The notes beneath the pieces were generated by a model. That model had not been told where the DNA came from, searched no databases, and saw only the letters and a program-made list of their open reading frames with translations. Below are positions 1 to 64,000 of a stretch of 64,000 nucleotides of DNA, piece by piece. The stretch is from Porphyra umbilicalis (lineage: Eukaryota > Rhodophyta > Bangiophyceae > Bangiales > Bangiaceae). The number at the start of each line of letters is the position of its first letter. The first letter of the stretch is position 1. The stretch is from assembly GCA_002049455.2 (NCBI GenBank), contig KV918966.1, forward strand, positions 1 through 64,000. The letters are read 5' to 3'. Both the position numbers and the translations under genes were made by a program.

Positions 1-359
1 GACGTATATCGGTTTAGGGCGCAACGTGTGTTGGAAGGATCTTGATCAGTTTTGAAAAATAATGGCGCGGATGCCCACTTTATTACGATGATGACCGCCC
101 TCGGCATTCGAGAGCGGACCAACAGTTTTAGTCGATTGCAGCTGGGTGACGGAGCAGTCGGTTGGTGTCGCGTGATCGCATTCTATCGCGGGGTGCAGCG
201 CGTGCCGCGTCGGATGGGATCGGACATGTACCTCAGAAAAGCGTACAGTGAGGCTCTCGCTCGCCTCGTGACCCCCGATCTGGCCTCTGGAGTGCCTGTT
301 GGTGGCGGGACGATGGATGGTTCAGGTGGTGCCATCACCTCCCTGTGGTCGCTTGGGTA
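1..359. other. No gene recognised
   Basis: Open frames here are Arg/Gly/Pro-rich on both strands with no recognisable domain. I see no gene. The stretch leads into a tandem array and then a Harbinger transposase, so it may be the end of that transposon or flanking DNA; I could not identify a terminal inverted repeat. Confidence 0.4.
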
Positions 360-835
360 CGGCAGGGCGGCCAACACTGTTGCAGAGCCTCAGAGGGTGG
401 GGGGGAGGGGGGCTGAGCGAGATCGTGTGGGCGGCCTGGCCCCACACGCACACAGATATTTGCAGGTGGCGGGCCGCCCGACACTGCTTCAGAGCCTCTG
501 GAGGGGGGGGGGGGGGGTCGGACTGGATCGAGCGTTGCTCCCGGCCCGACACGCACACAGCGATTTGCAGGCTATAGGCGGTCCGCCACCGCACACAGAA
601 CGGTTTCAGAGGAGGGGGGGGGGGTGGGCGGCGGCCTCGGTCGTCTCCCGGCGCCCGCTCGCCGCATTTGGGGGGGCTGGTGGGCCGCCACCGCCCACCG
701 CGCCCCCGCACAGAGGGTGCGGGGGTCGATCCAGGACCAGGCGGTACCTGGTTGGCTGCCTCCCAGTGTTTGCGGGGCAGGTGGTGGTCCACCACTGCGC
801 ACAGTGCCTATTGAGAGGGGGGGGGACTCGGTCCG
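360..835. repeat. About 105-bp degenerate tandem repeat, five copies, each with a palindromic core
   Basis: Five diverged units start near 366, 471, 577, 680 and 781 (period 103-106 bp). Each ends in or near a G-run. Units 1-2 and 2-3 also share an ACACGCACACAG...TTTGCAGG spacer. The start of units 2-5 is a short palindrome: GGCGG-G-CCGCC at 468-478, GGCGG-T-CCGCC at 577-587, GGTGG-GCCG-CCACC at 679-692 and GTGGTGG-T-CCACCAC at 781-795. The stem letters change together between units (C to T on one side, G to A on the other). It lies 0.5 kb upstream of a Harbinger transposase and could be its subterminal transposase-binding array; that role is inference. Confidence 0.65.
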
Positions 836-1317
836 TCGCTGTGGCCTGCGCCAGGCGTCGCCCGACCGTTCACTGCCCGACCCATCGACGTCGTGCCCAT
901 CACTGTGACGCGCGCCGCCATCACCCCCATAGTCCCCGGCCATCACACCCATCGTTACCCCCGCTCTATTCTATCGCCCTGTTCCTCCTCCACGACGTAC
1001 CCGCTGCGGCGGCACCTGCCCTGCCCTCGGTTTGAGGCGCACGATCCGCGCACGCAACCCAACTTGTGTGCTACCCCTCTATTTTTTTCATCCCCGTCCT
1101 CCTGTTCCGAGCTCCACTACGACCTGCGCGCATTGGTCCGTCCCCCCCCCCTGCGCTGCCGACCCGTGATTGAGTGGCATTGGCGCCCACGACACGTTTG
1201 GCCGTGTCCGGCGCCACCGACCGCGGCGGCTGCCGCCAATCGCTTCCGCGGGCGTTTCCACTCGTCCCCCACCTCCTGCGCTGACCACCCGCCCTAGGGA
1301 CCCTCTGCTGAGCATTC
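836..1317. other. Upstream region of the transposase, no gene
   Basis: GC-rich sequence with C-runs and short Arg/Pro-rich frames on both strands. I see no domain and no convincing TATA box. It presumably holds the promoter and 5' leader of the transposase starting at 1318. Confidence 0.4.
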
Positions 1318-2805
1318 ATGGACGCTGACGAGGCGGGGCTGTCGAGCACTGCATCTTTGCTCGCAGACGACGATGGTGGCGTCGTTTGTCCCGCTGTGCG
1401 CGCCCACATGGGCATGCTGTTCCTGCTTCGACGACGGTCGCGCTCCGGCCGTGCCAACCGCCGTCGTCGCTACCGTGGCTCCGTTGCTGGGCGTCGGCCA
1501 AACAAGCGGCGTGACTTTGCCGCTGGGCTCTTCAACATCCAGCGCGACTACTTTGGGGTCAACGCGGAGGCTCCCATCTACGACGACCGTGACTTTGAGA
1601 CGCGGTTTCGCGTGCCGCGCAGTGTGTTTCGACGCGTCTACCAGGCAGTGAAGGACGAGCCGCTCTTCCAGCAGCGGATCAACGCGACGGGTCGCCTGCA
1701 GGCCCACCCTCTTCAGAAGGTCGTTGCCGCCTTCCGCGTCATCGCGTACGGCGAGGCGGCCGACCGTGCGGACGAGTACGTGCGCCTCTCTCGTTCTACT
1801 GTGGCGCAAGCGACAAAGCTACTGCTGGAGTTTATTGTGCAGCGGTGGGGACCAACCTACCTGCGCCGTCCTAACAATTTGGAGCTGAAGAAGATGATGG
1901 AGCGCAATGCGGAGCGTGGCTTTCCTGGATGCATGGGCTCGCTGGACTGCACGCACTGGGAGTGGCATCAGTGCCCGACGGGCATGGCGGGCGCGTATCA
2001 GAGCCGGAAGGGCTCGCGCGATGTTGTCGTCGAGGCCGTCTGCGATGAGGACCTGTGGATTTGGCACCTGTTTGTCGGTGCCCCCGGGAGCTTGAACGAC
2101 ATCAACGTTATGAACCAATCGCCCCTCTACCTCAACGTCACCGCCGGCCGGTGGCCGCCGCGGGATGTGCCCTTTTCCATCGACGGGACAACTCGCACGC
2201 TACCATACTACCTTGTCGATGGTATCTACCCTCATTATGCCTTCCTAGTGTCGCCCCACCCCATGCCATTGACTGACGAGGCAAAGACCTTCAACCGTCT
2301 GCAGGAGGCGATTCGCAAGGATGTTGAGCGGCTGTTTGGCGTCCTGACTAAGCGGTTTCACATTGCCTTGTACCCAGGGCGGTGCCGTTCCGTGAAGCAG
2401 CTGATTATGACCTACAAGGCGGTGTGCATTCTACACAACGTGTGTGTAGAGGCCCGTCGTGGCACGTTTTTGAGCCGCCGCAGACATGCACGAGGGAACA
2501 ACGGGGGTGGGAGTGCGGGTGGTGAGGGTGAGGGTCCTGCAGGTGAGGCTGCCGCTGCAGCGGGGGGTCATGATGCCCAAGATGGTGGGTCAGGCGATGG
2601 CGGCGCTGCTGCCGCCGGGGGAGCTGCACCTGGCGGCGGCATCGGCAACGGCGGCGGCCTCCCGGCCGCCGCTGACGCTGTCGCTGACCCGCCCCCGGCA
2701 CTGAACGCTGTGGAGCAACCCCCGCGGGCGGCATGGTTGCTGTCTTCGATGCATGGGGTGAGACTCGCAATCCCGCCGAGCACGAGCAGCTCCGTGCCGA
2801 CCTGA
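1318..2805 (+). CDS. PIF/Harbinger-type DDE transposase (plant transposon protein / ALP1-like)
   Basis: This is the catalytic protein of a PIF/Harbinger DNA transposon, which cuts and pastes the element with a 3-bp target duplication in this superfamily. The frame from ATG 1318 gives 495 aa. A basic N-terminus (about 35-65) precedes an SRSTVAQATKLLLEFI-type helix-turn-helix region and the DDE domain. The triad is visible: D210 in GSLDCTHWEW, D261 in GSLNDINVM and E337 in DVERLFGVLTKRF. A Gly/Ala-rich tail follows (about 395-450). The family-like C-terminus (AEHEQLRADLTAHVWN) lies in a different frame from about 2733 to a TAG at 2856-2858, so a small indel or an intron lies near 2700-2735. The partner Myb-like gene faces it at 5958-4762. 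Family call is secure; activity is uncertain because of the frame problem. Confidence 0.9.
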   Translation: MDADEAGLSSTASLLADDDGGVVCPAVRAHMGMLFLLRRRSRSGRANRRRRYRGSVAGRRPNKRRDFAAGLFNIQRDYFGVNAEAPIYDDRDFETRFRVPRSVFRRVYQAVKDEPLFQQRINATGRLQAHPLQKVVAAFRVIAYGEAADRADEYVRLSRSTVAQATKLLLEFIVQRWGPTYLRRPNNLELKKMMERNAERGFPGCMGSLDCTHWEWHQCPTGMAGAYQSRKGSRDVVVEAVCDEDLWIWHLFVGAPGSLNDINVMNQSPLYLNVTAGRWPPRDVPFSIDGTTRTLPYYLVDGIYPHYAFLVSPHPMPLTDEAKTFNRLQEAIRKDVERLFGVLTKRFHIALYPGRCRSVKQLIMTYKAVCILHNVCVEARRGTFLSRRRHARGNNGGGSAGGEGEGPAGEAAAAAGGHDAQDGGSGDGGAAAAGGAAPGGGIGNGGGLPAAADAVADPPPALNAVEQPPRAAWLLSSMHGVRLAIPPSTSSSVPT

Positions 2806-2872
2806 CGGCGCACGTATGGAACGACCGCGGCGAGTTGCTGTGCCCGTATGTTGTGTAGAGACGCAAGGCTAC

Positions 2873-2920
2873 ACAAAGGTTTTTTTTTCCCCGCTGGGCA
2901 GGGTTTTTTTTTCCTTAACA
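2873..2920 (+). repeat. 48-bp inverted repeat, left arm, 3' of the transposase
   Basis: The arm reads ACAAAGG, T9, CCCCGCTGGGCAGGG, T9, CCTTAACA. It is repeated in reverse complement at 4657-4704 with only two mismatches. It starts 14 bp after the shifted-frame stop of the transposase; its partner follows the stop of the convergent Myb-like gene. So each of the two genes has the same sense-strand tail. A shared transcription end or polyadenylation element, or the ends of an inserted repeat, are both possible. Confidence 0.85.
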
Positions 2921-3117
2921 TCGTTGTCCATAGTGTGTACCATCAGGTCCGCTCAAGTTGAGATCCCAACCACCTCAGCTGGCGCTTTTGCGGGGTTCCC
3001 TGCCTCTCCGCCGTCCCTACCCCAGGCCCGCCCACCCCTGCGCCCCCACCTCCTTCCAATGGCACGGCTCGCGGCCTCCACCTCCCCATCGATCCGTCCG
3101 CGCCCACCCCTCGCAGG

Positions 3118-4645
3118 GCGGCGCCCGCCGCGAATGCGGCGGCTGCGGCGGCGGCGGCGGAGGTGGCGGCGGCGGTCGGCGGGGGCGGCGGTTGGCGGGG
3201 GCGGCGGTCGGCGGCGGTGGGAGCGGCGGCCGGCGGCGGAGGCGACTGCGGTCGGCGGGGGCGGCGGTTGGTGGGGGTGGCGGCCGGCGGCGGAGGCGGC
3301 GGCGGTCGGTGGGGGCGGCGGCTGGCAGCGGGGGGGGCGGCGGTCGGCGGGGGGGGGGCGGCCGGCGGCAGAGTTGGCGGCCGACGGCGGGGGGGGCGGC
3401 CGGCGGTGGGGGCGGCGGTCGGCGGCGGGGGGCGCGGCCGGCGGCGGAGTCGGCGGCCGGCGGCTGTGGCGGCGGTCGGCGGTGGCGTCGGCGGCGGGGG
3501 CGGCGGCTGGCGGCAGGGGGGGCGGCGGTCGGCGGGGGCGGCCGGCGGTGGGGGCGGCGGCTGGCGGCGGGGGGGGCGGCGGTCGGCGGGGGCGGCAGTC
3601 GGCGGGGGCGGCAGTCGGCCGGGGCGGCGGTCGGCGGTGGGGGGGGCGGCCGGCGGCTGTGGCGCCGGTCGGCGTTGGGGGCGGCGGCCGGCAGCGGAGG
3701 TGGCGACCGGCGGCGGGGGCGGCGGTCGGCGGCGCGGGCGGCGGTCGGCGGCGGTGGGAGCGGTGGCCGGCGGCGGAGGCGGCGGCGGTCGGCGGAGGCG
3801 GCGGTTGGTGGGGGTGGCGGCTGGCGGCAGGGGGGGCGGCGGTCGGCAGGGGCGGCCGGCGGCGGGGGCGGCGGCTGGCAGCGGGGGGGGCGGCGGTCGG
3901 CGGGGTCGGCAGTCGGCGGGGGCGGCGGTCGGCGGTGGGGGGGGCGGCCGGCGGCTGTGGCGCCGGTCGGCGTTGGGGGCGGCGGCCGGCGGCGGAGGCG
4001 GCGACCGGCGGCGGGGGCGGCGGTCGGCGGCGGGGGTGGCGGCAGACGGCGGGGGCGGCGGTCGGCGGGGGCGGCGGTCGGTGGCGGGGGCGGCGGCCGG
4101 CGGCGGAGTCGGCGGCCGGCGGCTGTGGCGGCGGTCGGCGGTGGCGTCGGCGGCGGGGGCGGCGGCTGGCGGCAGGGGGGGCGGCGGTCGGCGGGGGCGG
4201 CCGGCGGCGGGGGCGGCGGCTGGCGGCAGGGGGGGCGGCGGTCGGCGGGGGCGGCCGGCGGCGGGGGGGGGGCGTGTGACGGCGGTCGGCGGCGCAGTTG
4301 GCGGCCGACAGCGGGGGGGGCGGCCGGCAGTGGGGGCTGCGGTCGGCGGCGGGGGGGCGGCTGGCGGCGGGGGGGGCGGCGGTCGGCGGGGGCGGCGGTC
4401 GGCGGGGGCGGCGGTGGCGTCGGCGGCCGGCGGCGGGGGCGGCGGCTGGCGGCGTGGGGGGCGGCGGTCGGCGGGGGCGGCAGTCGGCGGGGGCGGTTGT
4501 CGGCGGTGGGGGGGCGGCCGGCGGCTGTGGCGCCGGTCGGCGTTGGGGGCGGCGGCAGACGGCGGGGGCGGCGGTCGGCGGGGTCGGCGGTCGGTGGCGG
4601 GGGGGGCGACCAGCGGCGTGGGGGGCGGCCGGCGGCAGGGGCCGG
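3118..4645. repeat. 1.5 kb GGCGGT/GGCGGC/GGGGGC minisatellite
   Basis: The stretch is built almost only from degenerate GGCGGT, GGCGGC, GGGGGC and GGCCGGC units. Longer blocks recur, for example GGCGGCTGTGGCGCCGGTCGGCG near 3646, 3951 and 4521. Because T-starting stops are rare in it, all six frames stay open for hundreds of codons; those reading frames are Arg/Gly- or Pro/Arg-only and are not genes. The strand asymmetry (G on +) gives strong G-quadruplex potential. It lies between two convergent transposon genes. Confidence 0.9.
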
Positions 4646-4656
4646 GGAAATGCACT

Positions 4657-4704
4657 TGTAAAGGAAAAAAAAACCCTGCCCAACGGGGAAAAAAAAACCT
4701 TTGT
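4657..4704 (-). repeat. 48-bp inverted repeat, right arm, 3' of the Myb-like gene
   Basis: Reverse complement of 2873-2920, with both T9 runs and the central GGGCAGGG kept. Read on the minus strand it begins 57 bp after the stop of the Myb/SANT gene. Confidence 0.85.
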
Positions 4705-4761
4705 CATATCAACATGCAAACACATCATGTCCCACACACAGGTAACAAACTACAGGTATCT

Positions 4762-5958
4762 CTACTCGGAGTCATCGTCGTCATCTTTCGACTCGCTCTC
4801 TTCGTCCAGGAGGCGAGTCGTGGCCGGGGTGCGCGCGACCTGAGCCACGGCTGCTTGCCGCTTGGTCTCCATCGAGCGGCGGCCGGCGGCAGTCTTTTGC
4901 TGCTGGCGCACGCGCGCCACCGCGGACTTGGCCGCCGACGCCGCCGCCAGAGCAGATGCAGATGTCCCATCCGCACCCGACGGCGCCGCCAGCGCTCCTG
5001 GCGCCGGCGGCGCCCGCGCTCCGGCGGCAGGGCCAGCAGCAGTCCGCGGCGTCTCCGTCGTGCCGCCAACACCCAGACCAGCAACACCGTTTTCCACACC
5101 ACCGATAGAGTCGTCAGTCCCCTCACTCCCCCCCAAATCAATAGTAGAAGAGCTCGCCAAACCTGCACGCTCAAGCATCTTCTGCGTAATGGCCAAGCGG
5201 TACCGAGCCGCTTCAGGGGTGTGCCGCATCATTGGAGAGTCAAAAAAGCAAAGGGCAGTGCGCTCATTTTGCGCGTTCGTCAGCTTGCGGAGGGCCTCAG
5301 TACTGTCCTTGACTTGAGCGTCCATCTGGATGTCGTCTTGCCGCTGCGTCTTGGCAGCTTTGATGCCAATAGGGCGACCCTGGAAGCCGCCGTTGCGTCG
5401 GCTGCGGCTGCTGCCGCTGCCACTCGCGTCGTCGTCCGACGACAAGTCGCTAACAATGTCGTTTGTAGGGGCGTCGCCGCCGTTGGCGGCGCCGCTGAAC
5501 TTGTCACTCTGCCGCAATACGCGCCAACACGCCACCCATTTGCAGTGTGCGACCTTGGCCTTGCGTTTGTGAGTTTTGTCGTTGCGCTTGTCTTGGTCTC
5601 GGTCGGCACGGATGGCGTCGTACACGTCCAGCGAGCAGTAGCGCGCCACAGCGCCGCTAATGATATCCTCCTCAGACAGGTTGCCAGTGGTCGGCATGGC
5701 CTTAACAGCGAGGTAGTGCGACGTGGAGGTGCTCACCCCCGTTCGGATGCGCTTGAACTGCTTCTCCAGCGCGCTTGGTAGGCGGTCCACTCTCATCGGC
5801 CCCTTCTTAAGAACTTTCTCAGCCCACAGCTTGTGAACAGTCCCCCACAGGTTCTCCTTGGTGCGGGCAGTCGCCCTCAACGGGTCACCCGTCACCTCCA
5901 GATAGGCCTCACAGAGTGGCACACGGTCGGCGTCCGTCCATTCCCGAGCAGACCCCAT
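4762..5958 (-). CDS. Harbinger second protein: Myb/SANT-like DNA-binding protein (ALP2-like)
   Basis: PIF/Harbinger elements carry a second gene whose product binds DNA and brings the transposase to the nucleus and the ends. I start at the ATG at 5958 (MGSAREWTDADRVPLCEAYL), where family similarity begins; the frame is open further up to 6240. Visible marks are the trihelix/SANT start (W7, then LCEAYLEVTGDP), a second W-rich helix (NLWGTVHKLW), CKWVACWRVLRQSDKF near 145-160, an acidic Ser/Asp block, the RPIGIKAAKTQRQ motif near 210, and an Ala/Pro-rich C-terminus ending in an acidic stretch. Length is about 398 aa, usual for the family. It converges on the transposase across the minisatellite. 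No internal stop or frameshift is seen, so it looks intact. Confidence 0.82.
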   Translation of the reverse strand: MGSAREWTDADRVPLCEAYLEVTGDPLRATARTKENLWGTVHKLWAEKVLKKGPMRVDRLPSALEKQFKRIRTGVSTSTSHYLAVKAMPTTGNLSEEDIISGAVARYCSLDVYDAIRADRDQDKRNDKTHKRKAKVAHCKWVACWRVLRQSDKFSGAANGGDAPTNDIVSDLSSDDDASGSGSSRSRRNGGFQGRPIGIKAAKTQRQDDIQMDAQVKDSTEALRKLTNAQNERTALCFFDSPMMRHTPEAARYRLAITQKMLERAGLASSSTIDLGGSEGTDDSIGGVENGVAGLGVGGTTETPRTAAGPAAGARAPPAPGALAAPSGADGTSASALAAASAAKSAVARVRQQQKTAAGRRSMETKRQAAVAQVARTPATTRLLDEESESKDDDDDSE

Positions 5959-5978
5959 CTTCTTCGGTAGCGCGTAGG

Positions 5979-7019
5979 TTACAGCCGGTACGAAGGCGGA
6001 GGGTGTGCAGTAAACAGCTGGGGAGGGCGCCGAGGCACAGGGACTAGCTCGTACGTCGGGTCGAGAGAGGGTTGAGTCCCCTGCACCATGTACACTGGAC
6101 GGCTCGGAGGCTCGGATGGCGTCGGCTGCCGCCACGGCTGCGACGGCGCGTGCCACCAAGTCCACGGCGCGGACGTGCTCCGTGCGGGCGTCCGCGTCAG
6201 CACCCACTGGAAGTCCTGCGTGCCTGCCGAACCTCCGCACTGGTCGACCCGCCAGGGCGAGCGCGCGTCAGGCGAGCGCGACGGAGTCGCCGGTGGTGCA
6301 CACTCCCAGACGGGGGGTTGGTCGTCGCCCCACGCCTCGTAGGAAGGTGCCCACCGCCAGCCGGGAGGAGAGCCCGGGGGGTGGCGCGGCAGGTCCCACG
6401 GCCGGTCCCAGTCGCCGCCCCTTGGCGAGCCCCAGTCGGCCGTTGGCGGGCCAAGCGGTGGGCCCCACGGCTGTCGCGGCAAATTGCGCGGGCGGTAGTC
6501 GTCGGTGCCGCCCCTCACATGGGGCGGATGTCTTGGCGGGCTTGGGGGAGGGCCCGGCAGCAGAGGCCACGGCAGGCGAGGAGGGCTGCACCAGCGGTAC
6601 CCGCGACCGCGAGAAGGTGGATGCTGCGGAAAGCGCGGCGGGCCGGCGGGGCGACCAGCCGGCAGGCGCCCAGCGCTTCGACCACAGTGGTTGGGGGCGA
6701 ATGGCGGGCCCCTTGTAGGACAGGGAGGGGCGCCAAAGGGCACCCGCGGGGGGCTCGGCGGTCGCCCGCCGTCGTTGTTGCCAACGCCGCGCGGATGCGC
6801 ACGCACAGGGCCTGGAGGGCCGCCGTCAAAACCGGGGCCGTCCCAATCGCCGCGGTGTCGCACTTGCCGCCGTTGTTGGTCACAGTCGTCGCGGTCTCCA
6901 TGTCGGCGGCCGCGTCCGACAGGGGAGTACGGCCGCTTAAATGGTCGGGGCCGCCCGCTGTCAGCCGGACGACAAAAGCCGGGGGGCGGGCGATGACCAC
7001 CCGGCGCCGCGCGCGGCAT
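5979..7019 (-). CDS. Candidate Pro/Arg/Gly/Trp-rich reading frame upstream of the Myb-like gene
   Basis: A 346-codon minus-strand frame ends 20 bp before the ATG of the Myb-like gene, in a different frame. Its product is mainly Pro, Arg and Gly, but between about 165 and 270 it has regularly placed Trp/Tyr (for example PRQPWGPPLGPPTADWG and PPGWRWAPSYEAWGDD), less typical of a chance GC-rich frame. It may be the N-terminal part of the Harbinger second protein, joined through an intron or a frameshift near 5980, or a separate small gene. No domain is recognised. It could still be a chance frame, since other frames are also open here. Confidence 0.3.
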   Translation of the reverse strand: MPRAAPGGHRPPPGFCRPADSGRPRPFKRPYSPVGRGRRHGDRDDCDQQRRQVRHRGDWDGPGFDGGPPGPVRAHPRGVGNNDGGRPPSPPRVPFGAPPCPTRGPPFAPNHCGRSAGRLPAGRPAGPPRFPQHPPSRGRGYRWCSPPRLPWPLLPGPPPSPPRHPPHVRGGTDDYRPRNLPRQPWGPPLGPPTADWGSPRGGDWDRPWDLPRHPPGSPPGWRWAPSYEAWGDDQPPVWECAPPATPSRSPDARSPWRVDQCGGSAGTQDFQWVLTRTPARSTSAPWTWWHAPSQPWRQPTPSEPPSRPVYMVQGTQPSLDPTYELVPVPRRPPQLFTAHPPPSYRL

Positions 7020-8945
7020 GGGAGGAGGAGGGGGGGGAGGCGGGGGGGGGGCATGTCTGCGTGCTCGCAGGCGTTCTCGCAGGGACTAGGAGGGGGAGGC
7101 GGGCACCGGGTACCGGTACGATTGCGCTGCGTGCGCCACCGCCGTGAGTCGTTGACGCCCTTCCCTCGCGTCATGCTCGGGAGCGGAGGCGTCGTCAAAA
7201 GCAGGGGAGACGGTGTGCGCGGGCTAAAGACGCCGTGGGAGTGGGGTACGGAGGCGGGCGCCGCGGCGCCGCCGGCGGGTTGCGCGCACACAAACGGCAC
7301 GCGGAGGAGCCGCGCGCGGGAGACACCACAGGGCCCCCACACTGCGTGCCTGCGACGGTGGGAGACCGTTGGCTGCCCGCCCGCGCCCGCGTCCGTCCAC
7401 AAAGAGCGAAAAAGAGTCGCGGTTGACCCGCCCACGGCACACCACCGCATGCTCTTTATGCGTGCCTGGGTGGGAGGGCGCAGCCTGCGCCCCACCTGCG
7501 GTGGCCCGCAACAGGCCAAAAGAGGTCGGGCGTTGGACTCGTGCGAGGGGACAACGCGACAGGTCCCACCCCCCCAAACCCACGCGCGGGAACAACGCGA
7601 CAGGTCCCCCCAATCGCTGTCTCGCGTGGCAGGCGACCGCCTGTCGGTCTCCTCGGACTGCTCACGCCGGGAGGCGTGCCTCGGCGGACCCACGTGTGAG
7701 TGGCGAGCGCGCGTGTCGAGGCACGCTCTGGCCCGCTCGCGCCACAAGAAAGGCGGCACTCGCCGGACCCACGCAGGGAAACTGGTCGAGGTCCTCCAAT
7801 GCGCTGCCTGGGGAGGCGGGGTGCACCCGCGCAGGCACCCCCGATCCCACAATGCCTGTTAATTGGACCGCACACGATGCGCGGACTGACGACAGCGCAG
7901 TGGCTGCCATCATCGCTGTCCGCCCACGCAACGCAATCAGTCGACATACGTGTGTGTGAGGCCCTAATCGCGGTCACGCGACGGGATAACGTATCCACTC
8001 ATTTCTGCGCAACGCTGTCGAATCTCCCACCCAGTGTCACAACTGGCCGCCACATCGTCCGTTTGAGACAAGCGGCGTCCAATCACGTCCACAGGAGGAC
8101 TGAGGGCGGAGCTCAGCCCGACCAGATTGCCACAAGATCGAGACAGAACATTTTGAAAATACCTGGACTACACGAATGACACTTCGAGGCCGGGGCACGG
8201 CTTAGAAATTTTGCATTGACAGCCAATCACAGAGCACCTCTTCCGTCCGCTGACCGGAGAGCCTGACCCGAGAGCGTCGCAGCGCAATCGATTCTAAAAG
8301 CTTGCACTCCCAAGAGATGGTCCATGGGTGTTGCGAGCTATTTGGGAGGACCACTCTGCGGTGCGGACAGTGCCGTGGTCCTCTCGGGCAGGTGATTGTC
8401 CACGAGACTGGCCCAGATCGCTGGTGTGGCGCCTCGTGCAACGCAGGTCCTCGCCTGTGTCAGGCGTTGACATCGACTATTCTTGCGCGTGGTGCCGTGG
8501 CACTGCCAGGTGTCGTCGCATTCACCCCATGTTGTTGCGTCTTGAGCCTGATTCCTGTCGGTTTGGGCTTCATTCGCATACTGTGCATCAATTCTTTGTC
8601 GCGTGGCATGCCCGAGCCCATTTTCAAATGAATCTAGTGACTATCTCTGCACGATCTGCCATCGGTTTTGGACACATCAGCCAGCGTCGTTCGGCTAGTC
8701 CCCTGCAATACGAGGCGAGGTCAGATTGGGGCCTCGTCGGAACCACCAACGTAGACCCTATCGTTCAATCGGCCAGAGGGCATTCGATGGTCCATGTAGC
8801 AAAGTCCATCGCGACGTTTGGGATATGGGGCCCCCAGGATGGTCTTTCCATTCAGGGACCCACACGTTGCATCTCCAGATGGGGTTAAATGGAAGATGGG
8901 GCCGACGTTGCTGGGATTGCCCTTACCCTCTTCTGTGGGTTACTA
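7020..8945. other. No gene; short repeats only
   Basis: The first 1.1 kb is GC-rich with G-runs at 7020-7050 and C-runs near 7565; the rest is close to 55% GC. AACAACGCGACAGGTCCC occurs twice, near 7549 and 7590. No frame shows a domain. The last bases (8933-8945, ending GGGTTACTA) are the left target flank of the MITE that follows. Confidence 0.45.
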
Positions 8946-9177
8946 TGGTGCGTGTCGCAAAAATGAGACATGCACGTTTTCTGAAGGACTGACACATCAC
9001 TGCACGGGGGCAGGCGGGGTGGGGTACGAGAAAATTCTCGACTGGCCTCCATGGAAAGAGCCTCTCCCGACGCGTGCTTGGCTGACCACTCCTTAATACC
9101 CGTCTGTGGGCCCTGTTCTGTGGACCTCTCAAATAGCCCCGATCTTCGAGCCAGTCTTTTTCAGGATCTTGGGGTTA

Positions 9178-9805
9178 TGGTGCGTGTCCCAAAAATGAGA
9201 CATGGCGTTTTTTTCTTTTTTTCTCGGCCCACTGGCCTTCTGGAAAGGTCCGATCATGTGATGTAACCCACTCGGTACCACTGTGCTTCCAGAACAGCCC
9301 CTGACAGTGCTCGCAGAGGCGGCACATCCTGACGTGTCATGGGCGAAAGTGTCATTCACTGCAACTTCGACAGGTGACGATCACGCGGCCCAATCAAATG
9401 CACAGATACTAGAGAAGGCATGCGCTGACGATTTGTGCACAAAGAAAAGGGCACAACCTTACCAATGAAAACGTGAAAAAGACGCCTGTGTAGCCCCCTG
9501 TAAAGAAAACACGATTTGGGACACCCCTCATCGACGCTCCAGTTAGCACATGAGCTTTGGCGTTGCAAACCTTTAACCCCAAGAACCTGAAAAAGACCGG
9601 CTCCAAGATCGGGGCTATCTGAGAGGTCCACAGAACAGGGCCCACAGGCGGGTATGAAGGAGTTGTCAGCCAAGCACGCGTCGGGAGAGGCTCTTTCCAT
9701 GGAGGCCAGTCGAGAACTTTCTCGTACCCCACCCCGCCTGCCCCCGTGCAGTGATGTGACAGTCCTTCAGAGAACGCGCATGTCTCATTTTTGGGACACG
9801 CACAA
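9178..9805. mobile_element. MITE (inner copy), same family, inverted inside the outer copy
   Basis: 628 bp, bounded by TGGTGCGTGTCCCAAAAATG at 9178 and its reverse complement ending at 9805, with TA on both sides (9176-9177, 9806-9807). Its right part (9572-9801) is the reverse complement of outer arm A (8952-9177), and its left part (9203-9485) is the reverse complement of outer arm B' (9822-10099). So it is the same element in the opposite direction. About 75 bp of middle sequence kept here is missing from the outer copy, so the insertion or later decay removed some bases. Confidence 0.8.
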
Positions 9806-10100
9806 TACATGGGGGTCCTTTTCACGTTTTTATTGGTAAGGTGGTGGTGCCCTCTTCTTCGTGCACAACTTGTCAGCACATGCCTGCTCTAGTATCTGTG
9901 CATTTGATTGGGCCGCGTGATCGTCACCTGTCGAAGTTGCAATGAATAACACTTTCGCCCATGACACGTCAGGATGTGCCGCCTCTGCGAACACTGTCAG
10001 GGGCTGTTCTGGAAGCACAGTGGTACCGAGTGGGTCACATTAAATTATCGGACCGTTGCAGAAGGCCAGTGGGCCGAAAAAAAAAAGAAAAAACCGCCAT

Positions 10101-10436
10101 CGTCAGCTTTCACTAATTTGCCCAACGGATGCCATTCCAGTAGGGGAACCGTTGGAGGTTGGGGCTCAACGCGTCTTCTTTTAGTTGTGCGTCTTTGGGC
10201 ACTGTGTGGCGTTCGTTGAAGCCCTTCTCATCGTTGAAGAGCGTTGGGGAACCGTTGGGCAATGCCCCAACGGGAGCTGGAAACGCCCAACGGAAATGGC
10301 GTTCGTTGGGGCTCCGTTGATCCCCGTTGAGCTTCAACGGAGCCCAACGGTTTCGCGTTTAGTTGGAGGTTGGGCCCAACGGGCCGTCCGTTGAAGAACG
10401 GTTGGGCTTCGTTGGGAAACTTAGTCAAAGCTGACG
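10101..10436. mobile_element. 336-bp MITE with CGTCAGCTTT ends and repeated CCCAACGG motifs
   Basis: Ends are CGTCAGCTTTCACTAATTTG and, from the right, CGTCAGCTTTGACTAAGTTT, continuing to CCCAACG (24 of 27 match). AT flanks both sides (10099-10100, 10437-10438). The inner MITE's arm lacks this insert and reads straight through (GCCATGTCTC), which fixes the boundaries. More than a dozen CCCAACGG/CCGTTGGG motifs in both orientations fill the interior. No coding capacity. The superfamily is not clear from a 2-bp AT duplication. Confidence 0.8.
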
Positions 10437-10464
10437 ATGTCTCATTTTTGGGACACGCACAATA

Positions 10465-10958
10465 CGGAAAATAGGGGAGCCCGCGTATGCCATGTGACCT
10501 GTGTATTTAAATGATCAGCTGCAGACGATAAAATAATATCTAGAAACGTCCAGAATTGCTAAAGTAAGTACAATGAGTGGCCCTCAAATGTACTGAAAAA
10601 CAAAGGTCGTGCGCAAAAGCGCGCGACACTCCGACCCGGGTGGGAGGGAGGGAGGGCGGAAAAACAGCGGACGTGCGGATCCAGAGGAAGCAGGGGGTGA
10701 CGCGGGCGCGTCGCCCTTAAGCGGCTGCGAGGTCGGTCCGGACACCCCGCCCGTGTGGCTACGGGTGGGGGGGCTGCTCGGGGCCGCTGGGCGCCGCCGG
10801 AGACGGATCTCCGGTGGGATCCGATCCTCTCAGACAATCCCCGGTGGGAATTGGGAAGTAGCCCAATCCCCTGCACGTTGCTAATTTCTGCACCCCACCC
10901 CGCGTCAGTCGACGCCTGTGGTATAATAACCGTCGGACAAGACAATACGGAGGGGTTA
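10465..10958. other. Intergenic; short direct repeat
   Basis: No gene. CGGAAA plus AGGGGAGCCCGCGTATGCCA occurs at 10465-10492 and again at 10966-10990. AT-rich near 10500-10580, GC-rich after 10610. Confidence 0.4.
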
Positions 10959-12017
10959 CTACGGAAAGGAGGGGAGCCCGCGTATGCCAACAGATTGAGT
11001 ACACCCGCCGCCGGCCGAGGCACGACGGCGGGTGCAAAAAACCCGATCGAAACACAAAGGACCCTCGAGCGCGGCAGTGGGCAAGCCGTGGGCCGCGCAA
11101 GTTGAGACGCCAGGCCGCCACGGCGTGGGGGTGAGGGCGGTGGCCACCCGCCCCCGACAACCGAGCGAGCCGCGCGCCCCGCCGCGCCACCGCGTCAGAG
11201 CGCCGACGGCGGCGGGTGCTTGCCTAGGATGCGGCACTATCCTCCGGCAGGCAAGGGGACAGGCCAGACCCCCGGGGTGGCGGGGGGTCGGCGGCGCCGT
11301 CGGCCGCCCGCGCGAGGCCCGCCTCTTGGCGCGCCTCCCCTGGCGCGGCCGGTCCGCCGTGTTCTTGCCCTTGTTTCTGTCCTCCTTGTTGCCCTCGCCC
11401 TCCACCGCCCCCTTCACGATGGAGGCGGCGCGCCGCGCACCGTGCTGCCAGGCGGCGGTGCGAACGTGGCGGGTCGTCCAAACCTCCTCGAGGAAGTCCC
11501 ACCGGATATGACCGTTGCGGTCCCATCCCCCAAACGCCGAGCGGTGCAGCACCGCGGCGGCCGACTGATCGTAAGTGGCCAGGGTCAGCACCTTGTAGTT
11601 GGTGCTCACCAGCGTGAACAGCTGGTGCAAAGCCACCCGGGTGCGGCAGTCGAAGGACGAGACGGCCCGACCCGCCCGCTCGTCGGCGCACTCGCGCGAC
11701 CGCTGCCTGTTTTGCAGCTGCTGCAACCAGGCGGCAACGTTGTAGAGAAAGGACAGCTCCGCCGCCACCGTGTCGCCGAGACACGCGCCCACGCCCGCAA
11801 ATCGAGTGTCCCCAACCCCCTCAAAGGGAGCCGGGAAGGCCGAGTTGTCGGGCGGGAGCGAGAAGCAAGAGATGGCGGGCCTGGTGGCCCGCGCGGCGTG
11901 GATGGTCGCGGGGCGGAAGGCGTCCCGACGGGCGGCGTGTCGGCGCCAAGGCGACGACGGGCCCGTCGAGTCGTAGACCTCGAGGTGCTTGCCGACATCC
12001 GAGCCGACGCCGTCCAT
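10959..12017 (-). CDS. Unrecognised protein, possibly gag-like
   Basis: A frame of about 352 aa from ATG 12017. I do not recognise it. Residues roughly 20-200 look like a folded domain: mixed composition, helices such as AAELSFLYNVAAWLQQLQNR and WDFLEEVWTTRHVRTAAW, and few Pro/Gly. After that come a Lys/Arg/Asn-rich stretch (about 195-230) and an Arg/Pro/Ala-rich tail. Upstream in the same frame (12360-12300) a run TRFLLFFLLLLGVGLATA resembles a membrane segment without its own ATG. A helical domain then a basic tail would suit a retroelement gag, and it sits against a gypsy fragment, but no zinc knuckle or pol gene follows. A host gene is equally possible. Confidence 0.4.
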   Translation of the reverse strand: MDGVGSDVGKHLEVYDSTGPSSPWRRHAARRDAFRPATIHAARATRPAISCFSLPPDNSAFPAPFEGVGDTRFAGVGACLGDTVAAELSFLYNVAAWLQQLQNRQRSRECADERAGRAVSSFDCRTRVALHQLFTLVSTNYKVLTLATYDQSAAAVLHRSAFGGWDRNGHIRWDFLEEVWTTRHVRTAAWQHGARRAASIVKGAVEGEGNKEDRNKGKNTADRPRQGRRAKRRASRGRPTAPPTPRHPGGLACPLACRRIVPHPRQAPAAVGALTRWRGGARGSLGCRGRVATALTPTPWRPGVSTCAAHGLPTAALEGPLCFDRVFCTRRRASAGGGCTQSVGIRGLPSFP

Positions 12018-12507
12018 GGCCGTCGCGACCGTGCTCGCGCTGGCGTGCCCCCCACGACCGTCGGCCGTCACGCCGTGGTCGGGGAGTGGGGATGGCCGGT
12101 GGGGTGGGCGCCCGCCCCCGGCGTCGGCGACGCCGCCAACGCCGTCCTCGTGACCGCGGCCCGTGTCGCACTGGCCCCTAGCTGAGCCAGAACCGAAATA
12201 CGCTACGACGACAAGGCTGCCACCCGGTCCAACACCCGCGCCCGAAACAGCACCGAACGAGGCCACGGAGGCCGTAGGGTGGGAAGGGGGGGGGTTCGGG
12301 GGGGGGATAACGAGCGAGGGCGACGCGGTCGCCAAGCCCACACCAAGGAGCAGGAGAAAGAACAGGAGGAAACGGGTGGGGGTGATCGCCCCAGTTGTAA
12401 CCGTAGCCTGAACGGCCGGCGCGGCGAGACAAAAGTCAAAGAAGCCGCTCCCCAAATGGGGTTTAGATGCCGAGAGCGACACAATTTTCGATCCAAACAG
12501 CAAATAA
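12018..12507. other. Junction region between the unrecognised gene and the gypsy fragment
   Basis: The minus frame stays open through here, but its content changes at about 12508 from gypsy integrase to unrelated sequence. That marks the break point of the gypsy copy. Nothing else is recognised. Confidence 0.4.
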
Positions 12508-14518
12508 TTTGGTATAACCAGTTGGTTGCTGTAAGGCGTCCGGCGATACAGAGCGTGATGCTCATTGCGAAGGAAGGCCTTTGCCATTCGGCGCTCCACA
12601 CGTTTGGACATTTCGACACAGTAGTCGTCCGCTTGTTGGACTTCGACAACATCGTCGAACTCCACCTGTTCGGGTGTGTCGGTACCCTTGTATCTCCCCA
12701 TCAGCAAGCCGTTGGCCGTCTCGGACAATGCAATACAAGGGATATCATCCGGGATATATTCTTTCGGCGCCATCGTGGAGGCGCGCGACAGGAAGTCGGG
12801 CAAGTGGTGCGATGCACCTGGGTTACATACCATGTATAAGTTTTATTCGAAGAGGCGAAGTTGCCACCGCATAAAGCGCCCACTTGAGTCGGTTGTGCTG
12901 TAGATCCAGCTGAGGGCTTGGCGATCCGTTCGGATGAGGAACCGTTGCCCACCGAGGAAGTGCTTCAGTTTGAAGACGGCGCAAACAACCTCAAGGTCTT
13001 CGCGTTCCGTGGTTGAGTAGTTCTGCTCTACAGCAGCGGGTCTTCGGCTCAAGTATCCGAGAGGGTGAAGCAGTTCACCCGAATTCTCCTGGAGGCGGGT
13101 ACATCCGACTTGGTCGGCGCATACGTCTACGTCAACGACGACCTTCCAGTTGGTCTTCGGCAACGCCAGTACGGATGGGCACAACAGTGCCATACGCAGG
13201 TCCTAAAATGCAGCGACGGCTGCGTCAGTAGGTGTTCGTACATCCGGTGGAATCTCGGCCCTTGTCACGGCGTTCAGGGGCTTCGCTCGTTTGGCGAAAT
13301 CATTGACAAAACGTCGATAGACGTTGCATATACCCATGAAGCTTTTCAGCTGGGCTTTTGTCGTGGGGAACTTTGCATGCTTCAGATCATCAACGTTCTT
13401 GTTATGCACGTGCATTTTCCCTGGGCGGACAATGTGTCCAAGGTGCTTGACTTTTCAAAGAAATATGGGCCCATTTCAAAGTTCAGGGTAACCCCGGCTT
13501 TGCGAAGGCGGTGCAGAACTATGTCAACGTCCTTGACGTGTTGTTCCGCGTTCGCAGATAAGATAATGACAATGTTCAAGTAGACCAGGCATATCTGCCA
13601 CTTAGAAGCCGATAGGATGACATCCAAAGCTCGCTGGAAGGTTGTAGGGTCACTTGTCAAGCCAAATGGCATGGATAACCGGTGGAACGTACCACAGTGC
13701 GTCGTGAACGCCGTCTTCTCTTCATCTTCTTTGCGCAGTGGCACCTGCAAATACCCCGCGGTGTAGTCGAGAGACGTGAATACTTGAGCGCCTCCGAAGG
13801 AGTCAAGGCCGTCCTCCATTCGAGGCAAAGGATAAGCATCCTATTTGATGATGTTTCTCAGCCGACCATAGTCGACACAGAATCGAGCTTTTCCATTCTT
13901 TTTCGGCACAATGACCACGGGACTTGCCCAAGCTCTGAGGCTAGGTGCGATGCCGTTGAGCTTTAACATGTAATTGATCTGGTCCGAGATGATTTGCCGT
14001 TTGAGCGGCCCGGTTCGGTAGGGATGTGGCCATATGGGCAGAGCGTCCGGGGGAGTTACAATGGCGTGTTACGTTGCACGGATGACGCCCTGGGATCTTT
14101 CCAAGCTAGACGAATGTGTCTTGAGCATGTCGCGGATCTGCTTGTGCAGGTACTCGGGAGCTTTACTGAGGTCGAGGTCCTCCAGTGGGCCACGACTAGT
14201 GCCGGTCGATGAAGTATCGGTTCCATCCTTTGGACTCTCGTCATCCAGGACTGCGGATAACATCGGTCCTTGGTAGGGTTCCGCGAACCCCAGGGTGGAT
14301 TTCGTACGAAAGATGAATTGGTCCTTGCCAAAGTTGCATAACTTGACCAAGAAAGGCTCGTCGGGCTTGACGATGGCAAGGCCGCGGGAAGCCTCCATTG
14401 ACTTGTGTCGGCATATACGAGCGTTCGGTGTGATTGTTACTATGTCGGGGGTGTCACATGTTGCAATGATCCACTCCTCCTGGCGTCCTTTGACACGCAC
14501 ATACTTACAGGCTCGCAC
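12508..14518 (-). pseudogene. Gypsy A pol fragment: RT, RNase H and integrase start
   Basis: Consecutive minus-strand pieces at 14518-14069, 13828-13382, 13415-13203, 13193-12843 and 12833-12508 together cover the linker before RT, the palm domain, RNase H and the segment before the integrase zinc finger. Frames shift between pieces. The catalytic FLDD box of the sister copy reads YLNI here, so both aspartates are gone. RNase H keeps VDVDVCADQVGC but has LQENSG for LQEEPG. The last piece ends at QLVIP; the sister goes on into the HHCC finger. Confidence 0.85.
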
Positions 14519-14566
14519 CCTGGCGGGTTTATCCTGCCAGTGGCGGTCCCAGGCACTGTCGTTTAG

Positions 14567-15025
14567 TCAATCTCCTATCGGCGTTCGCCGAGGTAGCTCC
14601 GTCGTGTAACGCACGTGTTCCTGCCAGACGATCTTGCGCAAACGCGGCAAGATCGCCTCAATGTTTTGTGCAATGAACTCTGTGCCAAGGATGCACGGGA
14701 CTGACAAATTGTCGGAAGCAAGGAAGCGGTTAAAGAGACGCACACCTCCGGTGTCGACATACAAATGTATGGCATACTTAGTGACGAGACGGTTGTTGTT
14801 GGCGTCTCGGATACGCAGGAACGTGGTCAACTTCTCGGTACAAGCCATCCAATTCGTAGGGAGAACTTTAGTGCGTACTATGTTCACCCCGGCGCCTGTG
14901 TCTAAGACAGGGCGGCAGCTCCGCATTACGCGCAGGCATGGGCCTAGCGTAGAGGCGATCTCGTAGTGCCATAAGGCACGGTGCAACAACCTTGTCACCG
15001 TGCGCTTTCGCGTCTCGCCGGGCAA
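14567..15025 (-). pseudogene. Gypsy A retropepsin-like protease fragment
   Basis: An aspartyl protease of about 150 aa with the active site VLDTGAGVNIVR and the later flap/hydrophobic motif CILGTEFI. It would cut the gag-pol polyprotein. It lies just upstream (minus strand) of the RT fragments, the normal gypsy order. The frame itself is open but disconnected from gag by the inserted solo LTR and from RT by a frameshift. Confidence 0.7.
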
Positions 15026-15071
15026 CCCTCAGTCGGGCACCCGGCCGAGGCGTTTCTCGAGTACTCGACGG

Positions 15072-15839
15072 TGTGGGGGAAACCCCCTCTCCTCAGATGA
15101 CGCGATCCCCCCGGTATGAGCCGGGGGAGGGGCGGCGAGCACACACGCAATGCCCCTAGAGGGAGCGGTGTGCGGTGCCCCTTCGCGGCGCCTGCCAGGT
15201 GGGGCTTAGGGCCGCCCCCGAGGCTTACATGCCCCTCCCCCAGAGGCCGAGTGGAGCAGGGCCTGACGCGGACGAGGGGCCACGTGACCCCTCGATCCGG
15301 GGCCCCTAGAGGGGCCTGGAAGCTTGTGGAATCTCCTTTGTCCGGGGAAGAGCCCGAGGCCGAGATTAGATCTCGGCCACTGTCGTTATCCCACGAGGAC
15401 TTCGATCGGTGACTTGGAAATAGGGGGATAAGTCCCTAGTGATGTACTGGGCAATTTCAGTCCAAGCTGGATTAAATTCAGGGACCGTATCTCTCTTCCA
15501 GTGGAAGGGGGTCCCTTGATCCGTGGCAGGGGCCACCAGGACCCCGCATGAGGGACCGTGGCCCGCCGAGCCCCGGCCCCCCTACGTCCGTCTCTTCCTT
15601 GGTCGGGATGGTGCACGTCCTGCGTCTTGTTTCTGAGGGTATATAAGTGTATGCTCTGGGGTCATCGTGCGTACTCGAATAAATCAGCGTTGCGTTTGCG
15701 TTAGTTCCGGCGTTCTAGTGCGCTCCGCGCCCTGTGAGCCAGGCGTTTGTGTTCTTTCTCCTTTGTGTCGCTCCACATCCTGTGCTGGGTTCTCTGACGG
15801 GGTCCTGCCCCGTTGGCTTTGCGGGCAGAAACCACTGCA
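15072..15839 (+). mobile_element. Solo LTR of another retrotransposon, target duplication GACGG
   Basis: The 768-bp segment begins TGTGGGGGAAACCCCC and ends ACCACTGCA, with the 5-bp GACGG on both sides (15067-15071 and 15840-15844). A TATATAAG box at 15640-15647 and an AATAAA signal at 15678-15683 give the + orientation. No internal sequence or second LTR is present, so it is the recombination product of a full element. It splits gypsy A between gag and protease. No other copy is seen in the window. Confidence 0.8.
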
Positions 15840-15859
15840 GACGGCTTCGGCCGGATGTT

Positions 15860-17415
15860 CGGTCGCGTCGTCCTCGGTATCACCGTCTGCCATGGCGTGA
15901 GCGCCGACAGGCGTTTGGCGACGTTCGCGGGGCGATACGGCTCGGCACACCGTGCAGCGAAGTGCCCCGGCTTGCTACAGTTGTAAAAATGTCGGCCTGG
16001 TTGGCTTGCGGGGCAGCGGCCCGAGGGGGCGGCCGCGTGCGTACCGGTGAGAACGGTCGCTCCCTCGTCATCGTCTGGTCCTGCGTGGCGTAAGTGACTT
16101 TGATCGCCGTTGGGCGGGTCATCTTGAGTTGCAAGCGCAGCTTTTTGGTGCCGTCTTAGTACAGCTGGTCGGTGGCAACCGTCTCTGATAAAGTTCTATC
16201 CGGGAACTGGTCATTCAAGACCCGAACGTGCGCTTGCACCAGGTCGTAAAAGCCCATAATGAAGACGTCATCAACGTCTTGGATGTTGCACAAACCGACA
16301 CGCAGATTGCACTGAGTGTCCACACGGTGACCAAAGGCGGTGGGCGCCTCGATGTCTTGTTGCTTCATCGTCATGATGTCTTAGTAGGCGTTAGCCATTG
16401 TTGCGTGTGTCGCGTACTTCGAAAGGAGCCAGCTAAAGGCATGCCCGTATGTACGGATGGTGTAACGCTTATGTCCGAGGGTGCTGTTTAGCGCACCGGA
16501 GAATTCCGTCTTGGCAGTGCCGGCTTGTCGGAAGACCATGAGCGGAAGAGCCTAAAAGTGACTCAGTCCAGCCGCGTCGCACGCGCGGCGGAATGTGGTT
16601 AATAACCTGAAGATTCCCAGAGGTAAAGCTCCCGTGAACGGCTGTTGCCCGTGGAATGCTCCGTCCAAACGTTTGTTGAGACGGTGAGACCGTTGTGCCT
16701 CTTTAGGCAAGTACGTCAGTTGACGTCGAAGGAGGAAATCAGTCCTACAGTCGAGGAGGGTCTTGAAGCGGCTGTTAGCCGGGTGGATCAGCTCGATCTT
16801 GTCGGCTTTTTCAAGACGCTCCTTTCATTTGGCAGGGGGCGCTGAGCGCGTGCGCCCTGTTGCGTACGACTCGCCTGAGCTGTCGCTCGGCAAGAACCCA
16901 CTTGGGGGCGACGGCGGGCCTGGTGGCCCTTGGCCATCATCCGAGGAGGACGTCTTCATCGCGTTGGAGTTGTTGTCGTCAGACGACGTCGGGTTCGACC
17001 CAGAGGCAGAATCATTGGAAGATGAGGAGGGCACGGCGTTAGCCGTATCATCCTTGCGGACGGACTTGCTTCTCGTCACCTTTCCCTTCTTCTTGACGGT
17101 CCTGGTCTTGTCGGCCGACTGACGGCGAGACTTACCCACCTGGCGTTTGTCCTCATGGGAGTCGACCTTGCGCAGGGTCTCGACGTCGCCGACCAACTTG
17201 TCTTTGGCTCGCGCGAGAGACTCGTTTGTCTGTTCTTGGACCGTCAGGCGTCGTTGAAGTGCTTCAACGGCCGCCTTCAGATTCTCCACCACCTGCAAGT
17301 GCTCGGAGGCAGCTTGATCCACAGGGATGGGAGGAGTAGGAGCACCGGCCGTTGGGGCGTCGGAGGCGGCAGGGTTGCCATGTCCCTCACCCGGCGGCCG
17401 GTACCTAGCTGGCAA
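15860..17415 (-). pseudogene. Gypsy A gag remnant
   Basis: The N-terminal piece (17415-16825) has a predicted coiled coil (VVENLKAAVEALQRRLTVQE) followed by a Lys/Arg block and a long Ser/Asp-rich segment. Capsid-like pieces lie at 16374-16156 (CNIQDVDDVFIMGFYDLV). Further on, minus frame near 15975-15935 reads HFYNCSKPGHFAARC, a CCHC zinc knuckle in which the first Cys is Phe. Stops and frameshifts separate the pieces. Gag would form the particle shell. Confidence 0.65.
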
Positions 17416-17671
17416 TTTCCCAACTGTACCGCGCCGATTGCCGCCGGTTCCAGTAGCAGACGTTCTGGGACCAGAACAAAGTGTTCCGACATGGCAAACG
17501 CCCTGCGCGCCAGTCGAAGATCACAATCGTGGTGCCCCCGGCACCACGCCCACAAGATGATGGCAAACGCCCCGCGCGCGAAGCGACCGTATCGACACCT
17601 TCACGATGTCACGAGGCAGCGAGATAGTTCTCGGGAACATCGCGCCGCGAGGAACGATGAAGGCGAGGGTA

Positions 17672-17689
17672 TCCCCTGCTGCTCCACCA
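17672..17689 (-). other. Gypsy A primer-binding site
   Basis: Two bases after the 5' LTR the minus strand reads TGGTGGAGCAGCAGGGGA. The leading TGG (pairing with tRNA CCA) and the 2-nt gap are typical of gypsy elements. The tRNA is not identified. Confidence 0.6.
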
Positions 17690-17691
17690 AA

Positions 17692-18082
17692 TGTGGTATT
17701 AATAACGTTGGATCAATTACCAGTGTTTTGGAGCCGACCGTAGCCAAGCAATCAGTCGAATTCGATCGCCGTGGAGGCGAGGAAGAAGGACCCTTTGTTG
17801 AAGAGCATCCGATGGGGAGCCGGGTGGTGCCCACGACGGCGACCCCGGGCCCATGGTGGTTCAGTACAAACGACGGCACTGGTCGATCGACCTTCCGATC
17901 ACAAACGATCGTAGTGAGCGCCAGCTTACAGAGAGGACAGGCAAGCAAAGAAAGAAAAAAGAACAATACAGAAGTAACCCCCCAAAGAGCATGCCACAGG
18001 CCAAGTCACACAGTACGTGGGTTTTGGCCACTCAAGCGGGCTATCAGTGGCAATTGCCAATTGCGGGCGAATATAAGCTACA
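17692..18082 (-). repeat. Gypsy A 5' LTR
   Basis: About 391 bp, minus-strand ends TGTAGCTTATATTC...ACCACA. A second copy with many differences (roughly 85% similar by eye) lies at 26642-27035. Placement between gag/PBS and unrelated DNA supports the LTR call. No target duplication can be read because the 3' end of the element is lost. Confidence 0.75.
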
Positions 18083-18513
18083 CACACGCCTTCAGATCCC
18101 TGAGGACATGAATGCAGACTGCCACGTCTGAAATGGAGAGCAAGTCCCGTGATCAAAGTATAAGTGTGCATTCCTCCAGTTTGAGAGCACCCTGTCCGAA
18201 AGGCCAGGGAACTCGGTTGACCCCGGTTGGCAACGCTGCGTGCACGTTCGACATTGATACCCGCCGAGAACTCGCCAACGGCGAATTTGAGACACGCTTC
18301 TGCAACGTGTGCCCAATATGGCGTTGGCCCGACATTGGTGGGAATGCTCTCAGACATGGGGGGGCCGACCCAAAATCGCGCGTGGCGGCGGATGTCTATC
18401 CCAGGCACTTGCTTGCAATACCCTGACCTTCAGGGCGGTGGCGCGCTCGGCGACGCATCGACACCGGGCACGCCGGCCGGCTCTATGGCCGCGAGCGCGC
18501 ACGGGGGCACGTA
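18083..18513. other. No gene
   Basis: Mixed-composition spacer between a gypsy LTR and a pogo-like element. AGTTTGAGAGCACCC at 18178 recurs at 20597, on the other side of the pogo element. Nothing else seen. Confidence 0.4.
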
Positions 18514-20376
18514 GAGGCATTATTCAGTTATATCCACTGCCATTTATTTACACTGTCAGGAGCGACTTATGCGAGCATCTGCCGACTTGCGGATGCGCAG
18601 CAATCGTACGAAACCAGTACAGTCATTGTGCGCTTGTAAAGCAGGGTGGAGCACTTTGTAGCCCACGTGAGAATTTACAGCTGATTGGACAATCTGTTCC
18701 GAAACGACAACCACCCGAGGTGCTCATGACGCTCGATCGTGAATTTGAATCATAGACGGTACAATGAGACACGGAAGGGCGTGGCAAGACTTGTGCCCCG
18801 GCCTTCACGAGGTGTTCCTGGGGGGGTAGGCAGGCAAATTTTGACAGACTTGAGGCAGCGGATTACTCGATCGCAGATCAGCTGTGAATCATCACTTCAA
18901 GTGCCATCAAGTACCGTGGGCCCCGCACCGGAGCGATCGAGTTGCGCTCAGTTATAAAGCAGGATACCTTATAAGCGGGAAACATATAAATGCGCAATGA
19001 CTGTACCCCAACATGGACAAAAGAGTGCGACTGGCACGATTTACAAGGATCTCGGCGAAAAAAGAATCCAATATTTGATTGACTTTGCACTAAACGTGAT
19101 CACACTCACATGCCTCCCACCCCAACTCTACGCTATCGCTCCTCATCATCCCTCCCAGCCAAGACCATGTGAACCGTCTGGTCAATGGCCTCAACATCAG
19201 TCTCTGCCGTCAGCCAGCGCCGCACCGCCAGGACCTGTTCCTGGCCACTGAGGCCGTCAAACTCATGCTCCAGGGACGTATCGGCCATCATGGCCACCAA
19301 GTGGGACACATCCATGTGAGCCGGCTCGGCCACAACTTGGATGTCGCCCAGCTGGAGCCTCAGACGAGCAACTGCTTCAGTGGGCAGGCAATCCGCCTTC
19401 AACCAGCAGCGCACGATCTGGTCCCCAAGATTCTCATCCCACTCCTCGACAATGAACTTGGCCGCATCTCGCAGGTGAGCTTGGCCCTCCTCGTCGAGGC
19501 CCCCACCGCGTGCAAATCGAGGGTCCGCGGCTCCATTGTAAAGAAGGGAGTCCAAGTTGCTGAAAACGCGGTAAAGGAGCCGCTTTTTGCACCGGTTCTT
19601 CAGGAGCACGATGATGCCGGCTTCCAGCGGCTGGTACACAGCGGTCGTGTTCGGGGGCAGCTCGATGATAGTGACCTGCGGGTGCGAGATGGAGCTATGG
19701 CAGCAAAGGTTGTCCATAATCAAGTAGACATGATGCGCGGTGCGCGCTTGAGCGGCCGGAACGAACACCTCTTCGAACCAGCGCTTGAACACAGAAGCGT
19801 CAGTCCAAGGAGACTTCTGGGAGAAGTACGGCAGCGGGCTCGCGCTGCCCTCGCCTTGGAAGCACATCGGCTGAGATGCCTTGCCAATCATCGTGACCGG
19901 CCCCTTGTGGGTACCCGTCGCGTTGCAGCAGAGAGTCCAGGTGACACGGTCCTTGCTCTTCATCGCCTTCGAGCCACGTGCAGTGCGGCGGTCCTCGAAG
20001 GGCACGTATGAACGCGACGGTAGCCCCCGGTAGAGCAAACCGGTCTCGTTGACGTTGTAGATCAGGTCGACATCAACACCCTCAAGCTGCTGGCGGATGG
20101 CTGCCATGCGCTCAGCCGCCTCCTCCACTTTCGCCGAAGTGCCGCTGCCATGCAGAGCAACGCTCAAAAGGCCATGACGGGATGCAACCGGCAGGGGTTG
20201 TATACTGATCCGTGGAGTTCAAGTAAATCGTTTTGTGTTAAATCAAGTACAAAAACCGGGTGGCAAATGCGTTTTAATTTCACATTCCTCGATCTCTCGG
20301 GCTCTGTAGTGCCTCCGTGGTCCCGGTTATATCCACTGTGGATATAACAGGAACGGATATAACTGAATAATGACTG
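18514..20376 (-). mobile_element. pogo/Tigger-type DNA transposon, TA target duplication
   Basis: Terminal inverted repeats read (G/C)AG(G/T)CATTATTCAGTTAT from each end and continue to ATCC. TA flanks at 18512-18513 and 20377-20378. The right end starts CAG on its outer edge, as in pogo/Tigger elements. It encloses a DDE_1-type transposase fragment on the minus strand and a 23-bp palindrome (20326-20348, GTTATATCCAC-T-GTGGATATAAC) inside the right end. Only about 210 bp separate the catalytic domain from the right end, so the DNA-binding part of the gene is missing. Confidence 0.8.
19133..20167 (-). pseudogene. pogo/Tigger-like transposase, catalytic domain only
   Basis: About 344 codons of a DDE_1 superfamily endonuclease (pogo/Tigger/jerky group). 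The expected first acidic motif, normally D-E-T, reads YNVNETGLLYRG: Asn40 (AAC, 20048-20050) stands where Asp is expected. The second acid is seen in VYLIMDNLCCH and the third position in AVYQPLEAGII. The C-terminal helical region with WDENLGDQIVRCWLKADCLP is present. The N-terminal CENP-B/HTH DNA-binding region of the family (about 150 aa) is absent and no ATG begins the frame. So it is truncated and probably catalytically dead, though the frame has no internal stop. The ORF might be a recent decay product or kept for another use. Confidence 0.8.
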
Positions 20377-21862
20377 TACAGCCACGTTTCCGTGGTGGGG
20401 GGGGCGTGGGGCAGGGAGCAGAGTGCCGCCTCGGCCATCACAGCGGCGGCGGCCCGCCGGCGTCGCGTGACGCCCACGGGCGGGGCCGTCAGTCCGCCGG
20501 GCAGCGCCCCTGCACACGGCGGGCGGGGCGGCCGACACGGCTCTCGAGCGGGCGGGTGGGACCGACTGCCGCGCGACGGGGTGCCTCTATCTCTACAGTT
20601 TGAGAGCACCCCGTCGTAAAGGCTACGGAATTAACAAAAACCGCGTCCCGCCCGATCAGTTCGCAGATCTGGTTCTCGAAGTTGGTGGGATGACCTGTTT
20701 GCCCATGCCTCTGCCCATAAGTGGTAAATGTGCCATGTTGAACGAATATTACACTCAAGCGGTCCGCAACCGACGTTTTTGGGTCTGCTCTACAGTACGG
20801 CCCCGAAGAACGCCTGGGGTAGGCCAGAAACGTAGCACCTTTCCTAGGCCATTAGTGTAGCACCCTCACTGGAACGTGCAGTTTGGATTCGTGATTTGAC
20901 AAGCGCGACAGTCTGGCTGCTGCGTGATTATATTTTTCGGAAATGGATTGGATGACCAAGAAATATGCATTTTATGGTCTGGAAGCACACACGCACCAGC
21001 CATTCTCAATCGCACCCTCTCTCCCCACCCCCCCCCACCCCCCCCCCACCCTTCCCACCACACCCCGTTCCGCCGATCGGCGAACCCACCTCCCTCGCGA
21101 CCGCGCATTGCCGGCGCTCACCGCGACCACCCCGACATCCGTTGATCCTCGACGCAGCCGCAATCGACGATTTGCCCGCGAGGTGCCCTGCGTCGCACGG
21201 TTTCGCGAAGGTGAGTGCCTGGAGACTGATATTTTCTGTGAAGTCTGGGGGTGGCGGCGGCTGGAGCGAGAAGGGGGTGGAGGGGAGGCCGCGTCCGATC
21301 AGGAGGGCTGCTTAATTCGAAGTACCTGCCCATTGACTGTTCGGCTGCTGCCACTTGCAATTTCTTTGCTATTCCGAACTGAAACCAAATCTGACTCAAC
21401 CAGTGTTGCCTCACTGACAGAGGGGCTACCGGGTCTGGACCCACTCGAAGATGGTCGCAAAGACCATCTTCGAGGGCGCCCAACTTCAGGGCCGCACTGT
21501 ATAGCTGATCCCTCGAAATTCAGAGTCGCAACAGCGGAAAAACTTCTCCGAGAACTGCTTTCGCGACACGTTTTAAATAGATAACAAAAATTGGTGAGGT
21601 GTAAATATGTTCTCAGTATGAGGCCCGCGTGCAGACTCCAACGTCGCTTCGCATAACGCCGGTAGAACGCCCGAAATTCTGCGAAAGAAACATGCGGGCC
21701 CGGTTTTCGGCCCGCTGCGCTGCGGATGAAGCCCACGTTCTCGGCCAGCGCGCGTGCTCTCACCTACCCTACAGATTTCTCACGCGTGAGGCGGGTTGTC
21801 GCCAGGGACCCTGCCTCCATCCTGCGCCGTGGTCAGTTGCACCACAGTAGGAGACGCCATGT
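20377..21862. other. No gene; hairpin and C-runs
   Basis: GC-rich spacer then C-runs at 21025-21050. CGACGGGGTGC at 20574-20584 pairs with GCACCCCGTCG at 20606-20616 (11-bp stem, 21-nt loop). Short frames on both strands show no domain. Confidence 0.4.
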
Positions 21863-22270
21863 ATGCCCAGAGAGGCTTTTTTTCCCCTCCCCTGTACCAC
21901 ACGCCCGCCCGTGTCTCTTTTGGTGATGTACAAGCAAGGTACTGACGTCATTTTGATCGAGCTATGCGTATGCCCCTTGGCGCTTTTTTGTGACCTCGTT
22001 GACGTTTTGCGGCCGCGCCTATCTCGGCTCGGCGTGCCACCCGATGTGCGGACCGCGATTGGGCTTCGATGTGTTGGCGGCGGGAACTACATTGACATCG
22101 GCGCCGCCCTGAGAGTTCACTCTGCTACAGTCTACAGTGCGTTGTGGGATGTGATAGATGCGGTAAACTCTTCCACGAGACGCCGTTCGCACGACAGCGC
22201 TCCAACAACGCGTTCTTGTTGCATTGAATTATCAGGCCTCGGCGCCGCAGCTCCTCCTTCACGTTATTAA
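21863..22270 (+). pseudogene. Fragment of a Harbinger-like transposase N-terminus (HTH region)
   Basis: The frame contains LRPRLSRLGVPPDVRTAIGL followed by GGNYIDIGAALRVHSATVYS and ALWDVIDAVN. This matches the helix-turn-helix segment before the DDE domain of PIF/Harbinger transposases (rLaI.lryLaGgsy.dI...f.vs.sTvy..vw..idAIn). The frame then runs into unrelated sequence and stops at 22270; no DDE domain follows. It differs from the transposase at 1318-2805, so it is from another family member. Confidence 0.55.
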
Positions 22271-22310
22271 CACTGACTCGAGAGGCCATGCTGGAATAGA
22301 TGGGAGTGTG
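22190..22310 (-). other. Possible SAP-motif fragment
   Basis: The minus strand encodes VSVNNVKEELRRRGLIIQCN and then KNALLERCRANG, which resembles a SAP DNA-binding motif (L..eL..rgL...G.K..L..R). Only this motif is visible; it is a fragment at best and may be chance. Confidence 0.25.
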
Positions 22311-22503
22311 GCACAGCAACGATTGGGGTGGTGGTTTGGTTAGGTGGTCGGTGTGGGGAGCGGTGTGATGACCCGGTGAGGACCGTGCCAGACGAAGGCG
22401 GTTGTTGGATCGTCCAACCCAACTCCCGAACAGACGCCAGTACAGATTTCCTCATGTAATCGGTTGACCAAATGTGCGCAGAATCGGACTTGTGTAACAT
22501 TAC

Positions 22504-22550
22504 ATAACGTTATGACATACGCGAGCCGCTCTCGTATGTCATAACGTTAT
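22504..22550. repeat. Perfect 18-bp stem hairpin
   Basis: ATAACGTTATGACATACG at 22504-22521 pairs with CGTATGTCATAACGTTAT at 22533-22550. Two more small inverted repeats follow (CCTGAT/ATCAGG near 22557-22581, TCACACAA/TTGTGTGTGA near 22631-22650). They lie just upstream of the SDR gene. A decayed foldback element is possible. Confidence 0.7.
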
Positions 22551-22717
22551 TTAACGCCTGATCCGTGATTGACCAATCAGGGCGGCGTTATGTTTATGCG
22601 AACCAGCATTATGCGAGTCTGCGAACGGGCCTCACACAACTTTGTGTGTGATGCCGCTCGAATAGGTCAGGAAGGCTGATTCCCCAAACATAAGAACCCG
22701 GAACTGTGAACAGTCCT

Positions 22718-23009
22718 ATGACCGGTCCAGAGGACCCCATCCCCCCGCGCCCCACCCACGGCGCCATGCACCACACCGCCATCCTCTCAGGCGCGTCTGG
22801 CCACTATGGCCGCGCGCTCGCCGTCGCGCTCGCGGCGCTCCCCCCCACCTCGGCCGTGCGCCCGTCATCGCTCGCGCTGCTTGGCCGCCGGGCCGACGCG
22901 CTCGCGGCGACCGCCGCGGCGGTGGCGGCCGCCGATGCGGGCCAGCCGCCATTGGCCGTCAGCACCCACTCTGTCGATTTGGTCACCGCCGCCGCCGCCG
23001 CGGATGCCA

Positions 23010-23048
<39 letters not shown>

Positions 23049-23592
23049 GCGCTAATGACGACGGCGGCTTGGCGGCGGCGCTTGCGGTGGTCGCGTCCCC
23101 CCCCCCACCCGTGTCACGCTCATTGCCGCGTCGGGCGCCGTCTGCGTCGGCGCCCCCCTGACCGTCTCGGTGGCGGTGAACGCGGCGGCGCCGCTGGCGC
23201 TCGCCGCCGCGGTGGTGGCGGCGACCCCCCCCGAAACGCCCTTGACGGTCGTCCACGTGAGCTCCCTGCTGGCCATTGCGCCGACCGAGCTGCCAGCGCT
23301 GGTGCCGTATGCGGTCGGCAAAGCGGCTGCCGAGGCGGGCTTTCGGTGCATGGCCGCCGCGGCCGCGGCGGCGGGGCGGGTGCGGGTGCTCAACTGGGCG
23401 CCGGGGCCACTGGCGGCGGGGGGGATGCGCGACCACCTGCGGGCGGCGGGCGTCGTGGATAGGGTCCCCCCCGCGGCCGAGGTGGGGGTGGCAGACAGCG
23501 CGGCCGCGCTGATGGGGCTGCTCGAGGCGGGGGGGTGGGCGAGCGGCGACCACGTCGACTATTATGATGTAGTGGGGAGGGGGGGGAGGTGA
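22718..23592 (+). CDS. Sepiapterin-reductase-like short-chain dehydrogenase/reductase, apparent frameshift
   Basis: An NADPH-dependent SDR most like sepiapterin reductase, which makes tetrahydrobiopterin in animals; related enzymes of unknown substrate occur in algae and fungi. From ATG 22718 (or 22766) the first frame gives HTAILSGASGHYGRALAVAL (Rossmann glycine motif) and LLGRRADAL (NADP-type Arg). After a C10 run at 23097-23106 the family continues in another frame: RVTLIAASGAV, VVHVSSLLAIAP, the catalytic pair in YAVGK (23308-23322), and VRVLNWAPGPL, a signature of this subfamily. A poly-Gly run at about 23008-23040 is an insertion. One missing C (or two extra) would rejoin the frames, so either a sequence error at the homopolymer or a real null allele. 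Tail-to-tail with SEC61. Confidence 0.75.
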
Positions 23593-24264
23593 TGTGGGGG
23601 GGGGAGGGCGCGTGGACGGCCGGTGGCGTGACAAACAGACGGTGGGACGACCGCGCGACGGGGGCAGAAATGTGGCTGCTGACCGCACGGGGCGTCGGCA
23701 CCCTGTTCCACACGAGTAACGTGCTTGCCGCTCGAATATCGTGCACGCCTGTCCGTGTGCAGGGCGGTGCACTACCAGTAGTGGCCCAGAGACAGCAAGC
23801 GTCACGCAACCCATCGCTGCAGACACCCTGTGCGCGTCTCTTGGCGTACCCGACGCGTCGGCCACGAGCGTCGCGATGGGAAAGAGGGGCTAGCGACGCT
23901 TCTTGTTTTCTTTATCTGTTCACCAACGCACGCCCACCCACCACAAAAAAGGACAAGACGGCACGAAAGAAAAGAAGAGAAAGGCACCGAGACGGCACAG
24001 CACCTATGAGACGAAAGGAGCAACCCGGCCACGCCCGCGTTGTGTGCACAATGCCAACGCCCCACCGGTGGCGGGCGCTGGCCGGCGGCAGCGGCGTTGG
24101 CGGCGGCGGCGTCAGGTGCGGCAGCCACAGCGCGCGGGAGCGGGTGCACCCATCAAAGCAAGGCATCCACTCGACCCACAGGCACGCGCACGCGCACACA
24201 CGCTGCAACCGAAACCAAACAGACGGCGGGCAACAAACAAGCCATGACACAGCGGAACACAACC
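23593..24264. other. Intergenic between two convergent host genes
   Basis: 672 bp holding the 3' flanks of the SDR and SEC61 genes. No AATAAA is seen on the expected strands. No further gene. Confidence 0.5.
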
Positions 24265-25692
24265 CTATGAGAAGAACATCAGCCCGCTCTCGTTGGCCGT
24301 CTCCTTGGAAAAGATCTCAAAGTACTGGTAGATGATGGTCACGGCCAGCAAGATGCCCGTCCCCGAGCCAATAGCGCCGAGGAAATCGGCCAGGATGGTG
24401 AGCATCCCAACGCACATGCCGCCAAACGCGGCAGCCGTCGGGATGTACCGGTTGAGCTCCTTCACCAGCGACGTCTCACGGTGGCCCTTGAGCGTCATCT
24501 GCTGGTCGCGCAACTGCCGCGCCACGTCGCGGGCGCTCGACCCCGACACCTCAATCCAGTACTTGGACAGGAGACCGCACGCGGCCAACACAAACGTCAC
24601 GTACGTGATCGCACGTACCGGGTCCTGCACGAGCGAGAGCACCGTCGGTGGACGGGAGATGTAGTAGGCGAGGCCACCCGCTGGGACCATGTGGCTCGAG
24701 TCGCGGAACGTGCGCCACCGGCCGAGCAGGTTAACGAGGATGTTGGACGGGTACTGGCGGTACAGCATCTGAGACAGGAAGTACAGGTTGGACACAAGGG
24801 CGGTCTGCAGGATGATGGGCATGTTGGACGTGTAGAAGAGCTTGATAGGGTAAGTGCCCTGCTGTCCGCGCATCTTGGAGCTCTTGACCGGCAGGTCGAC
24901 ACGGAAGCCTTGGAAGTAAATCACAACCGCAAACACGACAAACGTCGACAGCACGTTGGACACGTTGGGCAGCTCGGGGCGGAAAAAGGCCTCGCGCAAA
25001 GCCCGAACCTTATCCGACCGCGTCAGCAGCAGGTAAAAGAGGGAGATGAAGGCGCCCTCAAACTCCACTCCACGCCCGACATTGACGGTCATCGGCGACA
25101 GCGCCGACCAGATGACCGTCTCGCACAGGTTGGTGGCGATGAACAGCGAGATGCCGCTGCCGAGGCCAAAGCCCTTCTGCAGCATCTCGTCGAGCAGGAG
25201 CACGAGCATCCCGGCAATGAACAGCTGCGTGATGATAAGCAGCGCGTTACCCCAGCCGAGCACCTTCAGGTCCCCGTACATGCCCGACCACACGTAGATG
25301 CACGCCTCGCCGAGGGAGATGAGAATACCGACCAGCTTCTGTGCGCCCGAGAAGAGCGCCCGGTCCTCCCGCGAGGAGCCGTCGACCTCAATGATGCGCG
25401 TCCCCGCCAACAGCTGCATGATCAGCCCGGCGGTGATAATCGGTGAGATACCAAGCTCCATGAGCGTCCCCCGGTTAGAGGCGGCGAGCACGACGCGGAG
25501 GGCGTAAAAGGGATCGGAGCTCTTGGTGTTCTTGACACCATAGAGGGGGATCTGGCAGCAAACCAGATAGATGAGCAGCGTCGTAACCGTCCACAGCACC
25601 TTCTCCTTAAACATGATGCGCTTTCCAGGTTGCTCCACTTCAGGGAGCAGCGGCATGAACGGCCGCACCAAGCTCAACAGCTTGAACCCCAT
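24265..25692 (-). CDS. SEC61A: SEC61 alpha, protein-conducting channel subunit of the ER translocon
   Basis: The pore subunit of the Sec61 complex in the ER membrane, through which secretory and membrane proteins pass. I start at ATG 25692 ([20 protein letters not shown]), which matches the conserved eukaryotic start; the frame is open further up but that part is unrelated. Length is 475 aa, the normal size. Family marks in order: [80 protein letters not shown], and the tail YFEIFSKE. About ten hydrophobic segments are spread as expected. There is no intron, stop or frameshift. Its partners (Sec61 beta and gamma) are not in the window. This is the clearest host gene here. Confidence 0.97.
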
Positions 25693-26641
25693 GATGGCGA
25701 CGCAGCGCCGCGCGCGGCCACAAGCCTCCGCGGATGTCCGACGGGAGAGTGCAGCGCGGGGAGGAGGGGGGAGAGGCAGAGGGTGGCGCCACCAGATGGT
25801 GACGCGGCACCAGGAGCGCAGTGGCTGGGGGGGGACGGCGGTGGCGGCAAAGAACAGGGTGACGACGGACGTGGTGGGTTCCGCGCACGGCGCCAGTAGT
25901 GCGCCCAGAAACAAAATAGAGCCGCCAAGTGCGATTGCGCCAGTCAATCCACCGGAGCGCGAGACAACGGCGGCGGGCTGCTGACGGTGAAACAGGCATT
26001 ACTGTAGCACGCGCACTGGATGGCCTCCAAACCCTCACTGAAGCATCGCCTCTTCACTGTCAGCACCAAGAGGGCTATGTTGATTGAATACTCCTAACTG
26101 AAAGCGCGTAGGCGAAAACACCCTGGCCTGGAGTTAAGCTGTGATCGAAGACTATATTTTTGTGAAAGTTCCGAAGCATTATGTAGACTTGAAACATGCC
26201 GCGTCGCGCTTCACTTGGCACGTGGCTATATTCTTCATGCACTGCATTGGTTTTTATTTTCATGTCCATGCGGGCGTCCACGGGCGGGCGCGCGCGCCCG
26301 AGCCGTCCGCCCCGGAGCGCGCCGGCCCCCCACCCAGGCGACGCCGTGCTTGCGACAGTCCCAAGTCACGAACGGCTCGCCGACAACATCACCCCCCCCA
26401 GCCCTCCGGCCTCACACCTACGTCCGACTTCGCCGCCGCTACCGCGCATCGCACCCGCCTGCCGGGGCAGACGCCACGCCACTCCCGCCTCCTCGTCCAT
26501 GGTGGTTAGGCATGTTGCCAGGGCAAGCCTATCGCAGCAGGGGGCGCGGGCGCAGGGGCCGCCGCCGTCCCCGTAGGGGCTGCCACCAGCAAGCTAGCGG
26601 CGTCTTCACCCCCCCCCACCTCCAGCCTCACTGATCATCAA
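25693..26641. other. SEC61 upstream region, no further gene
   Basis: Holds the promoter side of SEC61. The frame extends upstream to about 25947 without similarity to the family. AT-richer at 26000-26260, then a GGGCGGGCGCGCGCGCCC run near 26282. No domain seen. Confidence 0.45.
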
Positions 26642-27035
26642 TGTGGTATTAATAATGTTGGTGCAATTACCAGTGTATTGAGACCGACCGTAACCAAGCA
26701 ATAAAGCGAGTTCTATCGCCGTCGCGGCGAGGAAGAAAGACCTTTTGTTGAAGGGCATCCGATGGGGAGCCGGGTGGTGCCCACGACGGCGACCCCGGAC
26801 CCATGGTGATTTAATATAACGAGGGCACTGGTCGATCGACCGTCCGATCACAAGCGATCGTAATGAGTGCCGGCAGACAGATACGACAGGCAAGCAAACA
26901 AACAATAAAAAATGAACAATGCGGAAGTAACCCCCCAAAGGGCGTGCCACAGGCCAATTCCCACAGTACATGAGCTTTGGCCGTCAAGGAGGCTACTTGT
27001 GGCCAATTGCCAATTGGGAGCAGAGATATGCTACA
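26642..27035 (-). repeat. Isolated gypsy LTR, same family as 17692-18082
   Basis: About 394 bp from TGTGGTATTAATAATG to TATGCTACA, matching the gypsy A 5' LTR along its whole length with scattered differences. Neither gag nor pol adjoins it directly. It is either a solo LTR or the distant 3' LTR of gypsy B (30.1-34.1 kb, same orientation), separated by the 28-30 kb gene. The five bases on each side do not match. Confidence 0.7.
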
Positions 27036-27999
27036 TATCTCCAACGCGAGATTCGAACCGTCCCGGTGAGATCCGAGGATGGTGAAACCCGATTGGGCGA
27101 TCGCGGCCTGTTACGGGCCCGCGCGGGTGTAACCGCTCAGGCGGCGGGAGTCGTGGGGGGGCGCGCCGCCCAGTCCCGATCGGGGGGAGGTGGCGGTTCG
27201 CCGTCGCCGGTCGCGACCGTCCGGCCACGCATGCGCGTGCGTGTGTGGCGAGCAGCTCGCGCTGCTGGTCACATCGACGCTTTCGCGTACGCGCGCCCGC
27301 GCAGGCGTTTATCCGTCGGAGTGGGGGCCAGGCGGCCGGGTGCCGGGGGACGGGCGTCGGGGTTAAGACCCGTCGGTGTGCAGGTGCGTCGTGCAGCACG
27401 TGCTGGGGTGACCGTCGTCGGTGCCGAGTGGCGCCTACCTCGTCGGGGTTTGACTACCCCGGCGACGAGGCGAAAGCCGGGACGCGGGTCCGGGTTTGTC
27501 GGCACGGGCCCATCTCGTGTCTTCGTGCTCGTGCACAGGTTGAGGCCCAACGGCATTGCTTGAGTGGGGATGCTCTACCGCGAGGTGGCAAACCGCGAGG
27601 TTACGGACCCGGTGAGTGTGGGTTTGCGTTGGGGGGGGGGGGCGGCGCGCCCGGCGACAAGGCGAAAGGGCGGCAAGTCGGCAAGGGCGGCAAGGCCGGT
27701 GGCGGTGCGCAAGGGCGGAAAGCCCGGCGGCGGCGCGCAAGGGCGGCAAGCCCGGCGGCGGCGCGCAAGGGCGGCAAGGGCGGCAAGGCCGGTGGCGAGG
27801 GAGACGAGCCCGTTGGCGACGGTGGCCAGCCCGGCTGCTAAGCGCGGCGGCGGCAAGGCCGGCAAGGCCGGTGACGCGGGTGGTTCGCCTTCCGGCGCGT
27901 GCGGGTTGCCTGGCGGCGCGGCGGTAACTGCCGGCGGCGCAGACGATTTGCCTTGCGGCTACGTATGGGGGAAGGAAGGGTTCGCACCCAAGTACCAGC
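27036..27999. repeat. GC-rich upstream region with GGCGGCAAG minisatellite
   Basis: No gene. From about 27655 to 27870 a 10-24 bp unit of the type AAGGGCGGCAAG(C/G)CCGG is repeated, with GGCGGCGCGC spacers. A G13 run precedes it at about 27631. It ends about 130 bp before the ATG of the next gene and could lie in its promoter or leader. Confidence 0.6.
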
Positions 28000-29984
28000 A
28001 TGGCTGACCAGGCCGCGATGGCAGTTGACGGCGGCCAAGCCAACGGCGAGGCGCCCGTGCCTCACGCCGCGGGGGGTGACGGACCCGATGTCGAACGGTC
28101 CACCGACCCGGAGGTGCTTCGTCAGTTTAGGCCTAGCAGCATGTTCTATGCCCATGTGGGCCCAACCGAGGTGGTTGACGGGGTCCCGGTCATTTCTGAC
28201 CATGGTCTGTATGAAATTTGCATTCGCAACCGCGTTCGCGCGCGCACTCGGCGTCTTCACGGGCGCTACGAGGCCCTGCCGGGCTTCGTCGACGTGTCGG
28301 CCGAGCACAGCGCGCCCACCCATGCGGGTGACCGCGTGGCCGAGGTCCCTGGGGACCCGTTCTTTCGGAACCAGGTGCCACAGCGCCGTATATACGAGGT
28401 CATGTCGTTTTGCAACGAAGTCATCCGGTACCAGGTGCCCTTGCACCCCTTCCACCCACCAACGCCTTGTTGTTTCCCGTGAGGGGTACCGAGACCTTCG
28501 AGGCGGCAGCCAACTCGTTTTGCCGCCTGTTGCGGAACTGGCCTAAGGCCGTCTTTCTCGCGCGCTCGGTGGCCACGGACCTCGCGTTCCCGATCGGTCA
28601 CGATGCCGGATGGGCGGAGTACCTGTATCAGCTTACGCTGGTGGCGGCGAGGGGGAATGATGCGGTCGATGAGGACCGCAGCCCTCGCATGAGCGAGCTA
28701 CCGAACCCCTTTCGGGTGCCGATGTTCGCGACCGACCATCGCCGCGCAGCTGACACACGGTTCTTCCGCGTTCGCGGGCTGCTGCCGACGGAGTGGTCAG
28801 CCGGACTCCTCCGGGCGCCGATGTCGTTTGACTTGTCTCGTTGGCTTCTGCCAGTCCCTGACTGGGAGCCCAAGACCGATCTTTGGGTGGCGACCCCAGT
28901 GGTGGTGTCGTACCTGGCGGACTCGTTGCGAAACGAATATAGCTCTGCCGGGCAGATTGTGTACTCGGAGTACTACTGCATTCTGTTTGCGGCTTGGGCT
29001 CTCACCCTTCAAGAGGACAAGGTCATTGTCCGTCTGGACCAGAAGACACTTCGTCACTTTGAGGTCCTGGACACGTCCAAACTGCGTGAGGCGCCTGACG
29101 GCGAGGCGGAACATGTCTTATGTGGCACGATGCGCCGCGCAATGGACGTGTTCCCTTGGGGGGTCGTCCTCAAGGACGTGGTCCGTTGGGACCAAGACAC
29201 CGGCGAGGCGCGGCAAGTGCGCGTGACGGTCGATGACACCAAGGATTCCGGCTGTTGCCTTCGACACTCGTGTGTGGATTTCGACTGGGCACCTGACCCG
29301 AACGCGCCTGCCCATGTGTCACCGGTTCCTCCGAGTCACCTCAGGGTGTGGCGTCGCGGTCGGCAGACCCATCCGGGAGGGGCTTATGCCGTCAGTGGCG
29401 ACCGTGGTGGTTACCACCGTCCGCGTTCGCCACGTCGCCATCGCTCGCGGTCGGCGCGTCGCGATCGCTCGCAGTCGGCGTCGCCGCCCCGGGCCATCGA
29501 GGCCACTTGGACAACGCGTGCCTCTTCCTCCGCGGCGGTTGCCTTCTTTGGGTCGGCGCGCGTGCGCGACGTGCGCCTTCGCGCGCCCCGTGGGGCTGCT
29601 GTGTCAGCGGTGGCGCATGCCTGGGTCGACCAAGTGACTGGCTTGCGCCGTGCTGTGGAGCGGGCGGACGGGCGAGGGATTGAGTCGGCCTTGGCCATCA
29701 TTGGTCAGGCCGTGGCTCGCGCCGTCGATGGCGATGCCAACTACGAGCGCTTTTCTCAGCGTCTTGAGGCTGTTCAGCCGGAGGATGCGGCGGCGCCGAC
29801 GCGCTTGAACGCTCAGAGCGTTCTGGGGCGTCATGCTCATGCGGACGGGGGGCCGTCAGGAGGGGCCCCACCCTTGGCACGCAATACGCGTGTGCGTAGC
29901 GTGTCCCAGGAGTCGGCAGCCAGCGTTGGCTCTCGCCACCCTTGTCGTCGCGACTCGCGTCTTAGTGGTGGGGAGGAGAAGTAG
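28000..29984 (+). CDS. Unrecognised protein with an RS-rich segment; one apparent frameshift
   Basis: I do not recognise this protein. Frame one runs from ATG 28000 to 28482. Near 28460 the coding-like sequence moves to a second frame (NALLFPVRGTETF), which runs to TAG 29984. Together about 660 aa. The first 430 aa look globular and Trp/Tyr/Phe-rich (YICIL-like segments, VVSYLADSLRNEYSSAG, SEYYCILFAAWAL). Then comes an Arg/Ser block (SPRRHRSRSARRDRSQS, about 29420-29480) like RS domains of splicing proteins or a nucleic-acid-binding gag tail. A helical part (WVDQVTGLRRAVERADGRG) and a low-complexity C-terminus follow. It sits between a gypsy LTR and gypsy B on the opposite strand. It may be a transposon-borne protein or a host gene. 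Confidence 0.55.
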
Positions 29985-30120
29985 CGGGATTCTCTGTTAA
30001 GTGACCTGCTCAGCTGACCCTGGCGGGAGAGGGTGCCAATGTCGGGGGCTTAAGCCTTTAAGGTGTTGATGTTTCTTCGTCTTGTGCTTGTTTGTCGTTT
30101 GACATGTTTGTATCCACTTC
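29985..30120. other. Short spacer between the RS-rich gene and gypsy B
   Basis: 136 bp, no feature beyond a mildly AT-rich composition. Confidence 0.4.
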
Positions 30121-31020
30121 TCAGTTTCTCTGTTTATCGTCATAGCAATGAAGGAAGTGGCAGGCCAGCATGGCCCATGTTTTGGGATTCGTATCCCTTG
30201 CATCTGTTGATAAAAGTACTTCGTACTCGAAACATGCGCGTATGGCGGTAGCGTACCAACTGGTGATGGTCCATTGTGGTATGACCACGGTGGCTTCCTC
30301 TGTGGTTTTCACCAGGCTTCGAAGGACTGAGTCCAAGTGCTGTACCGGGGGTAAAAGAAACCCGTTGGTGAGCACTAGCATAGAGGTATCGCTCCCGATC
30401 AGTGTCGCCTGCGCGGATTTCGGCCACACATATCTGTACGGACCGTAAACACGGTTCAGCCGAAGGAAATGCCGCAAGGCAATTTGGGGGTCATACGCAA
30501 AGTTGCGCGTCACGGACGGCAGGTTCGACTTAAGCCACGCGATAAGAATTACTTCATTAATTGCGGCGGCGGTAATTGAATCTGTCCACGAGACATCGGC
30601 ATGGATAACTCCGTCACCGGTAACATGGACATGTTGGATAGTGGGTATCCACGTGGAGTCCATGACGATGTTGGCCACAGTTGTGAGCCCGGCTTGTCGG
30701 CGACTTCGCCGTGTTGGCGTTTGCCCATCGTACCCTGGTACATGCTTCTTCTTCTGTCGAAGAAAGCGCACCACCAGGTTACGTGGGAGATTCTCCAGGG
30801 GTTCCCAGGTGTCGAGTTTCGACCCGTAGTCGAACCAGCGCACCTCAGCGCTATAGCTGTCGCCAGTCTGGCGTAAGCCTATGAGTTTGTCAACTACATA
30901 CTCATCGGCAGTTGCCGGGGGTGGCTTGCTTTGGTCAAGACCACCTAGCAGGGGGTGTGGAATCGTGTCCGTCGTCGTTGGACGAGGAGCTGGGGTGACA
31001 TGGTCACTGCTGACAAGTTT
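30121..31020 (-). pseudogene. Gypsy B chromodomain and unusual C-terminal extension
   Basis: In frame after the integrase stop comes a chromodomain: DEYVVDKLIGLRQTGDSYSA followed by EVRWFDYGSKLDTWEPLENL. In chromoviruses this steers integration to marked chromatin. Unusually the frame continues for about 200 residues to 30121: a basic stretch (RQKKKHVPGYDGQTPTRRSR), then a mixed globular part with LRHFLRLNRVYGPYRYVWP and VVIPQWTITSWYATAIRACF. I do not recognise this part; the P-x-W-x4-W pattern recalls the linker after RNase H in some tyrosine-recombinase retroelements, but that is only a resemblance. Confidence 0.75.
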
Positions 31021-31023
31021 TTA

Positions 31024-32211
31024 CTCGCCGTCAATGTCAATGACAAACGTGGAGGCATCCGCCTCTGCGTCGATGACCACGAAGGGTCCAATGGCTTGGC
31101 TTTGCAGCTTGTTTTGCCGATCGTTGTTGGTCGTGTATACGTAGTAGCAGATCTTGACGTCCGCATTGCGGGTTGCGACCCGATGGTCGAAGTTACGTTT
31201 GTATCGTTGTTGCGTCTTACGCAAGGCCTCGACAACGATGGGGATCTGCTTGCGCAGGCGGGCCATGAACTCGCGTTTGCGAGCTAGGGGTGACCCATCC
31301 TTGAGCGTTCCCTTATTGGTAAGCGGAGTGCCCGGGGGCAAGTTGCGAACCGTGAGGTTGGGGATCCGCCTTGGGATACCGAGCTCAAATAGATCGATAA
31401 CCGTAGACCGGTGTGGTTGGCTATTATATGCCATGGTGATTACCGGGAGTAGCTCGTCCCATCGTGATGGATCGTCGGCGACGTAGTGTCGCAGCTGAGT
31501 AGCCATGGTACGGTTGTACCGTTCAACTTGCCCATTGGTTTGGGGATGATACGCCGTGGTGCGAACCGTTTCAATGCCAAGCATTTTCATCACAGCGATG
31601 AAAAAGTTCGACATGAACTGGGGCCCTTGGTCCGATAGGATCCGGTCCGGGGGCCCGTAGGCGGACACCCACGCGTCGATGATGGCTGACGCCACGGACA
31701 TGGCCGTATTTCGCCGTAAGGCGGCACACTTGCTGAGCTTGGCGAAGCGGTCGGTGATAACCAAGATGAAGCGATTGCCCTTCTTGGAGGCCGGGATGGG
31801 CCCAAAGATGTCAACGGACAGCTCCGTGAGAGGCTCAGTAGCCGGGAACAGCGTTAAGGGTGTGGTGTGTCGACGCAAGGCGAGGCGGTTTTGGACACAA
31901 GTTGTGCACTTGGTGATGGTGGTGTGGATGTCCGTTACCATCGAAGGCCAGTAATATGCCTTTCGCATGGTGTAGTACATCCGGTTCATACCAGGATGGG
32001 CTGCCAGTGTGGCGTGGTGCTCGAGCGTCAAGACGCGATCGCGTAATGATTTTGGTATAACCAATTGGTTGCCGTAAGGCCTCCGGCGATACAGAGCGTG
32101 ATGATCGTTGCGGAAGAAGGCCTTGGCCGTTCCGCGCTCCACGCGAGTGGACATCTCGACACAGTAGTCGTCTGTTTGTTGTGCTTCGACAACATCTTCG
32201 AACTCCACCGG
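31024..32211 (-). pseudogene. Gypsy B integrase
   Basis: About 395 aa. The zinc-binding HHCC finger is visible (HHATLAAHPGMNRMYY then CTTCVQNR), followed by the DDE core: D in TELSVDIFGP, D in RILSDQGPQF and E in TNGQVERYNRT. A GPF-type C-terminal module (SQAIGPFVVIDA) follows. The integrase joins element DNA to the host genome. It is cut from RT by the stop at 32212 and from the chromodomain by a TAA at 31021-31023, both in the same frame, so two point mutations disable an otherwise complete protein. Confidence 0.88.
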
Positions 32212-34058
32212 TTACGGTGTGTCGGTACCCGTGTACCTTCCCGTTCTTAAGCCGTTGGCCGTCTCGGCCAATGCCAGGCAAGGTATATCATCATGGATAT
32301 CTTCTGGCGGCGTCACCGTAGCGGCGCGCGACAGGAAGTCGGGAAAGTTGTGCGATGCACCTGGTTTAAAAACCATATCGAATGTGTATTCGGAAAGGCG
32401 AAGTCGCCATCGCATCAAGCGTCCGCTTGAGTCAGTCGTGCTGTAGATCCAGCTATGTGCTTGGTGATCCGTTCGGATGAGGAACCGTTGCCCGTCGAGG
32501 AAGTGCCACAACTTGAGGACAGCCCACACGACGCCAAGGCATTCGCGCTCCGTTTTGGAGTAGTTTTGCTCTGCAGCAGTGAGTCCTCGGCTCCAATATC
32601 CGACAGGATGAAGCAGTTCTCCCGGTTCCTCCTGGAGGAGTGTACAACCAACTTGGTCGGCGCACGCGTCAACGTCGACGACGAGTTTACGATTGGTCTT
32701 TGGCAAGGAGAGGACCGGTGGGAACAATAGTGCGTTGCGAGGGTCTTCTAATGCGGCGATGGCCACGTCCGTCGGTGGTGGTAGATCCGGTGGGATCTCG
32801 ACCCTAGTCAGGGCGTTCAGGGGCTTCGCTCGTTTGGCAAAGTTCTTGACGAAACGTCGATAGACGTTGCTCATGCCCAAGAAGCTTCTCAGCTGTGTCT
32901 TTGTCGTTGGGAACTGGGCGTGCTTCAGAGCATCCACGTTCTTGTTTTGCACGTGCAGTTTCCCGGGGCGGACAATGTGTCCGAGGTACTCGACATCGTC
33001 GGGGAACCATGTGCACTTTTCCAAGTTTAGGATAACCCCGGCTTCGCGCAGGTGGTGCAGGACCGTAGTAACATCTTTGACGTGTTGTTCCGCTTTTTCG
33101 GAGAACATGATGACATCGTCTAAGAAGATAACGCATATCTGCCACTTCAAGCCCGAGAGGATAATATCCAACGCGCGCTGAAAGGTAGCGGGCGCGTTCG
33201 TCAAGCCCAAAGGAATTGATAACCAGTGCTATATATACCACAATGCGTTGTGAACGCCGTCTTCTCTTGGTCTTCCTTGCGTAGGGACACTTGCCAGTAC
33301 CCCGCGTTGCAGTCGAGAGACGTGAACACCTGGGCATCTCCCAAGGATTCGAGGCAGTCCTCCATCCTAGGCAAGGGATAAGCATCCTTCTTGGTGATGT
33401 TGTTTATCGGACGATAGTCGACACAGAATCGGGCTTTGCCGTTCTTCTTGGGTACAATTACCACGGGGCTTGCCCAAGCACTATGGCTAGGGGCAATGAC
33501 GTTGAGCTTCAACATCTTGTTGATCTGATCAGCGATGATCTGCAGTTTGAAAGGCCCGGTCCGGGAGGGTGGAGCCCATATGGGCAAAGCGTCTGGAGGA
33601 GTGACTATGGCGTGCTGCGTAGCACGGATGACGCCAAGGGTTCCATCCCACATAGACGAATGCGTATTGAGCGTGTCTCGAATCTGCTTGTGCAGATACT
33701 CGGGAGCCTCACTGAGGTCGAGGTCCTCGAGTGGGTCGCGACTCGCGTCGTCCGATGAAGTATCGGTTCCATCATTTGGATTGTTGTCATCCAAGACGGC
33801 GGACAACATCGGCACTTGGTAGGGTTCTGCAAACCCCAAGGTTGTGTTCTTGCGAACAATGACTTGGTCTTTGCCAAAGTTGCATAACTTGAATAAGAAG
33901 GGTTCGTCGGGCTTGACGATGGTCAGGCCGCGGGCGACCGCCATTGACTTATGTCGGCATAACCGAGCGTTCGGGGTCATGGTAACCATACCAGGGGTGT
34001 CACATGTGGCCATGATCCACTCTTCTTGTTGTCCGTCGACACGGACCTGTTTACAGGC
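32212..34058 (-). pseudogene. Gypsy B reverse transcriptase and RNase H
   Basis: The first piece (34058-33216) holds the pre-RT spacer and the N-terminal RT motifs: FCVDYRPINNITKKDAYPLP and FTSLDCNAGYWQVSLR. A frameshift near 33215 separates it from the next piece (33210-32212), which has GLTNAPATFQRALD, the catalytic FLDDVIMFS with both Asp, and gypsy-type RNase H (VVDVDACADQVGC, LIRTDHQAHSW). It would copy the element RNA into DNA. A TAA at 32212-32214 ends it before the integrase; the sister copy has a sense codon there. The first codons upstream of 34058 in this frame are copia LTR, not gypsy. Confidence 0.88.
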
Positions 34059-34476
34059 TCTTGAAACACAGTGGGGATAGGGGTTCGGGGACCACGGTGA
34101 AGTGGTTGAGTGGCTTGAGCTTGTGTGTGTGTGTGCGAACGTGCTTTTGTTGGTTGTCCTAAGGTTCCCCGCCTCTCCCAACCGAGAGCACCTCTCAAAT
34201 AGTCCCCACCGGCCCAAGTGCTCCCCCCTCCGGCGCCCACAGCGCCGCCCACGCCCTCCCACTAAATCGAATCACTCACCAAATCAAAAGCCACTTGAGC
34301 AAAGCGAAGATCAAATCCAAAACACACCAAAAGTAACGCCCCAAGATGACCCAACTCAAATGTGTGCAACTTGACCACGTCTTGCAAATGTACCATCTGC
34401 GGTACCTTCAGGGTCACCGACCATTATCCATCCGCGAACCGCCAGTGGAGTCGGCGACGAGCATCACAGTCCAACA
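34059..34476 (-). repeat. LTR of a truncated copia element
   Basis: 418 bp, clearly the same LTR family as 41690-42107 and 46232-46648 (ends TCTTGAAACACAG...CACAGTCCAACA). On its right, 34477-34520 still matches the polypurine-tract side of the complete copy (CTCCTCCTTGCTTGTTGCCG), so this is a 3' LTR whose internal part is lost after about 45 bp. It interrupts gypsy B at 34058. Confidence 0.85.
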
Positions 34477-35252
34477 CTCCTCCTTGCTTGTTGCCGCGAC
34501 AGTTCTTGTTTTCAACAAACACCAGTCGCGGCAGGCGCCAAGGGAGGACTCGTGGGTGTTCGTCGGGCGCCACCGACGCATCTTCGTATCTTCGACGAAG
34601 ATTTCAAAGGGTAACCCGCTCACGAGGAGCCTCCGTCTCCAGCCTCTCCGCTGCACTCGGTCACCTATGCACCAGCCAAAACATGTCATGGAGAGCAAAA
34701 ACGGAATCGGAAAAATATTTGCTGACCGTCGCAGGGGATACGCCAATATAAAAGACAACGGTCCGAACTGGCAGCTGGCCTTCGTCTCCTCCAGGCAGGA
34801 TAGCATGAGTCCAATGTTTCGCCTCATCTGACAGCGAGGGCGTAGCAACATGTTCAACCCAACTGAGAAGTGCAGCAATGAGTCCTTCGGCCGATCCGCA
34901 AGATAGAGAGCCAGCTCCAAAGCTGCATTGAACTACACCGGGATAAAGCCACGCATCGACTTAAAAGCGTCGAGTCATGGTGTTAACTTACATTGGCCTA
35001 TTTCTGGCGTCACTCAACACGAGCGTGGGGCCGTTGCGCACATAGAAGCGAAACTTCCAGACCAGGGACAGCACCAGCGTCGGACGCGGCCGCATTGGCG
35101 AGGGATTGGGGCACGGGCCGGGCAACGAGGCGAATGGTGGTGAAGACAGAGCGCGCAGTGAGCTGCCTCTTTAGAAATGAGTGCATGAACGTGAAACGCT
35201 GAGTGACGTTGTCGAAGGTGGGGCCGAGCGGGCCAGCGTGGTCACAGTTGTC

Positions 35253-35434
35253 ACATATTGCTGTCTTCCCGATTTTGGCCGATGCCGTCGATGTCAAGAG
35301 GGGTGATCAACTGTGCGAAACAGTTTCTCAGCCATCCATTCAGCCGGATAAAGTCGTTCGACCAATGGGCAGTTGACCGAGACCCTGTCTTGACTTCGAC
35401 CACATCGGCCAAAATTGGGAAGACAGCAATATGT
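35253..35434. repeat. Foldback: 47-bp inverted arms with 88-bp spacer
   Basis: Left arm 35253-35299 (ACATATTGCTGTCTTCCC...) and right arm 35388-35434 are reverse complements with about five mismatches. It could fold as a long hairpin in RNA. No target duplication recognised. Confidence 0.75.
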
Positions 35435-38109
35435 CGCGCGACAATGGAATGGGGCGTCAATCACCAGAGAATGGCGGACAGCGCCGGCTCGGAGACCGCG
35501 GAGGCCAGGCACCAGTCGGATCTCAACGACCCTCAGGTGAACCCTGCAAATGGCCAGATTTAGTTGCACCATCTGAACCGACGTGCACTGGAGATCAAGT
35601 ATTCGAATTGCGCTCCGTCGCTAATAATGGTGTATTTCCGACCAGTGTCTTATTTTGCGATTGCGTCCCAAGTCAACAGCTTCGAGCTCCTTCACGTCAA
35701 AGTAGCTTTTCAAGATATAGATTATCTTAGAAGCCTTATGTTGACAGTCCTCGTATGGCCGGGGATGCTGTAGCGGGAAACAAGTTCAATCTCGTCTCCA
35801 AAGTCATATCGGGCAATGATCAGCAGATGGTATTAGGTTTGCCTGATAGAACGACAGTCTCTTTACGGTATCAGACGGGGGGTGATTCACCAAGGCCATT
35901 GCAGTGCTTTATAAGTCGTCCCCTGAAGGACCTGGAGACGTAGATCATCTCAAAAACGACTCACGGCCGGCGATGCAACAGCGCGAAAGTTTTGTGCAAT
36001 AAAGACTCAGTTGTTGATGAGCGATTCCCGGGCGTACGAGAAAACTGGAGTGGTTAGCAGGCCTTGATTCGTAGATCAGTCACATCTCATGCTGTCGAAC
36101 GTACAACAGCGCGGCAGAGCAGCCAGGGATAAGTCGGGCGATCATGGGGATACAAATTGCAAGCCACTCGGGTGAGCTCAGATGGCATCCAACATTTGGG
36201 GGCGACTGCCCAAACGTTCAGGCGCCATAAATGTTCTGCTTTTCAATTAAAGTCCTCTTAACACCCTCACGCGATCACTCTTGGCACGGATAAACATCCG
36301 CAGCACATCTAGAAGCAGGTCTGCTCTGAGTCCGCGCTCCGCATGTCGCCAACGAACTCCAAACCTCCATTGCATGGCGGTTCCGCAGAGAACGGAGGCA
36401 GAGCCGACGACAGGGCGTAAAAATAAGGTCGGATTGGCTGTTCGACAAGCCATGATCGAACCTCTGCCTGCGAGTGGCCACCAGTACTCTTGGAAGCCAA
36501 TGACCTTCTTTTTCAGGAGTCAGGCAGACCCAGTCCAACCCACAATGAGCTTTACTGCGATTTTCGGTCCGCTTGCTCGGGCCTGCAATGGGCATGGAAA
36601 TGGTTTTGGACGAGACCTTAGATTTGCCATGACATCAACAATTTTCTTCAGAATTCTTGAGATCCTGATGTGCGTTTCAAGTGCGCAGAGCTGCATGGGA
36701 AGACTCTGCAAGGAAATTTGATTATTTCTAGCCTCTCTACACTGCGGGTCGGCATTTCATCGCCAGGATAGTTCTAAAATTTCCGGCTTGTAAACCTATA
36801 AGGAGTAGACGCGAAAGAATCTTTTGAGATAGCCATGCAAAGCTCCAGTGAGATGGCCTCAGCATGATTCGGAGGATCATGTGCACAACAGTCCCGTGGA
36901 TCGGCGAATATCCTACACTTCAGATTGCCGGATTCTCGAGTTACCTCTGTGATTGGGCAGTTCATCACTACATTTTCTAGACTCGTTCTTCGGATGATCT
37001 TCGGGACTGATTCTGGGATCGTTCCAGAAGCAGTGTCATCCTGGCCTATACTTCATCTTGGGGACTGTCCTTCGAAAAAAAATGAGGATTCGTTCAACCG
37101 ATAGTCTGACTGCCTCTTCCGCAAACAAAACATCTGCCTGTTCCGCCACCAGCGTGATCAAACACACACTCCTCTTCGACCAACGCCCACCGTGGAAGCT
37201 GACGTATCACTTGTGCGAATGTGCACTGTCGTGCGAGTGCTTCTGACATGTATTGATCCGTGGTATTGCGAGTTCCGGACGTGCTGTGTTAGACGATAGG
37301 GGACGAGATTGCCACTGAGCTGGGAACGTATTTACTGCGTGCGAGGGAGACCCAATCATTGATAAATCGGGACTGAGTGCGTCCGGCACTTTACGATTTT
37401 CTCGATGTGCGAGCCGACGCATGCTTACCCAGTTCCCATCCCCTCTGCGCCGGGACAGCGTGTCGGTCGCACGACTACCAAGTCACATTGATGCTCCCTC
37501 TGCACACGTTTCGTGGACCAGGAGCGACGTCCCATGGCCAGGTCTTGCTCCCTGATCGGTTTCGGCAGACCATCCTCACGACGTCTTTCGGAATAGTCCA
37601 GGCTATCATCTACGATCGAGTTCTTGAGGCAGGAATCTATATCAATCTTTCGCAATCGTTCACTCAATCTATGATGACCATTCCCAGGATGATTGTACTC
37701 CGACTCCAGGACTGTCCTGAGCACGATCCCCAGGACGATATTACTCCGACGTCAGGACAGTTCTCAGCACGATATGCAGAACGATCAGAACCAGCAAATC
37801 GGAATGATCCTTCATGAGCATTTGGCAGCAGCTTCGCCGGGCAATTGCCGAATCTGCAGGTGCTGGTGTGAGGATTATTCCCACTGAATATCGGTACAGA
37901 CAGTCGTCGAGCACTTCTGAACTCCACTGCGGGCTCAGTCTCCAAGATCAACAAAAAGTGGGCATACTTTGATTCCATGATCAATGTGCGACAGTTCTGC
38001 GAACAGTCGGTGGGCGTGTTCGAATCCGGCAGTTCTCAGTTTTAAGGAATCGGGGACAAAACGCTGTGTAGTGGTCCTTGTACAACACGGATAATGCCAG
38101 GGTTGGGAT

Positions 38110-38186
38110 GGGGGGTTTGTTGCAACGGCTCTGCGACAAACCCCCCCAGCGCCTCATCTGATTGGTTGCAATATATTCTTGCAACC
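38110..38186. repeat. Two hairpins
   Basis: GGGGGGTTTGT at 38110-38120 pairs with ACAAACCCCCC at 38136-38146. GGTTGCAA at 38164-38171 pairs with TTGCAACC at 38179-38186. Confidence 0.65.
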
Positions 38187-38380
38187 TCAATCAATTCAAG
38201 ATGGTGAGAGCCAGATCATCATCTGCCGTGTCTCCCTGAGCCACCGTAAGACTCCTCCGATTAGCGCCGACGAGAATGTATCCCTCCCATATAGGTGCTC
38301 CCCCTGTTTCGCAGCACCCCTCAGTTTGAACGCTCAGCGGTTTGAACTGGACCACCATTTGAAATGCGGAATGACGTCTT

Positions 38381-40739
38381 GATGGGCTGCTCGGCGCGCT
38401 GCTGCATCACTGTGCCACTTCCCTCTTCGGCGCATCACCCCCCCACCACCGGCACAGGCCGCCCGCTCACGAGTCGTCAGAGTTTCGCTCTCGCCGTCGC
38501 GGCAGCGTGTGGCGCTACCGACGGCCGACGCGCCCGCCACCACCGCCGCACCCGCCGCCGCCACCCGGTGCGCCAAGGACGTGTGTTGCCGTCGGTTGTC
38601 GCCGCCGCCGCCGCCGCCTCCTCATCTATCGCCACCGCAGACGCGGCGGCAGCGGCGGCGATGCTGCCCTCGCCCGCTCGGCCCGCCACTGCTGCCGCCT
38701 CCCCCGCGCCGCCGGCCGTCCTTCACGGGCGCACGCGGCGGCTGGAAGGCGTACCCTTCGCCGCCCCTGCCGCTGACTGCGGCGGTGCGGCACGACCCGC
38801 CCTGGCGGCAGCCTGGTCGCTCTCCAAGCGCCGGGACCGTCGCCGCCTGACCGGCCGCCGCCCAACATTTGGCGCCGTGCCCCGCGCCTCCGCCGCCACC
38901 TTGCGGCGGTCGCGGCCGCTGCTACGGTGCCGGTGATGCTGGAGGCGACGGCGGTAGCACAGCCGCTGATGCAGCGCCACTCACGTTGCGGTGGGGGGGG
39001 AGGGATCGAGGGGGGGGGGATCGAGGGGGGGGTAAGCGGCACCGCCGCAACAGACGGCGACGCGGCGCCCGAGGGTGCGCGGCCGCAGCACTCCGCGCCA
39101 CCAGACGACACGCGCGGCGCTGCTCACGGTTTCCGCAGTCAAGGTGCGTGTGTTCGGCCCCCCCCCCTTCGTGTTGCGGCCGCGGTCGTCAAGAGACCCC
39201 CGGGGGGGACACGGTGTTCGCTGCAGCATCGGCGGCGGCGTCGCTGGCGGCACCCTTCGCCGCGCCGTCGTCTACCAGTGGCCATCCATCGACGGCCGCG
39301 GCGGCGGCAGCGCCCGCCCTTGACAGCCAGTAACCCGCGCCGTCGCCCCCGCGCCCGTGCCAACCGACGCGCCACCGTCAAGGTCAGATGGGCCGCTACC
39401 ACCATTTGTACGGGCGGGGTGCCGCCGTCCCATCTTCCCCTGCCCTCCCCCACAAGTGACCGCCTGGCGTGGCGCCGCGCGCCGCCCTGCCATTGGCGCC
39501 AGCCCCGCCGGCGGGCCAGCGCGGCGCGCTCATCGTCACCGCCAGCCACGGCGGCGGGAGTTGCCGACGGTGTCCAATTTGCTGCCGCCCAACCCAACCG
39601 GCAGCGGTCGCAACGGTGACCTCGAATGCCGGTGGCGCCGACGTGAGTGCCGAACACGCGTCCAACGCGAGTGGTCACACACCCCCGCGCGGCCGACACC
39701 ACTTGCCACAGCCCCGAGTGGCCGTCGCCAGTGTCCACACCCCGGCGCGGCGCGGCGGCACGGACAGAGGGCAACCTCATGGCTGCGCGCCGCGGCCGTG
39801 GTCGGCCGCGACGCCCTGCCCGGCGCACGCGAACCGCAGGCCACCGGACGCCGACCCATGCGTGGGGCGGCCGTCGCTGCCGCCATTCTACCGACAGTGA
39901 CCCTAGGTCCCCTTCGATAAGGGTTCCATCATCGTTGGTGGCCGCCGCCCTCGACACGCCAGCGCCATCGACGCACAGAGTCGCCGCCGGGCGCGGCCAT
40001 CGGGGCGATTCGCACCGCACCCGCCCACCACAGCCGTAGGGCGGGGGGGGGGGGGGAGGAGGGTGCCCCGCCGGCGGCGATGCAGACAACGCCTCCGTTG
40101 CCGGCGTGGGTGCGGGCGGCGGAGGCGCCACCCCAGGCGCCGCTGGGTTGTCGACGGCAGGCGGCGGCGATGGTGCGGGGGGAAGCGGGTGGGTGGCGTC
40201 GGCAGCGGCGGCCTGGGGGGGGGGGGGGCGGCCGTCCCGCCGCAGCGGGACTGGCGGACGTTCGGTGCCCGACTGTCCCGCCGGTCCCCTTCCACAGGGC
40301 TGCGGAGCGACGCGCCGCCGCCTCCACCGCTGACGCAAACTGCCGTACCAGTCGGAAACTAACCACAAACATGTAGGTGCACTGTAAATAAGGCGCACAG
40401 CGCAACGAACGGCCTTGGCGCGTCCCACCTCAATGAGTTGGTGTAAAAGGGAACGTAAAAAAGAAGTAAGCGGCAACAGTGCAACCATACCGAGCAGGAG
40501 AGCTACTGCGCTCAAAGCGCAGCGCATCCCCCCCGTCAGACTCGTCACGACCATCACCCCCCTAGCTCTGCCGCTGCCGTCGGCTGTATCTGCGCCGCCG
40601 GCCAAGAGGAGCGGCGGCGACGCTTCTTGTCCCATCGCCTGGGGCCGTCCCCCCCATCTGCGGCACTCTAACCCGCTTTCGGGCTCCCGCGCGCAGTCGT
40701 CCCGGCGCATCGAGCGCGCTGCTGTCAACCTGTCGCCAC
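38381..40739. other. GC-rich region, no gene I can support
   Basis: About 70% GC with G-runs (38990-39035 with GATCGAGGGGGGG in tandem; 40038-40060; 40207-40220). Long Arg/Pro/Ala frames are open on both strands at once, a composition effect. One plus frame (38364-38936) has an Ala/Ser/Arg-rich start that could pass for an organelle-targeting sequence, but nothing recognisable follows. The last five bases, GCCAC at 40735-40739, are the target duplication of the copia nest. Confidence 0.45.
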
Positions 40740-41224
40740 TGTGAATAATTCGGGAGGAGGGCGGACGCGCCCACGCTGCGGCGAGCGTGGAGGCGCCCAC
40801 TGCGTCCTCGCGGCACGCGCCAACACGCTCGTGGCACGCGTGTGCGTGTGCCGGCGCGGGGACGGTCGCGCCCGTTCCCGCGGGCCCGGACGGAAGCGTG
40901 TGCTTGGTGAGCGGACGTGGCGGCACGACGAGACGCTCCCGCCTGGCGGTTGGACGTGGCGGTACGAGGTGTCGCGCCCAAGTCGTCGCGGCCGCTCCGC
41001 GGAAAATGCAAGGCCGCGGTGGGTGCGAAGGCCGGCTGGGCTGCCGTGCTGACTCACGCGCTGCACGGCGACGGTGCCGCGCGAGTGCGTACGCGCGGCG
41101 GAGGAGGAGGGAGAGGCGTGACTTTGGATGGGGACAGGGAGGGCGCCTGAGGATACAAGTAACGGAGGGAAGGGAGACGGGGAGACCCGAGTGATAGCCA
41201 ACAAGAGAACGACCCTTTCTCACA
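40740..41224 (+). repeat. Copia 3 5' LTR
   Basis: 485 bp, TGTGAATAATTCGGG...TTTCTCACA, very GC-rich (about 68%). No clear TATA box seen. The left flank is GCCAC. Confidence 0.92.
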
Positions 41225-41243
41225 TGGTAGCACGACCTCGGGG
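41225..41243 (+). other. Copia 3 primer-binding site
   Basis: Directly after the LTR comes TGGTAGCACGACCTCGGGG. The first eight bases fit a tRNA 3' end UGCUACCA, the class that includes initiator tRNA-Met; the rest differs, so the tRNA is unsettled. Confidence 0.6.
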
Positions 41244-41447
41244 CGTCTCTTGTTCAGACCCCACCTCTCCCTGTGTCGCGCGGATCCTCCCGTCTGCCGC
41301 GCGCTGGAACGTGCCTGCGGGGCTGGCACGACAGCCGGCTCCGGCAGCCCGGTGCCCGGCGCCCCTTCGGGCGTCGGCACGTCGCGTCGCGTGAGCGACC
41401 GGCCGCTGCCAAGTCCGCTGCCCCCGCCGTCAGTCTCGCCGGGGACG

Positions 41448-41689
41448 ATGGTGCCCCCCGGCAGGGCGCCGCAGCCTACGGCGCAGCAGGAGGCCGACGC
41501 TGCCGCCGCGGCCGAGAGGGCCGTTGCTGCCACGGCCGAGGCCGCGTCGGCCGTAGCCGCTGCCGAGGCCACCGCCGCCGCGGCGGCGGCCCGCGCCCGG
41601 ACGGCCGCCGCCGAGGCCGTCGCTGCCGAGGCGGCGGCTGCGACGGCTAAGGTCGCCGCTGGCCAGAGCGCCGCCCCGCTCGCCGCTGG
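41448..41689 (+). pseudogene. Copia 3 gag, first part
   Basis: Starts at ATG 41448 (MVPPGRAPQPTAQQ) and continues as an Ala/Glu-rich probable coiled coil (about 20-70). It is cut at 41689 by copia 1. After removing copia 1 and one GCTGG the reading continues at 46654. Confidence 0.65.
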
Positions 41690-42107
41690 TGTTGAATCGC
41701 AGTGGGGATAGGGGTTGGGGGACCACGGTGAAGTGATTGAGTGGCTTGAGCTTGTGTGTGTGTGTGCGAACGTGCTTTGTTGGTTGTCCTAAGGTTCGCC
41801 CGCCTCTCCCAACCGAGAGCACCTCTCAAATAGTCCCCACCGGCCCAAGTGCTCCCCCCTCTCGCGCCCACACCGACGCCCACGCCCTCGCACCAAATCG
41901 AATCACTCACCAAATCAAAAGCCACTAGAGCAAAGCGAAGATCAAATCCAAAACATGCCAAAAGTAACGCCCCAAGATGACCCAACACAAATGTGTGCAA
42001 CTTGACCACGTCTTGCAAATGTACCATGTGGGGTACCGTAAGGGTCACCGACCATCATCCATCCGCGAACCGCCAGTGGAGTCGGCGACGAGCATCACAG
42101 TCCAACA
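41690..42107 (-). repeat. Copia 1 3' LTR
   Basis: 418 bp, on the minus strand TGTTGGACTGTG...TTCAACA. A (GT)n run is included. Next to it, 42108-42118 gives the minus-strand purine tract GCAAGGAGGAG, the likely polypurine tract. Confidence 0.92.
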
Positions 42108-42142
42108 CTCCTCCTTGCTTGTTGCCGCGGCGGTTCTTGTAT

Positions 42143-45100
42143 TCAGCAAAGCCCCATGGCCTCGACATGCTTGTCGTGCTTGGTCTTGCCGAGCTCCTTC
42201 GTCATCGGGTCCGCCACCATGTCGTCCGTTGCACAATGCTCCAGTGTCACCTTGTCCGTCGTGATGGCCTCGCGCACAAAGTGGTAGCGAATGTCGATGT
42301 GCTTAGTGCGCTTGTGCTCGACGGGGTTCTTGGAGAAGTCAATGCACCCGCTGTTGTCGACGTTGATGTTGATCGGCCCGCCCCAGATCGCTGTCCGCAG
42401 CCCTTGAGTTGCCACGCTTTGCACGAGCTTGTTGAGCCAAACAGCTTCCTTGCTGGCCTCACAGAGAGCCATGTACTCGGCTTCCATTGTCGACAGCGCC
42501 ACCGTCTTCTGCAACTTAGTACCCCAGCTGACGGCTGCTCCACCAAAGATGAAGGTGAAGCCCGTCGTAGAACGTCGCGTCTCGTGGTCACCCGCCCAGT
42601 CGGCATCACTAAAGCCTTGTAGAACACAGGAAGAGTTCTTGTCGAAGACCAGCCCCTTGTCCATCGAACCCTTGACGTACCGTAGAACGCGCTTGATCGC
42701 CGCCCAATGCTCCTTGCCGTAGCAAGAAACAAACCGACTCAGCTCTCCGATAGCGAGGGCGAGGTCAGGACGTGTCCCGACCATCAGGTACATCAGACTG
42801 CCGACGGCTTCGCGGTAGGGCAGCGCGTCGTCGCTCTCGTCGGCCTTGACCAGCTGCAGGCCCACCTCCAGCGGCGTTCCGATCGGGTTGCACTCCGCCA
42901 TCCCGAACTTCTCCAGCACTTGCGCCGCTTACTTTCCCTGCGACAGCTTGAGGGTGCCCAACGCCTTGTCACGCCTAATCTCTAGCCCGAGGATGACCTT
43001 CGCCTCGCCCGGGTCCTTCATCTCAAAACGCTTGTGCAGAGCGTCCTTAATCTTGTAGATCGCCGCCAGGCTTGATGCCACCAACAGGAGATCGTCGACG
43101 TACACCAGGACGATGTTGATTTCGCCGTCATCCATGAGGAGGTAGAGGCATGCATCCGGGTCAATGTTGTCAAACCCCTGCGACTTGAGGAAGTCGTCGA
43201 GCTTGGCGTACCACATCTTGGGAGCTTGCTTCAGCCCATACAGCGCTTGGAGGAGACGACACACTTTGTCAGGATACGTCGGATCGACATAGCCGTCTGG
43301 CTGCTCCATGTAGACCTCCTCGTCAAGGTCGCCGTTGAGGAATGCCGTCTTGACGTCCATCTGATGTAGCTCCCACCCGTTCGCCGCCGTCATCGCCAGG
43401 ATGCATCGAATGGTGGTGAACTTTGCCACCGGCGCGAACGTCTCGTTGAAGTCGAGCCCCTTGATCTGCCGGTTCCCCATGAAGCACAGGCGCGCCTTGT
43501 GACGCGTCGTGTTGTTCCCGTTCTTTTCGACCTCGTTCTTGACCTTGTAAACCCACTTGCCCTTCAGCACACGTCGAATGGCCGGGCGATCCGTCAAGCG
43601 CCAAGTCTTGTTCTTGCGGATGGCCTCCATCTCCTCGTCCATGTCAATTTGCCGCTTAGCCGATTCCTGCCCTTGAACAGCTTGCACGTACGTCGTGGGC
43701 GCCTCGTGAGCAACCAGGCTCACCGGGCGCCAGTACTCGACAGGGGGTCGCCGCGCTCTGCCGCTCCGACGCAGCGTGTCTTGAGAGCCGCCACAACCTT
43801 GATTGTCGTGCGCGGACTTGTCAGATCCATCGTCTTGCTTGTCATCCTTGTCGTCATTGTCAGCATCCACGTCTCTGCCGTCGCTTTCAGAGCGCAAACC
43901 CGTCTCGACTCCGACGTTTTCGTCTCCGGGAAGCTCCTCTGCAACTTCTGCCACCTCGCTTACGTTCGTCTCGGCGAACACGACGCTTCGTGCCTTGAAG
44001 ACCTTGCCGTCGTCGAGTATGACCTTGTACGCCTTGCTGCCGTCGGGATAGCCTAAGAAGACGCCCTTCGCCGCCTTGTCGCCAAACTTGCCGTCGATGT
44101 GACTCTTGTGCAGCACCACCCAGCATGTCGACCCAAACACCCGCATGTGGCTTACGTCGGGCTTATTTCCGGTCCACAGCTCAAAAGGCGTCTTGCCTCC
44201 GGGAAGCGCCCGGCTGGTGACGCGGTTCTTGATGTAGACCGCCGTCTTGATGGCATCCGCCCAAAAGTCTTGATCGACGTCCTTGTGTCGAATCATGGTG
44301 CGAGCCATCTCCACGAGAACTCGGTTGAGCCGCTCAGCAACCCCGTTCTGCTGCGGCGTGTCGGGTACCGTGGTCTGGTGCGTCGTGCCGTTCTCATCAT
44401 GAAGAGCCTTGAATGCATTCGACACATACTCGCCGCCATTATCGGAGCGTAGGATCTTGATCTTGGTTCCCGTGTGCAGCTGGGCTTTCGTCAGCCACTG
44501 CTTGTACTCCGAGAGCAGATCGCTCTTCTTCTGCAGGAAGACCACGTCTGTCCAGCGGGAGAAGTCGTCAGTGAAGGTGCCAAAGTAGAGCGCACCGCCA
44601 CGCGACGGCTCCGACATTGGCCCGCCCAGGTCCGAGTGCACGAGCTGCAGGCGCTTGCTGACTCGACCTCCTCCTGCACTAGGCATAGGCGTCATAGCTG
44701 CCTTCCCATACACGCACGGCTCGCAGACGTCCTTGACCGCCATGGAAGAGCACTTGAGTCCATTGATGTCCTTGTTCTTGATCATCCGCTTAACGCCAGC
44801 CACGTTGACGTGCCCAAGGCGCTCATGCCAAAGCTGAAGGGAGGCCACCGCAGCAATATCCAACAGTGGGGCCATGTCCAGGTGGTAGAGCCCACTCTTC
44901 CGCGTGCCGCACGCAGCGACCTTGTCGCTAATCTTGATTATCGTCTTACCGCCCTTGAATGACACTTCCGCACCACGTTCCTCCATCATGCCGACCGACA
45001 TGAGGTTGAAGCCCATGGTAGGAACATGGAGTACCTTCTCCAACTTAATCTTGCGCGTCTTGCCGTGAACGATGACATTGAGCACGACGGTTCCGACGCC

Positions 45101-46069
45101 CGCCGTGGCTACGGACCCCTTGTCACCCATGGTGACGCTGTGTCCCGTGGTCGTCTGGTAGTCGTCGAAGCACCCGCGCATCCAGCACATGTGTGCAGAC
45201 GCCGCAGAATCGACAAGCCACGACTTGGAGATGTCATCGGTGTCAGCCGCATTGCCCACCAGACAGATGGCGTCGTCGCTGTCGCTACCATCGTCAGCCG
45301 CAATCGCGGCCACCTTGTCCTGTCTCTGCTTCTTGGCCTTGAGCTCTGGGCAATCGTGAGAGATATGCCCAAACTTATGGCAGTAGTAGCACTCGATCTT
45401 GGAGAGGTCACCACGGCGGCCTTGACCTCGATAGTTGGCGCCGACGAGTGCCATGTCGCCAATGCGCTTCGTCGCCGGTGACTTGTCCGCCTGCCGCCGC
45501 TCCTCCTGAAGCAAGCGGCTCTTGACAAAGTCGAGGCTTAGCTCGTCCTCGCCCTTGGCGTCGAGAGCCACCAGCAGGTTCTCGTACTTGGACGTCAGCC
45601 CGTTCAGGACGCTCATGGCAACGTCCATCTCCGTCACCTCGCCGCCCATGGCCGTGAGATTCTCGCCGAGGTTGCGCACGCGGTTGATGTAGCCCAGCAT
45701 GCCCTCACCGACGGTCATTTCGACGGTGTAGAACTCGCGTCGCGCCTTCATCTTGTTCATCAAACTCTTGCGCTGGAAGACACCTTGCAGCGTTGACCAC
45801 ATTTCCGCCGTCGTCTTGCAGCCCGCCACGTGCTCGAGCTGCTCAGATCCAAGGGTGAGCCCGATGATGGCGCTCGCCTTCGTGTCTCGACGCTTCCACA
45901 CCGCCATCTCGCGGGCATCTGCGTCCGTCGGCTTGCCGTCTTCGTCAAGCATATCGTCCAGGTCGCGCAGCGCGAGGACCATTTTAATGCGCTGACGCCA
46001 CTCGTGGAAGTTCGTCTCCGTCAACTTGTCGATCTTGATGCCGCCCATGCCGGCAGCGCCTCCGTCCAT
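42143..46069 (-). pseudogene. Copia 1 gag-pol polyprotein with one in-frame stop
   Basis: From ATG 46069 (MDGGAAGMGGIKIDKL) 1,046 codons run to a TAA at 42929-42931; the same frame then continues to 42143, total about 1,308 codons. Domains in order: copia-type gag; zinc knuckle CYYCHKFGHISHDC; protease WLVDSAASAHM (Ala in place of the usual Gly in D-S-G); pre-integrase LWHERLGHVN; integrase with D in LVHSDLGGPM, D in LRSDNGGEYVS and E in GVAERLNRVLVE; RT with FNETFAPVAKFTT and YVDDLLLVAS; RNase H with STMEAEYMALCEASKE and KHIDIRYHFVRE. The stop falls between RT and RNase H. One nonsense mutation is the only visible defect, so inactivation seems recent; readthrough cannot be excluded. Confidence 0.92.
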
Positions 46070-46217
46070 GATGTCTTCTTGTCGTAGCGCCCGACCTTGC
46101 CGAGCCGTTCGCCTTGACCGTCACGTCCTTGAACCACCTTGACCTCGTCCTCATCGCACTTGCCACGACCGCCGCGACACCAGCTGGCACACCTTGCTCT
46201 TGTCACAGCCCCGGCTC

Positions 46218-46231
46218 TGGGCCCATAACCT
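46218..46231 (-). other. Copia 1 primer-binding site (internal tRNA-iMet type)
   Basis: The minus strand next to the 5' LTR reads GGTTATGGGCCCAG. This is complementary to the anticodon stem-loop of initiator tRNA-Met (CUGGGCCCAUAACC), the half-tRNA primer known from Drosophila copia, not to a tRNA 3' end. Confidence 0.8.
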
Positions 46232-46648
46232 GTTGAATCGCAGTGGGGATAGGGGTTGGGGGACCACGTTGAAGTGATTGAGTGGCTTGAGCTTGTGTGT
46301 GTGTGTGCGAACGTGCTTTGTTGGTTGTCCTAAGGTTCGCCCGCCTCTCCCAACCGAGAGCACCTCTCAAATAGTCCCCACCGGCCCAAGTGCTCCCCCC
46401 TCTCGCGCCCACACCGACGCCCACGCCCTCCCACTAAATCGAATCACTCACCAAATCAAAAGCCACTAGAGCAAAGCGAAGATCAAATCCAAAACATGCC
46501 AAAAGTAACGCCCCAAGATGACCCAACACAAATGTGTGCAACTTGACCACGTTTTGCAAATGTACCATGTGGGGTACCATAAGGGTCACCGATCATCATC
46601 CATCCGCGAACCGCCAGTGGAGTCGGCGACGAGCATCACAGTCCAACA
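46232..46648 (-). repeat. Copia 1 5' LTR
   Basis: 417 bp copy of the LTR, flanked on the right by GCTGG at 46649-46653. Confidence 0.92.
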
Positions 46649-46653
46649 GCTGG

Positions 46654-48109
46654 GACCGCGTCCAACATGCTGCTGCCCGGCGCCAAGCCGACGCACACGC
46701 GGGCGCCCGAGTGGTCCGGGTCCCGACGGCTTCTTGCTGTACGAGGAGGATGTCAAGGTGTGGCTGCACATGAAGACGCTGCCCGACGACAAGAAGGGCG
46801 GAGTGATGCGCCTGGCGCTCAGCGGTGTCGCGAAGGAGGCGGCGCGTAACGTCGGCATCGACCACCTCGTCCTCCCGACGGGGTACCAGACGCTCCTCGA
46901 GTGCCTCCGCCTCATCTTTGGCGGGAGCGAGTCGCAGCGCGGGCACGACGCGCATCGCACGCTCAAGGCCTTGTACCGGGGCTCGCGGCAGATGGAGGAG
47001 TACTTCGCCACCATCGGGCAGGCGCTCGTCCAGTGCCGCATCAACGGGTACTCGATGTCCTGCAAGACGGCCGCCGCCATCGTCCTCGACCAGGTGGGAC
47101 TGGATGCCAATCAACAAGCGTCCAAAAAAGCGGCCGCGGCGGTGCTCACCCTCAAGGGTAGCGACACACTCAACGACGTCCTGCTATGTCCGGACGTGGG
47201 TTGTCGCCGGCCATCTTCCCCTGCTGCTCGGTCGTGCGACAATGGCGTCCTTGGGGGTGGTGCTCGACGTTGCCGCCTGCCAAATGGAGGTGAAGGCGCT
47301 TGGGGTGGAGGTCCCCTTGTCCATGTCCGCCGCCGGCCACCTGACGATCAACGCGCTCGACAGCCACGCCGCGGCGGTCGTGCGGTCGGTCGCCAAGGAG
47401 GTGGCGGCCACGGCGATGCCCGCTCTGGTCGCATCCGCGACGCGATCGGTCGACGCGGGCGCGGCGGCCCCTCCGACGCGCAGCTCCAGCGCGGCGCCGC
47501 GCGTGCGCCTGCCGCCAGCCTTGCTGCCGCCTCGCGCCCGGGGCACGCGGCGCCCGTGCCGGCGTCGACGCGCCAGGGGACGGAGCCGGCCTCGCCACAC
47601 ACGCCGTCCCGGTCGACGGCCGTAGCCGACGTGGGGGGTCCCGGCCCTCGGGCGCCGGTGCCGGCCACCGTCGCGTCGTGTTCGGGTGCGGACGAGCGTG
47701 CCGCGTGCGTTTTAGGGGCGGGGTCGACGCACGACCCGCGCGTGCCGGCGCTCCGCGCCTTCGTCCTCGCCGCTGTCGTTACCAGCGACACGCCTGACCT
47801 GCACCGAAAGGCGTTCAAGCTGCACACCCAGTACGTGCATTGCTCGGCCGCCCGCCTCAATGAGCTGCTGCGGACGGCGGGTGCGTAGGACGCCAAGGTG
47901 TTCGAGGCGGTGACGGCGGCAGTCGACGGGTGTGACGCCTGCAAGCTGACGGCGTCCCGCCCGCCGCGTCCGCCGGTGGCCGTCCCCCGGGCCCTGCAAT
48001 TCAATGACACGGTGGCAGTTGACCTGGCTCAAGTGGCCCCCATAGGTGCCTTTCTTCACATGGTGGACTTGGGCACCCGGTTTTCCAAAGCCGTCGCGAT
48101 TGCCAATAA
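46654..48109 (+). pseudogene. Copia 3 gag (second part), protease remnant and integrase zinc finger
   Basis: Gag continues with LLYEEDVKVWLHMKTLPDDK and a helical capsid-like part to about 47160, after a frameshift near 46720. Then, in another frame, only the second half of a retropepsin fold is left (SLGVVLDVAACQMEVKALGV, ending SAAGHLTINAL); the D-S/T-G half is missing, which points to a deletion near 47190. From 47778 the integrase N-terminal finger is seen (HRKAFKLHTQYVHCSAARLN ... GCDACKLTASRP), with a TAG at 47886-47888 inside it. The first integrase Asp is in VAVDLAQVAPIG. At 48109 a MITE breaks the frame. Confidence 0.75.
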
Positions 48110-48699
48110 TGCCCAGTCTACACGGCGAGCGACGTGAACGTGATTCGGCGCCAATATGAACATAAGTCCGCCAAAAAACACGTGATGTGGCGCCGTCTTT
48201 CTTTACGGCACGCACGAACACACTGTGCCAGAAGTTTATGGTCAGATCTGGCAGGGGGCGGGACGCGTGTGTCCCCGCCCCTGCCCCCTCTGGCTGACGC
48301 GTGTGACACCGACGCAGCGAGGGCTCATACGTGGCTGCACCAAGCAGGCGTCTCTCGAGAACTGACGGGTCTCCCATCTCTTGATCCGAGTGGTGCAGTC
48401 GTGAGGAGCCTTCTCGTCCAATCATTTCTGCGAAAGCCAAAAGACGCAAACGGCATATTGCTTTCCAAACACGTTCACGTGCGCGAGATATAAAAAAAAA
48501 TCTCGCGCACGTGAACGTGTTCGGCTTGAATGCGCCGAATGAGCCTGTTTCGGCTCGTAAGTCCTTTGTGTGCGGGATCGCATGGTCGGCCGGATTGGGT
48601 CTAAAAGTATTAGTGTGATTGGGGTGTGATTGGAACGAAGCGCTCCCATTGGCTAGCACGTGTCTGAGCACGCCGTGCACGCGCCGTGTAGACTGGGCC
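48110..48699. mobile_element. 590-bp MITE in the copia 3 integrase, TAA target duplication
   Basis: Ends (T/G)GCCCAGTCTACACGGCG in inverted orientation at 48110 and 48699, flanked by TAA (48107-48109 and 48700-48702). A TAA duplication fits PIF/Harbinger mobilisation. Removing the insert plus one TAA restores the integrase frame exactly. The interior has a perfect hairpin: AACACGTTCACGTGCGCGAG(A) at 48468-48488 pairs with 48501-48521 across a 12-nt A-rich loop. No coding capacity. Confidence 0.88.
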
Positions 48700-48702
48700 T
48701 AA

Positions 48703-51123
48703 GGAGGCGATGACCGTAGCTCGTGCCTTGCTCGCGGGCTGGTTTGTGCACCACGGCGCTCTCCGCGCCCTTCTCGCGGACCCTGGTGCCGAGTTCAACA
48801 ACGCTGTCTGGCGCATCGTGGCCGAGCGTCACAACGTTGCGGTCCTCTCCACGGCGGTGCAGGCGCACTGGTCAAACGGTGTCGTGGAGCGGCACAACCA
48901 GACCCTTAAGACGATGGTGACAACGACGGCGCTTGACCACATCCATGTCGACGCGCAGGAGCTCCTTGACCTCACCTGCCATGCCAAGAACAGCATGGGG
49001 AAGCACAACGGCGCCAGGCCCTACCAGTTGATGTGCGGTTCGACGCCCCGCGTGCCAACGGCGCTGATCGACTCGCTGCCGGCTTTGAGCGCCCGTCGGG
49101 TGCCGGGTGACGGGGCGCTTCACGCCCACCTCGACCTGCTTCACGCCGCTCGGTCTGCCCACACGCAGGCCGAGGCTGCCTCTTCCCTGCGTCGTGCGTA
49201 TGCCCACAATGCCGCCAATGTTCCTGTCAACACGTTCATGGTCTGCGACGCCGTCTACTTCTGGACGGACGGGGTGGGGGTGGGACGCGGCGGGTGGCAA
49301 GGTCCAGCGCACGTCACGGACGTGGCCGTAGCCAAGGATGAGGTCCGCCTCCAGTATGGGCACCTCTGGGTCAACCGGGCCTCGAGCCAAGTCCGGCCTG
49401 TCGGCGCGGGGGCTGGCTCGACGCCTGCCACACCGCCGGTGCACGATGGCGCGCCGTCGTCCGACGTGCCGCTGCCGTCGTAGGGCGTGCCGGATGCAGA
49501 GGATGCGGCGGCGGACGCTCCGGTGGAGGAGGTCGCGGCGGAGGACGCGGGCAGTGAGTCGGACGCCTGCTCCTCCTCGAGTCTCGCGGACAGGACGGCG
49601 TCCATGATGACGGGCGTCCAATCGGCTCTGGACCGCCTCGCTGCCGAGTCCGTGTCAGCGGGCCGTGCACGCTCGCCCTCCGCCCCTGTGTGGGCCGGAC
49701 GTACTCGGGGCGGGTCGCGGCCTGTCCACTTTGCCTCGGCGGATGACCCCGCGCCGGGCGGCGGTGCCGCCGTGACCATTGAGCCGCTTGTTACTTCCCC
49801 CAAGCACGCGGAGGAGGACTTTGCCCTGAAGCGGTTTGGGTTCCAGCAGCGTGCCATCAATCGCCGCGCTCCGACCGCAGAGGTGAACGCGGTCCGCCAA
49901 CGCAATGTGGAGGACGCCCTCATGGCCGTCATCCCTGGCCCTGACACTCTGGCGTCGGCGCTGCGGCGTACGGGCGTTACCACGCACGAGGCGTTTGTGA
50001 CGCGGCGCGAAATGCGGCGGCGTGCGGAAGTCCCCATTGCGGAGGCGGGAGCCGCGTTTGACGCCGCCATCATGGATGAGCTTGCGGCGTGGGCTGACCT
50101 GGCTGTCTATACCGAGGTGCCCTACGACGGCCGGGTGGTCTTGTCTACCCGGTGGGTGCTGACGGTCAAGGAGCCCGACGCGCCCACCAGCCCACCGCGT
50201 CGCAAGGCCCGGCTGGTGGTCCGGGGCTTTCAGGACCCAGAGCGTGACAACGTGGACAGCACGTCCACGACGGTGTCCCGCGCGACGTTTCGCGTCGCGC
50301 TCTCCGCCATGGTGACTCACGGGTTCATTCCCAGGACGTTGGACGTGCGCACTGCCTTCCTCCAGGGGACGCCCCTTGACCGCCCGACGCCGGTCTACAT
50401 CCGGCCGCCTCCGCAGGCGCGGGTGCCATCCGGCATGGTCTGGCGGCTGCGCAAGTGCGCGTACGGTCTTACGGACGCTCCGCGACGCTGGTACGACAGC
50501 ATGCTCCGGCTGATGGTCGCCCTTGAGCTGCGTCACTCGTCCCTCGACCACGGCCTGTTCACGTCCCACGCCCAAGGTCATCTTGTCCTGGTGGTCGCCG
50601 TCCACGTTGACGACTTTCTCTTTGGTGGTACGGCTCCGGCGGTGGAACGCTTTGAGGCGGCGCTGCGTCGCTCGTTTGTTACCGGGCCGACCAATTCGGG
50701 GGACTGCACGTTCACGGGCGTGCCGGTGCGCACCGCGGTGGACGACGATACGGGCGACCTGACTGTGCGGGCGGACCAGGAGCAGCATGTCGACAGCACC
50801 GACTGCATTGACATTCGCCCCGCGCGCAAGTCGACCCCCGACGCCCGCCTGCTCCCTGCCGAGCTGACGGCCTACCGGCGGGCTACTGGCGCCCTGCTGT
50901 GGGCCACTGGGCAAACTATGCCGTACTTGGCGTGTGCGGCCACGACCTTGGCGCGTCGCTTCGGTAGCGCCGACGTCTGTGAACTTAAGATTGCCAACTG
51001 GGTGGTTGCTGCTCCCAAGGCCGCTCGCGCGCTTCCGCTCGTCCTCCCGGCGATGTGGGGGCGCCAACGCGTGCGCCTCTTTGTGGACGCCTCCAGTGTA
51101 AAGACCGGGATCCCAACGGCGCA
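48703..51123 (+). pseudogene. Copia 3 integrase core, reverse transcriptase and RNase H start
   Basis: Integrase continues with the second Asp (ALLADPGAEFNN) and Glu (NGVVERHNQTLK). The frame meets a TAG at 49481-49483 in the linker and goes on in the same frame. RT (about 50090-50790) shows LDVRTAFLQGTP, RLRKCAYGLTDAPRRWY and the catalytic VHVDDFLFGG. The RNase H start is visible in VRLFVDASSVKTG, the first acid of the fold. At 51123 copia 2 is inserted; the rest is at 57094-57559. The integrase and RT catalytic residues are intact, so the defects are stops and insertions only. Confidence 0.88.
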
Positions 51124-51496
51124 TGTGAAGTCGGTGTGGTCAAGTGGGTGCGTTGTTTTACTATGGCAGAGGTCCTGGGCCGTGTCCAGCCACCTAATGT
51201 ACCCCAGGCGGCCCCAGGACAGGTCGTCGGGCAGCCCGCGCTCGGAGCACACCCACGTGCCTCAGTTCTCAGTGCGCGCGGGCCGCGGCGCACCTCCCAG
51301 AACGGGGCATGCACCTCCCCACACAAGTCCCCCCCCCCGAGCTCACCCCAGCAGAGAGTGCCCACTACGAGACCAACAAATCAAGTACACACGAGTACAA
51401 AACATACAACAAGTGCATAGGTAAATACCCAAGACTGAGTCCCAATGCTCAACCGGGTAAGTACAGACAAATGGAGTTGCTGAGCCATGCTCAACA
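51124..51496 (-). repeat. Copia 2 3' LTR
   Basis: 373 bp, minus-strand TGTTGAGCATGG...GACTTCACA. The internal side at 51497-51506 gives the minus-strand purine tract TTGGGGGGAG, the likely polypurine tract. Confidence 0.94.
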
Positions 51497-51596
51497 CTCC
51501 CCCCAATTACATTGTGACGGTTCCGGAGTCCGGATGCAAGGTAGCCCGGCTTCCGGCTTACAGCTTGATTTGGCTTCCCGATCGCCGCTGCTCGGG

Positions 51597-52276
51597 CCCG
51601 GGCTGTAGCAGTACAGCCCTCCTCGGGAAGCCATATCAGTTTTGGGCTGTACTGATACAGAACCCCCCCTCCCCGACTTGGCCGCAAAACGCGATGTGGG
51701 CCAAAAAACCGCTCACCGCCAAGTCGACAACCGCCGACTCGGACAGCATCAGAGCACCCGCCAGCCGACCGCCAGGCCGCCGCAAGCCGCCCAACCGCCG
51801 CAAAGTCGACGCAAACCGCCGACTTGGTAGAGACGCATGAAGCTGAGCTGTATCAGTACAGCCCTCCCCCCGCCACTTAAAACAAAACAAAACGATGTCC
51901 GCCAAGTCCGCCTCGGTCGACGCGGACAGCATCGGAGAAGCCCTTAGCCGACCGCCCGACCGCCGCAGGCCACCCAGTCGGCGTAAAGGCGACGCAAGCC
52001 GCTGCCTTCGTAGCGATGCAAGGGCCTGGAGCTGTATCAGTACAGCCGTAACGGCTACCGCCCAGCCGAAAATCGAATTGACGCGGTCGTCCAATGTTGA
52101 TCGGATCGTCCGACGAAACGTTCGGTAGACATCGATTCGACCGGCCGCCCCCGACTCGTTCGGCGAAACGTCGACTTGATCGACGAATTTCGGCACGAAT
52201 CCGACTCGGGCTGTATCAGTACAGCCCGCCGACAATCGGATCCCGATTCCGAGGAGGGCTGTACTGATACAGCCCA
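51597..52276. repeat. Copia 2 3' untranslated region with six GGCTGTA-TCAG-TACAGCC palindromes
   Basis: Palindromic motifs (stem GGCTGTA/TACAGCC, 4-nt loop) lie at 51601-51618, 51645-51660, 51846-51863, 52030-52047, 52209-52226 and 52257-52274; two are in the opposite loop orientation. Between them an approximately 185-bp unit (CCGCCAAGTCSRC ... GACGCAAGCCGC type) is repeated in tandem with divergence. The array lies between the polyprotein stop and the 3' LTR, so it is in the element RNA. Confidence 0.8.
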
Positions 52277-52374
52277 GCCCCCGACTTCGCCGTAAACCGC
52301 CCAATCGACCCGCAGCCGTTCGGGGCCGCCGACACCGCCACTCCGCCGCCAACCGCCGCCCCCCCCGAGGGGGC

Positions 52375-55300
52375 TCAGCACTGCGGCGCAGGACGTAGGG
52401 CCCGCGTGCCGCTACTCCCCGAAGTGCCCAGATCCGAGCCAACGCCGAGGACGCCCCGGAATGTGGTGAACGCCGGGGCCGGCAGTGGCTTCGTCATGCC
52501 ATCTGCGGGCATGTCGGCGCTGGGAAGAAAGTAGAAGGCAACCTCCCCACGCGCGACGTAGTCGCGCACCATGTGGTACGCAACGTCTACGTGCTTGGTA
52601 CGCCCGGTGGCTTCGGGATTGTTGACCAAAGCGAGGCACGCCTGGTTGTCCTCCCCCATGGGCACGGCGTCCCCGTCGACGCCCAGCTCCGACAGAAGTT
52701 TGCGCAGCCACAGCGCCTCCTTGGTCGCCATAGCGGCGGCGACGTACTCGGCCTCGGCCGTTGACGTCGCCACGGTCGACTGGCGCTTGCTCGTCCACGA
52801 TATCGGCCCGCCATTGAGGGTGAAGACAAAGCCCGTCGTCGACCGACGAGCGTCAATATCGCCTGCCCAGTCTGCGTCAACGTACCCTTGAAGAGGCTTG
52901 TCGTCGCCGTACACGACCCCTAGTCGCGTAGCCCCGCGAAGATATCGGAGCACCCCCTTGGCCGCGCGCATGTGGTCCTCCTCGGGGCATGACATGTAGC
53001 GGAAGAGCACGCCCACTGAAAAGGCAATGTCCGGCCTCGTCGTCGTGGAGAGGTACAGCAACGAGCCAACAAGCTCGGCGTACCGGTTGCCCTCGGGCAG
53101 TAGATTCTCCCCCGTCTTGCAAAGCTTGGCACCTGACACCATGGGCGTCTTGTTAGGCGCAGACTTGTCCATCTGGAAAGCCTCAAGCAGGGAACTGACA
53201 TGCCCCGGATTGCTCAGGGTGATCACCTTGGCAGCCCGATCTCGCATGACCTTCATGCCAATGAAGTCCTTGACCTCACCCATGTCGCGCACGTCGAAAG
53301 ACGCCGACACCGAGGCCTTGACCATCTGGACCCCTTCGAGGCTTTTTCCAGCCACAATGAGATCGTCCACGTAGACGAGGATGTAGACAAGCCCGTGCAC
53401 AGGGTGGCTCCACGTGTAGAGGCACGGGTCCACCTTGGACCGGACCGCTCCGATGGCATTGAGCTCTTTGTTAAGCTTGATGCCCCACAATCGTCCCGCC
53501 TGTTTGGTCTCATAGAGAGCCAGGTTCAGACGGCGGACATCACCTTCCTCCCCCGGCTCGGCTCCGACCGGAAGCTTGATGTACATCTCCTTGTCCATCT
53601 TTGCGTTGAGGAAGGCCGTCTTCACATCCACGTGGTGAACGTCCCAGTCCTTGGCCGCCGCCACCGCGAAGAGCGCGCGTGTCGTGGCCGAGCTCGGCAC
53701 TGGTGCCCATGTCTCATCAAAGTCGCGCCCCGGCACTTGGTTGAAGCCCTGCGCCACCAGTCGCGCCTTGTACCGAGTCATCTTGCCCTCAGCATCGTGC
53801 TTGATGTCGTACACGTACCGCGTTTTGACAGCCTTACGCTTGTTGCTGCTCCTGGTATTGGACCAGGTACCAAGCTTCTTGTGTGCGAGGTACTCTTCTT
53901 TCTCAGCCGCCTTCCAACGCGGCCAGTCCGATCGCGCACGCGCCTCCTTCGCATTGGCTGGCGCCTTGGTCAGGTCCCATCCCGACGGATCTCCGCCCTT
54001 GGGTCCTTCTGCAGCGTATGCCTTTGGGTTACGCTCCCACCAGGTAACCTTGGGTGCCGGCTTGCGCTTCGACCGCCGGAGTGCTTGCACCCCGTCGTCA
54101 CCACTCTCTGTGGTGGATCCAGACAGCACGTCGTGTCCATCATGATCCGCCGCGTCCTCGCCGGCGTCATTGTCATCTCCGTCTTCTGCGTCGAGTCCGG
54201 AAGCCTCGTCCGGCTCAACGTCGCTCTCTGACGATTGCTGCGAGGCATACTCGTCCCCGCTTGCGGCTTCCGCTTCCAGCATGTCCATGGCGCCGTCCTC
54301 CTTGTCACCATCCGTCTGACTGGTCAGGAAAGGGGTGGAAGCAGGGCCAGGGACAGAGGTCATCTTGATGGCCTTGCTTGAGGTCTCCTCCATGAGCACA
54401 TCTCGGCGCTCAAAGACCTTGTTTGAGCCATCCTCTAGGATGCGGTAGGCCTTGCCACCAACAGTGTAGCCGACAAAACGGCCGACGTCGGTCCTGGGTT
54501 CCAGCTTTCGCTGCTGCTGCTTGGGCTTCAGAGCCCATGCCCGGCTCCCCCAGACCCGAAATCCCTTCACGTCGGGGCGTTTCCCCGTGAGGGCTTCCAG
54601 CGGGGTCACATCTTGACCCGCCTTGGGGGATCGGTTGAGCACGTGGATGACGGATGACAAAGCCTCCGCCCACAGCTCCTCTTCCGCTCCGGCGTCCAGA
54701 AGAGCCGCACGGACGCGCTCCATGATGTACCGGTTGGCGCGCTCTGCCTTCCCGTTCTGCTGCGAAGAGTACGGCGCCGTCTTCTCAGACGTAATGCCTT
54801 TGTCTTCATACCAGGCTTGGAGGTCGCGGCTCACGTACTCCTTGGCGCCATCGTGACGAACCCGCTTCACCTTAAGCCCAGTTAGGGTCTCTAGCTGCTT
54901 GATGCGGGCCTTGAGGACATCCGGAACCATGCCCTTGGACTTGATGGGCGTCGCCGTGATGAACCCAGTAGAGTCTTCCATCAGAGTCACGAAGTAGACA
55001 GAGCCGCCCAGCGACGCCGTCAACGGCCCATGAACGTCCGTGTGAACCAACTCGCACTTGGTGGTGGTCGTTGTCGAGCGATGATGCGGAGAACGCGCCA
55101 TCTTTCCGTCGACACAAGGCACGCATACCGTACCAGGAACGCGCTTGGCGTCGGCTACCGTCGATGGAATCCCATCGACCATCCCAACCACACGCTTGAG
55201 GTTCTCGAAACCCAAGTGGTTGAACCGGCGGTGCCACAGCTCTGCCTCGCCGTCCATGTGCGTGGAGGCGGCTCTGGCCGACGCCGTGACCGGAGTCACC

Positions 55301-56559
55301 TTGAGCACGTAGTTCTCCGACTCGTTGACCGAGCCGACGACAGACGCGTTGCTCAAAACTCCGCTCGCGAGCACCGCTTCCCCATCACTGAGGATATAGC
55401 AGGCGTCGCCAACGAACACCACGGCACCGCCACAGCGGTCGACCGCTCGGACCGACAGAAGGTTGTCTGTCAGATCCGGCACAAGCATGGCCTCATCGAG
55501 GACCATGCGAGCCGTGGTGATTCCCTTCCCCACGTCCATGGACGCGTATCCGTGCTTCTTGATGGGCACCTTTTGGCCGTCAGCTAGAGTGACCTTGGCC
55601 CCGCTCCCCGTCGTCTTGACGGTGAAACCCGCGTCCTGGGCGGCCATATGGTTGGTCGCACCCGAGTCCAACACCCAGGTCGAGGACCCGCTGGTGCTCC
55701 CTGAAGCGTTGAGCTTCCCGGCCTGGCCTGCCGACGCAGCGTAGGCCAATGCGGCGCGGGGAGGTGCACCACCTCCACCGCCACCCTCACGACGCCCGCC
55801 ATTTGGCTTCTTGTTGCCCTTGGCGTCGTCGGCCTTCTTCTTGAGACAGTCGCGCTTCATGTGCCCCTTCTTGTCGCAGTAGTAGCACACGACCGCGCGC
55901 TTGTCCCACGGCTTCTTAGAAGCCGTTGCCGCAAACGCTTGCGACTTGACGCCGGTCGCCGAGGACGACCGCCCATGGCTCCCCCGCTGCTCCACAGTGA
56001 GCAGCTTGGCGCTCACGTCAGCGAGGTTGCGCTTCCCGTCCATGTTCTCCAGAACGGTCTTGATCATGTCATACTCGGCCGGAAGGCCCGACAGGATCTG
56101 CAGGACAAGCGTGTTCTCGTCCACCCGATTTCCTAGCATGGAGAGCTCTTGACGGATGCCCTTGGCGCGCGACGTGTACTTGATGATGTTCTCGTCGCTG
56201 CTCTTCTTGAGGTTGCTTAGCTCATGCATGAGCTGCAGCAGGCGTGCGTTGTCCCGCGCCTCAAAGATGTCCTTGAGCGCATCCCACGCCTCCTTGGCCG
56301 TACTGACCGCCGTCACCGAATAAAGATGAACCGGCTTGACCGACATCTGGATAGTCCCCAGGGCCGACTCGTTCATGAGGTCCCACGCCTCAGCTGCAAC
56401 GTCGCTCTTGGCACCGCTCCCAGACGCGGGGCGGTCCGTCACAACCGCAGCCCAAACCTTCTCCTTGATCATCTGTGCACGGCAGTACACAGCCCAGACC
56501 TTGTAGTCGTCGTCCAGCTGCGCGAAGCGAGGGCCAGCGTAGCGGCCGTACTCCGACAT
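52375..56559 (-). CDS. Copia 2 gag-pol polyprotein, intact
   Basis: 1,394 aa from ATG 56559 (MSEYGRYAGPRFAQLDDDYK); the frame is open back into the LTR but that part is non-coding LTR/PBS. Domains in order: copia-type gag; zinc knuckle CYYCDKKGHMKRDC; protease WVLDSGATNHM; pre-integrase LWHRRFNHLGF; integrase with D in LVHTDVHGPL, D in VRHDGAKEYVS and E in GKAERANRYIME; RT with FDETWAPVPSSAT and catalytic VYVDDLIVAG (about 53370); RNase H with STAEAEYVAAAMATKE and FYFLPSADMPADGMTKPL. It encodes particle protein, processing, copying and integration in one chain. No stop or frameshift. Of the elements here it is the best candidate for current activity. Confidence 0.96.
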   Translation of the reverse strand: MSEYGRYAGPRFAQLDDDYKVWAVYCRAQMIKEKVWAAVVTDRPASGSGAKSDVAAEAWDLMNESALGTIQMSVKPVHLYSVTAVSTAKEAWDALKDIFEARDNARLLQLMHELSNLKKSSDENIIKYTSRAKGIRQELSMLGNRVDENTLVLQILSGLPAEYDMIKTVLENMDGKRNLADVSAKLLTVEQRGSHGRSSSATGVKSQAFAATASKKPWDKRAVVCYYCDKKGHMKRDCLKKKADDAKGNKKPNGGRREGGGGGGAPPRAALAYAASAGQAGKLNASGSTSGSSTWVLDSGATNHMAAQDAGFTVKTTGSGAKVTLADGQKVPIKKHGYASMDVGKGITTARMVLDEAMLVPDLTDNLLSVRAVDRCGGAVVFVGDACYILSDGEAVLASGVLSNASVVGSVNESENYVLKVTPVTASARAASTHMDGEAELWHRRFNHLGFENLKRVVGMVDGIPSTVADAKRVPGTVCVPCVDGKMARSPHHRSTTTTTKCELVHTDVHGPLTASLGGSVYFVTLMEDSTGFITATPIKSKGMVPDVLKARIKQLETLTGLKVKRVRHDGAKEYVSRDLQAWYEDKGITSEKTAPYSSQQNGKAERANRYIMERVRAALLDAGAEEELWAEALSSVIHVLNRSPKAGQDVTPLEALTGKRPDVKGFRVWGSRAWALKPKQQQRKLEPRTDVGRFVGYTVGGKAYRILEDGSNKVFERRDVLMEETSSKAIKMTSVPGPASTPFLTSQTDGDKEDGAMDMLEAEAASGDEYASQQSSESDVEPDEASGLDAEDGDDNDAGEDAADHDGHDVLSGSTTESGDDGVQALRRSKRKPAPKVTWWERNPKAYAAEGPKGGDPSGWDLTKAPANAKEARARSDWPRWKAAEKEEYLAHKKLGTWSNTRSSNKRKAVKTRYVYDIKHDAEGKMTRYKARLVAQGFNQVPGRDFDETWAPVPSSATTRALFAVAAAKDWDVHHVDVKTAFLNAKMDKEMYIKLPVGAEPGEEGDVRRLNLALYETKQAGRLWGIKLNKELNAIGAVRSKVDPCLYTWSHPVHGLVYILVYVDDLIVAGKSLEGVQMVKASVSASFDVRDMGEVKDFIGMKVMRDRAAKVITLSNPGHVSSLLEAFQMDKSAPNKTPMVSGAKLCKTGENLLPEGNRYAELVGSLLYLSTTTRPDIAFSVGVLFRYMSCPEEDHMRAAKGVLRYLRGATRLGVVYGDDKPLQGYVDADWAGDIDARRSTTGFVFTLNGGPISWTSKRQSTVATSTAEAEYVAAAMATKEALWLRKLLSELGVDGDAVPMGEDNQACLALVNNPEATGRTKHVDVAYHMVRDYVARGEVAFYFLPSADMPADGMTKPLPAPAFTTFRGVLGVGSDLGTSGSSGTRALRPAPQC

Positions 56560-56701
56560 GACGATGACAACCACGCCAGCAGGCGCGGCACTGACGACGT
56601 GGGAGGCTATGCCCACCTGCCCGACGCCGGAACACACGGCAACCCAACCAAGGTCGTCCCGCCAACAACGGCACGGAAGACGACGATGACCACCAGCGAC
56701 A

Positions 56702-56715
56702 CTGGGCCCATAACC
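56702..56715 (-). other. Copia 2 primer-binding site (internal tRNA-iMet type)
   Basis: GGTTATGGGCCCAG on the minus strand, directly next to the 5' LTR. It is the same 14 bases as in copia 1, complementary to the anticodon arm of initiator tRNA-Met. Confidence 0.82.
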
Positions 56716-57088
56716 TGTGAAGTCGGTGTGGTCAAGTGGGTGCGTTGTTTTACTATGGCAGAGGTCCTGGGCCGTGTCCAGCCACCTAATGTACCCCAGG
56801 CGGCCCCAGGACAGGTCGTCGGGCAGCCCGCGCTCGGAGCACACCCACGTGCCTCAGTTCTCAGTGCGCGCGGGCCGCGGCGCACCTCCCAGAACGGGGC
56901 ATGCACCTCCCCACACAAGTCCCCCCCCCCGAGCTCACCCCAGCAGAGAGTGCCCACTACGAGACCAACAAATCAAGTACACACGAGTACAAAACATACA
57001 ACAAGTGCATAGGTAAATACCCAAGACTGAGTCCCAATGCTCAACCGGGTAAGTACAGACAAATGGAATTGCTGAGCCATGCTCAACA
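56716..57088 (-). repeat. Copia 2 5' LTR
   Basis: 373 bp; differs from the 3' LTR only at the base that reads GGAATTGC here and GGAGTTGC there. Confidence 0.94.
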
Positions 57089-57093
57089 GCGCA

Positions 57094-57559
57094 CACTGGC
57101 TTTGCGGTCTTTTCGACGTCGGCGGCGGTTCCCCCGGGGCCCATGTCCCCCGACGCGGCGCTGACGCTGCTGCTGTACACCTCGCACCGCCAACGCCGCG
57201 TCACGCACTCGTCGTTTGCTGCGGAGGTGTATGCCCTGCTGAAGGGTGTCCGCGCGGTTCTGGAGCTGGCCGTCATTCACGCGCACATCCACGCAGGGGA
57301 CGAGTACTGCCCGCCGCCGATTGACGCCTACACCGACAACTTGTCATTGTAAAACACCCTCGACGCCGACGGGGTGGTGCAGCCCAAGGAAGTTGGCGCC
57401 GCTGTCCAGGAGCTCCGCGAGTCTTATCACGGAGGGGCCCTCGCAACGGTAACTTGGCTGCGTGCCCGCGGGCAGCTGGCCGACGCCCTGACCAAAGCCG
57501 GGCGCTGTGAAGTGAGCGGTAGTTGGATGGATGCGTTGCTTTACAGGAGAGCGGTCTGA
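57094..57559 (+). pseudogene. Copia 3 RNase H, last part
   Basis: The frame resumes from 51123 after removing copia 2 and one GCGCA. RNase H marks: THSSFAAEVYAL (catalytic Glu), IDAYTDNLSL (catalytic Asp) and the family ending TWLRARGQLADALTKAG. A TAA at 57350-57352 interrupts it right after DNLSL. The polyprotein ends with TGA at 57557-57559. Confidence 0.85.
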
Positions 57560-58062
57560 GGCGCGAGGCCAGCAGGCTCTTAAACCCTCCGTGTGCCTCT
57601 CTCGCCACGTTCTGCCGGCGCACTCTCCGCCAGCGCAGTGCTCCTTCTCTTGGAGGGTACATGCTCTCACCACCCCACAAATCGCGACGCCCCTCGATGA
57701 CCCCACGAGAATCTCCCCGAGCTCAGCTCCAAAAGGAGCTGCCCTCATGACTCAAATACAAGTAATTACATCACACACATACAGCAATGCATGACAATGG
57801 CACAGCCAAACAAGCCGATGACCGCATAAATACGCTCGGAATTAGCCAGGCAGTCCGCGGTAACTCCGACTTACCTGCGCGGGCTTGGGGGGCTGCCTCA
57901 ACAGGCGCGACACGCCCCTGCAGCACACCATCCGGACGGGCATGTTCGGGGTGCGCCTCGCTGCCGCGGACCTCCTCACCAAGTCGTCCGCGGCCGCCTC
58001 CGTCTCGTCGACCGGCCAAGTGAGTATTGTCCCCGCTGCTGAGAAGGGCGGTAACGGGCGAA
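57560..58062 (+). other. Copia 3 3' untranslated region
   Basis: About 500 bp between the polyprotein stop and the 3' LTR. The last bases (GAGAAGGGCGGTAACGGGCGAA) are the weakly purine-rich candidate polypurine tract. No gene. Confidence 0.55.
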
Positions 58063-58547
58063 TGTCAATAATTTGGGAGGAGGGCGGACGCGCCCACGCT
58101 GCGGCGAGCGTGGAGGCGCCCGCTGCGTCCTCGCGGCACGCGCCAACACGCCCGTGGCACGCGTGTGCGTGTGCCGGCGCGGCGACAGTCGCGCCCGTTC
58201 CCGCGGGCCCGGACGGAAGCGTGTGCTTGGTGCGCGGACGTGGCGGCACGACGAGACGCTCCCGCCTGGCGGTTGGACGTGGCGGTACGAGGTGTCGCGC
58301 CCAAGTCGTCGCGGCCGCTCCGCGGAAAATGCAAGGCCGCGGTGGGTGCGAAGGCCGGCTGGGCTGCCGTGCTGACTCACGCGCTGCACGGCGACGGTGC
58401 CGCGCGAGTGCGTACGCGCGGCGGAGGAGGAGGGAGAGGCGTGCCTTTGGATGGGGACAGGGAGGGCGCCTGAGGATACAAGTAACGGAGGGAAGGGGGA
58501 CGGGGAGACCCGAGTGATAGCCAACAAGAGAACGACCGTTTCTTACA
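58063..58547 (+). repeat. Copia 3 3' LTR
   Basis: 485 bp, TGTCAATAATTTGGG...TTTCTTACA, followed by the target duplication GCCAC at 58548-58552. Confidence 0.92.
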
Positions 58548-58552
58548 GCCAC

Positions 58553-60432
58553 CGCCTCACTGCGGGACCCCCCCCTCACGATCGCGCAGCAGTCCAAGAG
58601 CCTACAGACCCCAGCCGCCGCAACGTGCCGACCATGACCGCGGTGCATTGACGCCGCGTTGGAAGCAACGGGAAACGTACGGCGGATGACGACGTGCGCG
58701 ACGAGGGGGCTCCCCATCACCCGCCGTCAGCTCTGCCCTGATAGTACATGGCACCGCGGGTCGACCACCCGCCCACCTGCCCGCCTGTCCGCACTCCCGC
58801 CGGCCAGCCCGCCCGCACGGGACACGCGGCGGACAAGTCTTTCGAGCCCCAACCGGCGGCACCAGCTGTTGACCGCGACATCGCGCGGGCGCCCCCTCCC
58901 CCCCAACTTTATCTCCCGTCTCCCGCCTCCCCAGCCCACCGCGCTTCGCTTTTGCTGCGGCCGGCGGCCGCGCGTTCTGGGACGACCGCACGCATAAGGA
59001 CGACCACACGTGCAGGGATGACCGCACGTGCGACGTACCTGACGCAGGCGGCCGCCGCGACAATACCGTCCTAATCAATGGTCACCCTCGAGTCGCGAAG
59101 CCGACAAAGGCATGCGGCGGCCACGCCTATCAAAAGCCGGCGGCGGCGCCGACGACTGCGTGTATCGCGGCAAAGACTGACAACCGCCCCTATCTCCGCT
59201 GTCCTCTCGTGCGGCCGCCGTCGCCTCGTCACCACACGCAGCGCTGCCAGCAGCACCGCTTCGGGCACGCGCGCGGGCGGCAGGCAGCTGCGCCCCCCCA
59301 AGCACCCCTCCCCACTGTTCTCATCACGCGCCGTGTGCCACCGGTCGGTCGGCGCCGACCGCCGCCGCCACCCGCCGACATCACCCGCCGGTCGTCAGAG
59401 GGTCGGTCGCACCACCTTGGTCCAGCCAACACTCGCGCCGCCGCCGCGCACGCGGCCGGTTGGCGGCAACGGGCGGGGTGGGTGCGGGCGCGGCGGGGAG
59501 ACCGAACCCCGCCACAGGCTGCCACGGCGCCCGATGGGCTGCGGGGTTCTTCTCCCTGCTGCCGCGTAAGCGGCGCCCTGGCGCGGGCGTCGCTCCGCCG
59601 CCGATGCCCCACGCCGCTGTCAGCCCATCCCGGCGTCGCACAGGCTCGAATCTGCATACCCTTTAAATATGGCCATCTTGCCAGATAGAGAGAGTTTTGG
59701 CCATAGCTGTGTCGTGCACGCGGGTCAGAACTCCTTTCAGGCTGAGCACGCCCCCCAGTTTCAGACTTCACTGCTAGCTCGACAAACCCAACAAATTTTG
59801 CTCCCGAAACATTGCGGTCATGCCCACCGCCAGAGGAGGGACGCGGTCGGCAGGGAGGTGGTTGCCGGGTGGCAGGGGGGGGGGGGGGGTAGCGGTCGGC
59901 AGGGATGTTGCTGTCGGGTGGCCAGGGTGGGACGGGGGCAGTCGGCGGGGAGGTGGCTGCCGTGTGGCCAGGGACCGCGGACGAGGCTCTGTCCGGCTGT
60001 CCGGCACCCGACAGGGTACTGGTGTATAGGTCGGCGACGCCCGGATGGCGGCCGTCGACGATGCTGAGAGTCGCTGGTCGGAGGGATGGGACGGCCGACC
60101 GCGGCGAAGTCCCTGGTCTCGGACAGCCGCACGAGGCACCTGAGGATCCAAATTTGAACCCTGGTCAGACCGCCCGCATCCGGAGCCAGCATTCAAAAGC
60201 ACCCCTGCGCCCCATGCAGTCAGAACTGTCAGCTCCCCCCATCCAAACCCATCACTAACGCACCCCCTAACTCCGGCCAAACCCCCCCTAACCCAGGACA
60301 AACCCTGTAACCCAGGACAAACCCTACCTAATCAGATCCGAACCCTGGCATTATCGACACTCTCCTTGTATGGCACTTCCCCCAAAAATGGACACACCGC
60401 TGATCAGGAAGCATCGTGCAGACATCGTGCTG
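58553..60432. other. GC-rich region, no gene; small tandem repeat and CCCTAA-like tract
   Basis: No domain in any frame. GTCGGCAGGGAGGTGGTTGC occurs in three diverged tandem copies at about 59849, 59904 and 59940, each with GTGGC/TGGCCAGGG. From 60240 to 60345 the sequence is made of ACCCAGGACAAACCCT and CCCCTAACCC-type units, weakly like an old internal telomere-type tract. Confidence 0.4.
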
Positions 60433-60435
60433 TAA

Positions 60436-60979
60436 GAGCATCTCCACCAATGGAGCCAACCGTCCAACCCAACGGCCACGTGTGCGCAACGTGTGGCGCT
60501 GTCACTGGCTCTCCAAAGGCAGAGCCAAAACTAAGCAGATCACGTCTCAAACTTGGGCTCGCCTCGACGTCTCTGGCGGTGGGCCTCTTTTGTGGCACGC
60601 CAGTATTCCCACAGATGCACTACAGAGAATCTCCGTGACTTCCAGATCGTCTCACAACTGTCTGCAAGCCACGGGTCACGCTTTCCATTGGCTTTCGTGG
60701 TCCGAACAGGGAACCAGGGGTTGGCCAAACGACTCGGGGCGTCTCCAAACAGGCCTGTTTGGAGTGGCGCTGCCGTTTAAACTCCACAAGAAGGGCGATC
60801 CCGCGAGGCCACCACGAGATGCATTAAGGGATTAGAAAATGTGAGGGGTGCTATTTTTGGGCCGTCACACCACCGCCACACACTAGTTTTGGACCTCGCT
60901 TTCTCCACCAATGCCCCCGTTGGCCAAACGGTGCCACGTTTGGCTGTTTGGACGGTTGGATCCATTGGTGGAGATGCTC
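60436..60979. mobile_element. Tourist-like (PIF/Harbinger) MITE, TAA target duplication
   Basis: 544 bp. Ends GAGCATCTCCACCAATGGA in inverted orientation, continuing to CCAACCGTCCAA with one mismatch. TAA flanks both sides (60433-60435 and 60980-60982). The GAGCATCTCCA start is common in plant Tourist-type MITEs. The interior has CCAAACG motifs and no coding capacity. Confidence 0.85.
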
Positions 60980-60982
60980 TAA

Positions 60983-61329
60983 GGGGGAGCCATCGATGCA
61001 TGTCCAATGGTTAGGCGGCGTTTGTGCCCCGGTAAAATCGGTTGCGAGCTCCAGACCAAAGGTCGACACTCCCGTCCTTCTCCTTATTCGCTGCCGTTGG
61101 GCTTCTCCGCAAGGAAGCAGCGCTCAATCTGGGGAGATTTTTCGCTGCAACGCCGGCGTGCACTTTAATCAACTCTGATTTGGGCTTGTCTTCGCGTCCG
61201 CCACCATGCAATCGTTTGTGGGCACAAACAGCGAGATTGCCCCGTCTCCGTTTTCACCGCGGCAGGTGCGGCTCCGCCGCAATAGATCACGGCCGACGCC
61301 CCGCCTCAAATTTCTCCCACCGACGTCAA
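60983..61329. other. Spacer, no gene
   Basis: Mixed-composition DNA between the MITE and the CCG-type array. A plus-strand frame opens in it but shows no domain. Confidence 0.4.
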
Positions 61330-62945
61330 GCCGGCGTTCTGTTGACGCACGGCGGGCGCGCCGTCGCCGCCGCCGACCGACGCCGTCGTCGGACGACCGC
61401 CGGCCGGGGCAGCCGCCGCCGGCGCCCGGCGCCACCGGCTGCGCCGCCGCCTTTGCCGGCTGCCATCGTCGCGGCCGTCTCCGCCGCCGGCTACCCCGAC
61501 TGGTTGCGCCGCCGTCGCCGTCTTTGGCCGCCGTCGCCGGCGTCCGGCGCCGCCGGCTGCGCCGCCGACGTGGTTGCCTGCGGTCGCCGCCGCCGTCGGC
61601 TACCCAGGCCGGTTGCGCCCCCGTCGCCGTCTTTGGCCGCCGTCGCCGGCTTGTGGCGCCGCCGACCTCGCCCTCCGCTGCCGTCATCCGGCGCCGCAGG
61701 CTGCAACGCCGACGTTCCTGTCTGCCGCCGTCGCTGCCGTCGCCGTTGCTTGCCACCCCGGCCGGTTACGCCGCCGTCGCCGCCGTCGCCGCCGTCGCTG
61801 CCGTCGCCGCTGCTTGTTACCCAGGCCGGTTACGCCGCCGTCGCCGCCGTCGGTGCTTTTTCCGGCCGCCGCCGGCGCCCGCCGCCGCTGCCCGCCGCCG
61901 CCGCCGCTGACGCGCCGCCGCTGCGCGCCGCCGCCGCCGCCGACCGGCGCCACCGGCTGCGTCGCCGACGTGGTCGCCTCGTCGCCTGCGGCCGCCGCCG
62001 CCGTCGGCGACCCCTGCCGGTTGCACCGCCGTCTCCGTCTTTGGCCGCCGCCGCCGGCGCCCAGCGCCGCTGGCTGCGCCGCCGACATCGCCCACCGCCG
62101 CCGGCATCTGGCGCCGCCGGCGGCGCTGCCGACGTCTCCCGCTGCCGGCGGCGTCGCCGACGTCTCCCGCCGCCGGCTGCGCCGCCGACGTCGCCCGCCG
62201 CCGCCGGCGTCTGGCGCCACCGGCGGTGCCGCCGACGTCGCCCGGCGCCCGGCGCCGCCGGCTGCTCCGCTGACGTTGCTGTCTGCCGCCGTTGCTGCCG
62301 TCGCCGCCGCCGGCCACCCCTGCCGGTTGCGCCGCAGTCGCCGACTTTGCCGACTGCCGCCCGTGCCGCCGTGGCTGCTGCGCCGGCCACTCCGGCCTGT
62401 CGCGCCGCCGTCGCCGCCGTCGCAGACTTTGCCTCACCGGGCGGTCTCGCCGCCGTCGTCGCGTTTTTTTTTTTTGCCGGCTGCCGCCCGTGCCGCCGTG
62501 GCTGCCACCGGCCACCCCGGCCGGTTGCGCCGCCGTCGCCGCCGTCGCCGACTTTGCCGGCCGCGGCCGGCACCCGGCGCTGCCGGCTGCGCCGCCAACG
62601 TCGCCCGCCACTGTCGGCCTCACCGGGCGGTTTCGCCGCCGTCGTCGCGTTTTTTTTTTTGCCGGCTGCAGCCCGTGCCGCCGTGGCTGCCGCCGGCCAC
62701 CCCGACCGGTTGTGTCGCCGTCGCCTGTTTTGCCCGTCGCCGCCGACGGTGTCGCCGACGTTGCGGACTGCCGCCGGCGCCGCCGTCGCTGCCGCCGACC
62801 GCCCCGGCCGGTTTCGCCGCCGTCGCCGCCTTTGCGTTGCTGGCTGCCGCTGGCTACGCCGTGGCCCGCCGCCGCATCCTCGGGCGCCGCCGGTCGCGCA
62901 GTGGCCGCTGTTTGTCGTCGGCACCAGCGCGCTCTGCCTCGAGCA
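61330..62945. repeat. 1.6 kb GCCGCC/GTCGCC triplet-type array
   Basis: Composed of GCCGCC, GTCGCC and GCCGGC units with longer blocks repeated. One block of about 105 bp, including a T11-T12 run (CGTCGTCGCG-T12-GCCGGCTGC), occurs at 62433-62532 and again at 62614-62712. All frames are open, giving Arg/Pro/Ala-only translations that I do not regard as coding. C is on the plus strand, so G-quadruplex potential is on the minus strand. Confidence 0.85.
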
Positions 62946-62947
62946 AG

Positions 62948-63985
62948 ATGTATTCTGAGCAATTGCGCGCTTCTGCCCTCTCCATGCTGTCCAACGGTGT
63001 GGAGCGCAGCAAGGTGCGCAGTAGCATTGGCGTCTCCGCGCGCACACAACTGAGGCGCTGGGAGAAGTACTACTTTGACAGCGGGTCGGTGTGGCGCAAC
63101 GCGGACCCGCGGAACAAGCACCACGACGCTTGCGAGTACGACCGGCAGCTGATGGACGGGCTTATCTACCTCGTGCGGAATCATCCTCATGCGTTGCTCC
63201 GCGAGCACGCCGAGATGCTCAAGATGATGAGTCAGGACCCGGCAGGGGACATGACGCCAGTGCGTTTTTCTAAGAGCACGGTCGACCGCCACCGTCGCCG
63301 TCTTGGATTCAGTCGTAGAAAGATTTTGCGGCTCTTTCGTGAGTCGACGGAGGAGCGCCGGCGGCAGCACGCCATCCTACGGCAGCGCATCCCTCGTCGC
63401 TGCATCATCTCCGTCGATGAGACGCACACGGATGGGTCCGACGTGTTTCGTCTTTCCGGCCGGTCGCTGACGCACGAGCGCTCGCACCTCCGTGACCGTG
63501 ATCCGCGGTCCGTCCCTCGCACAAGCACAACGATGGCAGTATCCAGCCAAGGCGGCATCCTCGGCTTTATGTCTCTGGTCGTGCGGGAGAAGGCGTTGAC
63601 GGGGGCGGACTGGCGACTTTTTCTTCAACATCTCTTCCCCAAGCTCGGCGTGTACACGCCGGGGGCGCCATGGGATTTACAGCCCGACAACTGCGTCGTG
63701 ATGTATGACAACGCCCCTATCCATGATGCCGATGGGGACGCTTTCATGACGGCCAACGGTGTCGCGCTCCTCCGCCTTCCTCCATACAGCCCCGACATGC
63801 AGCCGATTGAAGGCGTTTTCAACGATTTCAAGGTGATCATCAGAAATTTGGTCTACCACAAACAAGCACTGGTGGAAGACCCCCACCTGCTGCAGGCGAT
63901 GGCAGCCAGTTTCTTGAGTCAGCGCCACATTGTCGGGCAATTCGACCGCGTTGATCGGGTTTTGGCGGCAGTTCGTGCCCAGTGA
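62948..63985 (+). CDS. IS630/Tc1/mariner-type DDE transposase
   Basis: A cut-and-paste transposase (TA target duplication in this superfamily). I start at ATG 62948 (MYSEQLRASALSMLSNGVER), 345 aa; the upstream frame through the triplet array is low complexity. The N-terminus has an HTH-type paired region (RSKVRSSIGVSARTQLRRWE, then STVDRHRRRLGFSRRK). Catalytic residues: D157 in IISVDETHTDG, D254 in VVMYDNAPIHD and E288 in YSPDMQPIEGVFND, with 33 residues between the last two. Length and motif order are normal and there is no stop, so it could be active. Only 15 bp follow before the window ends, so its right terminal repeat is not visible. Confidence 0.93.
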   Translation: MYSEQLRASALSMLSNGVERSKVRSSIGVSARTQLRRWEKYYFDSGSVWRNADPRNKHHDACEYDRQLMDGLIYLVRNHPHALLREHAEMLKMMSQDPAGDMTPVRFSKSTVDRHRRRLGFSRRKILRLFRESTEERRRQHAILRQRIPRRCIISVDETHTDGSDVFRLSGRSLTHERSHLRDRDPRSVPRTSTTMAVSSQGGILGFMSLVVREKALTGADWRLFLQHLFPKLGVYTPGAPWDLQPDNCVVMYDNAPIHDADGDAFMTANGVALLRLPPYSPDMQPIEGVFNDFKVIIRNLVYHKQALVEDPHLLQAMAASFLSQRHIVGQFDRVDRVLAAVRAQ

Positions 63986-64000
63986 ACACTTCTCACCTTG

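What the first reader, a model, noticed from the sequence alone, without database searches (positions are those of the whole stretch)
40740..58547. Four-layer transposon nest with a readable time order
Copia 3 (TSD GCCAC) holds copia 1 (TSD GCTGG), a TAA-flanked MITE and copia 2 (TSD GCGCA). For the MITE and copia 2, removing the insert with one duplication restores the host reading frame exactly. LTR differences counted by eye (11/485, 7/418, 1/373) rank the insertions in the order the nesting demands. Such a complete internally dated stack is uncommon in one short window.
Basis: partly seen in the sequence, partly recalled or inferred. Interest (0 to 1): 0.75.

Follow-up and report, generated by a model that had tools for sequence, protein, structure and literature searches.

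The report
Jumping genes nested inside jumping genes
In what is most likely a red alga's genome, one retrotransposon was later hit by three other mobile elements side by side and itself sits in an older repeat; it is a tidy but ordinary record of successive insertions.

Summary
Copia 3 (40740-58547, TSD GCCAC) holds copia 1 (GCTGG), a 590-bp MITE (TAA) and copia 2 (GCGCA). LTR differences are 11/485, 6/418 (not 7) and 1/373. "Four-layer" is wrong: the three inserts sit side by side in one host. Real depth is three, because copia 3 lies in an older dispersed repeat whose uninterrupted site was read in 3 of 3 fetched copies. Nesting demands only that copia 3 be oldest. LTR counts agree, but only copia 3 v copia 2 is resolved (Fisher p 0.016; copia 3 v copia 1 p 0.46), and copia 3 would rank oldest of three by chance one time in three. 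All six copia 1 differences are private against 19 sampled LTRs: the clock looks sound but coarse. The host is most likely a red alga. Nested copies occur elsewhere in it. Side results: copia 3 is a mosaic of two lineages; copia 1 and 2 carry primer sites matching the initiator-tRNA anticodon arm. Ordinary.

The parts
39740..40739 (.). Left flank of copia 3: part of an older dispersed repeat (its left edge was not found)
   Evidence: 51 matches listed in the own genome, 40 of 95 candidates scored; 8 places besides the window match up to the insertion point; 3 of those 8 fetched, all uninterrupted
58548..60362 (.). Right flank of copia 3: continuation of the same dispersed repeat
   Evidence: C236 matches to query position 1810, i.e. 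window 60362, at 94%; C103, C167 to 1461 at 95%; alignments
40735..40739 (.). TSD GCCAC of copia 3, left copy; right copy 58548-58552
   Evidence: single copy in C103 and C167, GTCAC in C236
40740..41224 (+). Copia 3, 5' LTR (485 bp)
58063..58547 (+). Copia 3, 3' LTR (485 bp, 11 differences)
41225..41233 (+). Copia 3 primer-binding site, 9 nt complementary to the 3' end of initiator tRNA-Met (CCA end recalled)
   Evidence: sequence; tRNA genes
41690..46648 (-). Copia 1: LTRs 41690-42107 and 46231-46648 (418 bp, 6 differences), gag-pol on the minus strand with one in-frame stop at 42929-42931; TSD GCTGG 41685-41689 and 46649-46653
46217..46230 (-). Copia 1 primer-binding site, 14 nt matching the initiator-tRNA anticodon arm
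48110..48699 (.). MITE (590 bp), TSD TAA 48107-48109 and 48700-48702
48900..48900 (.). Identity step in copia 3 against its relatives (mosaic breakpoint)
51124..57088 (-). Copia 2: LTRs 51124-51496 and 56716-57088 (373 bp, 1 difference), 1489-residue open frame 52375-56844 on the minus strand; TSD GCGCA 51119-51123 and 57089-57093
56702..56715 (-). Copia 2 primer-binding site, 14 nt matching the initiator-tRNA anticodon arm

Best explanation
An old dispersed repeat was hit by copia 3. Copia 3 was then hit independently at three places by copia 1, a MITE of most likely PIF/Harbinger type, and copia 2. Each insertion used a staggered cut and left a target duplication: 5 bp for the copia elements, 3 bp (TNA in the family) for the MITE. 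Copia 1 and 2 lie antisense to their host and are only distantly related to it. Shown here: LTR pairs, TSDs, natural uninterrupted sites for all four insertions, private LTR differences in copia 1 and 2. Inferred: integrase and transposase action, and the order of the three inner insertions (LTR counts favour copia 1 before copia 2 without proving it; the MITE is undated).
For: TSDs and LTR pairs. Uninterrupted sites: copia 1 site in L005 and L006, MITE site in L070-L072, copia 2 site in L008; copia 3 site in L093-L095. Frames agree across the MITE and copia 2. Six of 6 copia 1 LTR differences and the 1 copia 2 difference are private against 19 and 18 other sampled LTR places. Copia 3 has most differences, as nesting requires (11/485 v 1/373, p 0.016). 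High-copy families. RT pieces 26-29% identical at protein level between host and inserts.
Against: Copia 3 v copia 1 not resolved (p 0.46) and copia 1 v copia 2 not resolved (p 0.13); posterior that copia 3 is oldest only 0.82. The frame across copia 1 is off by one. The LTR samples are the best matches to one LTR of each pair, include both LTRs of several elements, and so are biased and not independent. A long relative of the MITE carries a DDE_1 gene and not the Harbinger-type DDE_Tnp_4. No read-level check of the assembly was possible.
Confidence: 0.94

Rival explanations
1. A true four-storey nest, each element inside the next, as the title says.
For: None found.
Against: Spans 41690-46648, 48110-48699 and 51124-57088 do not overlap, and each is flanked on both sides by sequence that aligns to relatives of copia 3.
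Confidence: 0.01
2. Assembly artefact: repeats misjoined so that they look nested.
For: The families are high-copy and 96-99% alike over stretches of kilobases, which favours misjoins in general.
Against: Exact TSDs at all four insertions and relatives that read straight through each site would not arise from random joins.
Confidence: 0.03
3. LTR differences of copia 1 were inherited from, or converted by, other copies, so that the dates are meaningless.
For: Gene conversion is a stated caveat of LTR dating (PMC6911290, passage). Copia 1's 5'-coordinate LTR is closer to other copies (2 differences, L010, L011) than to its own partner (6).
Against: At all six sites the 19 other sampled LTR places share one state, so each difference is a single-copy change.
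Confidence: 0.08

Closest known systems
Nested LTR retrotransposons of plant genomes (PMC6911290; abstract start, passages)
   Same: Younger LTR elements inside older ones, dated by LTR divergence, with TSDs; the paper analyses 1491 nested pairs in 12 plant genomes.
   Different: A red alga (most likely). That paper finds nested elements mostly in the 3'UTR of the host element and coding regions not commonly hit; here the MITE and copia 2 lie in pol-coding sequence and copia 1 in the gag-side frame.
Copia elements of red algae: PyRE10G of Porphyra yezoensis and GalEa-like CoPorcru1/2 of Porphyridium (PMC3587641 and PMC2806351, passages)
   Same: Same superfamily, and red-algal hosts.
   Different: Not compared by sequence here; the clade of copia 1, 2 and 3 is unknown. 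The GalEa-like crustacean elements in that paper use a tRNA-Met 3'-end primer site, unlike copia 1 and 2.
Drosophila copia and yeast Ty5, primed at the tRNA anticodon arm (PMC10886601, passages)
   Same: Copia 1 and 2 have 14 nt next to the LTR that match the initiator-tRNA anticodon arm.
   Different: Only the sequence match was seen here; use of the primer was not tested.
PIF/Harbinger MITEs
   Same: Inverted repeats, 3-bp TSD, a longer relative with the same left end that carries DDE_Tnp_4.
   Different: TSD is TNA in this family, wider than the TWA I recall as typical; another long relative carries DDE_1.

Membership tests
Ty1/copia (copia 1, copia 2) | Integrase upstream of reverse transcriptase in one gag-pol frame | tested here: met
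   Copia 1: rve 473-572 before RVT_2 820-1041; copia 2: rve 601-694 (29.3 bits, below the 32.6 cut-off) before RVT_2 993-1236
Ty1/copia (copia 3) | Integrase upstream of reverse transcriptase | tested here: inconclusive
   RVT_2 86.9 bits in 49487-51424; no Pfam hit in the pieces 48710-49483 and 46518-47888
LTR retrotransposon (all three) | Paired LTRs with TG...CA ends and a 5-bp TSD | tested here: met
   3 of 3
Anticodon-arm (half-tRNA) priming (copia 1, copia 2) | Primer site complementary to the tRNA anticodon arm and not to the 3' end | tested here: met
   14-nt match to initiator-like tRNA genes of this genome
Anticodon-arm (half-tRNA) priming (copia 1, copia 2) | Reverse transcription really starts from a tRNA cut in the anticodon arm | not testable with these tools
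   needs small-RNA or cDNA data
PIF/Harbinger (MITE) | Terminal inverted repeats and a 3-bp TSD | tested here: met
   17/17 inverted repeat; identical TNA triplets in 15 of 19 copies with both ends located, of 20 examined
PIF/Harbinger (MITE) | Autonomous partner with a DDE_Tnp_4 transposase and the same ends | tested here: inconclusive
   C25 relative carries DDE_Tnp_4 (4.3e-19) but its right end is altered; the C17 relative L069 with intact ends carries DDE_1 (8.3e-17)

The most novel reading that the evidence does not exclude
In this red alga two abundant copia families may be primed by the 5' half of initiator tRNA-Met. Four of the five initiator-like tRNA genes seen carry a 12-nt insert in the D-loop, inside that very half, so primer supply would depend on removal of an ectopic intron, and retrotransposition would be tied to unusual tRNA splicing.
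Probability: 0.15. Interest if true: 0.5.

Novelty: new member of a known kind. Interest (0 to 1): 0.2.

Why it matters
It is a clean worked example of relative dating by nesting, with natural uninterrupted sites for all four insertions, in a lineage (most likely red algae) about whose transposons the papers seen here say little. It does not change how nested transposons are understood. It also shows how weak LTR counts are at this age: three LTR pairs resolve only one of the three pairwise orders.

Tried and rejected
Considered and rejected: a four-storey nest (the spans do not overlap); misassembly (exact TSDs and uninterrupted relatives; no read data were available); copia 1 LTR differences inherited from another copy (all private in the sample). 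My first MITE span, 48109-48703, was off and was corrected; searches used spans based on it, so the MITE numbers are not used and the letters are. In one search the minus-strand loci were not turned, which gave false difference counts; one search repeats the test with them turned. A window-wide tRNA scan found none. A pattern search for the copia 3 primer tRNA gave no enrichment over its reversed control (12 v 21 matches at up to one mismatch). Three paper searches for a TNA duplication with pogo, with DDE and MITE, and with Harbinger returned 0 papers each; nothing is claimed about print beyond those searches. The left edge of the outer repeat was not found.

Full report
Setting. The window lies on contig C206 of an 83.8-Mb, 665-contig genome. 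Contig C665 carries 10 of the 11 matches to the phycobilisome family. One product matches R- and B-phycoerythrin alpha chains, one PDB entry being named rhodophytan, although the top hit bears the label 'bacterial fluorescent protein alpha'; another matches phycocyanin alpha chains. Together with the genome size and LTR elements this points to a red alga; that is an inference, and the species was not identified.

Anatomy. Three LTR pairs were measured base by base. Copia 3: 40740-41224 / 58063-58547, 11 of 485 differ, TSD GCCAC. Copia 2: 51124-51496 / 56716-57088, 1 of 373 differs, TSD GCGCA. The MITE is 48110-48699 with TAA on both sides. Copia 1 and 2 code on the minus strand, copia 3 on the plus strand. 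Copia 2 has a 1489-residue open frame; copia 1 has one in-frame stop at 42929-42931 between two open stretches of one frame. In the frame that fits, copia 3 has no stop before copia 1, one between copia 1 and the MITE (47886), one between the MITE and copia 2 (49481), and its first stop after copia 2 at 57350.

Layer count. The three inserts do not overlap and each is flanked by copia 3 sequence, so this part is one host with three sibling inserts. Copia 3 itself interrupts an older dispersed repeat. Its left kilobase has 51 listed matches (40 of 95 candidates scored); besides the window, 8 places match right up to the insertion point. Three of those 8 were fetched, and 3 of 3 run straight through the site with one GCCAC (C103, C167) or GTCAC (C236), 92-95% identical over the 200 bases on either side (178 on the left in C167). 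Real depth is three. The right edge of the outer repeat lies near 60362; whether it is a transposon was not shown.

Natural uninterrupted sites. Relatives of copia 3, about 6.3 kb long judging by LTR positions, lie on C535, C47 and C23. The flanks of each site were aligned to them separately. At the copia 1 site the two flanks overlap by exactly the 5-bp duplication in L005; in L006 the site differs at two bases and the overlap is less exact. At the copia 2 site they overlap by 5 bases in L008. At the MITE site all three of L070-L072 read through a single TAA. The left flanks of C535 and C47 outside the element are unrelated, so these are separate insertions.

Reading frame. Insert length plus one duplication, taken with the open frame on each side, agrees for the MITE (593 bases) and copia 2 (5970 bases). 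For copia 1 (4964 bases) it is off by one; L005 has one base fewer than the window within 150 bases right of that site.

Dating. Fisher tests: copia 3 v copia 1 p 0.46, copia 3 v copia 2 p 0.016, copia 1 v copia 2 p 0.13. With simple gamma posteriors copia 3 is oldest with probability 0.82, and the full order 3>1>2 has probability 0.78. Nesting demands only that copia 3 be oldest, which random counts would satisfy one time in three. For the clock: at all six copia 1 difference sites the 19 other sampled LTR places carry one state, that of the 5'-coordinate LTR at five sites and of its partner at one; the single copia 2 difference is private against 18 of 18. These samples are the loci cut for the best matches to one LTR (20 of 41 and 20 of 40 listed matches, the window's own left out); they include both LTRs of several elements, so they are biased and not independent. 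Against the clock: copia 1's 5'-coordinate LTR differs less from other copies (2, L010 and L011) than from its partner (6), as expected if the partner took most changes but also open to other readings.

How common. First-look candidates were 721 for the copia 1 LTR, 167 for the copia 2 LTR and 168 for the MITE, 40 of each scored. Of 37 sampled LTR places outside the window, L042 shows a copia 2-family LTR directly against copia 1 interior and L032 one within 16 bases of a 75%-identical copia 2-like interior; L017, L022 and L046 show close or tandem copies. At most 1.5 kb of flank was seen for each, so 2 of 37 is a lower bound. PMC6911290 calls nesting common in LTR retrotransposons (abstract start).

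MITE family. Of 20 loci examined (the window's included), 19 had both ends located, and 15 of 19 have identical TNA triplets on both sides; four do not (L053, L054, L056, L062), and L061 and L063 share flanks and may be one insertion. A long relative on C25 carries a DDE_Tnp_4 domain (4.3e-19), which points to PIF/Harbinger, but its right end is altered. Another long relative, L069, with both ends and TTA on both sides, carries a DDE_1 gene (8.3e-17). This conflict is unresolved.

Mosaic host. In 100-base windows against C535, copia 3 is 91-98% identical over most of 41540-48899 (one window of 83% with a gap), 82-91% in the leader, and 46-82% across the LTR. From 48995 it is 73-87%, with three poorer windows (63, 56 and 65%, at 49395, 49495 and 49795). 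C535, C47 and C23 all show the step at 48900 (for C535 6/200 v 18/95 mismatches, p 9e-6; the breakpoint was picked by eye, so p is generous). Reverse transcriptase is usually the more conserved part (recalled), so recombination between lineages is likelier than differing constraint. No closer source of the right part turned up (best 80%).

Primers. Copia 1 and 2 have, next to the LTR, 14 nt matching the initiator-tRNA anticodon arm; copia 3 has 9 nt matching that tRNA's 3' end with CCA (CCA addition recalled). Anticodon-arm priming is reported for Drosophila copia and Ty5 (PMC10886601, passages).

Verdict. It is an ordinary nested retrotransposon locus.

Noticed in passing
L084, L085, L088, L089 (own genome, outside the window): Four of five initiator-like tRNA-Met genes found by an exact pattern (7 places, 2 of them copia-like) carry a 12-nt insert in the D-loop with four different sequences; ARAGORN of 4 as they stand and 4 of 4 with the 12 nt taken out; L087 lacks the insert and is called. 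D-loop introns are reported in the red alga C. merolae (PMC3978253, passages).
   Followed up: partly
window 60436-60979: A second MITE with long inverted repeats, TAA at 60433-60435 and 60980-60982, tens of close copies. Match coordinates on C219 and C603 suggest an uninterrupted site in another repeat that begins near 60369.
   Followed up: partly
window 31021-34510: A Ty3/gypsy-type element on the minus strand (RVT_1, RNase H, integrase in that order) next to a fragment resembling the copia 1 LTR, 91% from 34061, followed by copia 1-like interior letters.
   Followed up: no
window 1318-2805 and 61574-63985: A Harbinger-type transposase frame (Plant_tran 1.8e-59, DDE_Tnp_4) and a frame with a DDE_3 domain (7.3e-9): the window is rich in transposons.
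   Followed up: no
L069 1-5371 and L090-L092: Two long relatives of the MITE with the same left end carry different transposase types, DDE_1 and DDE_Tnp_4. One may be a later insertion.
   Followed up: partly
window 8944-10094: Two interleaved inverted repeats of 234 and 252 nt, 94% and 92% complementary.
   Followed up: no
window 40740-58547, step at 48900: Copia 3 looks like a recombinant of two copia lineages; the source of the right part was not found.
   Followed up: partly
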